From the NCBI GenBank assembly GCA_964034945.1, contig OZ035962.1:67904274-67968273 (forward strand): a DNA stretch of 64,000 bases. Direction: 5' to 3'. Of the stretch, positions 1 through 64,000 are shown piece after piece. How positions within the stretch are numbered: position 1 is the stretch's first letter; every line of letters begins with the position of its first letter. The position numbers and the translations under genes were made by a program. Below the pieces are notes generated by a model. That model ran no database searches and was not told the origin of the DNA. It saw only the letters and a list, made by a program, of their open reading frames with translations. Source of the stretch: Chrysopilus asiliformis. Lineage: Eukaryota; Arthropoda; Insecta; Diptera; Rhagionidae.

Positions 1-674
1 TCCCACCATCATAAGCAGCTATTAGAAGTTCATAATCGCGATTGTGTCCCTCCAAAGACTGTTTCAAGCTAACCTCCCCAGACTTTCGATCAACTTTGAA
101 TAATTCGCCATGGCCGCGTTTCATTTCATATCTGACTTCTCCATTTTCAAAACTATCCAAGTCAACCGCATGGACTTTTGTGATCATAGAACCTTTAGGA
201 TCATCGACTGAGACCACTGCATAATATGGCAAATTGACGAACATCGGGCAATTGTCGTTAATATCGAGAATAGTAACGTTAACGATAACGTGTGCAATTC
301 TTGGCCGTTCACGATCCGGTGGATGGGATCTTGCCTCCACTATCAACTCATAGTTATCACGAACTTCGCGATCGAAACTTTTACCGGTTGTCTCAATGGC
401 ACCAGACGTTAGACCAATTCGGAACATGTCCGTCGGATTCAATATCCGGAATTCGATGTGTTCATTGAGGGAGGAGCCCAAAACATTGACGACAGTAACG
501 GTTGTGATTTTTGTCGAGTTTTCACTAATCGAACCCTCATATATGGATTTTTGAAAAATCAGTCGAGAGTTCTCAGAAGTTTCTACCAAAATATTTACGT
601 ATGCCACTTTGGAGTATTTCCCGTCAGATGCTCGCACATGAAGTTTGTATTTTGGACCAATTCTGTCGACACCT
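1..674 (-). CDS. kug: Fat-like cadherin, exon J (continues beyond window)
   Basis: Exon with acceptor TTCTTTTACAG at its 5' end and no 3' end in the window. It is open throughout. Content in order: GPKYKLHVRASDG closes one repeat; a full EC repeat follows (YEGSISENSTKI, EFRILNPTDMFRIG, KSFDREVRDNYELIVEARS); then the linker ILDINDNCPMF; then AVDLDSFENGEVRYEM, GHGELFKVDRKSGEV and NRDYELLIAAYDGG of the next repeat. One linker (LVETSENSRL) lacks DxNDN. The remaining repeats, laminin-G/EGF domains, membrane segment and cytoplasmic tail expected for a Fat-like protein are not in this window. Confidence 0.9.
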
Positions 675-811
675 CTGTAAAAGAAAAATAATTAAAAACA
701 TATCTCAGTTGCGCAGAAAAAAAACTTAATACTAAAAGCATGAGGAAAGAAAGTTGAAACCAAGCGTCACGAACATTTTGTGGTTCGTTTAGTGGAATTA
801 AACTCTAAAAG

Positions 812-1266
812 CTGATTTCCAATGCAGCAGCAACAGCAACAGCAACGTCACGGAGAAAGTGTTTTGATTGGTCGAGAATCGACTCTGTGACGTCAGATTT
901 TCAGACAGATATTTTACTGCCGATTCATTTCTAATCCTAAATTTGAGCAGCAACGCTGAATAGCAACGTTGACAGCTAGTTTTTGTTGGTTATGTATACA
1001 AGTGATTGACAACAAAGTTTAATTTTGGAAACGAATTTTTGTTTAAAAGCAAGTTTCAGAATATGGTTAAGATTGTTATTTATTTAATAAAAATTTAATT
1101 TAGATAATCATGGAAGAAGGGTTAATTCAACAATTCAGAAACGTCAATTTTTACTGTTGCTGTTGCTACTTCATTGTAATTCATCTGACAGCATTTCTCT
1201 TTTTGCTGTCGCTCTTTGCGTCGACGTTGCTGTTGCTGTTGATGTTGCTGCTGTATTGTAAATCAG
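812..1266. mobile_element. MITE with CAG-repeat terminal inverted repeats
   Basis: The left end (CTGATTTCCAATGCAGCAGC, then CAACAG units) and the right end are near-perfect inverted copies for about 40 bp, ending in AAATCAG. The interior is AT-rich without a convincing ORF. Looks like a non-autonomous DNA transposon; family not recognised. Lies in the intron between exons I and J. Confidence 0.6.
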
Positions 1267-2147
1267 TATTAACCCTTGCGAATAAGCTGAGCCTGGAAGT
1301 CAAACTTCGGTGCACTTTGGTTTGTTTAAAAAACTATTTTGGGTTGTAAAAATCTTATAAAAAAATTTTACATTTTTAAGATGTTTTGAAGATTTTGCGA
1401 AAAAATCAATGTATTTAATAATTTTATACAACTTTTTTATTACATCCGAAATGTAATTGAGGTTTCTAATAATTTTTCGTGCCTGCAGCGCATTTACAGT
1501 ATTACATGTAACTCGGACCATGGATGAATCGCAAGGCTTATATAGTGTACAACTTTTTATTACCGTGAAATTATTAAATTGTAAATTTCACTTTAACAAT
1601 TTTAATAAAGATTTTATTTGGACATCTCTTTTGTGTTGTAATCGAGCCACTGAATTCAATAAACGATTTGAACTTTTCATGTTTAATGTTTCAATAACCT
1701 CTTGATGTATAAATTTATATCAACTTGAAAAAGTTTTCCATTTTATGGAGGATGTGCGCAATACTTTTATAGAATTTTTACTATCGAATTGGCAATTTTT
1801 ATTATATGGGTATGTTGGCTCTCAGAATAATAAGTAATAAGACAAATAATAGAATTCTTTATACCTCTAATAAAAACTTATCCGTATATGGAATAAAGCA
1901 AGAAAAATGGAAGAATTCAATGAAATATCAACACAAAATATAAGACTTTCTGATTGCCCTTAAAAGTTGCATAAAAGTACAAACTATCATGTCACCGTTT
2001 GCTCGGATTCAACTTTCTTTAATGTAGTAATAAAATAACTGTGAAATATGTATTGCGACAAGAAAATCCAATATTATTACTTAAACCAGTATTTGATATG
2101 AATTAATAAAACAGGTTTTTGATTATCGTTGTCTGATGGTTATCTTA
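1267..2147. other. AT-rich intron, nothing recognised
   Basis: Intron sequence with short unsupported ORFs only. I see no conserved coding, RNA or repeat signal. Confidence 0.5.
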
Positions 2148-2531
2148 TGTTACATTTACACGAATGACAAATTTGTCATTTTTTTCTTGTCATTATGTTA
2201 ATTCCCGTGTAAATGGCATAATTTTTGTATTTTTTTCTGTCAGAAAATGTCAATCTCTCATAAAAGAATGAACTTGTCCATTCTTTTATGCCAGATTGTC
2301 ATTCGTGCAAACGCAATATTAGTTATGACAAAAGTTGAATACTAAAGTTGTCATAACTAATATTGCGTTTGTACGAATGACAATCTGGCATAAAAGAATG
2401 GACAAGTTCATTCTTTTATGAGAGATTGACATTTTCTGACAGAAAAAAATACAAAAATTATGCCATTTACACGGGAATTAACATAATGACAAGAAAAAAA
2501 TGACAAATTTGTCATTCGTGTAAATGTAGCA
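2148..2531. mobile_element. Long-hairpin MITE (about 180-bp arms)
   Basis: Positions about 2149-2330 and 2351-2530 are near-perfect inverted copies around a roughly 20-nt centre (AAGTTGAATACTAAAG). Each arm starts with TACATTTACACGAATGAC and contains the self-complementary GACAAATTTGTC. There is no coding potential. The structure is that of a snapback MITE; its transcript, made with the host pre-mRNA, would fold into long dsRNA. Confidence 0.75.
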
Positions 2532-3107
2532 TTATATTTTTAGCGCATTTTTTTGGGTTTTAGAGAACTAAATTTTGTTTTTGACCAGAACGATAACGTA
2601 TTCCATATCGTAATGTATAACGGAATATCGAAATGATTTTCCGGCTTTTTCTTCAAAATTACGTTACAAAGTTATAGAAATTTAATTTCGTTACAATAAT
2701 GAAAAACGTTTTTTTCGTTATTTGTTTATTTTTTGTTTTATTTAATTTTGTAACATTTTCCACAAAACTTCATCAAGTATAACCCCACATAGCTAGCATC
2801 TGCATAAACCATCATTAAGCAATATTGGGGTAGTATTTTTAATCAGATTTGGATTCTAAATAAGACTTTGTTATGGCCAAATTTTCTCTACCTCTGGATA
2901 TATCAAAAAGAAACTATTTCATGCAATTTTTTTAGTGTCGAAAATATTTTCTTTTTTGTATCTTCAGAAATAGAGTAAATCTGGCCAAAATCAGAATCAG
3001 CGACGTCAAAATATCTTAAAATTCAATATCACAAAAATTGTCATTTTTGTTGGGCAGTTTTTTTTTAATCAACAAAACTGATCTATTTTTTTTATTTTCC
3101 TCTTCTA
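2532..3107. other. AT-rich intron, nothing recognised
   Basis: Poly(T)-rich intron sequence; no element boundary or gene seen. Confidence 0.45.
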
Positions 3108-3621
3108 GAGCCTGTTCACATTGGTTGAAAAAGTCCGCCTAAATAGGACGGATAAAATATTGCTCGTGTTCAGATTGAGACTATTTGAACCAGTAGCTGT
3201 GAGCAATCAGACTGGCGTGAAACATTTGGGAAACGGAACATTTCTAAAGAATTGCAAGTAATACGTGGCTGCCTTTTGCTCTGCGACTTGTTGCATCGAA
3301 GACGACCGAAACAATAATGACAATGGAATACATTCAGTGTGGCAGCCAACCAATGAAAGCACGACAGGCGGAACTCTGAGAACGGAGATTTTAGTTTTGA
3401 GGATGATTTTCCTATCAGCAGTCCCAACCTAAGCAACCAGATAAGGCATAATGCCTTAGATTAGGGCGTGGTGTCTTAAAATTGGTCGTTTTTTAAGACA
3501 TCACGCCCTAATCTAAGGTTATTATGCCTTATCTGGTTGCTTGGGACTTACTCATCTTGCTCTAATGTTGCGAGTTTCTGTCCTATTTAGGCGGACTATT
3601 TCAACCAATGTGAACAGGCTC
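3108..3621. mobile_element. TIR element with CTA target duplication
   Basis: The termini GAGCCTGTTCACATTGG and CCAATGTGAACAGGCTC are parts of about 42-bp inverted repeats that also share GTCCGCCTAAATAGGAC. CTA flanks both ends (3105-3107 and 3622-3624), a 3-bp target duplication. The interior holds a separate hairpin element. Superfamily is uncertain; a 3-bp duplication fits PIF/Harbinger or CACTA types. Confidence 0.65.
3420..3548. repeat. Nested palindrome inside the CTA-flanked element
   Basis: Two arms of about 60 bp (3420-3480 and 3487-3548) sharing AAGCAACCAGATAAGGC and ATTAGGGCG fold around TTGGTCG. The ends read AGTCCCAA and TTGGGACT. Probably a second small hairpin MITE inserted in the first. 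Confidence 0.65.
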
Positions 3622-3717
3622 CTATAGAGGGAAATTATTGTATTTATGGCGGAAACCGATTCGAGAACAGGGCGTACATAGAAAATTATTGATGAGTATG
3701 AAATCCGTTTTAGGAAA

Positions 3718-4396
3718 AAATATCAGTATGTCCGTGCATCTGTCTGTCAAATATGTCGGTTGTACGTGATTTTCTATTAATTTGTGGAAAAGTGACGGTA
3801 GCTATGACGGGTACCTCCCATACAATTTTTTTTTGCAAAAATACAGCGTTTTGAAAATTTCTCGAAACTTATGCGCTTTTGGGAAAAAGGGGATTAAAAA
3901 ATTTAAACCAAAAAAAATTTTCTGTATTTTTTGCTTTAATGTTTGTTTTTGTATCTGTAACGGTTCTCAAAATATTTGGAAAAAAATCAGTGTTTTGAAA
4001 ATTTCTCGACAACTATTCACTTTTATAAACATAACAAAAGCTATTGCCAATCTGGCAATTATTGAAAACCCGTATGGTGATATGGCATTGTTCGAAGTTT
4101 AAGTAAACGTCAAACAGTTGTATCAAAATTCAAACTTTCCAATAAGAATTTTTAAAATTTATTCCAATCGGATTTTGATGTAAAGGAGTTTTATGTAGAA
4201 TCATATCCTAAATAACTTTTGTTGGACGGATAGACGGATGGATAGACGGACGGACAGACGGACATGCAAAATTCACTTTTTTTATCATTCTAAACACACT
4301 GGTGTAATTCATTTTTGTGTGTGATGACGGGATCTTGGCGTTACAAACGGTAAGGCAAAGTTAATATACCCTTTGGTTTCACCATACGGGTATAAA
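3718..4396. mobile_element. mini-me-like dipteran repeat, copy 1
   Basis: Contains runs of GTCY type (GGACGGACAGACGGACATGC near 4245), then a block conserved in the other copies: CACACTGGTGTAATTC, GTGTGATGACGGGATCTT, GCGTTACAAACGGTAAGGC, and a GGGTATAAAA end. The same order occurs at 16091-16424 and 22600-23219/26780-26805. Association of a GTCY microsatellite with ATACCC/GGGTAT ends is the hallmark I know from dipteran mini-me elements. No coding capacity; left boundary approximate. Confidence 0.6.
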
Positions 4397-4485
4397 AAAT
4401 GTATGAAACTAAATTTGTAGGAAATAAAATTTTGTAAAAATATTATATTCACCGGATTTATAATGTAAATTGTGCACACACATAT

Positions 4486-4692
4486 ATTTTGTATAAGAAA
4501 ATTATTTGCTGTTCACATCAGGTATTTTATAAATCTGACATTCAGAACGCGTTTTGGCATTTTCGCTTGTGTTCTTGTGAGTTAGTAACTATGCGTTGTG
4601 GATGTTTTTTTTTCGCTCAATGAGGGTTTTTGTTCTTTGAGCCTATACAAAAAATATCTGGTGTGAACACGACATGACTTTCTTATTCAAAA
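4486..4692. mobile_element. Short TIR MITE (TTTTGTATAAGAAA family)
   Basis: Left end TTTTGTATAAGAAAAT and GCTGTTCACATCAGGTATTT; the right end is its inverted, slightly diverged copy (AAATATCTGGTGTGAACA ... TTTCTTATTCAAAA). A fragment of the same family lies at 18122-18175. Family unknown. Confidence 0.55.
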
Positions 4693-5158
4693 TCTACGTC
4701 CCTGCGCAATTTACACTATAATCCGCCCAATAAATTATTAGTTTAATTATTAGATTAAATCTGAAATTTTTCGATAATAGTAGAATATCACCGAGTGACA
4801 TTTCTAAGACTCCTGGCGAGCAGGCTTGAGCAAAAATCTACCTCCCGTTTACGTTCTTAGGGGTAAAATTTCGAAAAAAAACCCATCTTATTAAGCGTCT
4901 ACGTGATGAATGGAGCATAGAGTGAAAATCTCAGATTTCGAGCACCAGGGATTTGGGCTGCGCGTTGATGAGTCAGTCAAGACTAATGATTGTATATTAT
5001 AGATTTTAGTACTTTTAATTCTTCCTTAACCTTTAGACTGCCGAGGTGGCCTCGAACATACAATCTCGTTGATTCGACACAATATGTAGATTTCAAATAT
5101 AACAAATATTCAAAACAAAAACCTATGATTTTAATAAAAATAAATGCCGGTTGTCTTA

Positions 5159-5838
5159 GGGAGATGTCCCACTGGCGCATCAGCTCCAGCAGCTGACTGA
5201 TCCCGACATCAGGTCGCGCAGCTGCATGAACTAATTCGATCAGTTGACATGACACACTGAACTGAGATCAGCTGACCTCAAACGTCAAAATGTCGGACTC
5301 GGAGGAAGAACTTCTCCTTATTTCTCTGCTAAAAAAACTGAATCTATGCAATCGTACAAACATCTACCTTTTCCTACAGCTTGTACGATTCCTGTGTTTA
5401 ATTTTTCCTATTCGATGGACATCGTATTTATTCCACTTGTTCAAAAGTTTATTAGTTAAACAGACTTGTCAAAATTTTATGATGTCCCAACTAGTAATTA
5501 TTGTAAAGTCAACATTATATGAAGTAGAGAGCCTATAACCTAGAGAGTGGCCATGCTACCTTTATAGACTGTGCCATTGATGACAATTATTACCGCCAGA
5601 CGAAAAAAATATTGAAAATTATCATTTTATTTTATTTAATCTAACAAAAATGACATTAGAAACTACCCGACATGTTCCAGATATCAGCTACATTTAGATC
5701 AGTTCAAAAAAGTCAGCTTTGTGTCGTAGACATGAAGCTGCACATTTTTTGCAGTGTGCCATGCGCCATTGGATTACATGTGCAACTGATATCGGGATCA
5801 GTCAGCTGCAGCAGCTGATGGCCAGTGGGACACCTCGC
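5159..5838. mobile_element. PIF/Harbinger-derived element, TTA duplication
   Basis: Termini GGGAGATGTCCCACTGGC and its inverted counterpart ending GTGTCCC/GAGGT extend as inverted repeats of about 65 bp (shared CAGCTGACTGATCCCGA). TTA flanks both ends (5156-5158, 5839-5841), the canonical TWA target of PIF/Harbinger. Inside, an ORF on + at 5290-5538 begins MSDSEEELLLISLLKKLNL, which resembles the acidic N-terminus of Harbinger transposases and then degenerates. The element is non-autonomous. Confidence 0.65.
5290..5538 (+). pseudogene. Harbinger transposase N-terminal fragment
   Basis: An 82-codon ORF starting at ATG 5290. Only the first 20 or so residues (acidic, Leu-rich) resemble a PIF/Harbinger transposase start; the rest is hydrophobic and not recognised. 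There is no DDE domain. Its place inside a TTA-flanked TIR element supports a transposase remnant. Confidence 0.4.
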
Positions 5839-5855
5839 TTAAAGTTGATCCGATT

Positions 5856-6815
5856 TTTAAAAGCTTTTATTTAGCTTGCCTTCGTGTCTGTTTGTCTCTC
5901 TGTTTGTCTGTCAGATCAAATCTTGCAACCCAATTTTGACCCACTTCCACTTGTCCGATTGACTTGAAATTTTGCACACTTATATAAGTCCGATGACAAT
6001 ACAATATTTTCACTACTTCGTCCTTGTAAGGATAACGGAATGTCCTGTAAGGATAACGTGATTATCCTTTTCTCCAAATTTTCCGGAAAAAAAATCTATT
6101 CTGGGGGTTTTTGAGGTCGCTAAATCCGAATCTGTCATCAAAAAGTCTGTAAGGATAACGGAAGGTCCTGTAAGGATAACGTGATTATCCTTTTCTCCAA
6201 ATTTTCCGGAAAAAAATCTATTCTGGGGGTTTTTGGGGTCGCTAAATCCGAATCTGTCATCAAAAAGTCTGTAAGGATAACGGAAGGTCCTGTAAGGATA
6301 ACGTGATTATCCTTTTCTCCAAATTTTCCGGAAAAAAATCTATTCTGGGGGTTTTTGGGGTCGCTGAATCCGAATCTGTCATTAAAAAGTCTGTAAGGAT
6401 AACGGAATGTCCTGTAACGTTAACGTGATTATCCTTTTTCTCAATTGTTCCGGGAAAAAATATATTCTGCAGGTTTTGGGGTTCGCTGAATACGATTCTC
6501 AAGTTAAAAAGCCTGCAAGGACATCTCAAATGTAAAGCTATATATTCGAAGACTAAAAAGAACAAAATAAAAATAAATAAAAAATTTTTTTTTAAAAAAA
6601 GCTTTTATTAAAAAAAATGCACTAAAAAGAAAATAATAATTTTCTGGACGCTGTGTATCACAAATATAAAAGCTTTTAAAAAGCGAGATAAAGCATAAAA
6701 CAATAAAATAAACATTTATCTCGCTTTTTAAAAGCTTTTATATTTGTGATACACAGCGTCCAGAAAATTATTTTTTTCTTTTTAGTGCATTTTTATAAAA
6801 GCTTTTTTAAAAAAA
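5856..6815. mobile_element. Foldback (FB-like) element, copy A
   Basis: Begins with TTTAAAAGCTTTTATTTAGC and a GTCT-rich stretch, then CTACTTCGTCCTTGTAAGG. About four tandem units of roughly 120 bp follow, each with GTAAGGATAACGTGATTATC, TTTTCTCCAAATTTTCCGG and TTTTTGGGGTCGCTGAATCC. It then turns into a hairpin (about 6597-6813) whose arms share TTTCTGGACGCTGTGTATC and AAAAGCTTTT. Tandem repeats inside long inverted repeats are typical of Drosophila FB elements. The right arm is truncated relative to copy B (25140-26317). Confidence 0.65.
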
Positions 6816-6944
6816 AAAATTTTTTTTTTTTTTAGTGTTAGTTTTCAAGGAATTCGCAAAAATCTAATTTTTCTTTTTCTAGTGAAAATATCTCGATAAT
6901 TCGCTAACGGCAAAATTGTGGGAAATGCTTTTCTCTTTAATTGA

Positions 6945-7188
6945 GGCGTTAAAAGCTAGAGTGGACCAACCCACATAATCGAGTTTTTGAAGCTTTTTCA
7001 CTTTTGTACTATTATTGACTGTAAAATTTTGGAAAAAAAAATTTGTGTGGACTTTATTACTCAATGTTGAAATGTTCTTTTGTGCATCCAAACATTTTTA
7101 TGTAGAAACTCACTCGCAATAGTGATTCAAACACAAAAAAAAATCACAATTTCGACATGTGGGTTGGTCCACTCTAGCTTCTAACGCC
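6945..7188. mobile_element. TIR MITE (GGCGTTAAAAGC family), copy 1
   Basis: Ends GGCGTTAAAAGCTAGAGTGG and CCACTCTAGCTTCTAACGCC are inverted repeats, with ACCAACCCACAT / ATGTGGGTTGGT extending them. The interior (TTATTACTCAATGTTGAAAT) is nearly identical to 19180-19405, confirming a dispersed family. No coding capacity; target duplication not resolved. Confidence 0.7.
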
Positions 7189-7633
7189 ACAATTAATCTC
7201 ATACATTGGTTTCCGAGAAAATCGCCAAAATTGATTTTATTGGAATAACGATATATAACGGTTTGAGATATCCAGTTCCAGTGATAAGTTCAAATTTGAT
7301 GGCCTCAAACTTTTATTATACAGAAGATTAATAAAAAATACGTAGTTTCCAAGAAAATCGCGAAAGAAAATTGCGGCCTAGTAGACTGACAGATGGAAAG
7401 ACATTTTTTGTAAAATAACTCCAATCGACTCGGAGTGCTCGGAAAAAGTTTTTTAGGCAAAATTAAAAGGTCGATACTTTTTAGGATCTCTATACTTTAT
7501 TTTACTTTATAATATAAGAACGTAAAATCTGTCCGAGAAATATTAGTTATTGCCACACTTCTGTAATTCTATTTCGTAATTGTCCAAAAAGGATTATAAA
7601 GCATTTAAGTAGAATATTTAATTCCAAACTCAC
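7189..7633. other. Intron, nothing recognised
   Basis: AT-rich intron leading to the donor of exon I; I see no element or gene. Confidence 0.45.
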
Positions 7634-7905
7634 CTGGTTGTAATTATCCCAGTTCTTGAATCGATAGCAAATGCTCCATCTGTGTTTCCTTCAATTATGT
7701 CGTAGCGTAGTGTTGCATTCTCTGAGCTATCCGGGTCGGTAGCATTAACCTGAACCACAACGACATTCTCATAAGTTGGCAACAGCAGCGTAACATTATA
7801 GTCAGTCTTCTCAAATACTGGTGCACAATCATTAACGTCAGTTACGGTAATTTGCACTTTGGCAGTCGACTCAGACGATAGACGAGGTTTGCCCAGATCG
7901 GTAAC
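7634..7905 (-). CDS. kug: Fat-like cadherin, exon I
   Basis: Exon from acceptor TTGTATTCTACAG to donor ACCAG|GTGAGT (phase 2). It finishes a repeat (VTDLGKPRLSSES), has the linker VTDVNDCAPVFEK and most of the following EC repeat (ATDPDSSENATLRYDIIEGN, GAFAIDSRTGIITT). The linker asparagine is replaced by cysteine (DVNDC), as in some Fat-family linkers. It joins exon J across a 7 kb intron: AG plus A gives Arg, then GVDRIGPKYKLHV. Confidence 0.9.
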
Positions 7906-8217
7906 CTGTAGAATACAAGATACTCTGGAATGTACTTCAAATTGCAAATCACACCACACAAACACAATTTCATTGAAACACCGCAAAAAATTAAGCACAA
8001 GTGCTCAAATAAACATTTCAATGTGAAGGATACAACGGATGGAAATTCGGAATGGAGATTCAAGGATAAAACTTTGTTATGTAGGAGTAGAATTCAATAT
8101 GCAAGTATATATACTATATGATCATAACAGAAGGAGGCTAATTGGAATATAACGAGATGAAGTTTAACAAAATTTTCTTCTCTATATCGATTTCCCCGAT
8201 TGCCGATCGACAATTAC

Positions 8218-8392
8218 CTTAACATGAAAATCGAATACTGGAATTTTCTCATGGTCCAACAGCATGACAGTTTTTATGGCACCGGTCGTCGAGTCAATGT
8301 GAAAATATCTTTTTGGCAAATTTTCAACGATATCATAATGCAAAAGTGCATTTAATCCAGAATCCGCATCAAATGCCTTGATAACGAGCGGG
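8218..8392 (-). CDS. kug: Fat-like cadherin, exon H
   Basis: Short exon bounded by acceptor AACATTGCAG and donor GTTAAG|GTAATT. Its first base completes the AGC codon begun in exon G. It encodes [23 protein letters not shown], then [22 protein letters not shown] and PVFDFHVK, the core of one EC repeat with the DADSG calcium motif. It ends in phase 0 and is followed after a 312-nt intron by VTDLGKPRLS in exon I. Confidence 0.9.
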
Positions 8393-8753
8393 CTGCAATG
8401 TTGAAATCCCGTCAAAAAGTTGGAAAATGAAAAAGAAGAAAAAAATATGAGTTTTTTTTTGGTTTTTGCTTTTATTATTATTATTTTGATCGAATGGCAG
8501 AACAAAACACGAAAAGTTTGTTTTTCGTATGGTTGTTGAGACTTTTGAACTCAAATAAAGTAGACTGAGCTGCTGACGAAAAACATGAATTGCAATTTAT
8601 TGATCTATACACAACAATACACTTGTGTATGGATAGACAAGATGGAGCAATCATAAAGTGAAAATTCATTTTTGATGACGAGTTAAAAAATTGGCATGCA
8701 AAAGTGTTCATATGCCAACGTGAATGTGGACAGAATCCCGAAAGAAGTTATAC

Positions 8754-9146
8754 CTTTGGCTCGCAGCAGAGACTGTCGACGTTGCTGGCGATGTTGATGC
8801 CGATGCCGAGAGCGTTGCAGCTGTTTTACCAAATGATATTTTAGCGCTATTCGAGGATAAAATATCGCTGTTGGCATTATATGTCCTGCCAAAACTGCGA
8901 CTACTGCTACCACCATTCCGTGTGACGTTGCTGTTTAAGGATATCCTGCTGCTACCATCATCATCATAATCATCATCTATAGATAGTATGAGAGATGCAA
9001 TTGGTGCTGATTCCGATATCTCTCCACGATAGATACTCTGCAGAAAGTATGGAACATTGTCGTTTTGATCCAAAATGTGTATTACGGCCGAACAAGTTGA
9101 TGATACTGAAGCCATGTTCGTTGCTTGTATAGTTAGATTGAAATAT
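8754..9146 (-). CDS. kug: Fat-like cadherin, exon G with Ser-rich insertion
   Basis: Exon from acceptor TTCTTTTTAG to donor CAAAG|GTATAA (phase 2 both ends). It completes a repeat (YFNLTIQATNMASVSS), carries the linker LDQNDNVPYF and starts the next repeat (GEISESAPIASLILSIDDD). About 70 residues of Asp/Ser/Asn/Ala-rich low-complexity sequence then follow before the exon ends. The normal repeat resumes in exon H as [13 protein letters not shown]. The insertion therefore sits in an early loop of this EC repeat. The coding frame beyond the donor soon hits a stop, supporting the donor choice. Confidence 0.88.
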
Positions 9147-9844
9147 CTAAAAAGAAATTGACATAGAGTTATTATTTTGTGTCATAGAGATTATAAGGGT
9201 TTAGGTTTACAAATTGAATTTTCCACAATGTGCCGAAGAATATGGAAAAGTCAAGATCGGGCAGGATATTCAATGTTTCATATTTATAAGTATAACCTCA
9301 AATATCTATATATTTATTCATTATACGAACATGTATGAATATAGGTTATTTTTGAGAATTAGGGTATACAGAACTATTTTAACTCAGGGCCAGTTTAAAG
9401 TTCATATCTATGAACGGATTAGTGAATATAAATTAAACGAGGTGTATTGTGGTTTTAGTATTAAAATCGGAATTAATTTATGCAAGAGTTGAAGCTGATT
9501 TTATGAATAAATTATACTCTGGAAGTCTGAAATTTACCAACAAACTGCGTAAAATGAAAATGTCGACATTAAAATTTTGCATAAAAGTGTAATCATCGAA
9601 GGAAATCTAACGATAACCCTCTCGTAACCTTTAACATTCTTTACAATTATAATAGAATATCAATATCTATGATTCAGTATTATCATTAATATCAATGTTT
9701 ATTACGTAATACTTGGAATTTTGATTTCGTACACACTATTTATATTATACGGTAATGTGATATGGTTTCAAAAAACCAATATAGGTATATACGTTTTACA
9801 TTCCAAGAAATAACTTAATCCGGCTACCGGTCAAATTATGCCTT
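9147..9844. other. Intron, nothing recognised
   Basis: AT-rich intron upstream of exon G on the minus strand. The ORF at 9214-9492 has no recognisable similarity or composition bias and is not supported. Confidence 0.45.
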
Positions 9845-10207
9845 GATTAAATATTTATTCTTTAAAGATTTTATTTAGCTTGCTTTCGTATCTGACTGTC
9901 TGTTTGTCTGTCTGTTTGTCAGGGTCAAATTTTGCGATTTGACTGAAAATTTTGCACATTTGCACACATAAGTCTAATGACAATACAATATTTTCTCTAC
10001 TTCGTCCTTGTAAGGTTAACGGAAGGTCCTGTAAGAATAACATGATTATCCTTTTCCACAAATTTTCCGGAAAACATCTCATCTTTCGGCTTTTGGGGTC
10101 ACTGAGTTTATCTTGCTTTTATTACAAGATACACAGAGCTCAAAAAAATTGTTTTTTTCTTTTTTAGTACATTTTTTTAAAATAAAAGCTTTTTTTTATT
10201 TTTTTTA
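9845..10207. mobile_element. Foldback-like fragment, copy C
   Basis: Starts with TTTTATTTAGCTTGCTTTCG, a GTCT-rich tract and CTACTTCGTCCTTGTAAGG as in foldback copies A and B. It has a single diverged tandem unit (GGTCCTGTAAGAATAACATG) and ends with AAAATAAAAGCTTTTTT. It is directly abutted by the DD41D transposon, which used a TA in its tail. Confidence 0.6.
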
Positions 10208-10209
10208 TA

Positions 10210-11126
10210 AAGGGTGTTTTTTTAGACGTGTGGTTTTCAATCTGGCACTACTTTTTCGGAGTTGGTCTTTTTGACAGTTGTCACTTGATTTATGCTCAGT
10301 TTGGTTTGCCATTTCGTCAAACGACCATCAAGCGCGTCGCACGTTCGGTGAATGGGCCCAAAACGAGATGGCCACCGATCCCGATTTTCACAAGAAAATT
10401 TTGTTCATCGATGAAGCTCACTTTTGGTTGAATGGGTACGTCAATAAGCAAAATTGTCGCATTTGGAGGGATGGTAATCCACAAGCCATTCTGCAGACGC
10501 CGTTACATCCTCAAAAAGTCACTGTTTGGTGTGCTCTATGGGCAGAGGGAATCATTGGTCCATATTTCTTCAAAAATGAAGCCGGCCATAATGTTACAGT
10601 CAATGGGGAACGCTATAGAGCCATGATTAATGACTTTTTCGTGCCTGAATTGGAGGATGTTGATGTGGACGACCTTTGGTTCCAACAAGACGGCGCTACA
10701 TGCCATACAGCCAACGAAACAATCAATTTATTGAAGGAAACTTTTGGTGAGCGCATTATCTCGCATCGTGGGCCTGTGGCGTGGCCTCCAAGATCGTGCG
10801 ATTTAACACCGCTGGACTATTTTTTGTGGGGTTATGTGAAGTCGCTTGTCTACGCAGAAAAGCCCGAGACGATTGACGCCTTGGAAGAGAATATTCGGCG
10901 CGTTATTGCTGACATACGGCCCCAATTGCTGCAAAAAGTGGTCGAAAATTGGGCGTCTCGGCTGGAATTTATTCGAGCCAGCCGCGGCGGCCACTTGCCC
11001 GAAATCATTTTTAAAACATAATGGCAAACCCTTATCTTTATAATAAAGCTAAACTCTTGGCTATAACATTAAATTATATGCGTTTTATTTCTTCTTGAAA
11101 ACCACACGTCTAAATAAAACACCCTT
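10210..11126 (+). mobile_element. rosa-like (DD41D) Tc1/mariner element, 5'-deleted
   Basis: Inverted repeats AAGGGTGTTTT...TTTAGACGTGTGG at the left and their complement ending CACCCTT at the right, flanked by TA on both sides (10208-10209, 11127-11128). At 917 bp it is short for this family because the transposase lacks its N-terminal DNA-binding half. The TIRs differ by about one indel. A second, different subfamily member is at 19413-20652. Confidence 0.85.
10278..11021 (+). pseudogene. rosa-like transposase, N-terminally deleted
   Basis: Open for 247 codons; recognisable homology starts at RRTFGEWAQNE (about codon 20) and runs to the natural C-terminus EIIFKT. The three catalytic aspartates are visible: IDEAHFWLNG, FQQDGATCHTA and SCDLTPLDYFLWG. 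Counting 41 residues between the second and third gives DD41D, the rosa/VS class of IS630-Tc1-mariner transposases. The paired-type helix-turn-helix region (about 120 residues) is missing, so it should not bind its own TIRs. The catalytic domain has no stops or frameshifts, unlike its relative at 19489-20546. Confidence 0.85.
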
Positions 11127-12216
11127 TATGATGACAGATTTGATGGCATGCTATACAAATAAACTCGAAAACTTGAGAATTAATTGAGGTGGAACCTTGA
11201 AATCTTATATAGCGGAACTCATTTATAACGATTGATATGGTGGCATCGGTTATATTTATATACTGATGTGCATAAATGTATTAAAATTTTAAAGACTGTC
11301 TGTCTGTCTCCGTGTTTGTTTCGGAATTACGTAAAAACGGCTCAACCAATTTCGATGAAATTTTTAACACAGATAGAATTACTTGCAGAATAACAGATAG
11401 GATAATTATATTGACCATCCCCCATCTTTTCGGTACTCCCCTCCAAATCACTTTTGATATGCTTGATAGAGTGGATGCGATTTTTTGGGTTGCATAAAGG
11501 ATTACGCTAGCATTAACCCTTAAAGGCTCGGTGGTACAACATCCTGCACAGTGGTACCGAAATTATACCACTTAATAAATCAATTTCAATTTCTGCATAA
11601 ATGCTTTGAAATGATACCACATGAAATAATATCCTGAATGAAATTCTTTGAAGGCTCTGGATTGTTCAAACATTAGTGTTTCTCGATTTACAACGTTTTT
11701 AGACGGGCCAAATTACGCAACTTTGAGTCATCTAATATTTTTTCTGTCATTTTTTATGTAAATAACTTTTGTGCCGTGTGATGTTGACTATTGTCCCACA
11801 AAGAAAATGTTCGCCCACTCTCCCTTCTTGTTCGCACACTCCGTTCTTGCCAATAAGCCCCTCTCCTGCTATTTCCTGAACCATTGGAGCAGTTTTGATA
11901 CGGTTTGCGTCATTGGGTAGATTTTAAATTGCCCCCAAGGAGAATTTTCGTGCACTGAAATCTACCCTTCCCCATGCCTGTAAACTTTTCGCCTGCTATA
12001 TTCTTAACCGTTCGAACAATTTTAAAGCGAGTTTCGCCATTAACTGATACTAGAATTAAAGCCCAGCATATGACGGTTGACTGCAATCTTGGTAGGAATT
12101 CCGTAAGGTCACAGGTCGATTCGACGATTTTTCAAGTTGATTATTTTACGTGGTATGATCCACGATACTAGACTAAGTTGAGTGAAAATATTATTGATAC
12201 AAATTGATATACTCAC
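11127..12216. other. Intron with two short repeat fragments
   Basis: Contains a GTCTGTCTGTCTCC tract near 11295 followed by ACGTAAAAACGGCTCAACC, resembling the start of the Helitron-like repeats elsewhere. From 11517, after TTAA, there is a CCCTTAAAGGCTCGGTGG segment matching the piggyBac-type MITE at 21753-21957 but without a clear right end. The rest is not recognised. Confidence 0.45.
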
Positions 12217-13225
12217 TTGTTTTTTTCATAATCTAATGAATCCTTTGTGGTAATAACACCCGTTGATGGATTTACAAAGAACATGTCGCCAATGTTGCCA
12301 TCAATAATTTCATAAAATACTGATGATGTTGATCGTGCCTCCACTTGCATGACAAACATACCAATCGGAAGATTTTCGTAGATTTCAGCAGCTGGTTGAC
12401 TTTTAATAAATCGCGGCGGATCGTTGTCAGCCATTGCAATTATAATGTGTACAGGAATTTGTGAGGAAAGCGGCGGACTGCCAGAATCTGTTGCCTTAAC
12501 CTGCAGCATATATTCTGGCATTGAACTGATATCGAGCTCCTTAGCAACACTGATGATACCCATCACAGGATCGACGTCGAAAACATTTCCGATATTTCCG
12601 CTAACGATTGAATACGTGATTTTCGCATTATCGCCGACATCTCGATCAATTGCGTATAATCGAACTACTTGCGAACCAATCACAGACGTTTCAAACACTT
12701 TTCCCTGAACTATTTTGCTCGTGAATTCGGGCGCATGGTCGTTATGGTCGTGTACAGTAATTATGATTTTTGCATAGTTGCGTTTCGCGGGTGTTCCCTG
12801 ATCCTTGGCGATCACTATCAGCACATGCTCTGCAATCAGTTCACGGTCAAGTCGTTGCGTTACGATAACGTTTCCAGTGATTGAGTCGATTCGGAAGAGT
12901 GTCAAGGAAAGGGGATCTCGAACAGCATGCAAAGTATAAAACAGTTTCTTGTCTTCGTCGAGATCTGTGGCATGCAATTGTAAAATTTCAGATTCCTCTT
13001 CAATGTTTTCCGAAATGTCCACACGGTACACGGATTCAGTAAATTCCGGTCGATGATCGTTTATATCGATAACATTCACATAGAGTTGTGTCGTTACGAT
13101 GTGAACGCCATCTGTTACGCTTATAGTTAGATTGTATTCCTTTTGCGTTTCCCAATCCAATGATTTCGCAAGAAGGACATTACCATTGTCACGGCCAATA
13201 TAAAATTCATTACGGTCATCTCCAT
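12217..13225 (-). CDS. kug: Fat-like cadherin, exon F (about 3.5 EC repeats)
   Basis: Largest host exon here, 1,009 nt, acceptor TATTATTGCAG, donor AACAA|GTGAGT (phase 2). It begins DGDDRNEFYIGRDNGNVLL and contains SLDWETQKEYNLTISVTDG, a signature stretch of FAT1-3/kugelei proteins. Calcium linkers in order are DINDHRPEF, DHNDHAPEF and MADNDPPRF; calcium-site motifs include ATDLDEDK, QRLDRELIAE, YAIDRDVGDN, KATDSG and DSLDYEKNK. There are no stops or frame breaks. Encodes ectodomain of the plasma-membrane cadherin. Confidence 0.93.
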
Positions 13226-13603
13226 CTGCAATAATATATTTAATATCATATGATTATTTCTTTTAAATATCTGTAAATATGTTTTTCCCATATTTATGAA
13301 ATTTTGGTCGCAATGACAAAAATGGGTTCAGTTAAATTGTTATCAGTTCTTTAGCCTGTTGGCTTTTTACTGGTCAATATGAAATATTTGGAAATAATTT
13401 TATTGCGCAGGGGTGAATGTCAGTATGAGACAGTCGGAGAGATATTTACAATGGATCAGGTGAAAATATTTATAGTTAAAAGTGAAACATAACTTTAATT
13501 TCGTTAACCGAATTTGAATACAGAATAGATATACATATCTCCTTAGCACATACCGCGAACCTTGTCAAAATGCCAAAAGTTAGGAAGCAGTGCCTTAATC
13601 CCA

Positions 13604-14851
13604 ATTCAGACTAACGATTGCGATTACGATTGAAGCTTCTTGACCAATGAGAGCTTTGGTCTATCGTCGAGATGCTTCAATCATAATTGCAATCGCAATC
13701 GCAATCGCAATCGTAATCGTAATCGTAATCGCAATCGCAATCGCAATCGCAATCGCAATCGCAATCGCAATCGTAATCGTAATCGTAATCGTAATCGTAA
13801 TCGTAATCGTAATCGTAATCGTAATCGTAATCGTAATCGTAATCGTAATCGTAATCGTAATCGTAATCGTAATCGTAATCGTAATCGTAATCGTAATCGT
13901 AATCGTAATCGTAATCGTAATCGTAATCGTAATCGTAATCGTAATCGTAATCGTAATCGTAATCGTAATCGTAATCGTAATCGTAATCGTAATCGTAATC
14001 GTAATCGTAATCGTAATCGTAATCGTAATCGTAATCGTAATCGTAATCGTAATCGTAATCGTAATCGTAATCGTAATCGTAATCGTAATCGTAATCGTAA
14101 TCGTAATCGTAATCGTAATCGTAATCGTAATCGTAATCGTAATCGTAATCGTAATCGTAATCGTAATCGTAATCGTAATCGTAATCGTAATCGTAATCGT
14201 AATCGTAATCGTAATCGTAATCGTAATCGTAATCGTAATCGTAATCGTAATCGTAATCGTAATCGTAATCGTAATCGTAATCGTAATCGTAATCGTAATC
14301 GTAATCGTAATCGTAATCGTAATCGTAATCGTAATCGTAATCGTAATCGTAATCGTAATCGTAATCGTAATCGTAATCGTAATCGTAATCGTAATCGTAA
14401 TCGTAATCGTAATCGTAATCGTAATCGTAATCGTAATCGTAATCGTAATGGTAATGGTAATGGTAATCGTAATCGTAATCGTAATCGTAATCGTAATCGT
14501 AATCGTAATCGTAATCGTAATCGTAATCGTAATCGTAATCGTAATCGTAATCGTAATCGTAATCGTAATCGTAATCGTAATCGTAATCGTAATCGTAATC
14601 GTAATCGTAATCATAATCGTAATCGTAATCGTAATCGTAATCGTAATCGTAATCGTAATCGTAATCGTAATCGTAATCGTAATCGTAATGGTAATGATAA
14701 TGGTAATGGTAATCGTAATCTTAATCGTAATCGTAATCGTAATCGTAATCGTAATCGTAATCGTAATCGTAATCGTAATCGTAATGGTAATCTAATCGTA
14801 ATCCTAATCGTAATCGTAATCGTAATCGTAATCGCAATCGTTAGTCTGAAT
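13604..14851. repeat. TAATCG hexamer array bounded by inverted repeats
   Basis: About 1.15 kb of TAATCG units with CAATCG variants at both margins and rare GGTAAT or CATAAT variants inside. The array is enclosed by 28-bp inverted repeats: 13604-13631 (ATTCAGACTAACGATTGCG...) and 14824-14851 (...CGCAATCGTTAGTCTGAAT). The hexamer is itself part of the inverted repeat. Long ORFs here encode only Asn-Arg, Ile-Val or Ile-Thr repeats and are artefacts of the period. It lies in the 1.8 kb intron between exons E and F. The unit is not the insect telomere repeat TTAGG. Confidence 0.9.
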
Positions 14852-15008
14852 CAGGCTTTAGACTGAATTGAGCTTTAGACTGAATTGGGCTTTACACTGA
14901 CCGATATTAGTCGATTCGACTATCAAAATAAATCGAGTTAGTTGGCACGACATTCGTCATGACGGAAGTCTATCAGGAAAAAAAGGAATTAAAAGAATTT
15001 CAACTTAC

Positions 15009-15375
15009 CAATGATATCAAACCAAAGTTGATCGCTATCGTCATCTGTTGCCTGTATTAATGTTACCAAAAAGCCAGGTCGATCGCTTTCCGTTACCTCA
15101 ACTTCCTGATCAGGTGATCGAATTACAGGTGAATGTTCGGAAGTGTCTGGCGTTGGTACGACAACCACATTGACGCGTGTCGTATGCGATTTTTTCGGAG
15201 TGCCATTGTCTTCAGCTCGTATGGCCAAATCGTATTCCGCATCCGCTTCAAATGGCTTCGCCGCATAAATGACACCAGTGTCCGGATGAATACGAAACTT
15301 CGCTTTGCCTTTGCCGGACTTTATCGCATATGTAACACGTCCGTTCTCACCTGAATCGTTATCAATGGCCAACAC
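15009..15375 (-). CDS. kug: Fat-like cadherin, exon E (EC repeat plus atypical linker)
   Basis: Exon with acceptor TATCCTTCCCAG and donor ATTG|GTAAGT (phase 1). It encodes 122 codons: the calcium motif AIDNDSGENGRVTYAI, the RAEDNG strand of the same repeat, then a linker lacking a DxNDN motif (VPTPDTSEHSPVI), followed by EVEVTESDRPGFLVTLIQATDDDSDQLWFDII. The missing DxNDN suggests a linker with reduced calcium binding. Exon F supplies the rest of that repeat. The ORF appears to extend past the acceptor into Gln-rich sequence, but that part is intron. Confidence 0.9.
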
Positions 15376-16090
15376 CTGGGAAGGATAAGAAAATTTTAGT
15401 GTCTGCTGTTGTTGTTGTTGTTTTTTTGTTTGGTCTTCATTTGCCTGAACTCTTATTGCTATTGTACACATTAAAAAAAGAGATAAAAGACGGAAACTTG
15501 ACACAGCTCCAGATTATGTTTGAGTAATATAAATGACCCACGGCTCTTATCTTACAAAACACTACAAGCTTGCATGCAATGGCATTCAAAGCCCAAAAAA
15601 AGGTATGAATAATACTCAACTACCTCCTTTCAACTTAGACTTCTTATACAATAATTTATTCTTTACCCACATAACACAATCACATTCATATACCAGTACA
15701 AATACTCATTTGTCAAAGGTACGGATAAGAATAAAAAAAATCAACTTGGACATTTACTCGTATTATATGATGGAATAATATAAATCTGCGATACTAAAGA
15801 TTCCTTACGAAAAGCCAAATTATTTGTATTTCACATTAAATGTTATATACGAGTATGACACACTACTGGAGAAATGTAACTTTGAGATTATTTTGATGCT
15901 ATAATGTTCAATAATCTAAACATAATGGTGGTAAATTATGCACATTTTACTTGTCCTTTTATGTCATACAAATCCTTACACAAGAGTTATTACTTATGTT
16001 AAAAATTGAAAAAATATTGCATGACATTCTGAAAATTATGTTATTCGAAAATTTGTAGTTCCGAAATTGACACAAACGTAGAGCAATTAT
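15376..16090. other. Intron, nothing recognised
   Basis: AT-rich intron upstream of exon E. The apparent coding extension of exon E to 15504 is Gln-rich read-through of the acceptor region and is not coding. Confidence 0.45.
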
Positions 16091-16424
16091 TTTATACCCT
16101 AAATATGTACGAGGTATAAAATATTCTTAGTGTAGCAACAAATGAACGAAATTGATCTCTAAATTGTATACAAATTGTTCTCATCGTGAAACAAGAAACA
16201 AATTATTTCCAAATTGGAATATTTTTCTCTCAGTGTAGCACCGGGAACCGCAATCCGCGTCACAGACGAACGGACGGACGGACGGACGGACATGCAAAAT
16301 TCAATTTTGTGTTTCCACACACACACTGGTGTAATTCATTTTTGTGTGTGATGACGGGATCTTAGCGTTACAAACGGTAAGGCAAATTTAATATACCCTT
16401 TAGTTTCATCATACGGGTATAGAA
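16091..16424. mobile_element. mini-me-like dipteran repeat, copy 2
   Basis: Left end TTTATACCCTAAATATG, a GGACGGACGGACGG tract at about 16270, then the family core CACACTGGTGTAATTC, GTGTGATGACGGGATCTT, GCGTTACAAACGGTAAGGC and the CATACGGGTATAG end. Clear dispersed copy of the repeat at 3718-4396. Confidence 0.65.
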
Positions 16425-17302
16425 ATCAAGCTTCAAAAAACCAGTCAAATTACATTACTCCTATTTCCCAAGATTCACCAAAAATTTGTGCAAAACTCAC
16501 AAATACGAACTTTGTTGAAATTTATTCATTAACAAACGGACTACACATATACGTCGGGCTAAAAAATCGATATTGAGAATGAAATGAATCTGAGAAAATT
16601 CTGTTTAGTACAGAACAGTTTTCTGTGTCAGTTATTTTTCGGTTCGTAGTGTAAATGAAATTTAAGAAAAATTGGATTTTCAGCAATAAAAATAGAAGAA
16701 AACGGAGGGCAAGATTACGCTTGACATCCATTTGTAGAAGGGATGACCTCCAGCAGGAAAATTATGTTAAATCTTTATGTACAAGAATAAATTTCTTCCA
16801 ATGGTGGTGACGACGGAATGGTAGGGAACCCGTAACAAATCTTCAAAGAAACTCCTGGAAAAGCACCTAAATATTAAAAAAAGGTTCCAAGTACAGATGT
16901 AGTCGACGTCAGCATTTGTAGAATTCGTTTCTATTTTTATTTTCTTATACGAAGTATAATAAAGTATTTTATTCATGAAAAATTTCAACCTCTTAATTTT
17001 ATCTAAAAAAAATGTCAGGCGTATTCACTCAGTCGATTGGAGCATTATTACGAAAATGTCTTTCAGTCTGTGTACAAGCCTGTGTGAGCTGGAATCATGA
17101 AAGTTTACAGGGATGTCTCGTCCTAGAATGGAACAATCCTATCAACTTTTGGTGGAAATCCGTTAACCGGAAGGCTAACCGGCTTGCAATTCGTTCTTCG
17201 CGATTTACTCCGAAACCACGCATTCTTTTCAGTAGTCTTATGCGTGATAAAAGTTGAAGACTGTAAAGTTTCCCACTTTTTTCGTTTTTATTAATAATCA
17301 AT
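16425..17302. other. Intron, nothing recognised
   Basis: No supported gene or repeat boundary seen. Confidence 0.4.
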
Positions 17303-17794
17303 CAGGGTATTCACAGTCCTCTTTTAATTTTCGGTATTCGGGGTTTTCGGTAATATTAAAAGACTGAAAATATTCTGCTGTGAACATCCCACAGCACAGA
17401 TTTGAGAACAGCGCTTTTATTTGATACGTGACCAAATCATGAACTGCAAATTTTATTGTAAAAGATGTCACATACCTTTAAATCCATGTTTGATGTATTC
17501 TTTTGAATTTTTATTGTGGCAACGGCTATCAAAATTGAAAAAAATTGCAGTCCGATGAGATAACCAGCGAGAAAATTTGACAACTAAAAACATTACTAGC
17601 GCCACCCGCGGTTGATTCTTGATACCGAATAACCGGGCCGGAAAGCACGACTCAAGGCATGTCTACAATTACCGAATCCGGTAATTCATTTTTACATGAA
17701 CCAAGTTACCGTCTCGGTAAAAATCTGTTAAATTTGACTGAATTACCGAGCGGTAAATTTACTCGCAATTTAAAAGAGGACTGTGAATACCCTG
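17303..17794. mobile_element. TIR MITE (CAGGGTATTCACAGTCC)
   Basis: Perfect terminal inverted repeats of 25 bp beginning CAGGGTATTCACAGTCCTC and ending GACTGTGAATACCCTG; AAT occurs on both flanks and may be the target duplication. Interior contains CGGTAATT/AATTACCG inverted motifs and no ORF. Confidence 0.7.
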
Positions 17795-19020
17795 AATATC
17801 TCAAACCGGTATAGAGATATACCTACCGTTAGTTAAAAAAATCATTTTTAAGCCGGTTATCGCGAAAACTAATGGAAAACTCCATTGAAATGAATTAAAC
17901 AATTTTATTTATCTTAGTTGCTGGAAAATTAACGATTTTTCGAAAAAAATAGATAAAGGAACAATTAAAGATGTTGAAATTTTCGACATTTTTGACTTGT
18001 ACCGCAAATCACTATTTTTTACCGTTATCGAAATATTTCAAATAAAAAAAATGTGATGTTTTTTGTAAACGAATATTTTGTCTGTCGGGCTATATAGTGA
18101 AAATTGGGTGGAGACGTTAATTTTGTATAAGAAAGTCATGTGCTGTTCACATCAGGTATTTTTTTAGGTAAAAGATAAATTATGAACAAGGGCAGCGGTC
18201 AGTAAGCTAACTTCTTACATTGCAGATATCCTGATGCTACCTTCTTTAAGCTCCGACGATGTCCTTTCATTAATAGTTAAAGAGAAATCAAAAAGAATAT
18301 TCGTTCAGAGATGGTTGGATTACGCACAAGTTTTAGAACAAACGTTGAATCTTGTAGCATATTTTTGCATAAAAACTCAAACAGAAAGGAAGGAAGTTGA
18401 AGTTGTTTTAAGAAAGGTTCAGAATTAAAGAGACGATTTTTTTCTCAGTTTACATTTGATTCATATTGTTTACACGCTCATAAAATATGTGAAAAGCAAT
18501 TTTATCTTTAGTTGGGAAAGGAAATTTATGCTCCTTTAATATTATTTAAACAATAATGCGAATTTATTTTCTAACACATTCATCAAATCGTCAGCAAAAT
18601 ATTAGTTTCGCCAAAAGTTTTACGTTATCTTACCACACACATGGCCGAAACTAACGTTCAATTGATGAAATACTAATCTATAGGTAAAGAAATAAAGTTT
18701 TAAATACAACATTTAAACATAAGAAAAGCTAGGAGGTAGTTGTCAAATACATTACATGAGGGCAGACAAAATGTTTATGAAAAAAAAATCATTTTTATGG
18801 GAGCGGAGAGGCGGAAGGGGGGATTGGTGCAATTGGATTTTGATGTATCGAACGGTAATGTAAAATTCAATTCTAAACACATTTTACCTGTATACATTTT
18901 TCAGTATGTCTCAACGTTTTCGAGGGAATGGTCTCATTTTTCCCGTTCAAGAACTTAGCATAGCCATTTGCGAGAAACGTAACTATACAAAATTTCAAGT
19001 CTCTAACTCAATCCTTTCAA
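17795..19020. other. Intron with one MITE fragment
   Basis: Mostly unrecognised AT-rich sequence. 18122-18175 (TTTTGTATAAGAAAGTC, GCTGTTCACATCAGG) is a fragment of the MITE family at 4486-4692. The ORFs at 18234-18428 and 18740-18958 are not supported by any motif. Confidence 0.45.
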
Positions 19021-19170
19021 AAGTTATGATGTTCATGGACGGACAGACGGACGGACAGACAGACGGATAGACATGCGGAAATCAAAATCTTTTGTCATCC
19101 CTAACACCCTGGTGCAGTTCATTTCTGTGTGCGATGATTGGTTCGATGCGTTACAAACGGTATACTAAAT
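19021..19170. repeat. Diverged mini-me-like fragment
   Basis: GGACGGACAGACGGACGGAC tract followed by ATCCCTAACACCCTGGTGC, ATTTCTGTGTGCGATGA and GCGTTACAAACGGTATAC, a diverged version of the family core. Confidence 0.5.
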
Positions 19171-19179
19171 CAAATATGA

Positions 19180-19405
19180 GGCGTTGAGAGCAAAAGTGGA
19201 CCAAGCCACATAATCGAGTTTTTGAAGCTTTTCCACTTTTGTACTATTATTGACTGTAAATTTTTGGAAAAAAAACATTCTGTGGACTTTATTACTCAAT
19301 GTTGAAATGTTCTTTTGTGCATCCAAACAATTTTATCTAAAAACTCACTCACAAAAAAACTCACGATTTCGACATGTGGGTTAGTCCACTCTTGCTCTGA
19401 TCGCC
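19180..19405. mobile_element. TIR MITE (GGCGTTAAAAGC family), copy 2
   Basis: Second copy of the 6945-7188 family, sharing AGTGGACCAA...CCACATAATCGAGTTTTT and TTATTACTCAATGTTGAAAT, with inverted ends GGCGTTGAGAGC and GCTCTGATCGCC. The DD41D element at 19413 lies only six bases beyond its right end. Confidence 0.7.
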
Positions 19406-19412
19406 TCATGTA

Positions 19413-20652
19413 AAGGGTGTTTGTTTTGCTTAGATAGAACTTATGAAAGGGTTAACTGTCAAACGAGCTGTTATACTGACAAATCATCATGAATAGACTT
19501 ACGTGTGAGCAACGTTTACTAATATTGTGGAAACTTATTTCCAAAATCAGTGCTCAATTAGGAATTGTTATAGAGCTCTTCGTCTACATTTTGGTCGTCA
19601 TAATCGTCGCACTGAACGCACTGTTCGTGAAACCATCACCAAATTTCAAACTAATTTTACACTAATAGACATTCATCCATCACCCAGAGTGCGTACAGCC
19701 CGTAGTAATGACAATATTGCTGCAGTAGCAGAGAGTGTTCGAGAAGACCGTGATCAATCAATTTGTCGCCGTTCTCAAGGTTTGGACATCTCTTATGGAA
19801 CGTTGTGGCGTATTTTGAAGCATGATCTTGGTTTAAAAGCGTATAAAATACAGCTCGTTCAAGAATTAAAGCCGGGTGACCTTGGTTTACGTTTTAATTT
19901 CGGTTTATGGGCCTTGCAACAGCTTCAAGTTGATCCTTTTTTTTTATCGAAAAATTGTGTTTAGTGACGAAGCTCATTTTTGGTTAAACGGAAGCAAAAT
20001 TTACGTATTTGAGCCGATGAACAGCCAGAAGCAATCCAAGAGCTACCAATGCAACCCGAAAAATGCACTGTTTGGTGCGGTTTATGAGCAAGCGGCATCA
20101 TTGGACCGTATTTCTTTAAAAATGCGGAAGGAGTGCTCAATGGAGCTCGCTACAGAGCAATGATCAATGCATTTTTGTTGCCAAAAATTCAAGATATTGG
20201 TGTAGCTGACTTGTGGTTTCAACAGGATGGCGCTACATGTCATACAGCTAACGATACAGTCGCTTTATTCAGGGAAACGTTCGATGAAAACATCATCTCA
20301 AGAAATGGTTCTGTTAATTGGCCTCCAAGGTCGTGCGATTTAACACCTCTCGATTATTTCCTGTGGGGCTACGTGAAGTCACTGGTTTATGCTGATAAAC
20401 CAGCAACAATTGATGCCTTTGAGGCCAACAATGTTCGTGTTATTTGTGACATACGGCCAGCAGTGCTGGAAAAAGTGGCCCAAAATTGGACGTCCAGAAT
20501 GCGCTTCGTCAAGAACAGACCGCCCGAAATCATTTTCAAATGTTAATGCCATGTATTGATCTTTCGAATAAATAAAAAAATTTGATTAAAATTTAATTTT
20601 TTGTGTTACTTTTTAAAATTTGAAGTTCTATCGGGCTTAAAAAAACACCCTT
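19413..20652 (+). mobile_element. rosa-like (DD41D) Tc1/mariner element, full length but decayed
   Basis: Imperfect inverted repeats AAGGGTGTTTGTTTTGCTTA and the complement of AAGGGTGTTTTTTTAAGC, both continuing into GATAGAACTT, flanked by TA (19411-19412, 20653-20654). The 1,240-bp length matches a full Tc1/mariner relative. The transposase is broken by several lesions. The sequence is distinct from the element at 10210-11126, so two subfamilies have invaded this gene. Confidence 0.85.
19489..20546 (+). pseudogene. rosa-like transposase pseudogene
   Basis: Begins MNRLTCEQRLLIL at 19489, shifts frame near 19525, continues through the DNA-binding region and LDISYGTLWRILKHDLGL, shifts again near 19940 just before SDEAHFWLNG (first catalytic Asp), and shifts once more before ADEQPEAIQEL. 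A TGA interrupts the block before GIIGPYFFKN, and the last frame runs from about 20133 with FQQDGATCHTA and SCDLTPLDYFLWG to EIIFKC. Spacing of the last two aspartates is again 41. Not functional as written. Confidence 0.85.
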
Positions 20653-21752
20653 TACTTCTTTATAATTCTCACATAGAGCATAAAAACTAGTAGTGGAAAT
20701 TGAAAACATAATTTTTTTATTTGATCCTTTTTAGTCATTTTGTTTTTGATTAGTAACCAAAATCTTCGTGTAAACCAAAAAAATACTCATCTTCCACTTT
20801 TTCAATATTTTTTTTTGTTTCAAAAAAGGTTTAAGATTTTCGTTAGAAATCCGGTTCAAAATCAATTCAACGGTTTGAAACTTTTTATAGGGAGTTCGAA
20901 ATAAAGAAAATTTAATTATGTGATTCATCTGATCCTTTTGATGCCTAAAAATAAATTTGTTCAATAATTTTGGACCTAAGCTCGAAAAATACCCGGCATG
21001 TGCAATAAATAAAAACAGAACCCTATTAAAGTCTAATTACAAATTTAATTGAACACAGGCACGTAATCACTATTAAGAGTCATAAGTCATATGATATTGA
21101 CTATCTATCGAAATAGTATAACGAAAGCCATTATTTCAATAATCGTAGTATCGATACACACAAAGTGGTATAATTCATCACATGATGAAGAGATACTATT
21201 TGAAATGAAATTTGTTGTCACGCACGTCTTTTCAGGTAACACACACTGTAAATTATTATCAATATCTAATAAATTAATTAGTTTATATCACACCTACTAG
21301 TTATTTTTAATTTTCAGTTTAATTACAACTAGTAATCACATGTAATTTATAAATTAGACGGAGCTTGTTAACATTTTCCTGCGTGAATTTTACTTTTTCA
21401 ACGAAAAAATCATTTTTAGGTATTTTTTGGGGCACAAACAACGAATTTGATTGAAACCACATTTTCCAAAAATATCATGCATGATGACATATTATGCAGT
21501 GAGGATTTTTTTTATTCCGACAAGACTTAGATGACTGTAGAAGTTTTCAAAGGTTGGTTAAATTACCAGGCATGGCGAAAAAAACATTGATTAAAATCTT
21601 TCTTCAAATATAATTTTACACTGCACACACAAAAAAAAAAAATTGGTGTGGATGTAACTACAACAGTGTCTCAATAGGGTCTAACCGTTTGGATAACTCT
21701 GATTTTTATTCATTTTAAAGAATCCACGAGCGAACTCCACTTTGGTGTTTAA
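20653..21752. other. Intron, nothing recognised
   Basis: AT-rich; no repeat termini or coding signal that I can support. Confidence 0.4.
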
Positions 21753-21957
21753 CCCTTAAAGGCTTGGTGGTACACGCGATGTACCACTTTTTTTGTAACA
21801 AATACTGCACGGTGGTATCAAAATTGTACCACCAATTAAATCGTCTTTCATTGCCGTATGATACTTTAAAATGGTACCACTAAAAAAATAAAAAATTTTT
21901 TTTTTTCCGAGTGCCGCAAGGGTGAAAATATTTGCTATTTTTCTGTGCCTCTAAGGG
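21753..21957. mobile_element. piggyBac-type MITE in TTAA
   Basis: Inverted ends CCCTTAAAGGCTTGG and GCCTCTAAGGG lie exactly between two TTAA tetranucleotides (21749-21752 and 21958-21961), the target signature of the piggyBac superfamily. The interior has repeated GGTACCAC/GTGGTA motifs. A partial relative starts at 11517. Confidence 0.65.
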
Positions 21958-22599
21958 TTAAATTTAAATAAAAAAAAAAACATTTCTCTTAAGGGCACTT
22001 GTGCTAACCTCACAGGTCGTAGAAAAAAATTTGCTAAATTTCTACATTAGATTCGCGAAAAGCGACCCCTAGAAACCCGGGAGGATGGTTTTCCTGACAA
22101 TAATTAGGAGAAAAGCCATTTTTGTTATCATTAAAATGTTTTTAGGATCCGGATTTTGAAATTTGAATATCAGATTCGCAATCAGCGGCCCCTGAAACGG
22201 TTTTCCCCAAATAAAACTGAAAAAAGGATATTCGTATATCCTTAAGGGACCTAAATGAATTTTGATACAATTGAAACTTAGCTCAATCGTTACCAAAACC
22301 GAAAAAAAAAATTTTCTTCAAAGTCCGTTGAGTATTTTTCAAACAGTTTGTACGTGAAAGGCATGGTATTACATGGTAAAAAAAAAACTTGTGCCATCTA
22401 GAGTTAATAACGGAACTCAGACGAAGATTACTGAAAAATTTCAACCTTCTAGATCAACACGCTCCAAAGTTACATCGATACAGGTAGCCAGGCACCGTTA
22501 CTTAAATACATAATGATAATTTTACTTAAACTGATTTACTGATGGACTTTCATATGTTTTGCTCATATCAATAATAAATTTTACTCTATAGCTACGACT
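21958..22599. other. Intron, nothing recognised
   Basis: Unremarkable AT-rich intron; short ORFs only. Confidence 0.4.
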
Positions 22600-23018
22600 T
22601 TCACTACGCAAAAGAAACCAAAAAACATAACAAAAGCTATAATTGCCAATCTGACAATCATTGGAGACCCGTATGGTGATATTCGTATCAAAATTCGAAC
22701 AGTTATACCAAAATTCCACTTTGAAGTCAAACTTTCCAATAAGATTTTTTAAAATTTATTCCAATTGGATTTTGATGTACGGGAGTTTTATGTAGAATCA
22801 TGTCCTAAACAACTTTTGTTCTCGCACTTTTTTGATAAGATGCACCGTTTTTAGATATTCACAAAAAACGATTTCGTTCGTATGGGGGGTACCCCCCCTA
22901 ATGGTCCATTCTTGCCCGTTAACGAACTTAGCCTCGCATTTTACGAAAAACGGATCTGTGCAATCTTTCAAGTCTCTAGCTCAATCCGTGCGCCTGCAAT
23001 CCGCGCCACAGACAGACG

Positions 23019-23053
<35 letters not shown>

Positions 23054-23219
23054 GGACAGACAGACAGACGGACGGACATGCAGAAATTATTTTTTTTTAT
23101 CATTCTAAACACACTGGTGTAATTCATTTTTGTGTGTGATGACGGGATCTTGGCGTTTACAAACGGTAAGGCAAAGTTAGTATACCCTTTGGTATACATA
23201 CCATACGGGCAAGGTGTAT
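22600..23219. mobile_element. mini-me-like repeat, copy 3 (5' part, split by P-like element)
   Basis: Shares CCCGTATGGTGATAT and ATTTTGATGTA.GGGAGTTT with copy 1, then a long CAGACAGACGGACAGAC tract (23010-23078) and the core CACACTGGTGTAATTC, GTGTGATGACGGGATCTT. It breaks at CCATACGGG (23219) and resumes at 26780 with CCATACGGGTATAAAAA. The split shows that the intervening element is a later insertion. Left boundary approximate. Confidence 0.6.
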
Positions 23220-23927
23220 CAACTAGAGAGGTGGAGTACTCCCGTCCACTACTATCAAATATTGCATGTGTGACGTCACAACCGCAAACAGAATCGATGG
23301 TGCCTGTGGTTTCTTATGGGAGATTTATCCGATTACTTAGATCTGTGATGTTAATATATTTTTTTTTTGTTTAGATGTTTTAATATAACGTACAAATAGA
23401 TCGAATTAAAGAGTATATACTATATGTAGGGGAAACTGGGGTATTCTGGACCACGGGGAATTGCGGACCAGCGTCATTTTGTTTCCCCTAGTAGTGGTTG
23501 GTAGCTGCAAATAACTGTAATCAGTTTGCCTCATGTTAAGCTAATTTTCCTAACAGTACTCGACTTTTGTATACGCACTATCACCTCGCTTCGATAGCAA
23601 ATAGAAAAGTGATACTTCGAAATTTTTTTTTTCACTTTGTGTTTCGCTTAAATTTAACCACATTTTTCGAGAATCAACTCAAGTAAATATATTGATAATA
23701 TTCACGGAGCCTTAAGCATTCGACACTGACAAAAAATTTTGCATGAAGTTTGCATTGTGTTACTAATAGCTGCCATATTGTAAAAAAGAGCGTTCGGGGA
23801 ATTGTGGACCACTTTTGTCGGGGAATTATGGACCACTCAATTCTTGACATTTGACAAGCAAACTTCGTGTATTTGATGCATATAAGTGTTTTTTCATGCA
23901 AAAACACAGCATTAGATTTTCGGCAAT

Positions 23928-24309
23928 CATACTAATACATATATACAAATGAGTTGGTGTCTGTCTGTCTGTCTGTCTGTTCCTCTTTCACGCAAAAACT
24001 GCTGAACCGATTTGGCATGAGTGTCTGTGGTAGTTCTAGATCCAACATAGGCATACGGAAAAGTAGCGCGAGGGGTGGGGGGAGTAAGGGGAGGGGGTAA
24101 AGTGATTTCGAAACTTAGTTTTCCCTCTATGTTACTCTTTCGCGGGGAAACTACTGAACCGATTGGCCTGAAATTTGGCATAGATGTTCGTCGTCGGTCC
24201 AGCCCCAACATAGACCCATTAAAAAGTTTTTAAGTTCTTTCCGGTTTTCTTCGTATTCTAAAATTTAGACAAAAAGCTTAACCCGGCAACGACGGGTATA
24301 CAAGCTAGT
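23928..24309. mobile_element. Helitron-like non-autonomous repeat, copy 1
   Basis: Starts near ACTAATACATATATAC and AATGAGTTGGTGTCTGTC, contains AACTGCTGAACCGATTTGGC and ACTACTGAACCGATTGG, and ends with a short GC hairpin (CCCGGCAACGACGGG) followed by TATACAAGCTAGT. A 3' hairpin plus CTAG end is Helitron-like, but both ends also start with ACTA, so a TIR element is possible. A reverse-oriented copy is at 28096-28430; a fragment of similar type starts at about 25018 (TCTATATATATAAAAACGG). Confidence 0.45.
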
Positions 24310-24310
24310 T

Positions 24311-24649
24311 TCTAAATCGGCCGTTTTGACATCGCCAGAGGATGTAAATGACCTTCGTGAGAAGGCTGATATGAAGCGAAAGAGATTGGAGAGAAAAGGT
24401 GATAAACCATAATCGAAAAAGCAAAAAGATCGTGTCAAATCGAAGACATCACAGAAGAAACAACCATCTTCAACCTATTGTGAGGTGGAAGAATACATCG
24501 ATTTCTGCATAATTTGTAAGAAAAATATGCCAAAAAAAATGAACCGCCGAAATACCATCCATTGCAACGTGTGCGATCGAGCTGTTCACTTGGGATGCTC
24601 CGGAATGACTGCAAGTTACTGGACTTGCGAACATTGCGTTTCGGACTGA
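24311..24649 (+). pseudogene. pogo-type transposase C-terminal fragment with PHD-like finger
   Basis: 113 codons in one frame, SKSAVLTSPEDVNDLREKA..., with a TAA stop inside (24410-24412), then a Lys-rich linker and a cysteine/histidine module: FCIICKKN, IHCNVCDRAVHLGCSGM, YWTCEHCVSD, ending at TGA 24647. The AVLTSPEDV stretch and a C-terminal PHD-like finger are typical of insect pogo/DDE_1 transposases. The upstream part was removed by the Helitron-like insertion. Family call is from remembered motifs. Confidence 0.55.
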
Positions 24650-25017
24650 TTTTCATTGCAATTTTTCACTTCATTTCACTTTGTCTGTTATATAATAAAT
24701 ATATGAATCAAAAAAAAAAAGTTTGTCTATCACATTTTTCCATTTTTAATCGATTTACAAAGTGGTCCACAATACCCCGAGATTTTTCAAAATCGCAAAA
24801 ACGCCATTTTTGCGCCAACTGATAAAACTTGTATAATTTAATACAATTTGACCGAACTGCTGTGACCCAAAGAGAGGTTATTTATCGTACTACAAATTCA
24901 AGCTTTGAAATTTTCAGAAAAAGTTATTTTTTTACGATTTTTTAGCCAAAATGAAAAAGCGGTCCAGAATACCCCACCCTCCCCTATGTATATACCTATA
25001 TATTTGTACGTATATCT

Positions 25018-25139
25018 ATATATATAAAAACGGAAGTTTGTTGGTTGGTTGGTTTGTTGGTTTGAGATTACAAAACTCAAGAACTACTGGACCGATTTTT
25101 ACGCGGTTTTTTGCAAAATGATCTGTGTTGCCAGGAGCA
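25018..25139. repeat. Helitron-like fragment
   Basis: TCTATATATATAAAAACGG, a TTGG microsatellite, then AACTACTGGACCGATTTTTAC. It resembles the start of the Helitron-like repeats and runs into the foldback element without a visible 3' end. Confidence 0.4.
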
Positions 25140-26317
25140 GGTTTTTAGCTATGTAGATTTTTAAAATTCGAAACGGAAGGTCCTGTAAGGATAATGAAAA
25201 TATCCTTCTTCCCATTTTTCTCCGGAAAAATTTGCATTATAGGGTTTTTGGGGTCGCTGATCACGCCTTTGCTGTTAGAATTTTAAAATTCGAAACGGAA
25301 GGTCCTATAAGGATAACGAAAATATCCTTTTTTCCATTTTTACCAGGGCAAATCGGCATTATGGGGTTTTTGGGATCGCTGAATCCGAATCTGTCATTAA
25401 AAAGTCTGTAAGGATAACGGAAGGTCCTGTAAGGATAACGTGATTATCCTTTTCTCCAAATTTTCTGGAAAAAAATCTATTCTGGGGGTTTTTGGGGTCG
25501 CTGAACACGATTCTCAAGTTAAAAAGCCTGTAAGGACATCTCAAATGTAAGGATATTCGAAGACTAAAAAGAACAAAATAAAAAAAAATTAAAAAATTGT
25601 TTTTAAAAAAAAGCTTTTATTAAAAAAGAATGCACTAAAAAGAAAAAAATAATTTTCTGGACGCTGTGTATCACAAATATAAAAGCTTTTTAAAAGCGAG
25701 ATAAATGTTTATTTTATTGTTTTATGCTTTATCTCGCTTTTTAAAAGCTTTTATATTTGTGATACACAGCGTCCAGAAAATTATTTTTTTCTTTTTAGTG
25801 CATTCTTTTTTAATAAAAGCTTTTTTTTAAAAAAAATTTTTTTATTTTTTTTTATTTTGTTCTTTTTAGTCTTCGAATATATATCCTTACATTTGAGATG
25901 TCCTTACAGGCTTTTTAACTTGAGAATCGTATTCAGCGACCCCAAAAACCCCCAGAATAGATTTTTTCCCGGAAAATTTGGAGAAAGGGATAATCACGTT
26001 ATCCTTACAGGACCTTCCGTTATCCTTACTGACTTTTTAATGACAGATTCGGATTCAGCGACGTCAAAAACCCCCAGAATAGATTTTTTTCCGGAAAATT
26101 TGGAGAAAAGGATAATCACGTAATCCTTACAGGACCTTCCGTTATCCTTACAAGGACGAAGTAGTGAAAATATTGTATTGTCATCGGACTTATATAAGTG
26201 TGCAAAATTTCAAGTCAATCGGACAAGTGGAAGTGGGTCAAAATTGGGTTGCAAGATTTGATCTGACAAACAGACAGACAGACAGACAGACACGAAGGCA
26301 AGCTAAATAAAAGCTTT
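25140..26317. mobile_element. Foldback (FB-like) element, copy B
   Basis: A near-symmetrical foldback: 25370-25705 and about 25727-26130 are inverted copies sharing GTAAGGATAACGTGATTATC, TTCTGGACGCTGTGTATCAC and AAAAGCTTTT, around an AT-rich centre. The right arm continues through GGACGAAGTAGTGAAAATAT, CAGACAGACAGACAGACACG and ends TAAATAAAAGCTTTTAAAA, matching in reverse the left end of copy A. The left arm has diverged tandem units (CGAAACGGAAGGTCCTGTAA, twice) and lacks that terminus. No ORF is meaningful. Inserted in the P-like element. Confidence 0.7.
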
Positions 26318-26341
26318 TAAAAAAGTTTCGATAGATTGCAC

Positions 26342-26629
26342 TTATTTCAATAAATGAAATGAAATATACTTACTTCCTCGTCTCAAAATTTGTTTAATTT
26401 TTTTGTTCAAAAGCTTCGATTTTAACTCATTTTCAAAAGCACTGCTATCAAAGTGCAGTGAGCATAACACTAAACCTGCGTTATCTTTTTTAATTGAAAT
26501 TCCGCAAAATCGTAACCATTTTACCCTTAACTCTTTATTTTTAGGAAACTGGTGGAAAGTTATTTTTGCTGGACATTTATTTCCCCTAACGCTTTGACAT
26601 TTTGGCAAAGCACACTTTCTACCCACCAT
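26342..26629 (-). pseudogene. P-like transposase THAP exon
   Basis: ATG at 26629 opens MVGRKCALPKCQ. The zinc-binding C2CH signature of a THAP domain is complete: C6-x4-C11-x44-C-x2-H in LVLCSLHF, with the conserved HQFPKN and KWLRFC positions. A strong splice donor GAGGAA|GTAAGTAT follows at about 26362, so the real exon probably ends there and the last codons are intron. In P elements this domain binds the TIR-proximal DNA. No downstream transposase exons are recognisable, so it is a remnant. It could instead be read as a host THAP gene, but its place inside the P-like TIRs argues against that. Confidence 0.75.
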
Positions 26630-26779
26630 CGAAATCGTTTGGTGTTTGATACTGCCGAGATAAACTTATATTCATCGGTGCACTCAGAGCGCGGTTTTTA
26701 CGTCACAGCACACTCACACTGGCGCTTGGTGTGTACGATACAAACGGGAGTACTCCACCTCTCTAGTTGATACACCTTG

Positions 26780-26805
26780 CCATACGGGTATAAAAATGAT
26801 AACTC
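26780..26805. repeat. 3' end of the split mini-me-like repeat
   Basis: CCATACGGGTATAAAAA, the family end, directly after the right TIR of the P-like element; the same CCATACGGG is at 23211-23219. Confidence 0.6.
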
Positions 26806-27508
26806 AAGAAATACGCAGGTGTTCGCAGATGAAATATAATTATTTCGAAACAGTAATGTCCCAGCTAATACCTATTGTACATAAGAATTTACGTTGATAT
26901 CGTTTGATATTCGGATATTAGAAAAATGTTAAATTACGATAGTTTTTTTTAACTGCTACTAAACGATTTTCTTGTTTGGAATATCCGACCTATAATAAAC
27001 TATTATGATTTTGAAGCATTATATCAGTCAGAAAACTAATAAAGCTGATCCAAATCAATTTTCTGACAAGGTAACTCTGGCCTGGTGCTGGCAGACGTAG
27101 TTATCCATTACATGATTTTATATCTTCGTAACACCTATCTCAGATCAACCTGTTCAGCTTCTTACGACCTGTTTTACTTGCTGTACTTTTAATTTTTGAA
27201 TTTCTCTAGCCACAGGTTGGCACACTTTTCCTAACGGAGGTGAACACGCGTCTAGCATAGGCTAAATTGTCCTGCAGGAAGCCAATTTCGCCGTACGTTA
27301 GTTGACTTTTACTCTGTTTTTCTAAGTGTATTGTACTTTAAAATATACTAGAAAAAATGGTTTTTAAATATTCAATATTTAAGGAGAAAAAGAATTCGTT
27401 AAGAAAATGAGTTTTTTCCGAATTTAATTCCACAATTTTGCCAAAATTTGATATCAAAGTAATATGACAGGCTTTTTGGTGAAGAAAACTATCTGACATT
27501 TTTTTATA
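26806..27508. other. Intron, nothing recognised
   Basis: No element boundary or coding signal seen. Confidence 0.4.
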
Positions 27509-28065
27509 CAGTAATCCCTCCAACTGCGCGGTAGATACGTTCCACAAAAAGAGCGCGCAAACCGAAACCGCGTACCGCACTTTGTATGCATTTTTGGGGT
27601 TAGGTCCCAGATATTAGAAAAATGCCAAAAAATAGAAAAAAGTTTTTATTTAACGACATATTTAAATTAATACAAACATATGATATGCACTACTAATCTT
27701 TTTGAAAAAAAACCTTGTTATTAGTGATTGATTACCCGATTTTTGTTTTTCATTATGAATTTCTGCGTATGGGGCTAAAGCGGCTGTCAAATTTCTCCGA
27801 AATTTTAAGACACGCTCCAAATCAGGGTCCATATTAACAGCTTCTTATTCAAGTTGACTACCAACCACAAAAAAATTTGCTAGTTTTTCGCACTAAATAT
27901 AAGCACGAAATTACCAAATATGTACGAAGATATCAAATAACCAGCTGATTCCTTCTTGCGGGGATTCACCAAAATATATATTCAGAACATGTTTTTTAAA
28001 ACGAAAATTATAAAAAAAAACCGCGCAGCTGCGAAATTTTTACCGCGCAGTTGGAGGGATTACTG
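27509..28065. mobile_element. pogo/Tigger-type MITE, copy 1
   Basis: Inverted ends CAGTAATCCCTCCAACTGCG and its complement ending GGGATTACTG, flanked by TA (27507-27508, 28066-28067). The interior shares AAAAAGAGCGCGCA and GGGGTTAGGTCCCAGATATT with the copy at 63525. TA targets and CAGT ends fit Tc1/mariner pogo-type elements. No transposase. Confidence 0.7.
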
Positions 28066-28095
28066 TATGCCAATAATATATATCACAGTTATATT

Positions 28096-28430
28096 AGTAA
28101 CTAGCTTGCATACCCATCGTTGCCGGGTCAAGTTTTTTCAAATTTTTTTTTTGATGGTCTATTTTGGAGCTAAATTTCAGGTAAATCGGCTCAGTAGTTT
28201 CCCCCCGAAAGGGTGACATCGAGGACGAGCTAAGTTTCAAGATGACTCTACCCCCTCCCCTTATTCCTCCCACCCCTCGCGCTACTTTTCCGTATACCTA
28301 TGTTGGAACCAGAACTACCACAGACACTGATGCCAAATTTCAAGTCAATCGGTTCTGCCGTTTTTGCGTGAAAGAGGAACAGAGAGACAGACAGACAGAC
28401 ACCAACTCATTTTTATATATTAGTACGATT
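28096..28430. mobile_element. Helitron-like non-autonomous repeat, copy 2 (reverse orientation)
   Basis: AACTAGCTTGCATACCC and CGTTGCCGGGTCAAG at the left, then the GAGGGGTGGG-type block in complement (CCACCCCTCGCGCTACTTTT), ending GACACCAACTCATTTTTATA. This is copy 1 (23928-24309) reversed. Confidence 0.5.
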
Positions 28431-28475
28431 AACTGCAGGAAATTTCTCTTTCATCTCTGGAGATTTTGTTAAAAA

Positions 28476-28597
28476 TTAAGTAGAACCTGGATAAGTGGAA
28501 AACCTCTATAACTGCGGTTGATCGTTCGGTTCGGCCCGAGCGTTCCACGAAAATGGAACGGTCTCGTGAAATCCCACTTATCCAGGTTCGACTGTAT
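28476..28597. mobile_element. Small TIR MITE (GAACCTGGATAAGTGG)
   Basis: GAACCTGGATAAGTGG at the left and CCACTTATCCAGGTTC at the right; the right end continues CGACTGTA, giving a CAGTCGAACC terminus beside TA, while the left end seems clipped. Likely pogo/Tigger-derived. Confidence 0.5.
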
Positions 28598-30213
28598 ATA
28601 TATTTGACGATTGCCTCTGGCAGTAGTAGCGTTTCTTGTGTTTTAGTAAATCCGTCACTTTTTTATTTCCACACAAATTGATTTTATAAATTGGTGTTTA
28701 AATTTGCGTACATCACAATTCCATTAAAATTTTATAATATTCCACTTGAATAGAGAAAGAAAATTATGTAATTTTACAAAAAATTGTTGCTGGGTATGTT
28801 AATATTGGTTTCAAAAATTATAATTTAAGAATTTGTAAAACAACACATTTGGATTATATTCCAATGTTAAAAGATAATAAAATCCTTTTTGTTACGAAAA
28901 ACACAATTAAAGCGCTTTAAATTAATTTTTAATCGTTTTAAAAAAATGTCTTGAATGCTAACTATTTTAAACATGCGATTTTTAATTTTATATCCACAGA
29001 GAAATTTCGAAATAATTTTTAAAATAATTTTTTTTTAAAAAGTTAATCCAAATTTAGAAGAAGAAAACCATTGAGGTGTAAAAGCATCTAAATAAAAATG
29101 TAGCTATTTTTTTAAATAATAAAATTTTTTATGGTGTTTAAAAATTACCCAGAAAACAGGTAACAATGCCTTAAGTTCAGTTTCACTAGAAACTTCCCAC
29201 GACGCATTTTCGAGGCCTAAATCTTGATCCATTGATGTATGGTGAAAATCTCTTCCACTACTTCGCTATAAAGTTCAATTTTGAAAATTTAAACAAATTC
29301 ATCGTTCTTGAAAATTATTGAAAATTACATTGGAAAAAAGATTACCAAAAACAAAAAAGCGACTTTTAATTTCGAAGAATGAAATGATAAAAATGACGAA
29401 AATCAAGAATAATGTTTATTAAATTAATGTAAATAATAGTTATGTTATGACGAATATGGATTAAAAGTTTTCGCGTCAACCCAACAAATAATGTTCCAAT
29501 ACGTTGTATTTCTGGAATACTCTGTATTTTTTGTAGAAAAATTTAAAAATAAAAAAATAGTCACACGAAATTTTTGTCACGCAATGTTTTAACACTTTTT
29601 TGAGAAAATTATATTTTTTTATTCTCTTACATGTAGTACTAGATTTTATGCTTGCCTCCGCCAAGTGTACATATTAGTGAAAAATACACCCCCAAAAATT
29701 TGTGAGGAGAACATAATATTTCATGATATCGACAAAAATCATTAGACAAGCAATTAGCCGTCGATTTCATTTCGATTTCCATGATTTTGGATCACCAAAT
29801 TTTAATTTCGTTAGGAAAATGGCCATAAAACAAATATTTGCGACAAAAGCGTTATAAAAAGTGATAGTCTAGTAAATCCCCACAATTTGATTGCAGTATT
29901 AAATTATGCGTCTGTAAGTACAGACGGTTATAAGCGCAAACAAAATATGAGAAAGGTTACAATTGCCAGGGGGCAATCGTCAAATATACTCTACAGATAA
30001 AATGTTTATTTAAAAAATCTATTTGCGCGGGAGAGGGGAAAAGCAATGGTCCGCTTGAACTTTGATGTATGGTACAGTTATGTAAAACCATATTTTGAAC
30101 ACATTTCGTCTTTATAAATTTTTCGATGCTATGCATCGTTTTCGAGAAAATAGAAAAAAAAGTCTTCAATTTGTATGAGGAAGGAAGGAACGAGTAGTCC
30201 TGAATTTTGGCGT
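28598..30213. other. AT-rich intron, nothing recognised
   Basis: 1.6 kb of AT-rich sequence with homopolymer runs. No conserved coding or repeat termini seen; the ORFs at 29476-29664 and 29957-30217 have no support. Confidence 0.4.
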
Positions 30214-31248
30214 ACACAGAAAAAAATAATGTTGTATTGTTTACAAAATGGGTTTTGTTAAGCCTAACAAAAAAAAAAATCGTAAATATTACTGAAGTTT
30301 TGTATATACTACGAAAAAATTAACGAATATTTTTTCGTATAGTTACTAAAATTTGTTAATATTACGAAGTACATTTTGTCAAATCTGATTTGCATCATGG
30401 CGTCATTACAATACACAAGCTTTTCTATTAGTGGTCTCATTAGCCGCTGTAAGCATCAAATTCCCTGCTGTTAATGTTTGGATGCCTGCAGCAGGTAATT
30501 AGACTACTAGTAGAACTGCGCCACACTTGTGCATGACGAAAAAATGGCGACGATTTTGTTAGTCGATTCGCCAGTTCTAAAAACTCGATTTTAAAGCAAT
30601 TTCAATAATTTTTCATAAAACTGATGCAAAAAATCAGTTTTTGGAAGACATTTCTTAGTTTAGACATTAGTTGGAATGCTTTTTTGAAATATTTTTTATG
30701 TCAATTTTTTTCAGATTTCGATAATTTTTTCCCATTTTCGAAAAATACTAAACGCGAATAGTATTTTTTCGAGGTAACACAAAAACATTCGTCGAGAGAA
30801 TTCATTTGTTTGAAATTTTTGTAAGAAAAATCATTCAAAATAAATTATTTTCATTTCGCATCATATTGGCCGTCATAAAACATTTCCTCCATACGAATAT
30901 TCAATATAGAAACTATCAGAAACAAACACGCATCTCTTAATTTTTAAAGTCATCACACTAAAACAATTTCCGCTCACACACTAAGCAAGAAACAGAAAGA
31001 GATTCCATATCAACAAGAGAGATTTGTTTTTGTAATATTTACAAAATATTTGTAATATTTACAAAATATTTGTAATATTAACAAAATTTTTGTAAAAACG
31101 AAATACAAAAATACAAAAACTTAACAAAATTGACATCGTACCATTAACAAAATATGTTGTCGGCCCATGGGGGACAAATGGTTTCGTTATATTAACAAAC
31201 GTTTTCGTAATATTTACATACATTTTATTTTCTGTGTATAGATACGTT
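30214..31248. mobile_element. TACACAGAAAAAA element built of a repeated ACAAA/TTTGT motif
   Basis: Left end TACACAGAAAAAAATAATG, right end ATTTTATTTTCTGTGTATA. Both ends hold many direct and inverted copies of a short unit (TTTGTAATATTTACAAAA, TTAACAAAATTTTTGT, TTTCGTATAGTTACTAAAAT). The centre (about 30400-30960) is ordinary sequence. Similar size and termini as 39645-40683. Probably a non-autonomous DNA transposon with subterminal repeats; superfamily unknown. Confidence 0.5.
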
Positions 31249-31389
31249 ATGTAAAATCATTACGAACAGAAGTCTCAAAAAACTGTTTCGGTTATATAGG
31301 GTAGGGGAGAAGGAATGGTCTGATTTTGCCGGTTCAAAAACTTATCCTTGCCATTTACGAGAAACGTAACTATACAAAATTACAAGTTT

Positions 31390-31470
31390 CTAGTCTGCCT
31401 GTCAGAGAAACAGACAAACGAACAGACAGACGGACATACATACGGACATACGGAAGGACATACAGAAATC
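31390..31470. repeat. GTCY-type microsatellite remnant
   Basis: GAACAGACAGACGGACATAC and ACGGACATACGGAAGGACAT: the tetranucleotide block of a mini-me-like repeat, cut off at 31475 by the Harbinger-derived element. Confidence 0.45.
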
Positions 31471-31474
31471 AAAA

Positions 31475-31963
31475 GCGGCTCAGTTGAGCAGCTCACATTT
31501 TTTCTGAGCGTAAAAAAACTCCGCTCAGTAGCTGAGCAAATGTCAAATGAAGAATTACATAACCTCAATTCATGTGTAAAAATGACGACGGAGATAAATG
31601 GTGTTACGGGAAGCCTCATGGAAGTTCTTGCTGAGCAAACGGGAATGGAAATAGTCGGCGTCGCGGAAAATGTTGGTGAAAGAGTTCGGGAGTGTACTTC
31701 GGTATAGTCACCTCAAAATAATCCCGGTTTCTTTCAGGCTTCGAACTTCGAATTGAGGTTACTTCAAAATGAGTATTACATTCGTCAACGAACATTGCGA
31801 TGGGCTCCAAATTTAACATATCTGACGCGCAAATACCGAATATTGTGGAAATAATTATATCTCGGTCCATCTCCCACTATAACCCCGAATATTTTGACAG
31901 TTTTATGTGCGCGGCTTAGTATTCAGTAAACACTGAGCGGCTCAGCTGAGCGGGAATGCACCC
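31475..31963 (-). mobile_element. PIF/Harbinger-derived element, copy 1 (left-truncated)
   Basis: Strong similarity over its length to 36476-37129: GAGCAGCTCACATTTTTTCT, CTCAGTAGCTGAGCAAATGT, GGAAGCCTCATGGAAGTTC. The right end reads GCTGAGCGGGAATGCACCC. The left TIR is missing and starts directly after a GTCY tract. It carries the short minus-strand ORF at 31616-31870. Confidence 0.6.
31616..31870 (-). pseudogene. Harbinger-like short ORF, copy 1
   Basis: 84 codons from ATG 31870: MDRDIIISTIFGICASD, then an acidic middle and NRDYFEVTIPKYTPELFHQHF ending in FPFPFAQQELP. The YFEVT..KYTPELF..HF block resembles the region just before the DDE domain of PIF/Harbinger transposases. No catalytic domain follows. 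The same ORF is open in copy 2 (36739-37002) with numerous conservative differences. Confidence 0.5.
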
Positions 31964-33876
<1,913 letters not shown>

Positions 33877-34200
33877 AAGTGAACGGGAATTAGCATTAAA
33901 TTTGACCGTCTTGCACACGCTCTTAGACTCGATAAAAATTTCGACTGCGGCGCATCTTTTGTTTTGATGGTAGGTTAATTTTAAAACTAAATTTCAGTAC
34001 TAATATACAGTCGGTTTAACAAGAAAGGAACCGGCACTTTTTGAAGAAAAATAAAAGATATCTCTCTCTTTCTTTCTCGGCGTGATTGTATCATCGCTAT
34101 GACGCTATGACTCCATTATCAATTCATTTTAGTGTCGCTCGAAACCTCGTAGTGAATGCAAATGAACCAAAATGAGCGCTGTGTACGCAAAGCCTTACTT

Positions 34201-34613
34201 CTGGAGCCCAATGAACGCAACGCGAACGCAACTCCAACGCTGTGAACTGTCACGCAGCGCAACATTTTGGCGGCAGAGCCCAATGGCATCTCGTGAAGTA
34301 GTACAAGTGACATAATATAAAGTGGTATAAACTTGGAAAAATTACAAAAATGGATAATTTTGAAGCGATAATTTGCTTTGTTGGTCTTTATCTTTGTTAT
34401 TTGTATGTTATTGCACTAAGGCTATCAATTTTTCCTCGAACAACATTTCCCCAACCTCACTTTATGAACTGTCAACGCAGAATTGCTGCGGCAAAGTTAG
34501 AAGTTTGCAAACTTTTGCGTTGTAGTTGCGTTCACTGCGTTCAAAAATGATTTCTATGAAACAAACTTGTAAGTGACAGTTTCTGCGTTCGCGTTGCGTT
34601 CATTGGGCTCCAG
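34201..34613. mobile_element. TIR element (CTGGAGCCCAATGAACGC)
   Basis: 30-bp perfect inverted repeats starting CTGGAGCCCAATGAACGC and containing AACGCGAACGCA. The interior has a 66-codon ORF on + (34350-34550, starting MDNFEAIICFVGLYLCYLYV) with no recognised domain. The size and TIR style resemble the Harbinger-derived elements nearby, but no target duplication is clear. Confidence 0.6.
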
Positions 34614-34659
34614 GCATTACGAGGCAGTATTTTTATGTTCGCACCCAAAAGTACCAAAA

Positions 34660-35260
34660 TTGTCGTGTTGACAGTAAAATTTACTAAAACACAGAATCAT
34701 TGATTTTGTCCCAGTATTTTATATTTTTCCCGTTTTCCAAAAAAATCTGACACTACTGTTTCATCCCAGTAAATTTGTCATCGTTTCACCTCAGTTAAGG
34801 TCACTCACATTTAGAATCCATTTCTCAATTGGCTTCCATAGTTAGCGGTGAGCGAAACGACCGACAAACGCAGAGGTCTCAGGTTCGAGATTTTCAAATA
34901 CAACATATTCTCATGTAAAATAAAATATTGACGACAAAAAAAAAATTTAATAAATAAAAATTAGGTTTGAAAATTAAAAAAAAATATTACCAAAACCATT
35001 CAAACGCTTCAAAAATTTCAAAAAGCATCTGAGAGGTTTTACTGCGATCACAGTAAATTCTACTAGAATTCCCAGTAAAAGTTACGGTTATTCCAGTTCT
35101 TTCCAGATTTCCAGCATGAGACCTTTACTGGGAATACGATGCAATATTTACTGGAAGGAACAGTAAATTTAATTTACTGGGTGAGAACCGTAAAATTTAC
35201 TGTAATTGCCTTTTTACCACAATGCTTTTTTACTGGGATCCCAGTAAAATCTGATTTAGA
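34660..35260. repeat. Region of repeated CAGTAAA/TTTACTG motifs with an embedded SINE-like piece
   Basis: CAGTAAA or TTTACTG occurs many times in both orientations (for example CCCAGTAAATTTGTCATCG near 34768, TCCCAGTAAAAGTTACGG near 35070, TTTACTGGGATCCCAGTAAA near 35230). At about 34835-34975, TAGCGGTGAGCG and, about 40 nt on, CAGGTTCGAGATT resemble Pol III A and B boxes, followed by an A-rich tail: a possible tRNA-derived SINE. Boundaries uncertain. Confidence 0.4.
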
Positions 35261-35627
35261 GTGTACACAAAAAGGGGCCTATATTAGTGGGCAAAAATCG
35301 CTTTTTCTTTAGCCAAATTAACGTCTAGATTCCTTAACGGTTCAGGACATAGCAGGAAAAGGAGCTCATTAGGCAACAGGAGGGGTCGAAATTAGCGAGC
35401 GAACCTTTATTCGGCTTAAAGATTTTTTTGACATCTTGTTTTGGTGAGTTTTCGAGAGCTACTAGCGAAATTCAAACGCCGTTCGTATCTGGCGAGCAAC
35501 TCCCAAACGGTTCAGTGGGTGCGTGTCGACTAGAGAGTAGAATCACTTTTGACAGCTCGCAGAAACAAGCTCGCGAGTTTTTGCGAGTTTCTGTGAACAA
35601 CTCTCAGAGACGTGTCCATTTGCGAGT

Positions 35628-36388
35628 AGCTGCTATCAGGGAACAACTATTATATAGAATGGAAAGTAAGGCCTTTCCTCATTAACTTCCACTAGAGTAA
35701 GCACTACACTATAGAAATCGGGTTTTTTATCTCACTTCCCCTTTCTGCTGTCATACACTCGACCAAAAAAACTCAAATAGAATTCCCTTTTACAATACAT
35801 ACAGAAAAGTGCTGGCACTTTTGTTTACATTTTGCATGACATTTCATTGCAACATTGATTCATTTCATTGCAACGATTGATTTTGATGGATAATCACATT
35901 TCAGCGTGTTAACATTGCATAATTTCACATTAAAATGAATAAATCACAAATTCACCACTATTTAGTGAAGGAATATTCCGCTAATTCCATTAAAAACCCA
36001 AACAGAAAGTTTTTTCGAGTCCCATCAACAACAGAAAGGTAAAGTATAACGAAAGATCGACAGAATTGCACATGAACGGGCCTTAAAACAATTAAAAACT
36101 AAAACTAAATTAAATTTAACACCTTTCAACACATAAGAATATCACTAATATTTAATGGAAATATCAAATTCTCCATAAAACATTTCCATTATCCGATTTT
36201 GTTTTGATTTGTTTTCATTTCAAGTGACACATGGGAATCCATATTGCCACACACCACCAAATCGCTCAGTGTTCATGTACACTGTCATGTAACAGCTATA
36301 GAAATCCTCGGATGTACGCTCCCAACACAAAAAATTTTGTTAGAGCTTTCCATTCTATAATAGTAATTGTTCCCTGCTGCTATAGAGA
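35628..36388 (+). mobile_element. Inverted-repeat element with degenerate THAP exon
   Basis: 35628-35667 (GCTATCAGGGAACAACTATT, TAGAATGGAAAG) and 36349-36388 are inverted copies. Between them, ATG 35935 opens a 35-codon exon with NSIKNPNRKFFRVPS before a GAAAG|GTAAAG donor. That block resembles the start of a THAP domain, but the zinc-binding cysteines expected upstream are absent (Tyr at the position where Cys is expected). Likely a decayed P-like or THAP-bearing transposon. Confidence 0.4.
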
Positions 36389-36475
36389 GGTTCTCGCCGG
36401 GATTTGCTCTCATGTGGAGCGGCACCTTAATGGTTAAAGATAGCAGTCGCCGAAGTAAGAAGTAGGGGAAACATT

Positions 36476-37129
36476 GGGCGCATCCAACTACCAGAGCGGC
36501 TCAGCATCGCTCTAGAGCGAAAAAGGTGCTCAGTTACTGAACGCAATCGCTACAGAGCGGCTCAACTGAGCAGCTCACATTTTTTCTGAGCGTAAAAGAA
36601 CTCCGCTCAGTAGCTGAGCAAATGTCAAATGAAGAATTACAGAACCTCAATTCATGTCTAAAAACGACGACGGAAATACATAAATGGTGTTATTTATAAT
36701 ATTTATAGTTATTTATGTTATTTATAATACGGGAAGCCTCATGGAAGTTCTTGCTGAGCAAACGGGAATGGAAATAGTCGGCGTTGCGGAAAATGTTGGC
36801 GAAAGAGTTCGGGAGTGTACTTCGGCATAGTCACCTCAAAATAATCCCGGTTTCTTTCGGGTGCCGCATTCCGGATTGGGGCGACTTCAACTGAAGTATT
36901 ACACTCTTCAACCAAAAGTGAAATAGCTTCCAGATTTATCGTATCAGAAGCACAAATTTCTAACATTACGGAGATAATTACATCGCGGTCCATCTTGAAC
37001 AATAATTTCTTTCAATGACAGCTCATATATAAATGGGCGGTGCATTCAGGACACAAAATGCTGCTCAGCTGAGCATTTTTTTGACAGCTGAGCTTCGCTC
37101 CAGAGCCGCTCTGGTAGTTGGATGCGCCC
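36476..37129 (-). mobile_element. PIF/Harbinger-derived element, copy 2
   Basis: Perfect inverted ends GGGCGCATCCAACTACCAGA and its complement ending GGATGCGCCC. ATT (or CATTG if the ends are counted shorter) is repeated on both flanks. Internal GAGCGGCTCAGCATCGC and GCTGAGC motifs are reiterated. It holds the minus-strand ORF 36739-37002. Copy 1 is at 31475-31963. Confidence 0.7.
36739..37002 (-). pseudogene. Harbinger-like short ORF, copy 2
   Basis: 87 codons, MFKMDRDVIISVMLEICASD ... NRDYFEVTMPKYTPELFRQHF ... FPFPFAQQELP. Aligns end to end with the ORF at 31616-31870, with substitutions but no gap apart from the first three residues. No DDE catalytic domain. It may be the N-terminal portion of a PIF/Harbinger transposase or accessory protein retained in a deletion derivative. 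Confidence 0.5.
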
Positions 37130-37504
37130 ATTGAGTCATTACAAAAAACAAATATAATTAAAAATCGCTTGCCGCTACGACTCATAGTTTGTCTGTAATA
37201 TTATTTTCCATTTTAAAAAAAGTGACACGTGTAGGACGATTTAGCATTTTATATACAAGATGAAAACTATAATGAAGTACATACAAGTGTCCTCAATCAA
37301 GTTCCTTTATATCGAAAATATGTTCCAATATGTTCCAAAGTAAAGTAAAGAAAGATAGAAAAAATTAAAATATGTCAGTGATAAAAATTAAACTCGTAAC
37401 AAAAATCAAGTGATGTGAGAAATTACGAATGATGTCATGCTATGCATTAAATTGATTATTTTGCAACCCATTTATATAATGACAAAAAAAATTGAAAATC
37501 TCAC
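37130..37504. other. Intron, nothing recognised
   Basis: Plain AT-rich sequence between the Harbinger-derived element and the donor of exon D. Confidence 0.45.
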
Positions 37505-37660
37505 CTGAAATAGTGCCTGATCCACCTTGGCTGATGCTGGAATCTGCACCTTATAGACACGTTGATCGAATTCCGGACTTTGATCATTGACATCTTCCAC
37601 TGAAATTACAACACGAGTCGTAGACGACAGCTGTGGTACACCATTATCAGCGACGGTAAT
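37505..37660 (-). CDS. kug: Fat-like cadherin, exon D (EC linker DVNDQSPEF)
   Basis: Phase 0 to phase 0 exon of exactly 52 codons, acceptor TTTGACAG, donor CAG|GTGAGA. It completes one EC repeat (ITVADNGVPQLSSTTRVVISV), carries the calcium linker VEDVNDQSPEF and starts the next repeat (RVYKVQIPASAKVDQALFQ). The DVNDQ variant replaces the usual DxNDN asparagine with glutamine. The next exon, 15009-15375, continues directly with VLAIDNDSGENG after a 22.1 kb transposon-rich intron. Confidence 0.9.
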
Positions 37661-38108
37661 CTGTCAAAGTCACCGGCGAAAAAACAAAATCATAGAAAAT
37701 CATGTATGTAGGTAGGTGCGACATTCGAAAAAAAGAAAATAAAATCGCTATAGGTATGCAGGGATTTTTTTTTATATATAGCAGATAATCGTATAGTTTG
37801 CGCATATATGTATATTATATGGTTTATTTTTACGAGAGAGGTTATAATACTATGGGAATGTATTCAATCTGAAGGAGATATATGAGAGCGATATATTCAA
37901 GGTAAGCGATAGTGGAATGAGGAACTGGGAAATGAAGCAAAGTGACAGTAGTGAGTATTGGTAGTGAGGAAAACAGGGGAATGACTGTGAAAAAAGGATA
38001 AAAGGTATAGAAATTGTAATGGGAATGGACATGGAAGGTACATCGCTCAATTGAATGTCACGTCGCAAACAGAACGACTTGCCGTGTATCGAATTTATTT
38101 CAATTTAC
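37661..38108. other. 448-nt intron between exons C and D
   Basis: GTAAAT donor after exon C and TTTGACAG acceptor before exon D; no repeat recognised inside. Confidence 0.6.
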
Positions 38109-38170
38109 CTCCAATATGTGTTCCGATTGATTTTCACGGTCCAATTTCCTTGCTGTTGTTGTTATAATAC
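38109..38170 (-). CDS. kug: Fat-like cadherin, exon C (62-nt small exon)
   Basis: A 62-nt exon between a TTCCTCTTACAG acceptor and the donor GAG|GTAAAT. With the phase-1 base from exon B it encodes GIITTTARKLDRENQSEHILE, the middle of an EC repeat with the conserved LDRE calcium-site motif. It ends in phase 0 and is followed after a 448-nt intron by exon D (ITVADNG...). It is too short for ORF scanning and was found by completing the cadherin repeat. Frame continuity with both neighbours makes it secure. Confidence 0.88.
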
Positions 38171-39644
38171 CTGTAAGAGGAATAGAGAAAATTATATACC
38201 ATTGCCATATAATTCAGTTTAATTAATCGTTTTGCCAAAGTTGATGTCAATTGATGTGTATAAATGGTACTTTAGCCCACGGGATTATAAAGTTAAACAG
38301 AGATAGATTCACATGGGAACCGATTTCATATAATATAGGGCGGGGTGGGCGAGAATGTAGCGGAATGAAATGATGGGCACTAAATGTGAAACAGATAGAA
38401 ATCGCATAATTCTAAAGGATTCATCTACCCTATTCTGACCGTTACGCTACCATAATATTACACCTAATCTAATGACATTCATCCAACGCCCTCTCCTCGT
38501 CCACCACTTCAAGCCCATTCACAACCAACCGACAACGGCCAAATAATCAATCTAGAATTGCGGCAATAGTATATAGAATGATCAAATCAAAATGGCAAAC
38601 GGGAAGAAGAATGGAATGTCTATATTCGTTCCCCTCACCCCATAGGCATTGGTTAGTCACAGTCATGTAATTAATTTTCCTGGTGGTTAACAAGAAAAAG
38701 GGGATCCTTAAAAGCTGAATGATGAGGCAGGTGTATATATAGATATAGTACGATTATATCATGTTCAACGGGATTTGTTGGAGCGAATTATTGCGGATCC
38801 AGAAGTCAGCAAGTTTTTGCTCAGTGGCGCGGAAGACAAAAAAAGGGGGAAATTATCCTTGGCAGAGAGGGAGTTCCGTTGGTCTCATTAATTTTTGGAT
38901 TCGTCCTTGCAATTTCAGATGATAGCGTCTGACGGCTTGATGAAACAACAGATAGAAAAATATAAATAGAATGAAATACTTCTCTTTTTATGTTTTCCCC
39001 ATTTAACTTTTGTAAAGACATGTCTCAACAAAATGTATAATTTTAAGATCAGATTTCAATGCCTATTTCAGGTTAAATTTTCAACACTAGAGGTTAATAA
39101 ATTTACGTATACATAAATCTCACTAAATATGTCTGAGGAATCTTCAGTTTTATTAATCAAGAGTTTAATTTGAAAATAAAATTAATCGATTCTTTTCTAT
39201 CCGACTGCATCGAAGGCACTTTTTTTTTGTTTATTCTTAACAGTGTTTGAGTTTCTGCTACAGTTAAAATGTCTTGTTCATTTTTCATGAAAGATTCATC
39301 CGGTCATAGTGATAATCCTAGGAATGTCTCAACAAAGGAAAACTTGTTCACTTTATATATTATATATATATACATGACCATACATCCTGAATTGTCTGGG
39401 GAAGCCCAAAATGCCGGAAACTTAAGTTTTTGTTCCAGATTATTCAATTTATGTTAATAATTTTTGAAATGCGATCACTAAATATGCAAAATACTCTCTA
39501 CTTCACATGGTAGTTGCTACAATTAATTTTTTATTCGCCTCCGGTGCTTTTTTCGACATATTTTTACCTCGGGCGCATATGGCTCGAAAACTTCCATATG
39601 CGACGCATTTCTTTTTACTGAAATTTTTGTTATTTTGTCAGTTG
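38171..39644. other. Intron, nothing recognised
   Basis: First part of the 22.5 kb intron. No supported gene or element. Confidence 0.4.
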
Positions 39645-40683
39645 TATACAGAAAAAACATATGGGACCAAAATTGCATGCTCCAGTCCCATATTTATGGG
39701 AAAAAACGCCATAGTGGTCAATTATGGGAGTCATTCCTATAAAGAAATTGTGACTGTTCCCAAATTTTGTAGAACACATCCCAACAACAAAAAAATGCCG
39801 TATTATTTTTTTGTGTAATCATTTTCAAAATTATGGGAGGACGTGCTGTAATTGCTAGACATGTTACGACAAAAAATTGAGGAACATTCCTTTTTATAAG
39901 GGACTCAATCCTCAAATGAAAGGAATGAGTCCTATAAAACGTTGTAGTGTCTGAATATATTATTGGACTCTCTCCGATATATACGGAAGATTTTCTAATT
40001 TGAATCCTATAATTATAGCACCAAGGTCTATCCGAATAGGATTGAATACTCTTTTATTGGATCCTGTCCAATCAAAAAGCGACAGACGAATTTTCGAGTT
40101 ATCGGATATACGATATAGGGAAGTTCGAGGGATTTAAAAATATTCGAAATATCAAACAACTCGAGTAATAAAACGCCCAGTAATTAAAAAATTTCTCCGA
40201 CACAAGTGTTAGAGTGCGGTAGTAGGCAGGTCCAAATTATATAAACCACGAGTTCGCGAATCTTATGCATCGAATTATAATCAAAAAAAAAATTGGTTTG
40301 AATTACCATATTTGCTGAATCCTATTTGCATAGGAAGGAGTCTGCTAACACTTAGGATGCGTTCCAATTTTTTATAGGACTAAGCCTAGCAAAATATTGG
40401 AGTCACGTCTAAATACAATGGAAACAATTCCATTCCTTAATATAGCATTATTTCCCCATCAGTATAGGAATGTCTCCAGTAAAAACTAGGAACGGGTGCT
40501 ACTTTTGTTGGAATGTGTCCATTCTTCACTTAGCGGTATATACATAGTAATGCTTCCAAGAAAACTAGGACTAGTTCCAATATTTGTGGAAGCCTTTGCT
40601 ACAAAATGGTGTAACGAGTCCTCTAAGCGCTTTCTTAGGTTCTATAGGAACATTTCCTATGCGGATTTTTTCCGTGTATATAA
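39645..40683. mobile_element. TATACAGAAAAAA element built of degenerate TCCTATA/AGGA units
   Basis: Left end TATACAGAAAAAACATATGG, right end GATTTTTTCCGTGTATA. Inside is a degenerate array with a period of roughly 25-40 nt of paired motifs such as GGAATGAGTCCTATAA, GAATCCTATTTGCATAGGAA, TTATAGGACTAAGCC and TAGGACTAGTTCCAATA. Total size (1.04 kb) and terminal motif match 30214-31248, but the internal motif differs. A fragment with the same units is at 42290-42415. Confidence 0.5.
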
Positions 40684-41010
40684 AACTAAAAAGTGCTTAA
40701 AAGGACTTTTCTTAGATTTAAGACTAAAATCTTTGCGCCGCATTTGGCTTTTGAAAAAAAAATCGCTTGCGGCGGATATTAACTACTTTTTCGAATTTTA
40801 AATTTTTAGCAACTAAAAAAAAATCACAGTACAGTATTACCCGCTTCACCGACCCGTTTATTCGCAGTACTCGCGTTGCTTCACACGATATTAACACTTT
40901 TCTTATTGCAAGTATATTAACACGGATAATAGCTATTCTCCGTTTATGTTCTTGGCAAGTTAGGTATTAGGTAGATACTAGAAAAAGTCTCTCCAATACC
41001 TGAACATATA

Positions 41011-41144
41011 TCTGTGGCAACAAGTCATAAGGGCCTAAGTTGATTTTCAGATCAAGATAAAACGATCTGTATTTACTTTAATAGACAGAGCAATTTGGCT
41101 TAGCCTAAAAACAGACTTAGGCCCTTATGACTTGTTGCCACAGA
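41011..41144. mobile_element. Small TA-flanked MITE
   Basis: Perfect inverted ends of about 31 bp, TCTGTGGCAACAAGTCATAA / TTATGACTTGTTGCCACAGA, directly between TA dinucleotides (41009-41010, 41145-41146). 134 bp, non-coding, Tc1/mariner-type target. Confidence 0.75.
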
Positions 41145-41146
41145 TA

Positions 41147-42838
41147 TTATTCTAGTTTTTATTCTAGTTATCGTACTTTTTAGGTTAAAAGCCTAAAAAA
41201 ATCAAACATAAGCGAAAAAATGATTATTTTCGGTCTTTATAATCTTCAAGCATTGAGAATCAATCAAGTATGCAAAATCTAGACTCAAAAACCATGTTAA
41301 TCTGTCTAATGATTTCTGGAACATAAAATATATATTACACACCAGAACAACAAAATAATTTTTATTAAGAGCACTTGTTATTAAAAAAATCTTCATTTTT
41401 TTGGTCGGAACATTCTTTGCAAAAAAGATATTCATCAAAGTTTCACTATCGAAAGGAAATTTCGCAATTGTTTATATGGAAAAAGCTCGGTACACCAAAT
41501 GACATTTCTTCTTACTTTTTCGTAAAAGGCGATAAAAACAAAAAGAAAAAAATGAGATATTTTTCAGTTGCCTTGAAACCAGAATTTTGTAAAAAGGAAA
41601 TTTAACGAAAATTTTATGCAAATCGGGTTTTTTTTTAAAAACCCCCGCTTTCGAAGATTACATTCTTGTGTTACCGTTCTTGTGTAAAGGAGCTTCAAAG
41701 ATTTCTGTCTCGAATGAATGTCTCAATTAAAACTTTAAACTTCAAATGTTTTTAAGTCCATTCAACTATATTTATAAACTCGAGATAATTTAAATATGTG
41801 TATTCCTGGTTATAAGTTTAACCGATTGTGTATTTTTAGGCGAACTGTTTCATGAACGCCCCTTTCAGTAAATCGATCAGCTTTCAGCAGCTACAAAATT
41901 AGAAGAAAATGCCGAAAATCAGTGTAAAATCAAAATTAATTAAAATATGGGAACAATTGGCACAAAAGAAAATTGTTATTGTTGCAGCGCAGCTAAATTT
42001 TACAATTTCTCGACATTTCTGTATTTGACATTTGCGTAAGTTGAAATCGTCGCGAGAACTTAAGAGGGTTGCGTAAAATATTTTCCATGCGGATTTTAAT
42101 AGCTCTTTTACGAAGTGGTAAACTTATGCTAGCATCAGACATGGCTACTTTTGCTGCATAGCACGAGGAAAAACTGTGCAGCGGCTGTGTCGCAGTACAG
42201 TTTTTGTTCGTGCTGCGCAGTAAAAGTAGCTATGTTAATTCTCAATTACCCTTTTGACGTAAGGAACCAATTTTTTGTCTAATAGATTTGTAAATGTCTG
42301 AATTGATTATTGGATTCTCTCCTATATATATGTGCGACATTCTCATTTGAAATAGCATCGTTCCAATAATTATAGCACCCTGTCCTATCCGAATAGGATT
42401 GATCCTATGTACAAATCACGCTGTGAGTACAGATCACGCTGTTTACGAGACTTTTAAGAGCACGAATACGATTAATTCTCAAATACGTACGAAAATTGAA
42501 TTACCTTTTTGACGTAAAAAATGGAAAAACCCCAATTTTTCGTTTAATAGATTTGTAAATGCCCACAAAACATACACAAAAAAATAGAATTAAGTTTATA
42601 TACTCGTACAGCAATAACACAAAGCTTTTCTGGTGTAGGGAGGAGTAGTTAGTTTCATGTCGACAACAAAGTTTTCAAATAAAACTGTCTGTGTTTACAT
42701 TAGAATGCATTTTCGGTATTCATGAGGGATGGTAAATAAAAGCTACAAGTGCATAGTAAAGCAAAAGAATATATATGGTCACCAAATGAATAGTTTATAC
42801 TGTTTGGAAAGCACAAGACTTTGTTGAAACTAAATGCG
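41147..42838. other. Intron with a hairpin and a repeat fragment
   Basis: 42139-42235 is a hairpin with about 42-nt arms (CATGGCTACTTTTGCTGC / GCGCAGTAAAAGTAGCTATG). 42290-42415 (ATTGGATTCTCTCC, TCCTATCCGAATAGGATTGA) repeats part of 39645-40683. The rest is not recognised. The LTR element's TGCG target copy is at 42835-42838. Confidence 0.5.
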
Positions 42839-43615
42839 TGTGGTGTGTAGATGGTGGAGGTAATGGAGAACACAAACAAAACACTTTCAATCCTTCTTTT
42901 TTATATCTTTATTTTAACACATGACTTCCTTTAATCTTCTTTTATAACTCTGCTTTTAAACTAGACTTTAAAAACTTTACTTTGAAAACTTTACTTCTTA
43001 AACTAGCTCTGCCAAAACTTAACTCTAGACTTTCTCGATTCAGACTGTTTGATTATTACTTGACTTATCTTACTCGACTGACATTACTCGACTTATATTA
43101 CTCCACTCTTCATCAGAACTTATTAAAAACTAACTCCCTTAAGTTTACAATTACTTACTTTTATAACTAGTCTATGCGGAAGTTGAATTCTTCCGCTTAC
43201 ATAAATGTTACGATATTCTTAAAAAACATATTCATTTATTATGAAAACATTTCAAGGTCTTTCCTAGCCTAATGGTTTTATTTCCGATCAGCACTTCATT
43301 TCATTTCATGCCCGTGAATTCTACCTTCTGCTGAGTCGACAAAACTTAGGTGCATTGGATTGCCTCACTGAATTGCATGAATGACTTAATTGTGATAATG
43401 ATACAACAATTGTTTATGTTATCGTATTTCAGTTCTTGTGTTTAAACATCTGTCGTTCCGTGTTTGGACATTTGACCGATTTTTTAAATAGCTCATAATC
43501 AAATTAGGAAATCCAATTACATCTGTTTTCAAATAGTTGACTAAATTATATCTAAGAAATGAAGCTTAATTGTTTTTATCAATGACCATTATGAATGATC
43601 ATTAGAATCCTAACA
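42839..43615 (-). repeat. 3' LTR
   Basis: 777 bp; on the minus strand it begins TGTTAGGATTC and ends CACACCACA, the TG...CA rule. AATAAA lies at 42908-42913 (minus). The 62-codon ORF across it is only LTR sequence. Confidence 0.95.
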
Positions 43616-43628
43616 TACCATCCCCCTT
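43616..43628 (-). other. Polypurine tract
   Basis: On the minus strand AAGGGGGATGG lies immediately upstream of the 3' LTR (then TA, TGTTAGG). This is where plus-strand synthesis would be primed. Confidence 0.7.
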
Positions 43629-43900
43629 GAAAAAAGAAAATGTCGCAGACATTTTCGTAAAAATTATAGTTTAACTATCTTTATATTTCATAATGTCTTA
43701 TACAGTATATATTAAGTTTTTTGTCATAAACTTAATGTCCAGAACAAATAGTATTTTACATTATCAAAAATTAAACAATTTCATATTTCTTATTGACTAT
43801 AGAAAATTTTTCCTTTATGACGTATCTAATTATATATTTATATTAATGTTATTACCTTTGTTCGTGAATTTTGGTTAAGCTCTTTTTTATCAAATTAATT

Positions 43901-45835
43901 TTATTTGTTGTGTATCTTTACGATTTTCGGTGTTGTTAACCTAATTGGTATTCGATTAAAGTGACCGGGTACCGAATCTAAATTATCTATTGTTATAGGG
44001 ACACTATTTGTGGCTTCTTCATAATTTGCCTCGGTAGATATTGAAGTGTTTATTGGCATTTCGTTAATGATTGGGCGTGAAATTTCTAGTTTAGGTCGAT
44101 TTAACTTTCTATTGTACAAAACCTTGTTTTCGTGCCTTGGTTGCCTGGTTTTGTATTTTATACAGGTTATGCCTATGATCAAACATATTAGAATAAAAAT
44201 TAGTATACCTATTAACCCATATTGAATTATTTGGGTAATTTCGTGTTTTTCATGCCTCTTTTTATTTTCCAGGTCAGAAATATCTTTTTCAATTTCTAGT
44301 ATAGATTTACTTTCTTTTGCAAATATATCTTGATACTTAAAGGAATCTACTAGATTAAATGTTGAGTCGTTGCTTATTGTATAGTTTAAGTTTTGTAACT
44401 GGGTAAAGTTAATTTTGGGGATAAAATTTTGAAATTGACGTGGTTGAGATGCAGATAGTTTTGTTTCGAAATCATTCTCAAAAGGGATTAACAAATTTCC
44501 CAATGTAAAACTACATGATTTACTTAGTTTGATGATACCCTGCCCCATTAGTTTTATTTGTTTTGTATTTTCGTTACATGTTGCCTGGAATAATCTTTCA
44601 TCTTCGAAAAAGAAAAACCAATTGTTTTTCGATATGAGTTTAACTAGCAACTCTTGTTTACCGAATACTATTTTGTGGTTACATGGACTTTGTGAACCTG
44701 TGTCATTTGTTTCTATTATCTTATCGTTTAAAAAACATGTCTGAGGTTCGGATTGTAAATATTTTGGTTGATTGTGGGAACATAAATATATTCTTTCCCC
44801 TTGTGACCGTTTAATTTGTTCGCATTTTCTATAAAACTCGTCAGATTCTAATTTGATCACCCTATCCGAATTTGAACTGTTCAAAATATAAGAAATTTTA
44901 GTATCGATAATAGAGTATTTGTTTTCTTCCAATTTTTTGGGAATAATGTAAACTTTACTGACGTCAAAAAAGTTCTTTTCAGGTAGGGGAATTTTAATTT
45001 TTATTAGTATTGTGCCGTTTACATGAAAAGATTCTATTGTCATCATCTGTGTTAGCAATTGATAATTTAATATAGATGGTTCTTTGTTGACATAATTCTG
45101 AATCCTGGTACTTATTGTCATTAAATCTGTAGGTTTTAGAATGAGTGGGTGTAATTTGTTCATATTTATTGCATTAATGATAGTAAAGAGATCGGACTGG
45201 GTTTGAAATACAGCATTAAGCCTCATTAGAATGTATGTCGTTATCTCATTTATTCTGACTTGTAGATGAATATCCTGTGATTCTCGCATTAAGTACTCCC
45301 TATTCTTTTTTACAAAGTCAACAAAGGTGTTTATTTTTTCTACCATGCGTGACTGTTTCTTCGATAATTCTTGTATCGGTTTCGAAAGTTGTTCAAAATT
45401 TGATTTTATTAACGTTATTTGTTTTTTCATTATATCTACTTGCTCGTTATCGCGTTCTTCCAAAGTATCTAATCGATTATAAATTTCTTGTGCCTCATAG
45501 GAATCCATCGTTCCAAAAACCTTATTTAGGACCCATCCTCCTAGATTTATCAGCCCTCTTTTCCGTATTCGTTTGGGTTCCTGGTTTCCGAAAAAAAATT
45601 CTAATTCCTTGCTTCGTACCTGTATTTCCTGGATTAAAAATTCGATGTCTTGTTCCCAATGGTGACATTCCTCATCATTAAATACACTTTCCCTAGTGGA
45701 ACACAAGGTAGCCATTGCCTTCTCACAAGTCTTCACAAATTCCAATGTGCCTGACCAGTTTGGGTTACGTAGTTTTGTTACCACCGTCCAGGATTGCTCG
45801 TATACGTAGGTTCTTCCTAGTGGTTCTAAAAACAT
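43901..45835 (-). CDS. env: Envelope fusion protein (env)
   Basis: 644 codons from ATG 45835. Visible features: a furin-type site RIRKR at residues 89-93 followed by GLINLGGWVLNKVFG, the fusion-peptide pattern of errantivirus and baculovirus F-type proteins; a heptad-like stretch (about 125-190); one membrane segment at about 538-557; and an 87-residue cytoplasmic tail. The frame stays open 44 codons upstream to 45967 and includes the hydrophobic SFLGLIWIVAG, a likely signal peptide, so the ATG at 45835 is probably not the true start. In gypsy-class elements env is made from a spliced RNA; AG acceptors at 45931-45932 and 45913-45914 would join this frame to an upstream exon. It is intact as read. 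Confidence 0.88.
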   Translation of the reverse strand: MFLEPLGRTYVYEQSWTVVTKLRNPNWSGTLEFVKTCEKAMATLCSTRESVFNDEECHHWEQDIEFLIQEIQVRSKELEFFFGNQEPKRIRKRGLINLGGWVLNKVFGTMDSYEAQEIYNRLDTLEERDNEQVDIMKKQITLIKSNFEQLSKPIQELSKKQSRMVEKINTFVDFVKKNREYLMRESQDIHLQVRINEITTYILMRLNAVFQTQSDLFTIINAINMNKLHPLILKPTDLMTISTRIQNYVNKEPSILNYQLLTQMMTIESFHVNGTILIKIKIPLPEKNFFDVSKVYIIPKKLEENKYSIIDTKISYILNSSNSDRVIKLESDEFYRKCEQIKRSQGERIYLCSHNQPKYLQSEPQTCFLNDKIIETNDTGSQSPCNHKIVFGKQELLVKLISKNNWFFFFEDERLFQATCNENTKQIKLMGQGIIKLSKSCSFTLGNLLIPFENDFETKLSASQPRQFQNFIPKINFTQLQNLNYTISNDSTFNLVDSFKYQDIFAKESKSILEIEKDISDLENKKRHEKHEITQIIQYGLIGILIFILICLIIGITCIKYKTRQPRHENKVLYNRKLNRPKLEISRPIINEMPINTSISTEANYEEATNSVPITIDNLDSVPGHFNRIPIRLTTPKIVKIHNK

Positions 45836-46309
45836 GTCTGACGGTTCTAAATATTCAATTTCGTAGGCCTTTTCTGCCCTTGTAACGTCCCCCGCTACTA
45901 TCCAAATTAATCCTAAAAACGAAAATTCATCTATAAAATTTGTTGTTTTTCCCTTTTTTCTTTTGTTTTATTTAAACCGTTAACATGAACATTTGGGTTA
46001 ATGAAAAAAAATTTTAATAATTGTGGTAATGTCTCCATTTTAATGTGTTTGCATTATTTTTTGTTGTTGACCCATTTATTTTTGCAATGTGATATTGCTG
46101 AAATTAATTTCTTAACGTTTGATTTTGAAACGTTTAATGTAAGGGTTTTGTATTTTATGCTGATTGCTAAAAATTTCTTGTTCCCTGGTTACCCATTCTA
46201 TTAATGCTCGATTTCAGTTTCACGTTAAACTTCGAACACTTAACATCGTTTTCCAACCGTTGGTTTTTGTTCCTGTTTTTTTTTTTTCTTATAAAAATTT
46301 TTATTAAAA

Positions 46310-46705
46310 ATGTTGCGTGCCGCCACTTATCTGCAAAACAATCTTGTCGTGATCGTGCATCGCGGTCACATTTCTTGTTTGGAGCTAGGAGACAACATCT
46401 TACTTTGTAGGGATTGTCATTTGGATGAGCTGACCGAGCTTTTGAAACCAGTACTTGAGTTTTATTGGCGGCCGCCTCCCGGGGTCGAATGGCCCTCCCT
46501 GTATGATGAAATTGAGATGGTAGCAGGCGACGTCAAATTTCCATTCGTCGTGATAGAAAAACATCTCGGGAGTGCGCATTGTTTCAACTTAAACCGCGAG
46601 GAGTCGGAGTCTTTAGACGAGATATGTGACGCCGCCGAAGCTGACAAAGCTGATGTTTCCGGCCTAGGTTATGATTTCCGGCTAGACTCGATACATTGGT
46701 CTTAA
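46310..46705 (+). CDS. Opposite-strand ORF inside the LTR element, unknown function
   Basis: 131 codons, ATG at 46310 in a good AAAAATG context, TAA at 46703. Composition is clearly different from the AT-rich element around it (GC-rich codons such as GTC, GCC, GAC). The protein starts MLRAATYLQNNLVVIVHRGH, has a CxxC-type pair (LLCRDCHLDELTELL), a Pro-rich turn (YWRPPPGVEW), and an acidic C-terminal part (REESESLDEICDAAEADKAD) ending SIHWS. No membrane segment. AATAAA at 46834-46839 lies 130 nt downstream. TATAAAA at 46290 is too close to the ATG to be its obvious promoter. I do not recognise the family. It could be a captured host gene, an accessory (for example antisilencing) gene, or chance; composition and poly(A) signal argue against chance. 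Confidence 0.55.
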   Translation: MLRAATYLQNNLVVIVHRGHISCLELGDNILLCRDCHLDELTELLKPVLEFYWRPPPGVEWPSLYDEIEMVAGDVKFPFVVIEKHLGSAHCFNLNREESESLDEICDAAEADKADVSGLGYDFRLDSIHWS

Positions 46706-46833
46706 TTTGCCGAACCAGTGGACTTCAACAATTGCGGCCTCATACGATTTTATTATTATGATTATTATATATTTTTTTTTTTTTGTAAAAATTTATGTAA
46801 TTATTTTGTATCCGTCAAAATTCCTCTTTCCAA

Positions 46834-46839
46834 AATAAA
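46834..46839 (+). terminator. Poly(A) signal AATAAA downstream of the opposite-strand ORF
   Basis: CAAAATAAAGTATAT, 130 nt past the stop of the ORF at 46310-46705, on the same strand, consistent with an independent Pol II transcript. Such hexamers are common in AT-rich DNA, so moderate support. Confidence 0.4.
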
Positions 46840-47725
46840 GTATATAATTTTATAGCATAAGTGATGTGGTTTTTTTTTTTTCTCTTTGCTTAATTTCCTT
46901 TTAAAATCCCAAATGGCATTTTAAAAATCCCAAATAGTATTTTAAACAGCAATTATGATGATTACCCCCCTATTTCGAGTATTATTTGATAATGGACTTT
47001 TCCTCTGATTGCATGTCATGATTTTAGTTGCCATTAACATTTTCGACAATATTGGATCTGAAACTTAAGCAGATTTTACTGGGCTCTCCTTTTTCATAAA
47101 ACACATGCATTGAAAATATGCCTTTCGATGCCTCCGTAGCGGGTCGAAAGTTTCGTTTTCGCGACGTAAACCGAAAATATGAACGGGTGAGGTTAACTAT
47201 ACGAGCGCATTATGATTAACAATAGTTGCGCGTTGCCGATTTCCCCTTTTTTTTTTTTTTTTTTTTTTTTTTTGTTAAGTTGATTTTCATTTCAGTGGGA
47301 AGAACAACTGAAACAGCTGATCAGCACTTTTGCATTTCCCATTGCATTTTGCGTATGATTTAGTTGAGTATTATCGATTTCCATTTTTTTTTTTTTTTTT
47401 TTTTTTTTTGTTATGTTGCTTTTTGTTTCAAAGGAAATAAATTTAAAAATTAAAATCTGTTTTGACTGTTTTGAACTGTTTTGAAATCTGTTTTGAATTT
47501 AAAAATTAAAATCTGTTTTGACCGACATTTGTTAGTAATAAAACGAATTTATAGAATATAGGTGTTTTGTTTCTTTTTAAAAATTCACTTCTGCTGACAT
47601 CAGGGGGCTTCGCCTCTGGACCCCGCCAAACCCCTTTTTTTCGTTAATTTTGGTTGTTGTATACCCTTTTCTCTTTTATTCATTAACTAATTATTCATTA
47701 TATAATTCTCGGTTATTACAGACTA

Positions 47726-50700
47726 TTATTCATTAAACAATTTTAAACGGTTGTTATGGATACGTTTTTTCCGTTTGTTAACCATAATGATTGTGTTAAT
47801 TTCGTTCGGAATTTCTACAACGGTAAATGGGCCTAACCATACTTGTGAAAGTTTTCCTTTTTTGGCCGCATCTTTTACTAAAACTTTGTCCCCAACGTGG
47901 AATTTTACGGGGTAAACCTTTCTATCGTAGTAGGATTTTGTCTTTGCTTTACTGTTTTGTAAATTTTCCCTGACGATTTTATACGCGGATTGTAATTTCG
48001 ATTTTAAACCTAAAACATAATCGTCATAGTTGTATAATGGTTGCGGTTCATGTTTAAGATCAGTTGGAATCGATGGGTTGTAACCATATAATACTTCCAT
48101 GGGGGTGAATCCCGTGCTACGATGAACAGTTGTATTATGGACAAACATGGCCTGTCGTAAATGATCGTTCCATGTTCTAACATTTTTATCGACGAATGTT
48201 CGAAGGTATTCTACTAAAGATTTATGAGATCTTTCTAATGCGCCATTGGATTGTGGGTGGTAGGCTGTTGTTTGGACCTTTTTTACTTTTAACAATTTAC
48301 ACAGTCTTTTAAAAATATCGCTCATGAAATTGGAGCCCTGGTCTGTTACAACTAAAGAAGGAATACCATATCTACTAATTATTTGATCAAAAAAAATTTT
48401 TGCAACTGTGGAGGCTTCTAAATCATTAATAGCGTAGCAATCTGTAAAACGAGTTAAATCGTCTTCGAACGTCAAAATATATTTTTCTCCGTTAACAGTT
48501 TCTTCCAAAGGACCTACTATATCTAAATAAACTTTCTCAAATGGTCTCGTAGCGGTATTTGGTATTACCATTGGCATCATATGCATGCGACCGCTTTTAT
48601 TTTTCTGACAGGACGGACAGTTTTTAATATATTTTGCAATATCTTTTCCCATATTTTTCCATTTATATTGTTTTCTTATATTCCGAAAAGTCTTAAAAAT
48701 CCCTTGATGACCACCTAATGGATTGTTGTGAAACGCTCTCAATATCTCTTTGATATCTTCAGAATTCGTTATTTCTGTTACTTCATTTTTTTCTTCCGAT
48801 ACAATTTTTAAAGGATCCTGCGCTATATTAATTGTATCTTCGTCATTGTTCCTAGTTAAATTTTCTTCCTGTTCTATGGCTTTTCTTTGTGCTCTAGTTA
48901 TTGCTAGAATGGTTTTTTGATTCTGAGAATTTTCTTCTTGATGTACTGTATTTTGATTCTGAGAATTTTCTTCTTGATGCACTGTACTATCTTGTGGTAT
49001 CCTACTTAAAGCGTCGGCAACCTGATTCAATTTTCCTGCCTTATATTCAATTGTGTAGTCATATTCCGAAAGTTTATGCCGCATTTTTATCAACCTGGAT
49101 GTTGTATCTTTTACTCTACATTCCCCAATTAAAGGTTTATGATCTGTTAGAATTTTGAATGATCTTCCGTAAAGATAACACCTGAAATTTTTTGTTGCCC
49201 AAACTATAGCTAATAGTTCCTTTTCGATAGTGGAATATCTACGCTCGGCTGGATTAAGAGATCTACTAGCATATGCTATTGGGTGTTCAACCCCATTTTC
49301 ACCTTGAGATAAGACTGCACCTAAAGCTTCGTTACTGGCATCGGTCGTTAACGTAAAAGGTTTCAAGAAATCTGGATATCGCAATAACGGTGGATTAATC
49401 AATTTTTCTTTCAATTCTGCGAATGCTTTTTGACATTCCTGAGTCCATTTGAATTTTGTGTCCTTACGAAGCAATTTATTTATGGGTTCTGCGATTTTCG
49501 AAAAATTTGGGATAAATTTTCGATAGTAGTTAGCCAACCCTAAGAATGATTGGACTTGTCTAACCGTTTTTGGAACAGGGAAGGTTTGTACGCAGGCCGT
49601 TTTTGCAGGATCAGGCATCGCGCCTTTTTCGGAGCAAACGTGTCCTAAATATACTACTTCTTTTTTCAAAAAATGACATTTCTCTAATTGTAATTTTAAA
49701 TTGAATTTTGATAATTGATTAAAAACTTCACGTAATTTATTATTGTGGTCGGCTAAATTTTTGCCGTGAATGACGATGTCATCCAAATATACAAAACATT
49801 TCCATCCTTGTAAGCCTGTCAACACTTGATTCATCATCTGCTGAAACGTCGCAGGTGCTCCTTTTAACCCGAAAGGCATCCTTTTAAATTGGTAATGTCC
49901 AAAAATCGTACTAAAAGCAGTTTTCTCCCGATCTTCGTCTTCAACGAGGACCTGATGGTATCCACTAGCCAAATCTAGAGTGGTGAAATAACGACAATGT
50001 CCCAACTGGTCAAGAATATCTTCAATTCTCGGCAGTGGAAATGCATTTCCTATTGTTATATCGTTTAATTTTCGATAGTCTACAACCACTCTCCACCGTT
50101 TCTTACCACCTGGGCCTGCTTTCTTAGGTACTACCAGTAATGGAGAATTCCAAGGGCTTTTACTTGGCTCTATTATGTCGTTCTCTAACATATCTTCCAC
50201 CTGTTCTAAAATAACTTGACGTTGAGTCTCTGGTAACCGATACATTTTCTGGTTAACGGGCGCTTGACTACCCTTTACTGGTATTCTATGGGTTTGCGCT
50301 GTAGTGTATGTCAACTTATCTCCCGTGAGATGAAATAATTCATTATATTCTGTACAAATTTCGATTATTGCTCTTTTCTCTTCCTCGTTATACTCTTCGT
50401 TTAAATTTAAACCTTTTATAATTTCCGCTATTCTCCAAGTTTCTTTCGTATATCCTGTAGATTTAGTTTTATAATAATTATTGTTAAAGTTTTCATCTAT
50501 ATTTCCTCTTGTATTTATTTTCTCTTTAGCCTCGTTCTTTATTTCTTTGTCTATTTCCTTATCTTTTCTAAAAAATATATTTCTTTTTGTCCCATAATTA
50601 TTCAATATTCTTATATTTTCTTCTTTTTTACGCGTTACATCATTATATGTATCTTTATCATTTTTTACTATTTCTTTTCTCATAATACGCCCATTATTAT

Positions 50701-52165
50701 TCACCTGTATTTCATCGTTAACCGTATTTCCATTTATTTTTTCCCTAACGCCATTTATTTCACTATGTTTCTGTAATCTCGTTAAAATCTCTTTACTATT
50801 CTCTTTATCAAAATCTTCACATATATCCTCATCTAATTCACAAATAAAAAACTCTGATGCCGGTTCCATTTTCGGCCTATAATCTTCCAATATAATATCT
50901 TCATTATTCATATTTAAAACACTAACTTTAGCTACTTTATCTTTTCCCTTAATCAAACAGTTTCCCATATAGACCCCTGGTTTTATTTGTTCTGCATAAC
51001 AAATTTTCTCTTGATCATCGTTTACTTTAACTAGTACAATCTTTTCGCTTCGGGCGGGAATTATAGTTTTAAAATTTAACTCGTTGGAAAATAGCGATTT
51101 GCTTCTGAAATCGGTATTCTTTTCTCTCTGAGTCTCTAGAATACTTCTTTCTTTTGGCACAGAAAGTGTGTCTGACTTACTTATCGAAACGTCTTCAGGG
51201 TTAAATTCACCGAAAAAAGATTCCAAATAAAAATCATCGGTTTTACCCCAGATATTAACTTCTCTCGGAGTCTCATTAATATCCTTAAAAGACTTATTCA
51301 GATAGTTAGATGGTGGTTTAGTATTTGATTTTTTGGCTAATTGTGAATGTGAATTGTCACCATGAACACAAGTATTAATTTCTTGTGAGTGCAATTCTCC
51401 ATGTTCAACACAATTTCTACCCGTGGAATCGATCCCCTCAGGGTGATAGGACTCCGCTTTGCACAAGTGCTCCAAACAGGATGGGCTAGTCTCCTCAGAG
51501 TCATTAGTACCTCCTGTAAAGCTAATTGTCCCCTCAGGGCAAACTTGTGACTGGTCGCTGTCCCCCACGCAATTGTCAAATACTTCATCTTGTTCAATCT
51601 GACATTGACACTTTTCTGTTGATTCTGTCGCATATTTTCCTGGATACATTGGTAATTTTATCCCTTCCCGTGGAAAAACGATCTGTTTATTAGGACCTTC
51701 TATGTTTATGTGCTTCGTTAAAATATCGCTTCCTATTAAACCATCCCCTGGCAAATGTACATCTTCGTCTATTACTTGAAAATCGCAACTTATTTTGTTA
51801 CCTAATAATATTTCCCCATGACAGGTACCTAATGTATAAGTTTTTCCACATACTCCTCTAATTTCCAATTTCATATGCTCGTCTATCTGAACTGTGTTTT
51901 TTAAACTTGATTTTTTTATTAAACTTACATCAGCCCCCGTATCTATTAATAAACTTGCCTTATTATTTCGTACTATATCTAAAGGAAATTGGACCATTGG
52001 TGTTCTAATGGATTCTACAATACTGCTCTGATTTCGACTTTGATTAAAATTTTGCTCTGATTCTTTAAATTCCAAATGGGGTTGGGGCTGATTACACCCT
52101 AAAATTTTCTCGCTTAATTTTATTGCCTGACTGGGGTGCTTGCAGCCGGCCGTTGTCCGTTTCCC
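47726..52165 (-). CDS. pol: Pol polyprotein (protease, reverse transcriptase, RNase H, integrase)
   Basis: Open from the gag overlap to 47726; counted from the in-frame TTG at 52075 it is 1,449 codons. In that numbering: aspartic protease DTGA at 45-48; reverse transcriptase with YLDD at 763-766 and the fingers around 600-700; RNase H (TTDAS, SRSLNPAERRYS); zinc-binding H2C2 of integrase (HHC..CPSC region); catalytic D1185, D1245 and E1281 (35 residues apart, DD35E). No stop or frameshift. Translation is expected by -1 slippage at GGGAAAC (52159-52165), since there is no good ATG and the pol frame is open back through gag's end. The stretch between protease and RT (about residues 150-560) is unusually long, charged and low-complexity. 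Confidence 0.93.
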   Translation of the reverse strand, partial: GKRTTAGCKHPSQAIKLSEKILGCNQPQPHLEFKESEQNFNQSRNQSSIVESIRTPMVQFPLDIVRNNKASLLIDTGADVSLIKKSSLKNTVQIDEHMKLEIRGVCGKTYTLGTCHGEILLGNKISCDFQVIDEDVHLPGDGLIGSDILTKHINIEGPNKQIVFPREGIKLPMYPGKYATESTEKCQCQIEQDEVFDNCVGDSDQSQVCPEGTISFTGGTNDSEETSPSCLEHLCKAESYHPEGIDSTGRNCVEHGELHSQEINTCVHGDNSHSQLAKKSNTKPPSNYLNKSFKDINETPREVNIWGKTDDFYLESFFGEFNPEDVSISKSDTLSVPKERSILETQREKNTDFRSKSLFSNELNFKTIIPARSEKIVLVKVNDDQEKICYAEQIKPGVYMGNCLIKGKDKVAKVSVLNMNNEDIILEDYRPKMEPASEFFICELDEDICEDFDKENSKEILTRLQKHSEINGVREKINGNTVNDEIQVNNNGRIMRKEIVKNDKDTYNDVTRKKEENIRILNNYGTKRNIFFRKDKEIDKEIKNEAKEKINTRGNIDENFNNNYYKTKSTGYTKETWRIAEIIKGLNLNEEYNEEEKRAIIEICTEYNELFHLTGDKLTYTTAQTHRIPVKGSQAPVNQKMYRLPETQRQVILEQVEDMLENDIIEPSKSPWNSPLLVVPKKAGPGGKKRWRVVVDYRKLNDITIGNAFPLPRIEDILDQLGHCRYFTTLDLASGYHQVLVEDEDREKTAFSTIFGHYQFKRMPFGLKGAPATFQQMMNQVLTGLQGWKCFVYLDDIVIHGKNLADHNNKLREVFNQLSKFNLKLQLEKCHFLKKEVVYLGHVCSEKGAMPDPAKTACVQTFPVPKTVRQVQSFLGLANYYRKFIPNFSKIAEPINKLLRKDTKFKWTQECQKAFAELKEKLINPPLLRYPDFLKPFTLTTDASNEALGAVLSQGENGVEHPIAYASRSLNPAERRYSTIEKELLAIVWATKNFRCYLYGRSFKILTDHKPLIGECRVKDTTSRLIKMRHKLSEYDYTIEYKAGKLNQVADALSRIPQDSTVHQEENSQNQNTVHQEENSQNQKTILAITRAQRKAIEQEENLTRNNDEDTINIAQDPLKIVSEEKNEVTEITNSEDIKEILRAFHNNPLGGHQGIFKTFRNIRKQYKWKNMGKDIAKYIKNCPSCQKNKSGRMHMMPMVIPNTATRPFEKVYLDIVGPLEETVNGEKYILTFEDDLTRFTDCYAINDLEASTVAKIFFDQIISRYGIPSLVVTDQGSNFMSDIFKRLCKLLKVKKVQTTAYHPQSNGALERSHKSLVEYLRTFVDKNVRTWNDHLRQAMFVHNTTVHRSTGFTPMEVLYGYNPSIPTDLKHEPQPLYNYDDYVLGLKSKLQSAYKIVRENLQNSKAKTKSYYDRKVYPVKFHVGDKVLVKDAAKKGKLSQVWLGPFTVVEIPNEINTIIMVNKRKKRIHNNRLKLFNE

Positions 52166-54015
52166 GAAACATTTAGATTTTCCCAGCGTTCCTTTAATCT
52201 ACATTCATTTGTAACATGATGTGGACTCAAACAAAAATTACATGCATTTGATCTAGTTAATCCCACATTTGAATTTCTCATCTTTTGTCTACAATCTGAT
52301 TCTAAATGACCAATTCTTTGGCAATAGTTACATCTAACTTGGGGTGGTGGTTCCCTTGACCTACATTCACGTTGCGTGTGGTTTGTTCCCCCGCATTTGT
52401 AACAAATTAGTGGATTCTGATTAAAATTCCTATCTTGGTTACTTCTATTCAGGCCATTTGGTTCCCTATTAAAATTACGTTGACTATTACTGTTAAAATT
52501 TCTATTTTGATTATTATAATCCCTGTTAAAATTGCGTTGATTATTGTTATAATTTACGTTTTGGCTATTAAAACTGCGTTGATTATTACTGTTATAATTT
52601 CTGTTTAAATTACTCGGGTCTCTATTAAACTGTTGCCTACTAAAATATCCTGTGTTAGAATTTACACCATTGTTAACGTATTGATTCATGTTTGAATTTA
52701 GTTGATTATTGCTAGGTATTACGTGTTGGTTTTCGAATTTTTCTATTGAACTTACTTTTGCTGTTAGTTCGACAATATTTCCTTCCTGCGTATGAGCATA
52801 ATGCCTTAATGCTGAATTAAGCAAGCCATGTTTGAACGTGTTTAACGCTATCTTGTCGTATTCCTGGTCAAACTCTTTCCGTGCACCGGGGTATAATTGA
52901 CTGATGACCTCCTTACATAAACTAAGTTGCTTCATTACTCTGTGTCCGAAATCGAACACACTTTCATTATACTTTTGTTTACAATTACGCAGTTCATCAC
53001 AAAGTTCTACCAGGGATTTCTTTGGGAAATATTGTTTGGAAAGTATTTCTTCCAAATCCTCGAAACGTTCAATTTTATTATTGATTGCCAATTGAAGTGC
53101 TTCACCTGACAGACTAAAACTGGGTAGAAGCTTTACAAAAATAATTCGTTTTTCAGCTTCTAAAGTATTGTGATATGCCTTTGTTGTCGTCAAGTAATGA
53201 TGTAAAACAGAATCTCGGTTCTGTGCATATTCGCCCGAAAATTTCGGCAGACTTCTCGCAATAAATTCCGCAATTTTTTGAGCGGTATCCGCTTCATAAT
53301 TTTGAATTGTTTCATCGCTTTTTCCAGTCATGATCAGATTTTTAGTTGTCCTAACTTGCTGAAGTTCAACTTTTAAAAGTTCGTTTTGCGAATTTAATTT
53401 TATAATTTCTTGTTCTAAACCCGTGATTTTTTTGGAATACGTTATACTATTACTCTCTTGATTATTTCCAATACTACTAATTTTCCCTTCAAAAATACTT
53501 GACCCTAATATACTTTCTATGTGTTCTAGCTGTGAACTTGGTGGCAATTTTGATTTTAAAAGCTTCAATTCTAAACCTACTTCTATAATTTGAGAATTCA
53601 ATCTTGAATTTATTTCTTCTGCCTCTTCTATTAGTCCCTTGCTATTTTTCAACTCCCTATTCAAAAAACCGTTATTTTCCTTTAAATTATTTATTTCTTC
53701 ATGTAACAGTACTTGTGTTTTATTTATTGAATCGATGTATACATCAAAAAGACTTTCAGTTAACCTACCTACTGATACTTCGTGTGGATTTTCTGTAATT
53801 TGTTTTTTCAATTCATCGTACTCTTGAGATGTAACTTTTGACTTAAGTTCTGACAGTAATAGTTCTTGAAAATACCCTAATTCTTCCGTAATTTTCTTAG
53901 CCTCGTTCTTGTAAAATTCTTGCCTTTCTCTGAACACTTCAATATCTATTTGCAGTTTTTTAATTTCTTCAACTTCTTCTTTTGTAAATATGTTTTCTCT
54001 GCGTCTTCCCGGCAT
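52120..54015 (-). CDS. gag: Gag polyprotein
   Basis: 631 codons from ATG 54015. The N-terminal part (to about 230) is Glu/Lys-rich with heptad character, likely coiled coil; the middle (about 245-430) is the capsid-like region (FARSLPKFSGEY..., LELC-type helices); then an Asn/Arg-rich repeat segment (NRNYNSN, QRNFNRD, QRNFNRE); and three CCHC zinc knuckles at residues 538-551, 562-575 and 592-605, each C-x2-C-x4-H-x4-C. Ends PVRQ then TAA. Longer than usual for the errantivirus group. Forms the particle and binds genomic RNA; shares the frameshift site with pol. Confidence 0.92.
   Translation of the reverse strand: MPGRRRENIFTKEEVEEIKKLQIDIEVFRERQEFYKNEAKKITEELGYFQELLLSELKSKVTSQEYDELKKQITENPHEVSVGRLTESLFDVYIDSINKTQVLLHEEINNLKENNGFLNRELKNSKGLIEEAEEINSRLNSQIIEVGLELKLLKSKLPPSSQLEHIESILGSSIFEGKISSIGNNQESNSITYSKKITGLEQEIIKLNSQNELLKVELQQVRTTKNLIMTGKSDETIQNYEADTAQKIAEFIARSLPKFSGEYAQNRDSVLHHYLTTTKAYHNTLEAEKRIIFVKLLPSFSLSGEALQLAINNKIERFEDLEEILSKQYFPKKSLVELCDELRNCKQKYNESVFDFGHRVMKQLSLCKEVISQLYPGARKEFDQEYDKIALNTFKHGLLNSALRHYAHTQEGNIVELTAKVSSIEKFENQHVIPSNNQLNSNMNQYVNNGVNSNTGYFSRQQFNRDPSNLNRNYNSNNQRSFNSQNVNYNNNQRNFNRDYNNQNRNFNSNSQRNFNREPNGLNRSNQDRNFNQNPLICYKCGGTNHTQRECRSREPPPQVRCNYCQRIGHLESDCRQKMRNSNVGLTRSNACNFCLSPHHVTNECRLKERWENLNVSGNGQRPAASTPVRQ
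52159..52165 (-). promoter_or_regulatory. Gag-pol -1 ribosomal frameshift heptamer GGGAAAC
   Basis: The heptamer G GGA AAC lies in gag codon register (GGA at 52164-52162) 37 nt before gag's TAA (52120-52122), fitting X XXY YYZ exactly. The -1 frame from it is continuous with pol (52159 minus 52075 is a multiple of three). GC-rich CGGCCGGCTGC follows six nt downstream and could form the stimulatory structure. Confidence 0.75.
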
Positions 54016-54777
54016 TTACTATACACTAAAACTCGATTTTTACTCTAATCCCGCTTTTTTATAAACTTCCGAATAACCGCGTGGCTTAATCAACTTTCAA
54101 AACAAAATGCGACTTAATTCTTTGTACTTATGGATAATTTATACTAATGGATAGTTTTACATAACTTTCTTACGACCCAATAATCAAAATCTCCATTGTT
54201 GGTTGTTGTCGGCTCCTGAATTTTTAACTGTCTGCTGCTAGGTGATTTCCTCTGTTGATTTGTGATTAGCTGCTCCAATCTTACGGTTCCACTGTCTGCT
54301 GGTCTTATTGCCTCTTGAAAGATGATTTAAAGCTGATTCTACTGCGCCTTTTCAAATAGCTGATTTAAGGTGATCCTTCGTTGATTTTTTTCTCGCCTCT
54401 TGAAAGTAGATCTAGAGATGACGGATTTGGTGAGAATCGCTCTAGTGATATTTCACAGTATTCTGCCGATTTAAAGTTGATTTTTTTTTTTTTTTTTACG
54501 CCTCTTAACAGTTGAATTGGTGATGTCTGATGATACTCCTTGGTTTTTATTTCGCCTCTTGCAAGTAGATTTTACACGAATTTTTATTCTGCTTCTTTAT
54601 TTGATGACCCTTCTGTTTCTCGTTGTCTATTTTTTTTTTGTTGTTTTAATTCATCTGCTTCGTTATTTCACTACACCATTTTCTCGTTTAATGTTCTGCC
54701 ACTACTCTTTTACACCACTTTAAGGAAGTTTAAGGTTCGGTTTTAAAATGTCAAAAAAAAATATTTGACAAATCGCT
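54016..54777 (-). other. 5' leader of the LTR element
   Basis: Untranslated leader between primer site and gag. On the + strand it holds four related motifs: GCCTCTTGAAAGATGAT (near 54311), CGCCTCTTGAAAGTAGAT (near 54395), CGCCTCTTAACAGTTGAA (near 54500) and CGCCTCTTGCAAGTAGAT (near 54553), separated by T-rich tracts. Reiterated leader motifs in gypsy and Idefix act as insulator or regulatory sites; function here is unknown. Confidence 0.55.
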
Positions 54778-54791
54778 GTCCGGCTGCGCCA
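54778..54791 (-). promoter_or_regulatory. Primer-binding site, tRNA-Ser type
   Basis: On the minus strand TGGCGCAGCCGGAC begins four bases (TAAT) after the LTR edge. TGGCGCAG.CG is complementary to the 3' end of insect tRNA-Ser (TGGCGCAGTCG expected) with one difference. tRNA-Ser primers are used by the 17.6/297 branch of errantiviruses. Confidence 0.7.
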
Positions 54792-54795
54792 ATTA

Positions 54796-54890
54796 TGTGG
54801 TGTGTAGATGGTGGAGGTAATGGAGAACACAAACAAAACACTTTCAATCCTTCTTTTTTATATCTTTATTTTAACACATGACTTAAATTA
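54796..54890 (-). repeat. 95-bp tandem duplication of the LTR edge
   Basis: 54796-54884 repeats 54891-54979 (TGTGGTGTGTAGATGG to CACATGACTT), followed by AAATTA before the true LTR. In the element's sense this adds a second 3' LTR edge with its AATAAA between the 5' LTR and the primer site. The left LTR lacks it. Confidence 0.9.
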
Positions 54891-55667
54891 TGTGGTGTGT
54901 AGATGGTGGAGGTAATGGAGAACACAAACAAAACACTTTCAATCCTTCTTTTTTATATCTTTATTTTAACACATGACTTCCTTTAATCTTCTTTTATAAC
55001 TCTGCTTTTAAACTAGACTTTAAAAACTTTACTTTGAAAACTTTACTTCTTAAACTAGCTCTGCCAAAACTTAACTCTAGACTTTCTCGATTCAGACTGT
55101 TTGATTATTACTTGACTTATCTTACTCGACTGACATTACTCGACTTATATTACTCCACTCTTCATCAGAACTTATTAAAAACTAACTCCCTTAAGTTTAC
55201 AATTACTTACTTTTATAACTAGTCTATGCGGAAGTTGAATTCTTCCGCTTACATAAATGTTACGATATTCTTAAAAAACATATTCATTTATTATGAAAAC
55301 ATTTCAAGGTCTTTCCTAGCCTAATGGTTTTATTTCCGATCAGCACTTCATTTCATTTCATGCCCGTGAATTCTACCTTCTGCTGAGTCGACAAAACTTA
55401 GGTGCATTGGATTGCCTCACTGAATTGCATGAATGACTTAATTGTGATAATGATACAACAATTGTTTATGTTATCGTATTTCAGTTCTTGTGTTTAAACA
55501 TCTGTCGTTCCGTGTTTGGACATTTGACCGATTTTTTAAATAGCTCATAATCAAATTAGGAAATCCAATTACATCTGTTTTCAAATAGTTGACTAAATTA
55601 TATCTAAGAAATGAAGCTTAATTGTTTTTATCAATGACCATTATGAATGATCATTAGAATCCTAACA
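54891..55667 (-). repeat. 5' LTR
   Basis: 777 bp, the same length as the 3' LTR and no difference seen by eye. Begins TGTTAGGATTC on the minus strand. TGCG follows at 55668-55671 as target copy. Confidence 0.95.
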
Positions 55668-55671
55668 TGCG

Positions 55672-56261
55672 TCAATTTTCACAGAAATTTAGAACAGACA
55701 TCTAATTATTGAAAATATCTGAAACATTTTAGATCAAGATTTATAAAGTCAGCTAATTATAAAAAAAAAATGTTTCAAAATTCGGCTGCATTTTCTACTA
55801 ATCTTAAATTTCGTTACCGCGAAATCAGCTCTTGTGTCTAGGGTGAAATGTTTTTTTGGGTCAATACGGGACAAGATGAGGGTGGAAGAGAGGGGTGGGT
55901 GGAGTTAGACCACCAACGAAAAAAAAACAAATTTAATATAGAAAATAAAATTTGATTTGGATGAAGACAAATGAAAAGCAAAACGCGCCGCAGATACAAT
56001 TTTTTTTAAGAAAATGCATCGCAATAATTTAAATCGAGTTCAGTCCCAATCGAAAATCCACTTTACGAGTATATTTCGCGTTCTTTAAGTTCCATAATTA
56101 TTCCCAAAGGAAATTGTAAAAATATCAAAAAAGAGAAATACGCCGCGGGTCCATATGCAAAACCATTATGTTTGTCCATATAATCTGAAATTTTGTCAAT
56201 ATGAGGGGCGGTCAGTAGATAAAATTCCAGTGCTTATATCATCTACGGTCATGGTCATCCT
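55672..56261. other. Intron, nothing recognised
   Basis: AT-rich flank between the LTR element and the octamer array. No gene. Confidence 0.4.
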
Positions 56262-56748
56262 GTCAGTTTGTCAGTTTGTCAGTTTGTCAGTTTGTCGGTT
56301 TGTCAGTTTGTCAGTTTGTCAGTTTGTCAGTTTGTCAGTTTGTCAGTTTGTCAGTTTGTCAGTTTGTCAGTTTGTCAGTTTGTCAGTTTGTCAGTTTGTC
56401 AGTTTGTCAGTTTGTCAGTTTGTCAGTTTGTCAGTTTGTCAGTTTGTCAGTTTGTCAGTTTGTCAGTTTGTCAGTTTGTCAGTTTGTCAGTTTGTCAGTT
56501 TGTCAGTTTGTCAGTTTGTCAGTTTGTCAGTTTGTCAGTTTGTCAGTTTGTCAATTTATCAGTTTGTCAGTTTGTCAGTTTGTTAGTTTGTCAGTTTGTC
56601 AGTTTGTCAGTTTGTCAATTTGTCAGTTTGTCGGTTTGTCAGTTTGTCAGTTTGTCAGTTTGTCAGTTTGTCAGTTTGTCAGTTTGTCAATTTGTCAGTT
56701 TGTCAGTTTGTCGGTTTGTCAGTTTGTCAGTTTGTCAGTTTGTCAGTA
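56262..56748. repeat. GTTTGTCA octamer array
   Basis: About 60 tandem copies of an 8-nt unit (GTTTGTCA), with sparse variants (TCGGTTTG, TCAATTTG, GTTAGTTTG). All three forward frames stay open and encode Ser-Val-Cys-Gln-Phe-Val-type repeats, which is an artefact of the period. Text before (TCCTGTCAGTTTGTC) and after (GTATGCCTGTCTACAT) suggests expansion inside a GTCY-type repeat. Confidence 0.92.
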
Positions 56749-58375
56749 TGCCTGTCTACATTTTTGTACATTGACTATATAAAGCTTAGTTAAAAGCTTC
56801 AATGCTGCGTAAATATTTTATTATAAGGAAATCATGTGATATGCCTAAATGATTTTTGTCAAAAAAATATTTAAATATAACTTTTGTAGTTGGACACCAG
56901 TTAATAAAATGTTTATAGTCACAATATAATGCGATGCCTTTTTTTAGAGAGTAAAGGATACAAACTGAATGTACAACACCAATATGAGAATCAACAAAAA
57001 AGAAAAATTAAAAAATTGAAAAAACCTAAAAATGTACCAATCGAATTAGAGGTGTATCATCATATTTCTGTATGAAAGTCAGGTTTGTTATAACAAATTT
57101 ATTCTTCCTTTGATAGAATAATTGCAAAATAGTCCATGAAATTCGCAATTTCGACCCATCAACTCCCCGCTTTCTCCTCTTGGTCAATCTATCAGCATAT
57201 GTTGGTCATTTTTTATTCAAAAAGTCTACGTCGAATTGGATTTTATGCACTCTTTACGTGTATTTAGGCTAGAAATTGCTGCTGTTGTGAACATGAAACT
57301 TCCTTCGCATTTCCAAATTCTGCCCATTTAGCGTACGGACATCAATATGTATTCTGTTCTGTATTTTATTCTAGTATAGACTTTACACAAAGTACCGGTT
57401 CAAAACACCATTGGCTACCGTATATTGGGAAAATAAATTGATTGAAAACGGAAATCATTGTACACAGAAATTCCCATTTGACCAGAGCTAACATCAGGCA
57501 GAATAATATAGTGAAATTAAAGCAGCATTTTTGACCGTTCATGCCAAGACTACGCTAACGTGCATGCGATATCCTTGTAGCTTCTTAATATTCGTTGCTT
57601 ATAACATACTAGTATAGTTGAATGCTGATATGTAGTTGCAAATGGGAGTTTCATGGCGTTTTTTAAACAATTAAAGGAAGTTGAGAAAATTAGTTTCATA
57701 AATTTCTTAATAAAAAGATGAACCTAAGGCACGCGAAAATAAAATTGAATTTTAAAGTTTAAATATACGGATCACTATTGAATTTTAAATGAATGGGAAG
57801 ATGAATGTCTTTAATACACGACAACCTCGTGCTGAAAATTGCAAACTAGGACAAACTAAATGATACTAGGGTAGGTAGATAAATTTCAAAAAAGTGAAAA
57901 TACGTAATACGTCATGATGAAAGTTTCCTGCCGAGTATTGAGGCATTGAAAACTTTGAAATCTTTCATCGTGAATACATTTATTATAGTCTTTGAAATGT
58001 TTTCCCGTATAATCAACGAAATGAACTTTTGCCATTGGTACGAATTTTGTATAGTTTTTCAATTGCTTTAATTTCTCAACAAATCAAAATGTAGTATTTG
58101 ATTGAAACAACTAAAGTACTTAAGTGTTAAATTTCATTCAACCTTATAAAAATTCTGACTCTAAATAAAGGACTAAAAAATTTCAGAACAAATTTTGATA
58201 GTCTGAACGAACAGATCACGTTGAGTTGATGAGCATGCGCATGTATTCTAAAGTATGTATTTTATTCGGCTAAAGGTGATGGGTCAATAGAAGCTTTGCT
58301 TGCTTTGCGTTGCGGAAGCGTTGCTTTGCTACGCTTTGCTATGAACGCTTTGATATTTGGCAATTCTGTTGAAAA
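56749..58375. other. Intron, nothing recognised
   Basis: AT-rich; TGTACACAGAAATTCCC near 57460 resembles the terminal motif of the TACACAGAAAAA elements but no partner end was found. Confidence 0.4.
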
Positions 58376-58577
58376 GCGTAGTCCAAGTGGTAAAGTACCT
58401 GGGCCGTATTCCGGAGGTCGGTGGTACAATTCCCGACTGGCGCACGCTGTGATTTCAAGTCAACTCAACTTGCTTTACGAAATAAGCATTGATAGTTGCC
58501 ACTTGATACCAACGACATCATCGGTCTAGATTGCTATCATGGCCTCTGCTGTTGATGGGTTGCAACTAAAAAAAAAC
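58376..58577 (+). mobile_element. tRNA-derived SINE
   Basis: TAGTCCAAGTGGTAAAG resembles a Pol III A box and GGTACAATTCCCGACTGG a B box about 45 nt later; AGCGTAG and CACGCT could pair as an acceptor stem. An unrelated body follows, ending in GGGTTGCAACTAAAAAAAAA. The A tail and the tRNA-like head together fit a SINE; a decayed tRNA pseudogene is the alternative. Confidence 0.5.
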
Positions 58578-59304
58578 CTTACAAATGTTGTAATTCATAC
58601 ATGGTTCGCAATCCATGTTAAAACTGTAGGTACAAAGTAGGGAAGAAATTGTTATGAAACCTCAATTGGGAAGACCCAGGCTCTTCGAGAGCTGTAGCGC
58701 CAAGGATGATGATAATAAAAAATCGGTGCCCAAAATTTACCAAATCTCGAAAAATTTGATCTAGACGGACCAAAGCACAGATACAACTTTGCTACGAAAT
58801 TGACCACAACATAAGATAAAAAATCAATTCTGTCCTTTATGGTCAAGAATGAAAGAAACGGTTAAAGCAATACCTGTCATAGTCTGAATAATAATCAGTT
58901 CTACCGTCTTGTCGGACTGGTTGAAACCGGAAAAATCGAGGAACTAAATTGTATACATATACAAAAACTTTTAATTGATTCCAAAAACTTGGTTTTCAGT
59001 AAATAAAACGAGATTAATAAATTCAATATTAAAAATAAATTTTAAAAAAATCATTATTTAAATTGTTATAACCCAACATATTATAGGAGGTAAAAAAAAT
59101 CAATAAATTTCACCTCAAAAATGCTTGTTTATTTTGCAAGCATTTGAGACGCTTTGATATTTTCTCGTATTTTCAAATTTAGGTAAACAGACCTCTAATA
59201 TAGGGAAACTTAGCCGGTACTCGCTTTAATAGTCTTGCAGCTACACTTCTCTCAGTACGTTTAATCAGATTTTCGAATAGGACGGCCGTGGAGATTTTAC
59301 AGTA
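58578..59304. other. Intron, nothing recognised
   Basis: No supported feature. Confidence 0.4.
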
Positions 59305-60241
59305 GGGTCAGGTAGGGTAAATAAGTCCACGTTTTTTTTATTGGCCATAAAATGGTCAAAAATTGGAATTTTTGCATGATAAGACAGTCAAATCGTAAGC
59401 GCAAGACCTAAGCTAACTTTTTGCATTCCCAGATTGCCAACTTTTTGACATTAAATTTAACTTTTAGGCATTTATCGAAAACTTTAATTTTTCGATTTTT
59501 TCAAAATGGTAGGGAGAAGTGGTCCACCCTCAAAAACTTTCCAGAAATCGCATAAACATAAAAATAAATGACAAATAAAAATATAATCATGAAGTTTGAT
59601 CAAAAATATGGTTTATTCGACAGTAACAAATGAGCGTTTGGTCTGTTTTGGTGTTGGTTTTTTCGGTGTAATTCTTAAGCGTCGTTTTCCGGCGGCTTGT
59701 TCTGCTACTCTAATTCAGCTCGATTTTTGGGAGAAGTTATAATCGAGCTTCGCATCGATTTTCGGCTACGATTTGAAACACTCAAAATAACTCATAAAAA
59801 AACTTGAAAACACGAAATATGACATTGACAGGGTGGACCACTTCACCCTACCAAGCGTGGACCATTTCTCCCTGCCGACGCTATTTTGCGCGGAATGACG
59901 CTACTTCAAAAATTGCGGAAAAAAGTGTAGAAATTCGGTGGATTTACAAAGTTCATAATGTAAACAACATTTTAGATTAATTACCTTATTGAAATTGATG
60001 AAGAATTCGTCAAAATGTTGTTGAATGTGAATACTTGAGAAAACTTTCAACAATGTTTTTTTTTGGCACTGGTCTGTGGAAGTGAGTAAATATACGTCTG
60101 CACACTTCAATGACTAATAAAAAAACAAGCTGTCATCAAGAGCAACCGATGAGAGTTGCATATTCTGTTCTAATGTCACTATTACTAAAGAAATTGTGGT
60201 GGACCACTTCTCCCTACGGACCACTTCACCCTACCCGACCC
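59305..60241. mobile_element. TA-flanked TIR element (GGGTCAGGTAGGGT)
   Basis: Ends GGGTCAGGTAGGGTAAATA and the complement of GGGTCGGGTAGGGTGAAG, flanked by TA (59303-59304, 60242-60243 in CCCTAG). GTGGTCCAC and CTTCACCCTAC motifs recur inside, echoing the TGGACCAC motifs of 23429-24984. No transposase recognised. Tc1/mariner-type by target site. Confidence 0.55.
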
Positions 60242-60715
60242 TAGTTTTTTTTTCCTTTTTCTAAAATTCTGGCCATGGAGATTTTAAAGTATTTTTTTTT
60301 CTTTTTCTAAAATTACTTTTAATTTTTTCGATGGTTTTCATCAGTCGAACTTCACATTTTTTGACCAGTTAACAATTATTGCAGTATAATACTCACATTT
60401 CTTGAGTTTAAAAATCAATAAATATTTCGAAAAAAAAGTATTTTTCAACAACCAAATTAATGTTTTATTTTTTTTTCATTTATAACGTAAAATCTGAACA
60501 AGGATCTTTAAGTGATTCCCATATTGGGCACAAGTTTGTTCCTTTGGAACCAGTCTATGTATGAAAATCAGTGTATAATACAAGCCGAAAAATAACTAAA
60601 TGCTTATCAGGATAAAATAACTATGTGAAATGGGATTTTAGTATGTTTATATATTGTATATTTATATGAATCATGTATGTTTCTACTCAGATACAAAATA
60701 TAAAATGGTACTTGC
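60242..60715. other. Intron, nothing recognised
   Basis: T-rich intron start just downstream (in gene sense) of exon B. Confidence 0.45.
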
Positions 60716-60923
60716 CAGTAGTGCTATTAATGGCGAAGAATCCCTCTGGATTGCCAGATGTTATGCGATACGTAATACGCTGAAGTGGATCAATATCCCG
60801 GTCCTCCGCAACTATTTGCAAAATTTGCTCGCCAGCGGGACTACCTTCTGGTATGGATGGATAATAAACGGCACTCTCTGTAAGCGGTACGTTATCGTTC
60901 TCGTTCACAACTTGAATAAAGAT
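60716..60923 (-). CDS. kug: Fat-like cadherin, exon B (calcium linker and EC repeat)
   Basis: This exon follows a TATCCTTACAG acceptor in phase 0. It carries the calcium-binding linker NENDN and most of an EC repeat (VYYPSIPEGSPAG, AEDRDIDPLQRITYRI, SGNPEGFFAINSTTG). It ends with one extra base (phase 1) at CTACTG|GCAAGT. The donor is GC, not GT: only this junction gives G+GT = Gly and the expected GIITT motif in the next exon at 38109-38170. Using the GT four bases further on would give an Asn/Lys-rich, non-cadherin reading. The next exon is 22.5 kb away because the intron contains the LTR retrotransposon. Confidence 0.85.
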
Positions 60924-61275
60924 CTGTAAGGATATAATATTATATACAAAATGTACGTATTAAACCATCATTGATAGTACGAATGAGACAAGAATGTCCG
61001 ACAAATTAGAAAAAAAAACTTTCTCAACTAAAATATGTATAGACATGTATTCAGTGGCGCACTTAGGATTTATTGGAAGAGAAAAGGGGGTCAATTGTGA
61101 AAAAAATAAACAAATGTAATACAAATTTAAAGTAAAGTCTAAAATTGCGCAAAAAAACCCTGCAGGCGAAATTTTTTGAAAAAAATATGATTTAATTCAA
61201 AATGGTCAAACGAAAAATGCACCGCAGGCGAAAAGAACGATGCACGGAAATGCCCCTTGACTAACTGTTGGGTTT

Positions 61276-61383
61276 CATAAAGGTAATTTGCTCAAATTTC
61301 ATGGACACAAGCTCTTTTTTGGCGGGGAACTGCACAAGCCAAAAAAGAGTCTGTGTCCATCCAATTAGAGCAAATTACCTTTC
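61276..61383. repeat. Short hairpin
   Basis: AAAGGTAATTTGCTCAAATT and GGACACAAGCTCTTTTTTGG in the left arm match GCCAAAAAAGAGTCTGTGTC and AGAGCAAATTACCTTT in the right arm around GGGGAACTGCACAA. The arms are about 47 nt. Probably a small MITE; pre-miRNA-like in shape. Confidence 0.6.
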
Positions 61384-61780
61384 CAACGCAGGTACAACGA
61401 ATGTGAAACCCCAACTGGATTAAAATTTAGCACGGAGGCATAAAAAACGTTGAATCCTGAATGGTTCTTTATGCAAATCAATGTCAAATATCCGTTTAAA
61501 CTGATGGATAAAAAATTCCTAAAGTACAGTAAAACTTAGTTTTATACTTTCCACATTCCACAAATAATACCACCCACTTAATCAATGTAATCAAGGAAAA
61601 TTCAAAAAGTATCAACATTATAGAGCAGCCAATACATTTTATTTATGACGATATTAATCCGACTTGTGAATAATAACACATTTTAACCTTTCCCGAATAT
61701 TTTAATGGAAAATAAAGAAATTATAACTTTTGAAACTAAAACGGAGATTCTATATTTTGTTGACCGTATCGTAAGGTTTA

Positions 61781-62128
61781 CGCCCGCCGTACACTTCAGC
61801 TAAGCTACGCGGCGATATTTTCGGTAATTGGCACTTACACATTTATGTCCACAAAATAATACACTTTTGTAAACACCGATTTTACACTATGTATAACGCC
61901 GAAAGTATGTTTTTATATGTGAGTGTCAGCGATGCCAGCGAAGTCGTTCGCGTAGTTGAAGTCTGAACTACGCGAGCGAGCTTAGTCCGTGTCGCTCATG
62001 ACAAGGCGATGTAGTTTGATAGTTTCGCTGAGGTGTGCGGTCGCCAATGTAAATGCTAAGGATTTTACTTTCAGGGAGAAACTTAGCTCACGTAGTTGAT
62101 CTCGCTTAGTTCAAGTGTACGGCGGGCG
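61781..62128. mobile_element. TIR MITE (CGCCCGCCGTACACTT)
   Basis: Inverted ends CGCCCGCCGTACACTTCAGC and TTCAAGTGTACGGCGGGCG, with TTTA / TAAA outside. The interior has CTACGCGAGCGAGCTTAG-type GC-rich text unlike the surrounding intron. No ORF. Confidence 0.7.
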
Positions 62129-62754
62129 TAAAAGTTTTTATAGCGCTTCACACTACACCAAGTTTAAATTAAATAAATAAGAAATTTGTCAAAAACATAA
62201 ATCGCTCTTTTATTAAAAATACTCGGACAGCTAAAAAAAAATTAGTGAAGATACGAAATCGGTATTTTTTAGCAACAGGCCGGTTTCACACCTTTCATTA
62301 ACCGGGTGGACTTGCACCAGTCAGGCACGGGGTGATCGGAGACAACTGGGGAAATGCGCCACTCAGGCCCGCAGTACACAGGCAGAAATGTGGAGAATTT
62401 TATTATCTTTAATTCTTCCTTGAACTACTTTTTCGGAATAACGTTCGTTGGCAAGCTCTTCGCAAAAATTAATATTTTTTTCATTTTAATGAGCCTATCT
62501 CAATAACGAATAACGGTAAAAGAAAGCGGCTGAAAGTGAAAGACAAAATTATGAACAGACAGACCGACAGAAAAATATGTTTTTTAGGCAAAATTAAGAG
62601 GTCGAAATTTTTGATGAATACAATACTTTATTATAATTCGTATAAGAAGGTAAAAAGATATATAAGAGAAATTATTTATGGTGTGTTCGACGGGCTAATC
62701 GGTCCAAAATTTAGCTTTACAAGGTGTTAAATAAAAAGCATAAATTTTTGTTTT

Positions 62755-62835
62755 TTCTCTTTTGTTGTTTTTATTTCAACACTGCTCAACGTTTCAGTCA
62801 CGATGGTGACCATCTTCAGGAGCCTTATATCTAAA
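62755..62835. repeat. Possible Penelope-like element tail
   Basis: CAACGTTTCAGTCACGATGG and TGACCATCTTCAGGAGCC resemble the CAACGTTTCGG...CTTCTTCAGG terminal motif I associate with Penelope-like retroelements. No reverse transcriptase is nearby. Confidence 0.3.
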
Positions 62836-63191
62836 TACAATAAAAATTATCAAACTATGAAAACTATAATGTCTGTTGTTACTTTGATCTAATGGTACTT
62901 ACAAATTATTTATTGGAACAATGAAATTATCTCTTGCATGTGAGATTTTGTAACAGAAAATCCCACGAAAAAGTGACAAGCTCTTTTTTTCCTCTTTCGT
63001 CGAAAAATCTCTCAAGAAGAGAAAAATTTCACAATCTTGCATGCAAAAATATACATGCATTGAATACATATTTTCTTTAAGGACAGGGCCCTGATCCCCG
63101 CATTTGGTGCGCCACTGTATATAGATATGTTACACAGGTACAGTTGTCTATCTGTGTTAGAAATCTTATGTTAGAGTAAAAGTTTCAATAC

Positions 63192-63298
63192 CTCAGCGCA
63201 TGAATGAAGTGGTACCACCGCTTGGTCCTGAGCACACACTGTTAGCCAATAGTACGATTTGGTCTCCATGTCCAGAATGGCCATTGTACGTAGTGAAC
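63192..63298 (-). CDS. kug: Fat-like cadherin, exon A (end of an EC repeat)
   Basis: First host exon met when reading the minus strand. It starts in phase 1 after a TTTTCAG acceptor and ends in phase 0 at CTGAG|GTATTG. The 35 codons include ILDMETKSYYWLTVCAQDQ, the last strands of an extracellular cadherin (EC) repeat, equivalent to the LDxE...Y.L.V.A.D pattern. It joins exon 60716-60923 without breaking frame, and the joined text (VCAQDQAVVPL then VNENDNVPL) is what is expected of the FAT1-3/kugelei family, giant planar-polarity cadherins of the plasma membrane. The gene's 5' exons lie beyond the window. Family assignment is strong; orthology to kug is from remembered motif similarity, not a search. 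Confidence 0.8.
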
Positions 63299-63524
63299 CT
63301 GAAAAGACAATTTTACTTATTAATCTTATTTAATCATTTTATGATAAAGAATCAAATATTTGAATATAATTAAAAAGAATCATTTTAAATGAAATTAAGC
63401 AGCACACTTTTCGCATAAGATCTTTAAAGTTTTATACAATCCTGTGGTTTTGGAAATTTCAGTGATTATTACAATTCTTTCAACAGCACATGATTTTCTT
63501 CTATTAAATCTGTGGCCCTGAGTA

Positions 63525-64000
63525 CAGTAATCCCTCGAACTGCGCGGTAGATACGTTCCACAAAAAGAGCGCGCACTGCGAAACCGCGCACTGTGAACCC
63601 TACTTTGTATGAAATATTGGGGTTAGGTCCCAGATATTAGAAAAATTCAAAAAAAAAAATAGAAAAAAGTTTTTATTTAACGACATATTTAAAGTAATAC
63701 AAAGATATGATATGTATTACTAATCTTTTTGAAAAATTAGTGATTGATTACCCGATTTTTGTTTTTCATTATGCATTTCTGCGTATGGGGCTAAAGCGGC
63801 TGTCAAATTTCACCGAAATTTTAAGGCACGCTTCATATCAGGGTCCATATTAAGAGCTTCTTATTAAAGTTGACTACCAAGCATTAAAAAATTTGTCAGT
63901 TTTTCGTGCGTAAGGTTTTTCTTTCTTATAATCTCTATAACTTCACTTTCATCTTTTGCGTCGCTATAATTATCGCCGAACTATGTCAAAATATCGTCAG
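63525..64000. mobile_element. pogo/Tigger-type MITE, copy 2 (cut by window end)
   Basis: After TA (63523-63524), CAGTAATCCCTCGAACTGCG, then AAAAAGAGCGCGCA and GGGGTTAGGTCCCAGATATT as in 27509-28065. The right end lies outside the window. It is in the intron upstream of exon A. Confidence 0.7.

Follow-up and report, generated by a model that had tools for sequence, protein, structure and literature searches.

A candidate antisense gene between pol and env of an errantivirus-like provirus in Chrysopilus asiliformis

The provirus and the reading frame on its opposite strand

The window analysed here (the whole 64 kb stretch of Chrysopilus asiliformis DNA) carries on its minus strand what is apparently a recent and complete errantivirus-like provirus. 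On the opposite strand to gag, pol and env, and placed in the gap between the latter two, is a further open reading frame, referred to below as the antisense ORF. The features of the element are collected in Table 1. The LTR termini, whose ends were set by reading the sequence, are TGTTAG..ACCACA on the sense strand, and a 4-bp target duplication (TGCG on the + strand) flanks the provirus on either side. The pol frame remains open further upstream, to 52199, and thus overlaps gag; the Pfam matches within it are, in order, protease, RT, RNase H and integrase. No ATG occurs in the upstream extension of the env frame, which is open to about 45967 and encodes what by eye is a signal-peptide-like stretch. 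Given that this open frame has no ATG ahead of the signal-peptide-like stretch, env is probably expressed by splicing.

Table 1 Features of the provirus and of its pol-env spacer, in window coordinates.
Feature	Position	Strand	Details
3' LTR	42839..43615	-	identical to 5' LTR; the exact match runs one base past the LTR end and is 778 bp long
env, F-type	43901..45967	-	644 codons counted from first ATG; Baculo_F E 3.5e-22 (Pfam)
TCAGTT, candidate arthropod initiator	46214..46219	+	consensus match only
ATG-free leader	46217..46309	+	93 nt
Left flanking tract	46276..46300		T12, C, TTATAAAAATTT; A-run in sense RNA
Antisense ORF	46310..46705	+	131 codons, ATG 46310 to TAA 46705; 131 aa, 14.9 kDa, pI 4.6
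Right flanking tract	46772..46794		direct repeat of left tract
AATAAA, candidate poly(A) site	46834..46839	+	then GTGATGTGG (46861-46869), T12 to 46881; consensus match only
Two repeat copies, rest of spacer	47223..47430		82% over 72 nt; A-run of 26-27 nt (sense) in each
pol	47726..51997	-	PR-RT-RH-IN, 1423 codons, open
gag	52120..54015	-	631 codons, open; zinc knuckles (Pfam)
Extra tandem copy of LTR inner end	54791..54885	-	95 bp; adjoins PBS-like TGGCGCAGCCGG
5' LTR	54891..55667	-	777 bp, TG to CA

TG..CA LTRs with a short target duplication, the PR-RT-RH-IN order and a baculovirus-F-related env are all found here, and are the features by which errantiviruses are recognised. The assignment is by LTRs, pol domain order and env type, and the element is accordingly called errantivirus-like. 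The tandem duplication that precedes the primer-binding site occurs at the 5' LTR copy only.

Between the stop codon of pol (47726) and the open frame of env (about 45967) there is a gap of about 1.76 kb, or of 1.89 kb if the first env ATG is taken as its far end. So wide a gap is unusual for the gypsy layout. The antisense ORF has the start context TTAAAAATG; its frame is closed by a stop 18 nt before the ATG, at 46292, and the remaining five frames of the same region all contain stops. Its GC content is 0.480, against 0.266 (45960-46309) and 0.239 (46706-46860) in the flanks; this GC-rich block is sharply bounded and coincides with the ORF, its right end lying near 46749 in 50-nt bins. By codon position the GC content is 0.59/0.34/0.51, and the third-position value of 0.51 compares with 0.27-0.31 in gag, pol and env, and with 0.35 in a cadherin-containing host ORF. 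The predicted product is acidic, with a mean hydropathy of -0.06. An initial annotation had described these features, namely a 131-codon ORF opposite to gag, pol and env, with GC above its surroundings and AATAAA about 130 nt downstream, within a pol-env spacer of 1.75 kb in an errantivirus-like element. All of them are present, the AATAAA being 128 nt past the stop codon, and the LTRs, the pol domain order and the Baculo_F match agree with the description of the host element.

The provirus is upstream of two cadherin-domain ORFs (12213-15471, - strand; the best PDB match of one is CELSR1) and in the same orientation, and is perhaps intronic. Elsewhere in the window there are a THAP-domain ORF (26342-26629, - strand), two similar 84-codon ORFs with no Pfam match (31616-31870 and 36739-36993, - strand), probably copies of one repeat, and two ORFs that by eye are mariner-like transposases (10368-11021 and 20160-20546), with no Pfam match at E 0.01.

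Coding signature and searches for relatives

The length of the antisense ORF is by itself poor evidence for coding. When the 1765-nt spacer was simulated 1000 times with a first-order Markov model, 17 of the simulated sequences had an ORF of at least 131 codons in any of the six frames, as did 67 of 1000 simulated 996-nt sequences with the composition of the ORF; it should be added that the ORF was selected from 64 kb, which bears on these chance estimates. The codon-position pattern is more telling than the length, and is coding-like. Its chi2 is 24.4. Values at least as high occurred in 3 of 5000 mononucleotide shuffles, in 10 of 5000 sequences simulated by a Markov model without stops, and in none of 63 overlapping blocks of the spacer, for which the maximum is 9.0. 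The same level is also attained by 4.5% of 420 blocks from window positions 1-42000, a control that includes some coding stretches and repeats and from which blocks starting in the repeat at 13600-14900 were excluded.

The bias takes the form of an excess of G at first and A at second codon positions, with a value of 49, a statistic chosen post hoc, after the counts had been seen. None of the 5000 stop-free simulations has an excess this large. Overlapping control blocks, drawn mostly from non-coding DNA of the window, supply 2 such frames in 2004, with a maximum of 52; gag, pol and env read antisense supply none in 537 frames, with a maximum of 45. In the five other frames of the antisense ORF the excess is -31, -19, 12, -16 and 3; the direction of the codon bias matches only the annotated frame. 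The amino-acid composition score, based on average protein frequencies, is 0.7, above that of 4939 of 5000 simulations (61 reach it); the 18 blocks of gag, pol and env that were scored gave 4.8-26.3, all of them higher. The RNY fraction hardly separates the frames, being 0.29 in the frame of the ORF and 0.26 and 0.23 elsewhere.

The protein search and the structure prediction proposed in the initial annotation were both run, and yielded no relative and a poor single-sequence AlphaFold model (mean pLDDT 40.9). Among 5.8 billion proteins, the search at natural length returned 12 candidates, none with E <= 1, and the search among longer proteins returned 163, none with E <= 10. These searches require shared 5-residue words, and a fast-evolving relative would escape them. 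With Pfam, DUF4250 (E 0.26) was the sole match up to E 0.5, and there was neither a bZIP nor a TRP28 (PF04195) domain; no relative was found in NCBIfam, PHROGs, PDB or phage records, and none of 8 pattern matches in IMG/VR is a relative. The initial annotation had suggested that the product perhaps acts against host silencing; no known suppressor of RNA silencing was matched by sequence in Pfam or PDB, and the structure model is too poor for folds to be compared, so that this possibility is neither strengthened nor weakened. Within the window, tblastn found no relative of the antisense ORF, six other hits all having E of at least 3.

Insect retroelements are represented in the protein database, because relatives of Pol were found there: among the 120 best of 7875, the closest (P0001) has 85% identity over RT-RH, and the named insect sources include Cataglyphis, Cryptotermes, Photinus and Cydia. 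In IMG/VR there was no pattern match for env, and none of 41 pattern matches from the Pol-alignment search is a relative. In prokaryote MAG contigs, 7 of 55 pattern matches are Pol relatives, too distant at a best-segment identity of 30-35%.

Origin, expression and competing explanations

The two tracts flanking the antisense ORF are 91% identical over 23 nt (46278-46300 and 46772-46794, E 0.008), each being an A-run in the sense strand with a AAATTTTTA-like sequence. The left tract matches 6585-6614 and 6788-6819, both outside the element, equally well, and the bracketing of the ORF by repeats may therefore be chance. A-runs of at least 10 are concentrated in the spacer, which holds five of the seven in the element, the other two being in its leader. 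One A-run of the 72-nt repeat pair is followed on the sense strand by GGGGAAAT, and resembles a polypurine tract. The spacer also has a second, smaller GC-richer patch, within which there is a 33-codon ORF on the + strand (47118-47219) with a basic product.

The signals around the antisense ORF for promoter, splicing and polyadenylation are consensus matches within AT-rich DNA, and no more than suggestive. TCAGTT fits the arthropod initiator motif, and TTTCAG at the same site is an alternative candidate 3' splice acceptor, likewise by consensus. From the 3' LTR up to the antisense ORF the + strand contains 39 ATGs, none of them in 46217-46309; if the RNA began further upstream, an out-of-frame 68-codon ORF (46204-46410) would overlap the start of the antisense ORF. 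Downstream, the AATAAA is followed by a GT/T-rich stretch, and we regard it as no more than suggestive given that the + strand of the spacer contains three AATAAA.

We consider it probable that the antisense ORF is a real antisense gene, probably captured, whether or not it serves the element. The best single reading, to which we give about an even chance, is that it is a genuine gene with an accessory function for the provirus. The gene would have been captured, perhaps through template switching at A-rich tracts like those that flank it. It would then be transcribed from a short unit of its own, starting near 46216 or spliced into 46217 and ending near 46858; such a unit is suggested because antisense RNA running unspliced from the 3' LTR would have 39 ATGs ahead of the ORF. 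By analogy with Grande gene23 and HBZ, the small acidic protein would serve the element in an accessory or regulatory role. In favour are the open gag, pol and env, the identical LTRs and the intact antisense frame; against are the want of a homologue and the 4.5% of the 420 window blocks that reach its chi2. Since this copy of the provirus is so young, intactness says little about selection. Of the earlier proposal of a captured or accessory gene, capture is plausible, in that the composition of the ORF is foreign to gag, pol and env, whereas for the accessory role the evidence is position and intactness only. With the 4.5% background and the doubt about the flanking repeats taken into account, the capture route is slightly weaker, but our estimates are unchanged.

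Two alternatives, each rather unlikely, have to be weighed against a gene with a function. The ORF may be a passenger, in other words a captured gene fragment, from the host or another virus, that is open because it arrived recently, useless to the element and perhaps private to one subfamily or copy. The identical LTRs leave little time for decay, the composition is foreign, and no protein relative is found in the database that holds Pol relatives at up to 85%, all of which would be expected of a passenger; however, with its own ATG and stop, ATG-free leader and AATAAA, the ORF would resemble a whole small gene more than a random cut. Alternatively, and no more probably, it may be a chance ORF inside a GC-rich non-coding insert in the spacer. 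This is consistent with the frequency of equally long ORFs in roughly 1 kb of sequence of the same composition, with the proportion of window blocks that match its codon-position chi2, with the lack of a homologue in the proteins and profiles searched, and with a protein-likeness below that of every gag, pol and env block tested. It fits poorly with the rarity of the codon-position bias and of the amino-acid make-up in the simulations, and with a directional bias confined to the annotated frame.

Two further explanations are very improbable. The antisense ORF could be the gene of a second mobile element lying inside the provirus, between pol and env. This would account for a 14-nt inverted repeat (13/14) close to both ends of the spacer, but 2 of 60 simulated end pairs equal this repeat, by eye no target duplication adjoins its arms, and no transposase or other Pfam domain is present. 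The block might instead have its function in the sense genome, at the RNA or DNA level, as an export, splicing or translation element, the ORF being a by-product. It is directly upstream of env, a probably spliced gene whose frame has no ATG before the signal-peptide-like stretch, as such an element might be; however, folding of 46300-46760 is no better than that of shuffles on either strand (z 0.80 sense, -0.21 antisense), and Rfam at gathering scores gives no match across the element.

Comparison with known systems

Errantiviruses are models both of the transition from retrotransposon to retrovirus and of piRNA control. If the antisense ORF is indeed a protein gene, errantiviruses would join plant elements and deltaretroviruses as a further, apparently independent case of an antisense protein gene. 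It would then have to be asked how an element can make antisense RNA in a host that silences it through antisense small RNAs.

The plant Ty3/gypsy elements (Grande gene23, RIRE2, Retand; the aORF-3R position) likewise have an antisense ORF downstream of pol. Plant Ty3/gypsy elements with antisense ORFs are not known to carry an F-type env. The aORF-3R position, antisense and between pol and the 3' LTR, is also that of the ORF described here, which is in addition upstream of env. For Grande, a promoter is reported upstream of gene23 (PMC7264820). Retand elements are described, in the portion of that paper available, as having a long post-pol region, with tandem repeats in about half, and a TRP28 domain in 57 of 104 antisense ORFs (PMC11963269); the ORF here has no TRP28.

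Among insect LTR retrotransposons, micropia of Drosophila hydei shares antisense transcription, which is putative in our case, although its antisense RNA is described in the available text as lacking protein coding capacity (PMC7264820). The small accessory proteins of the MDG1 group, sORF1 and sORF2, are, as far as the text available goes, encoded upstream of gag on the sense strand of elements without env (PMC11952523), and the antisense ORF matches none of these properties; sORF2 is moreover a transmembrane protein, whereas the product here is acidic and of near-neutral mean hydropathy. Errantiviruses themselves are characterised in PMC12992720 by gag, pol and an F-type env, a plan that the present element shares, the candidate antisense gene and the long gap being the differences. 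An antisense gene in an errantivirus was found neither among the papers listed in one open-access library, lacking most subscription journals, for extra and antisense ORFs, metazoan errantiviruses and silencing suppressors, nor in the available portions of PMC11952523, PMC7264820, PMC13172572, PMC10186651, PMC12992720, PMC2774666, PMC5408687 and PMC11963269.

The initial annotation was right that antisense genes exist in retroelements: the analogues that it named, HTLV HBZ and plant Grande, are both documented (PMC10186651 and PMC7264820). HTLV HBZ, with APH, is likewise an antisense gene within a gag-pol-env provirus, and in the text at hand HBZ is a bZIP protein expressed from the 3' LTR (PMC10186651). 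The product here has no bZIP match and its gene is between pol and env, and the 39 upstream ATGs disfavour an unspliced transcript from the 3' LTR like that of HBZ. Our fullest reading, which we put forward as a possibility rather less than even, is of an errantivirus with an antisense accessory gene in a transcription unit of its own, whose orphan protein would regulate the element or counter host control, as an independently arisen counterpart of HBZ and Grande gene23.
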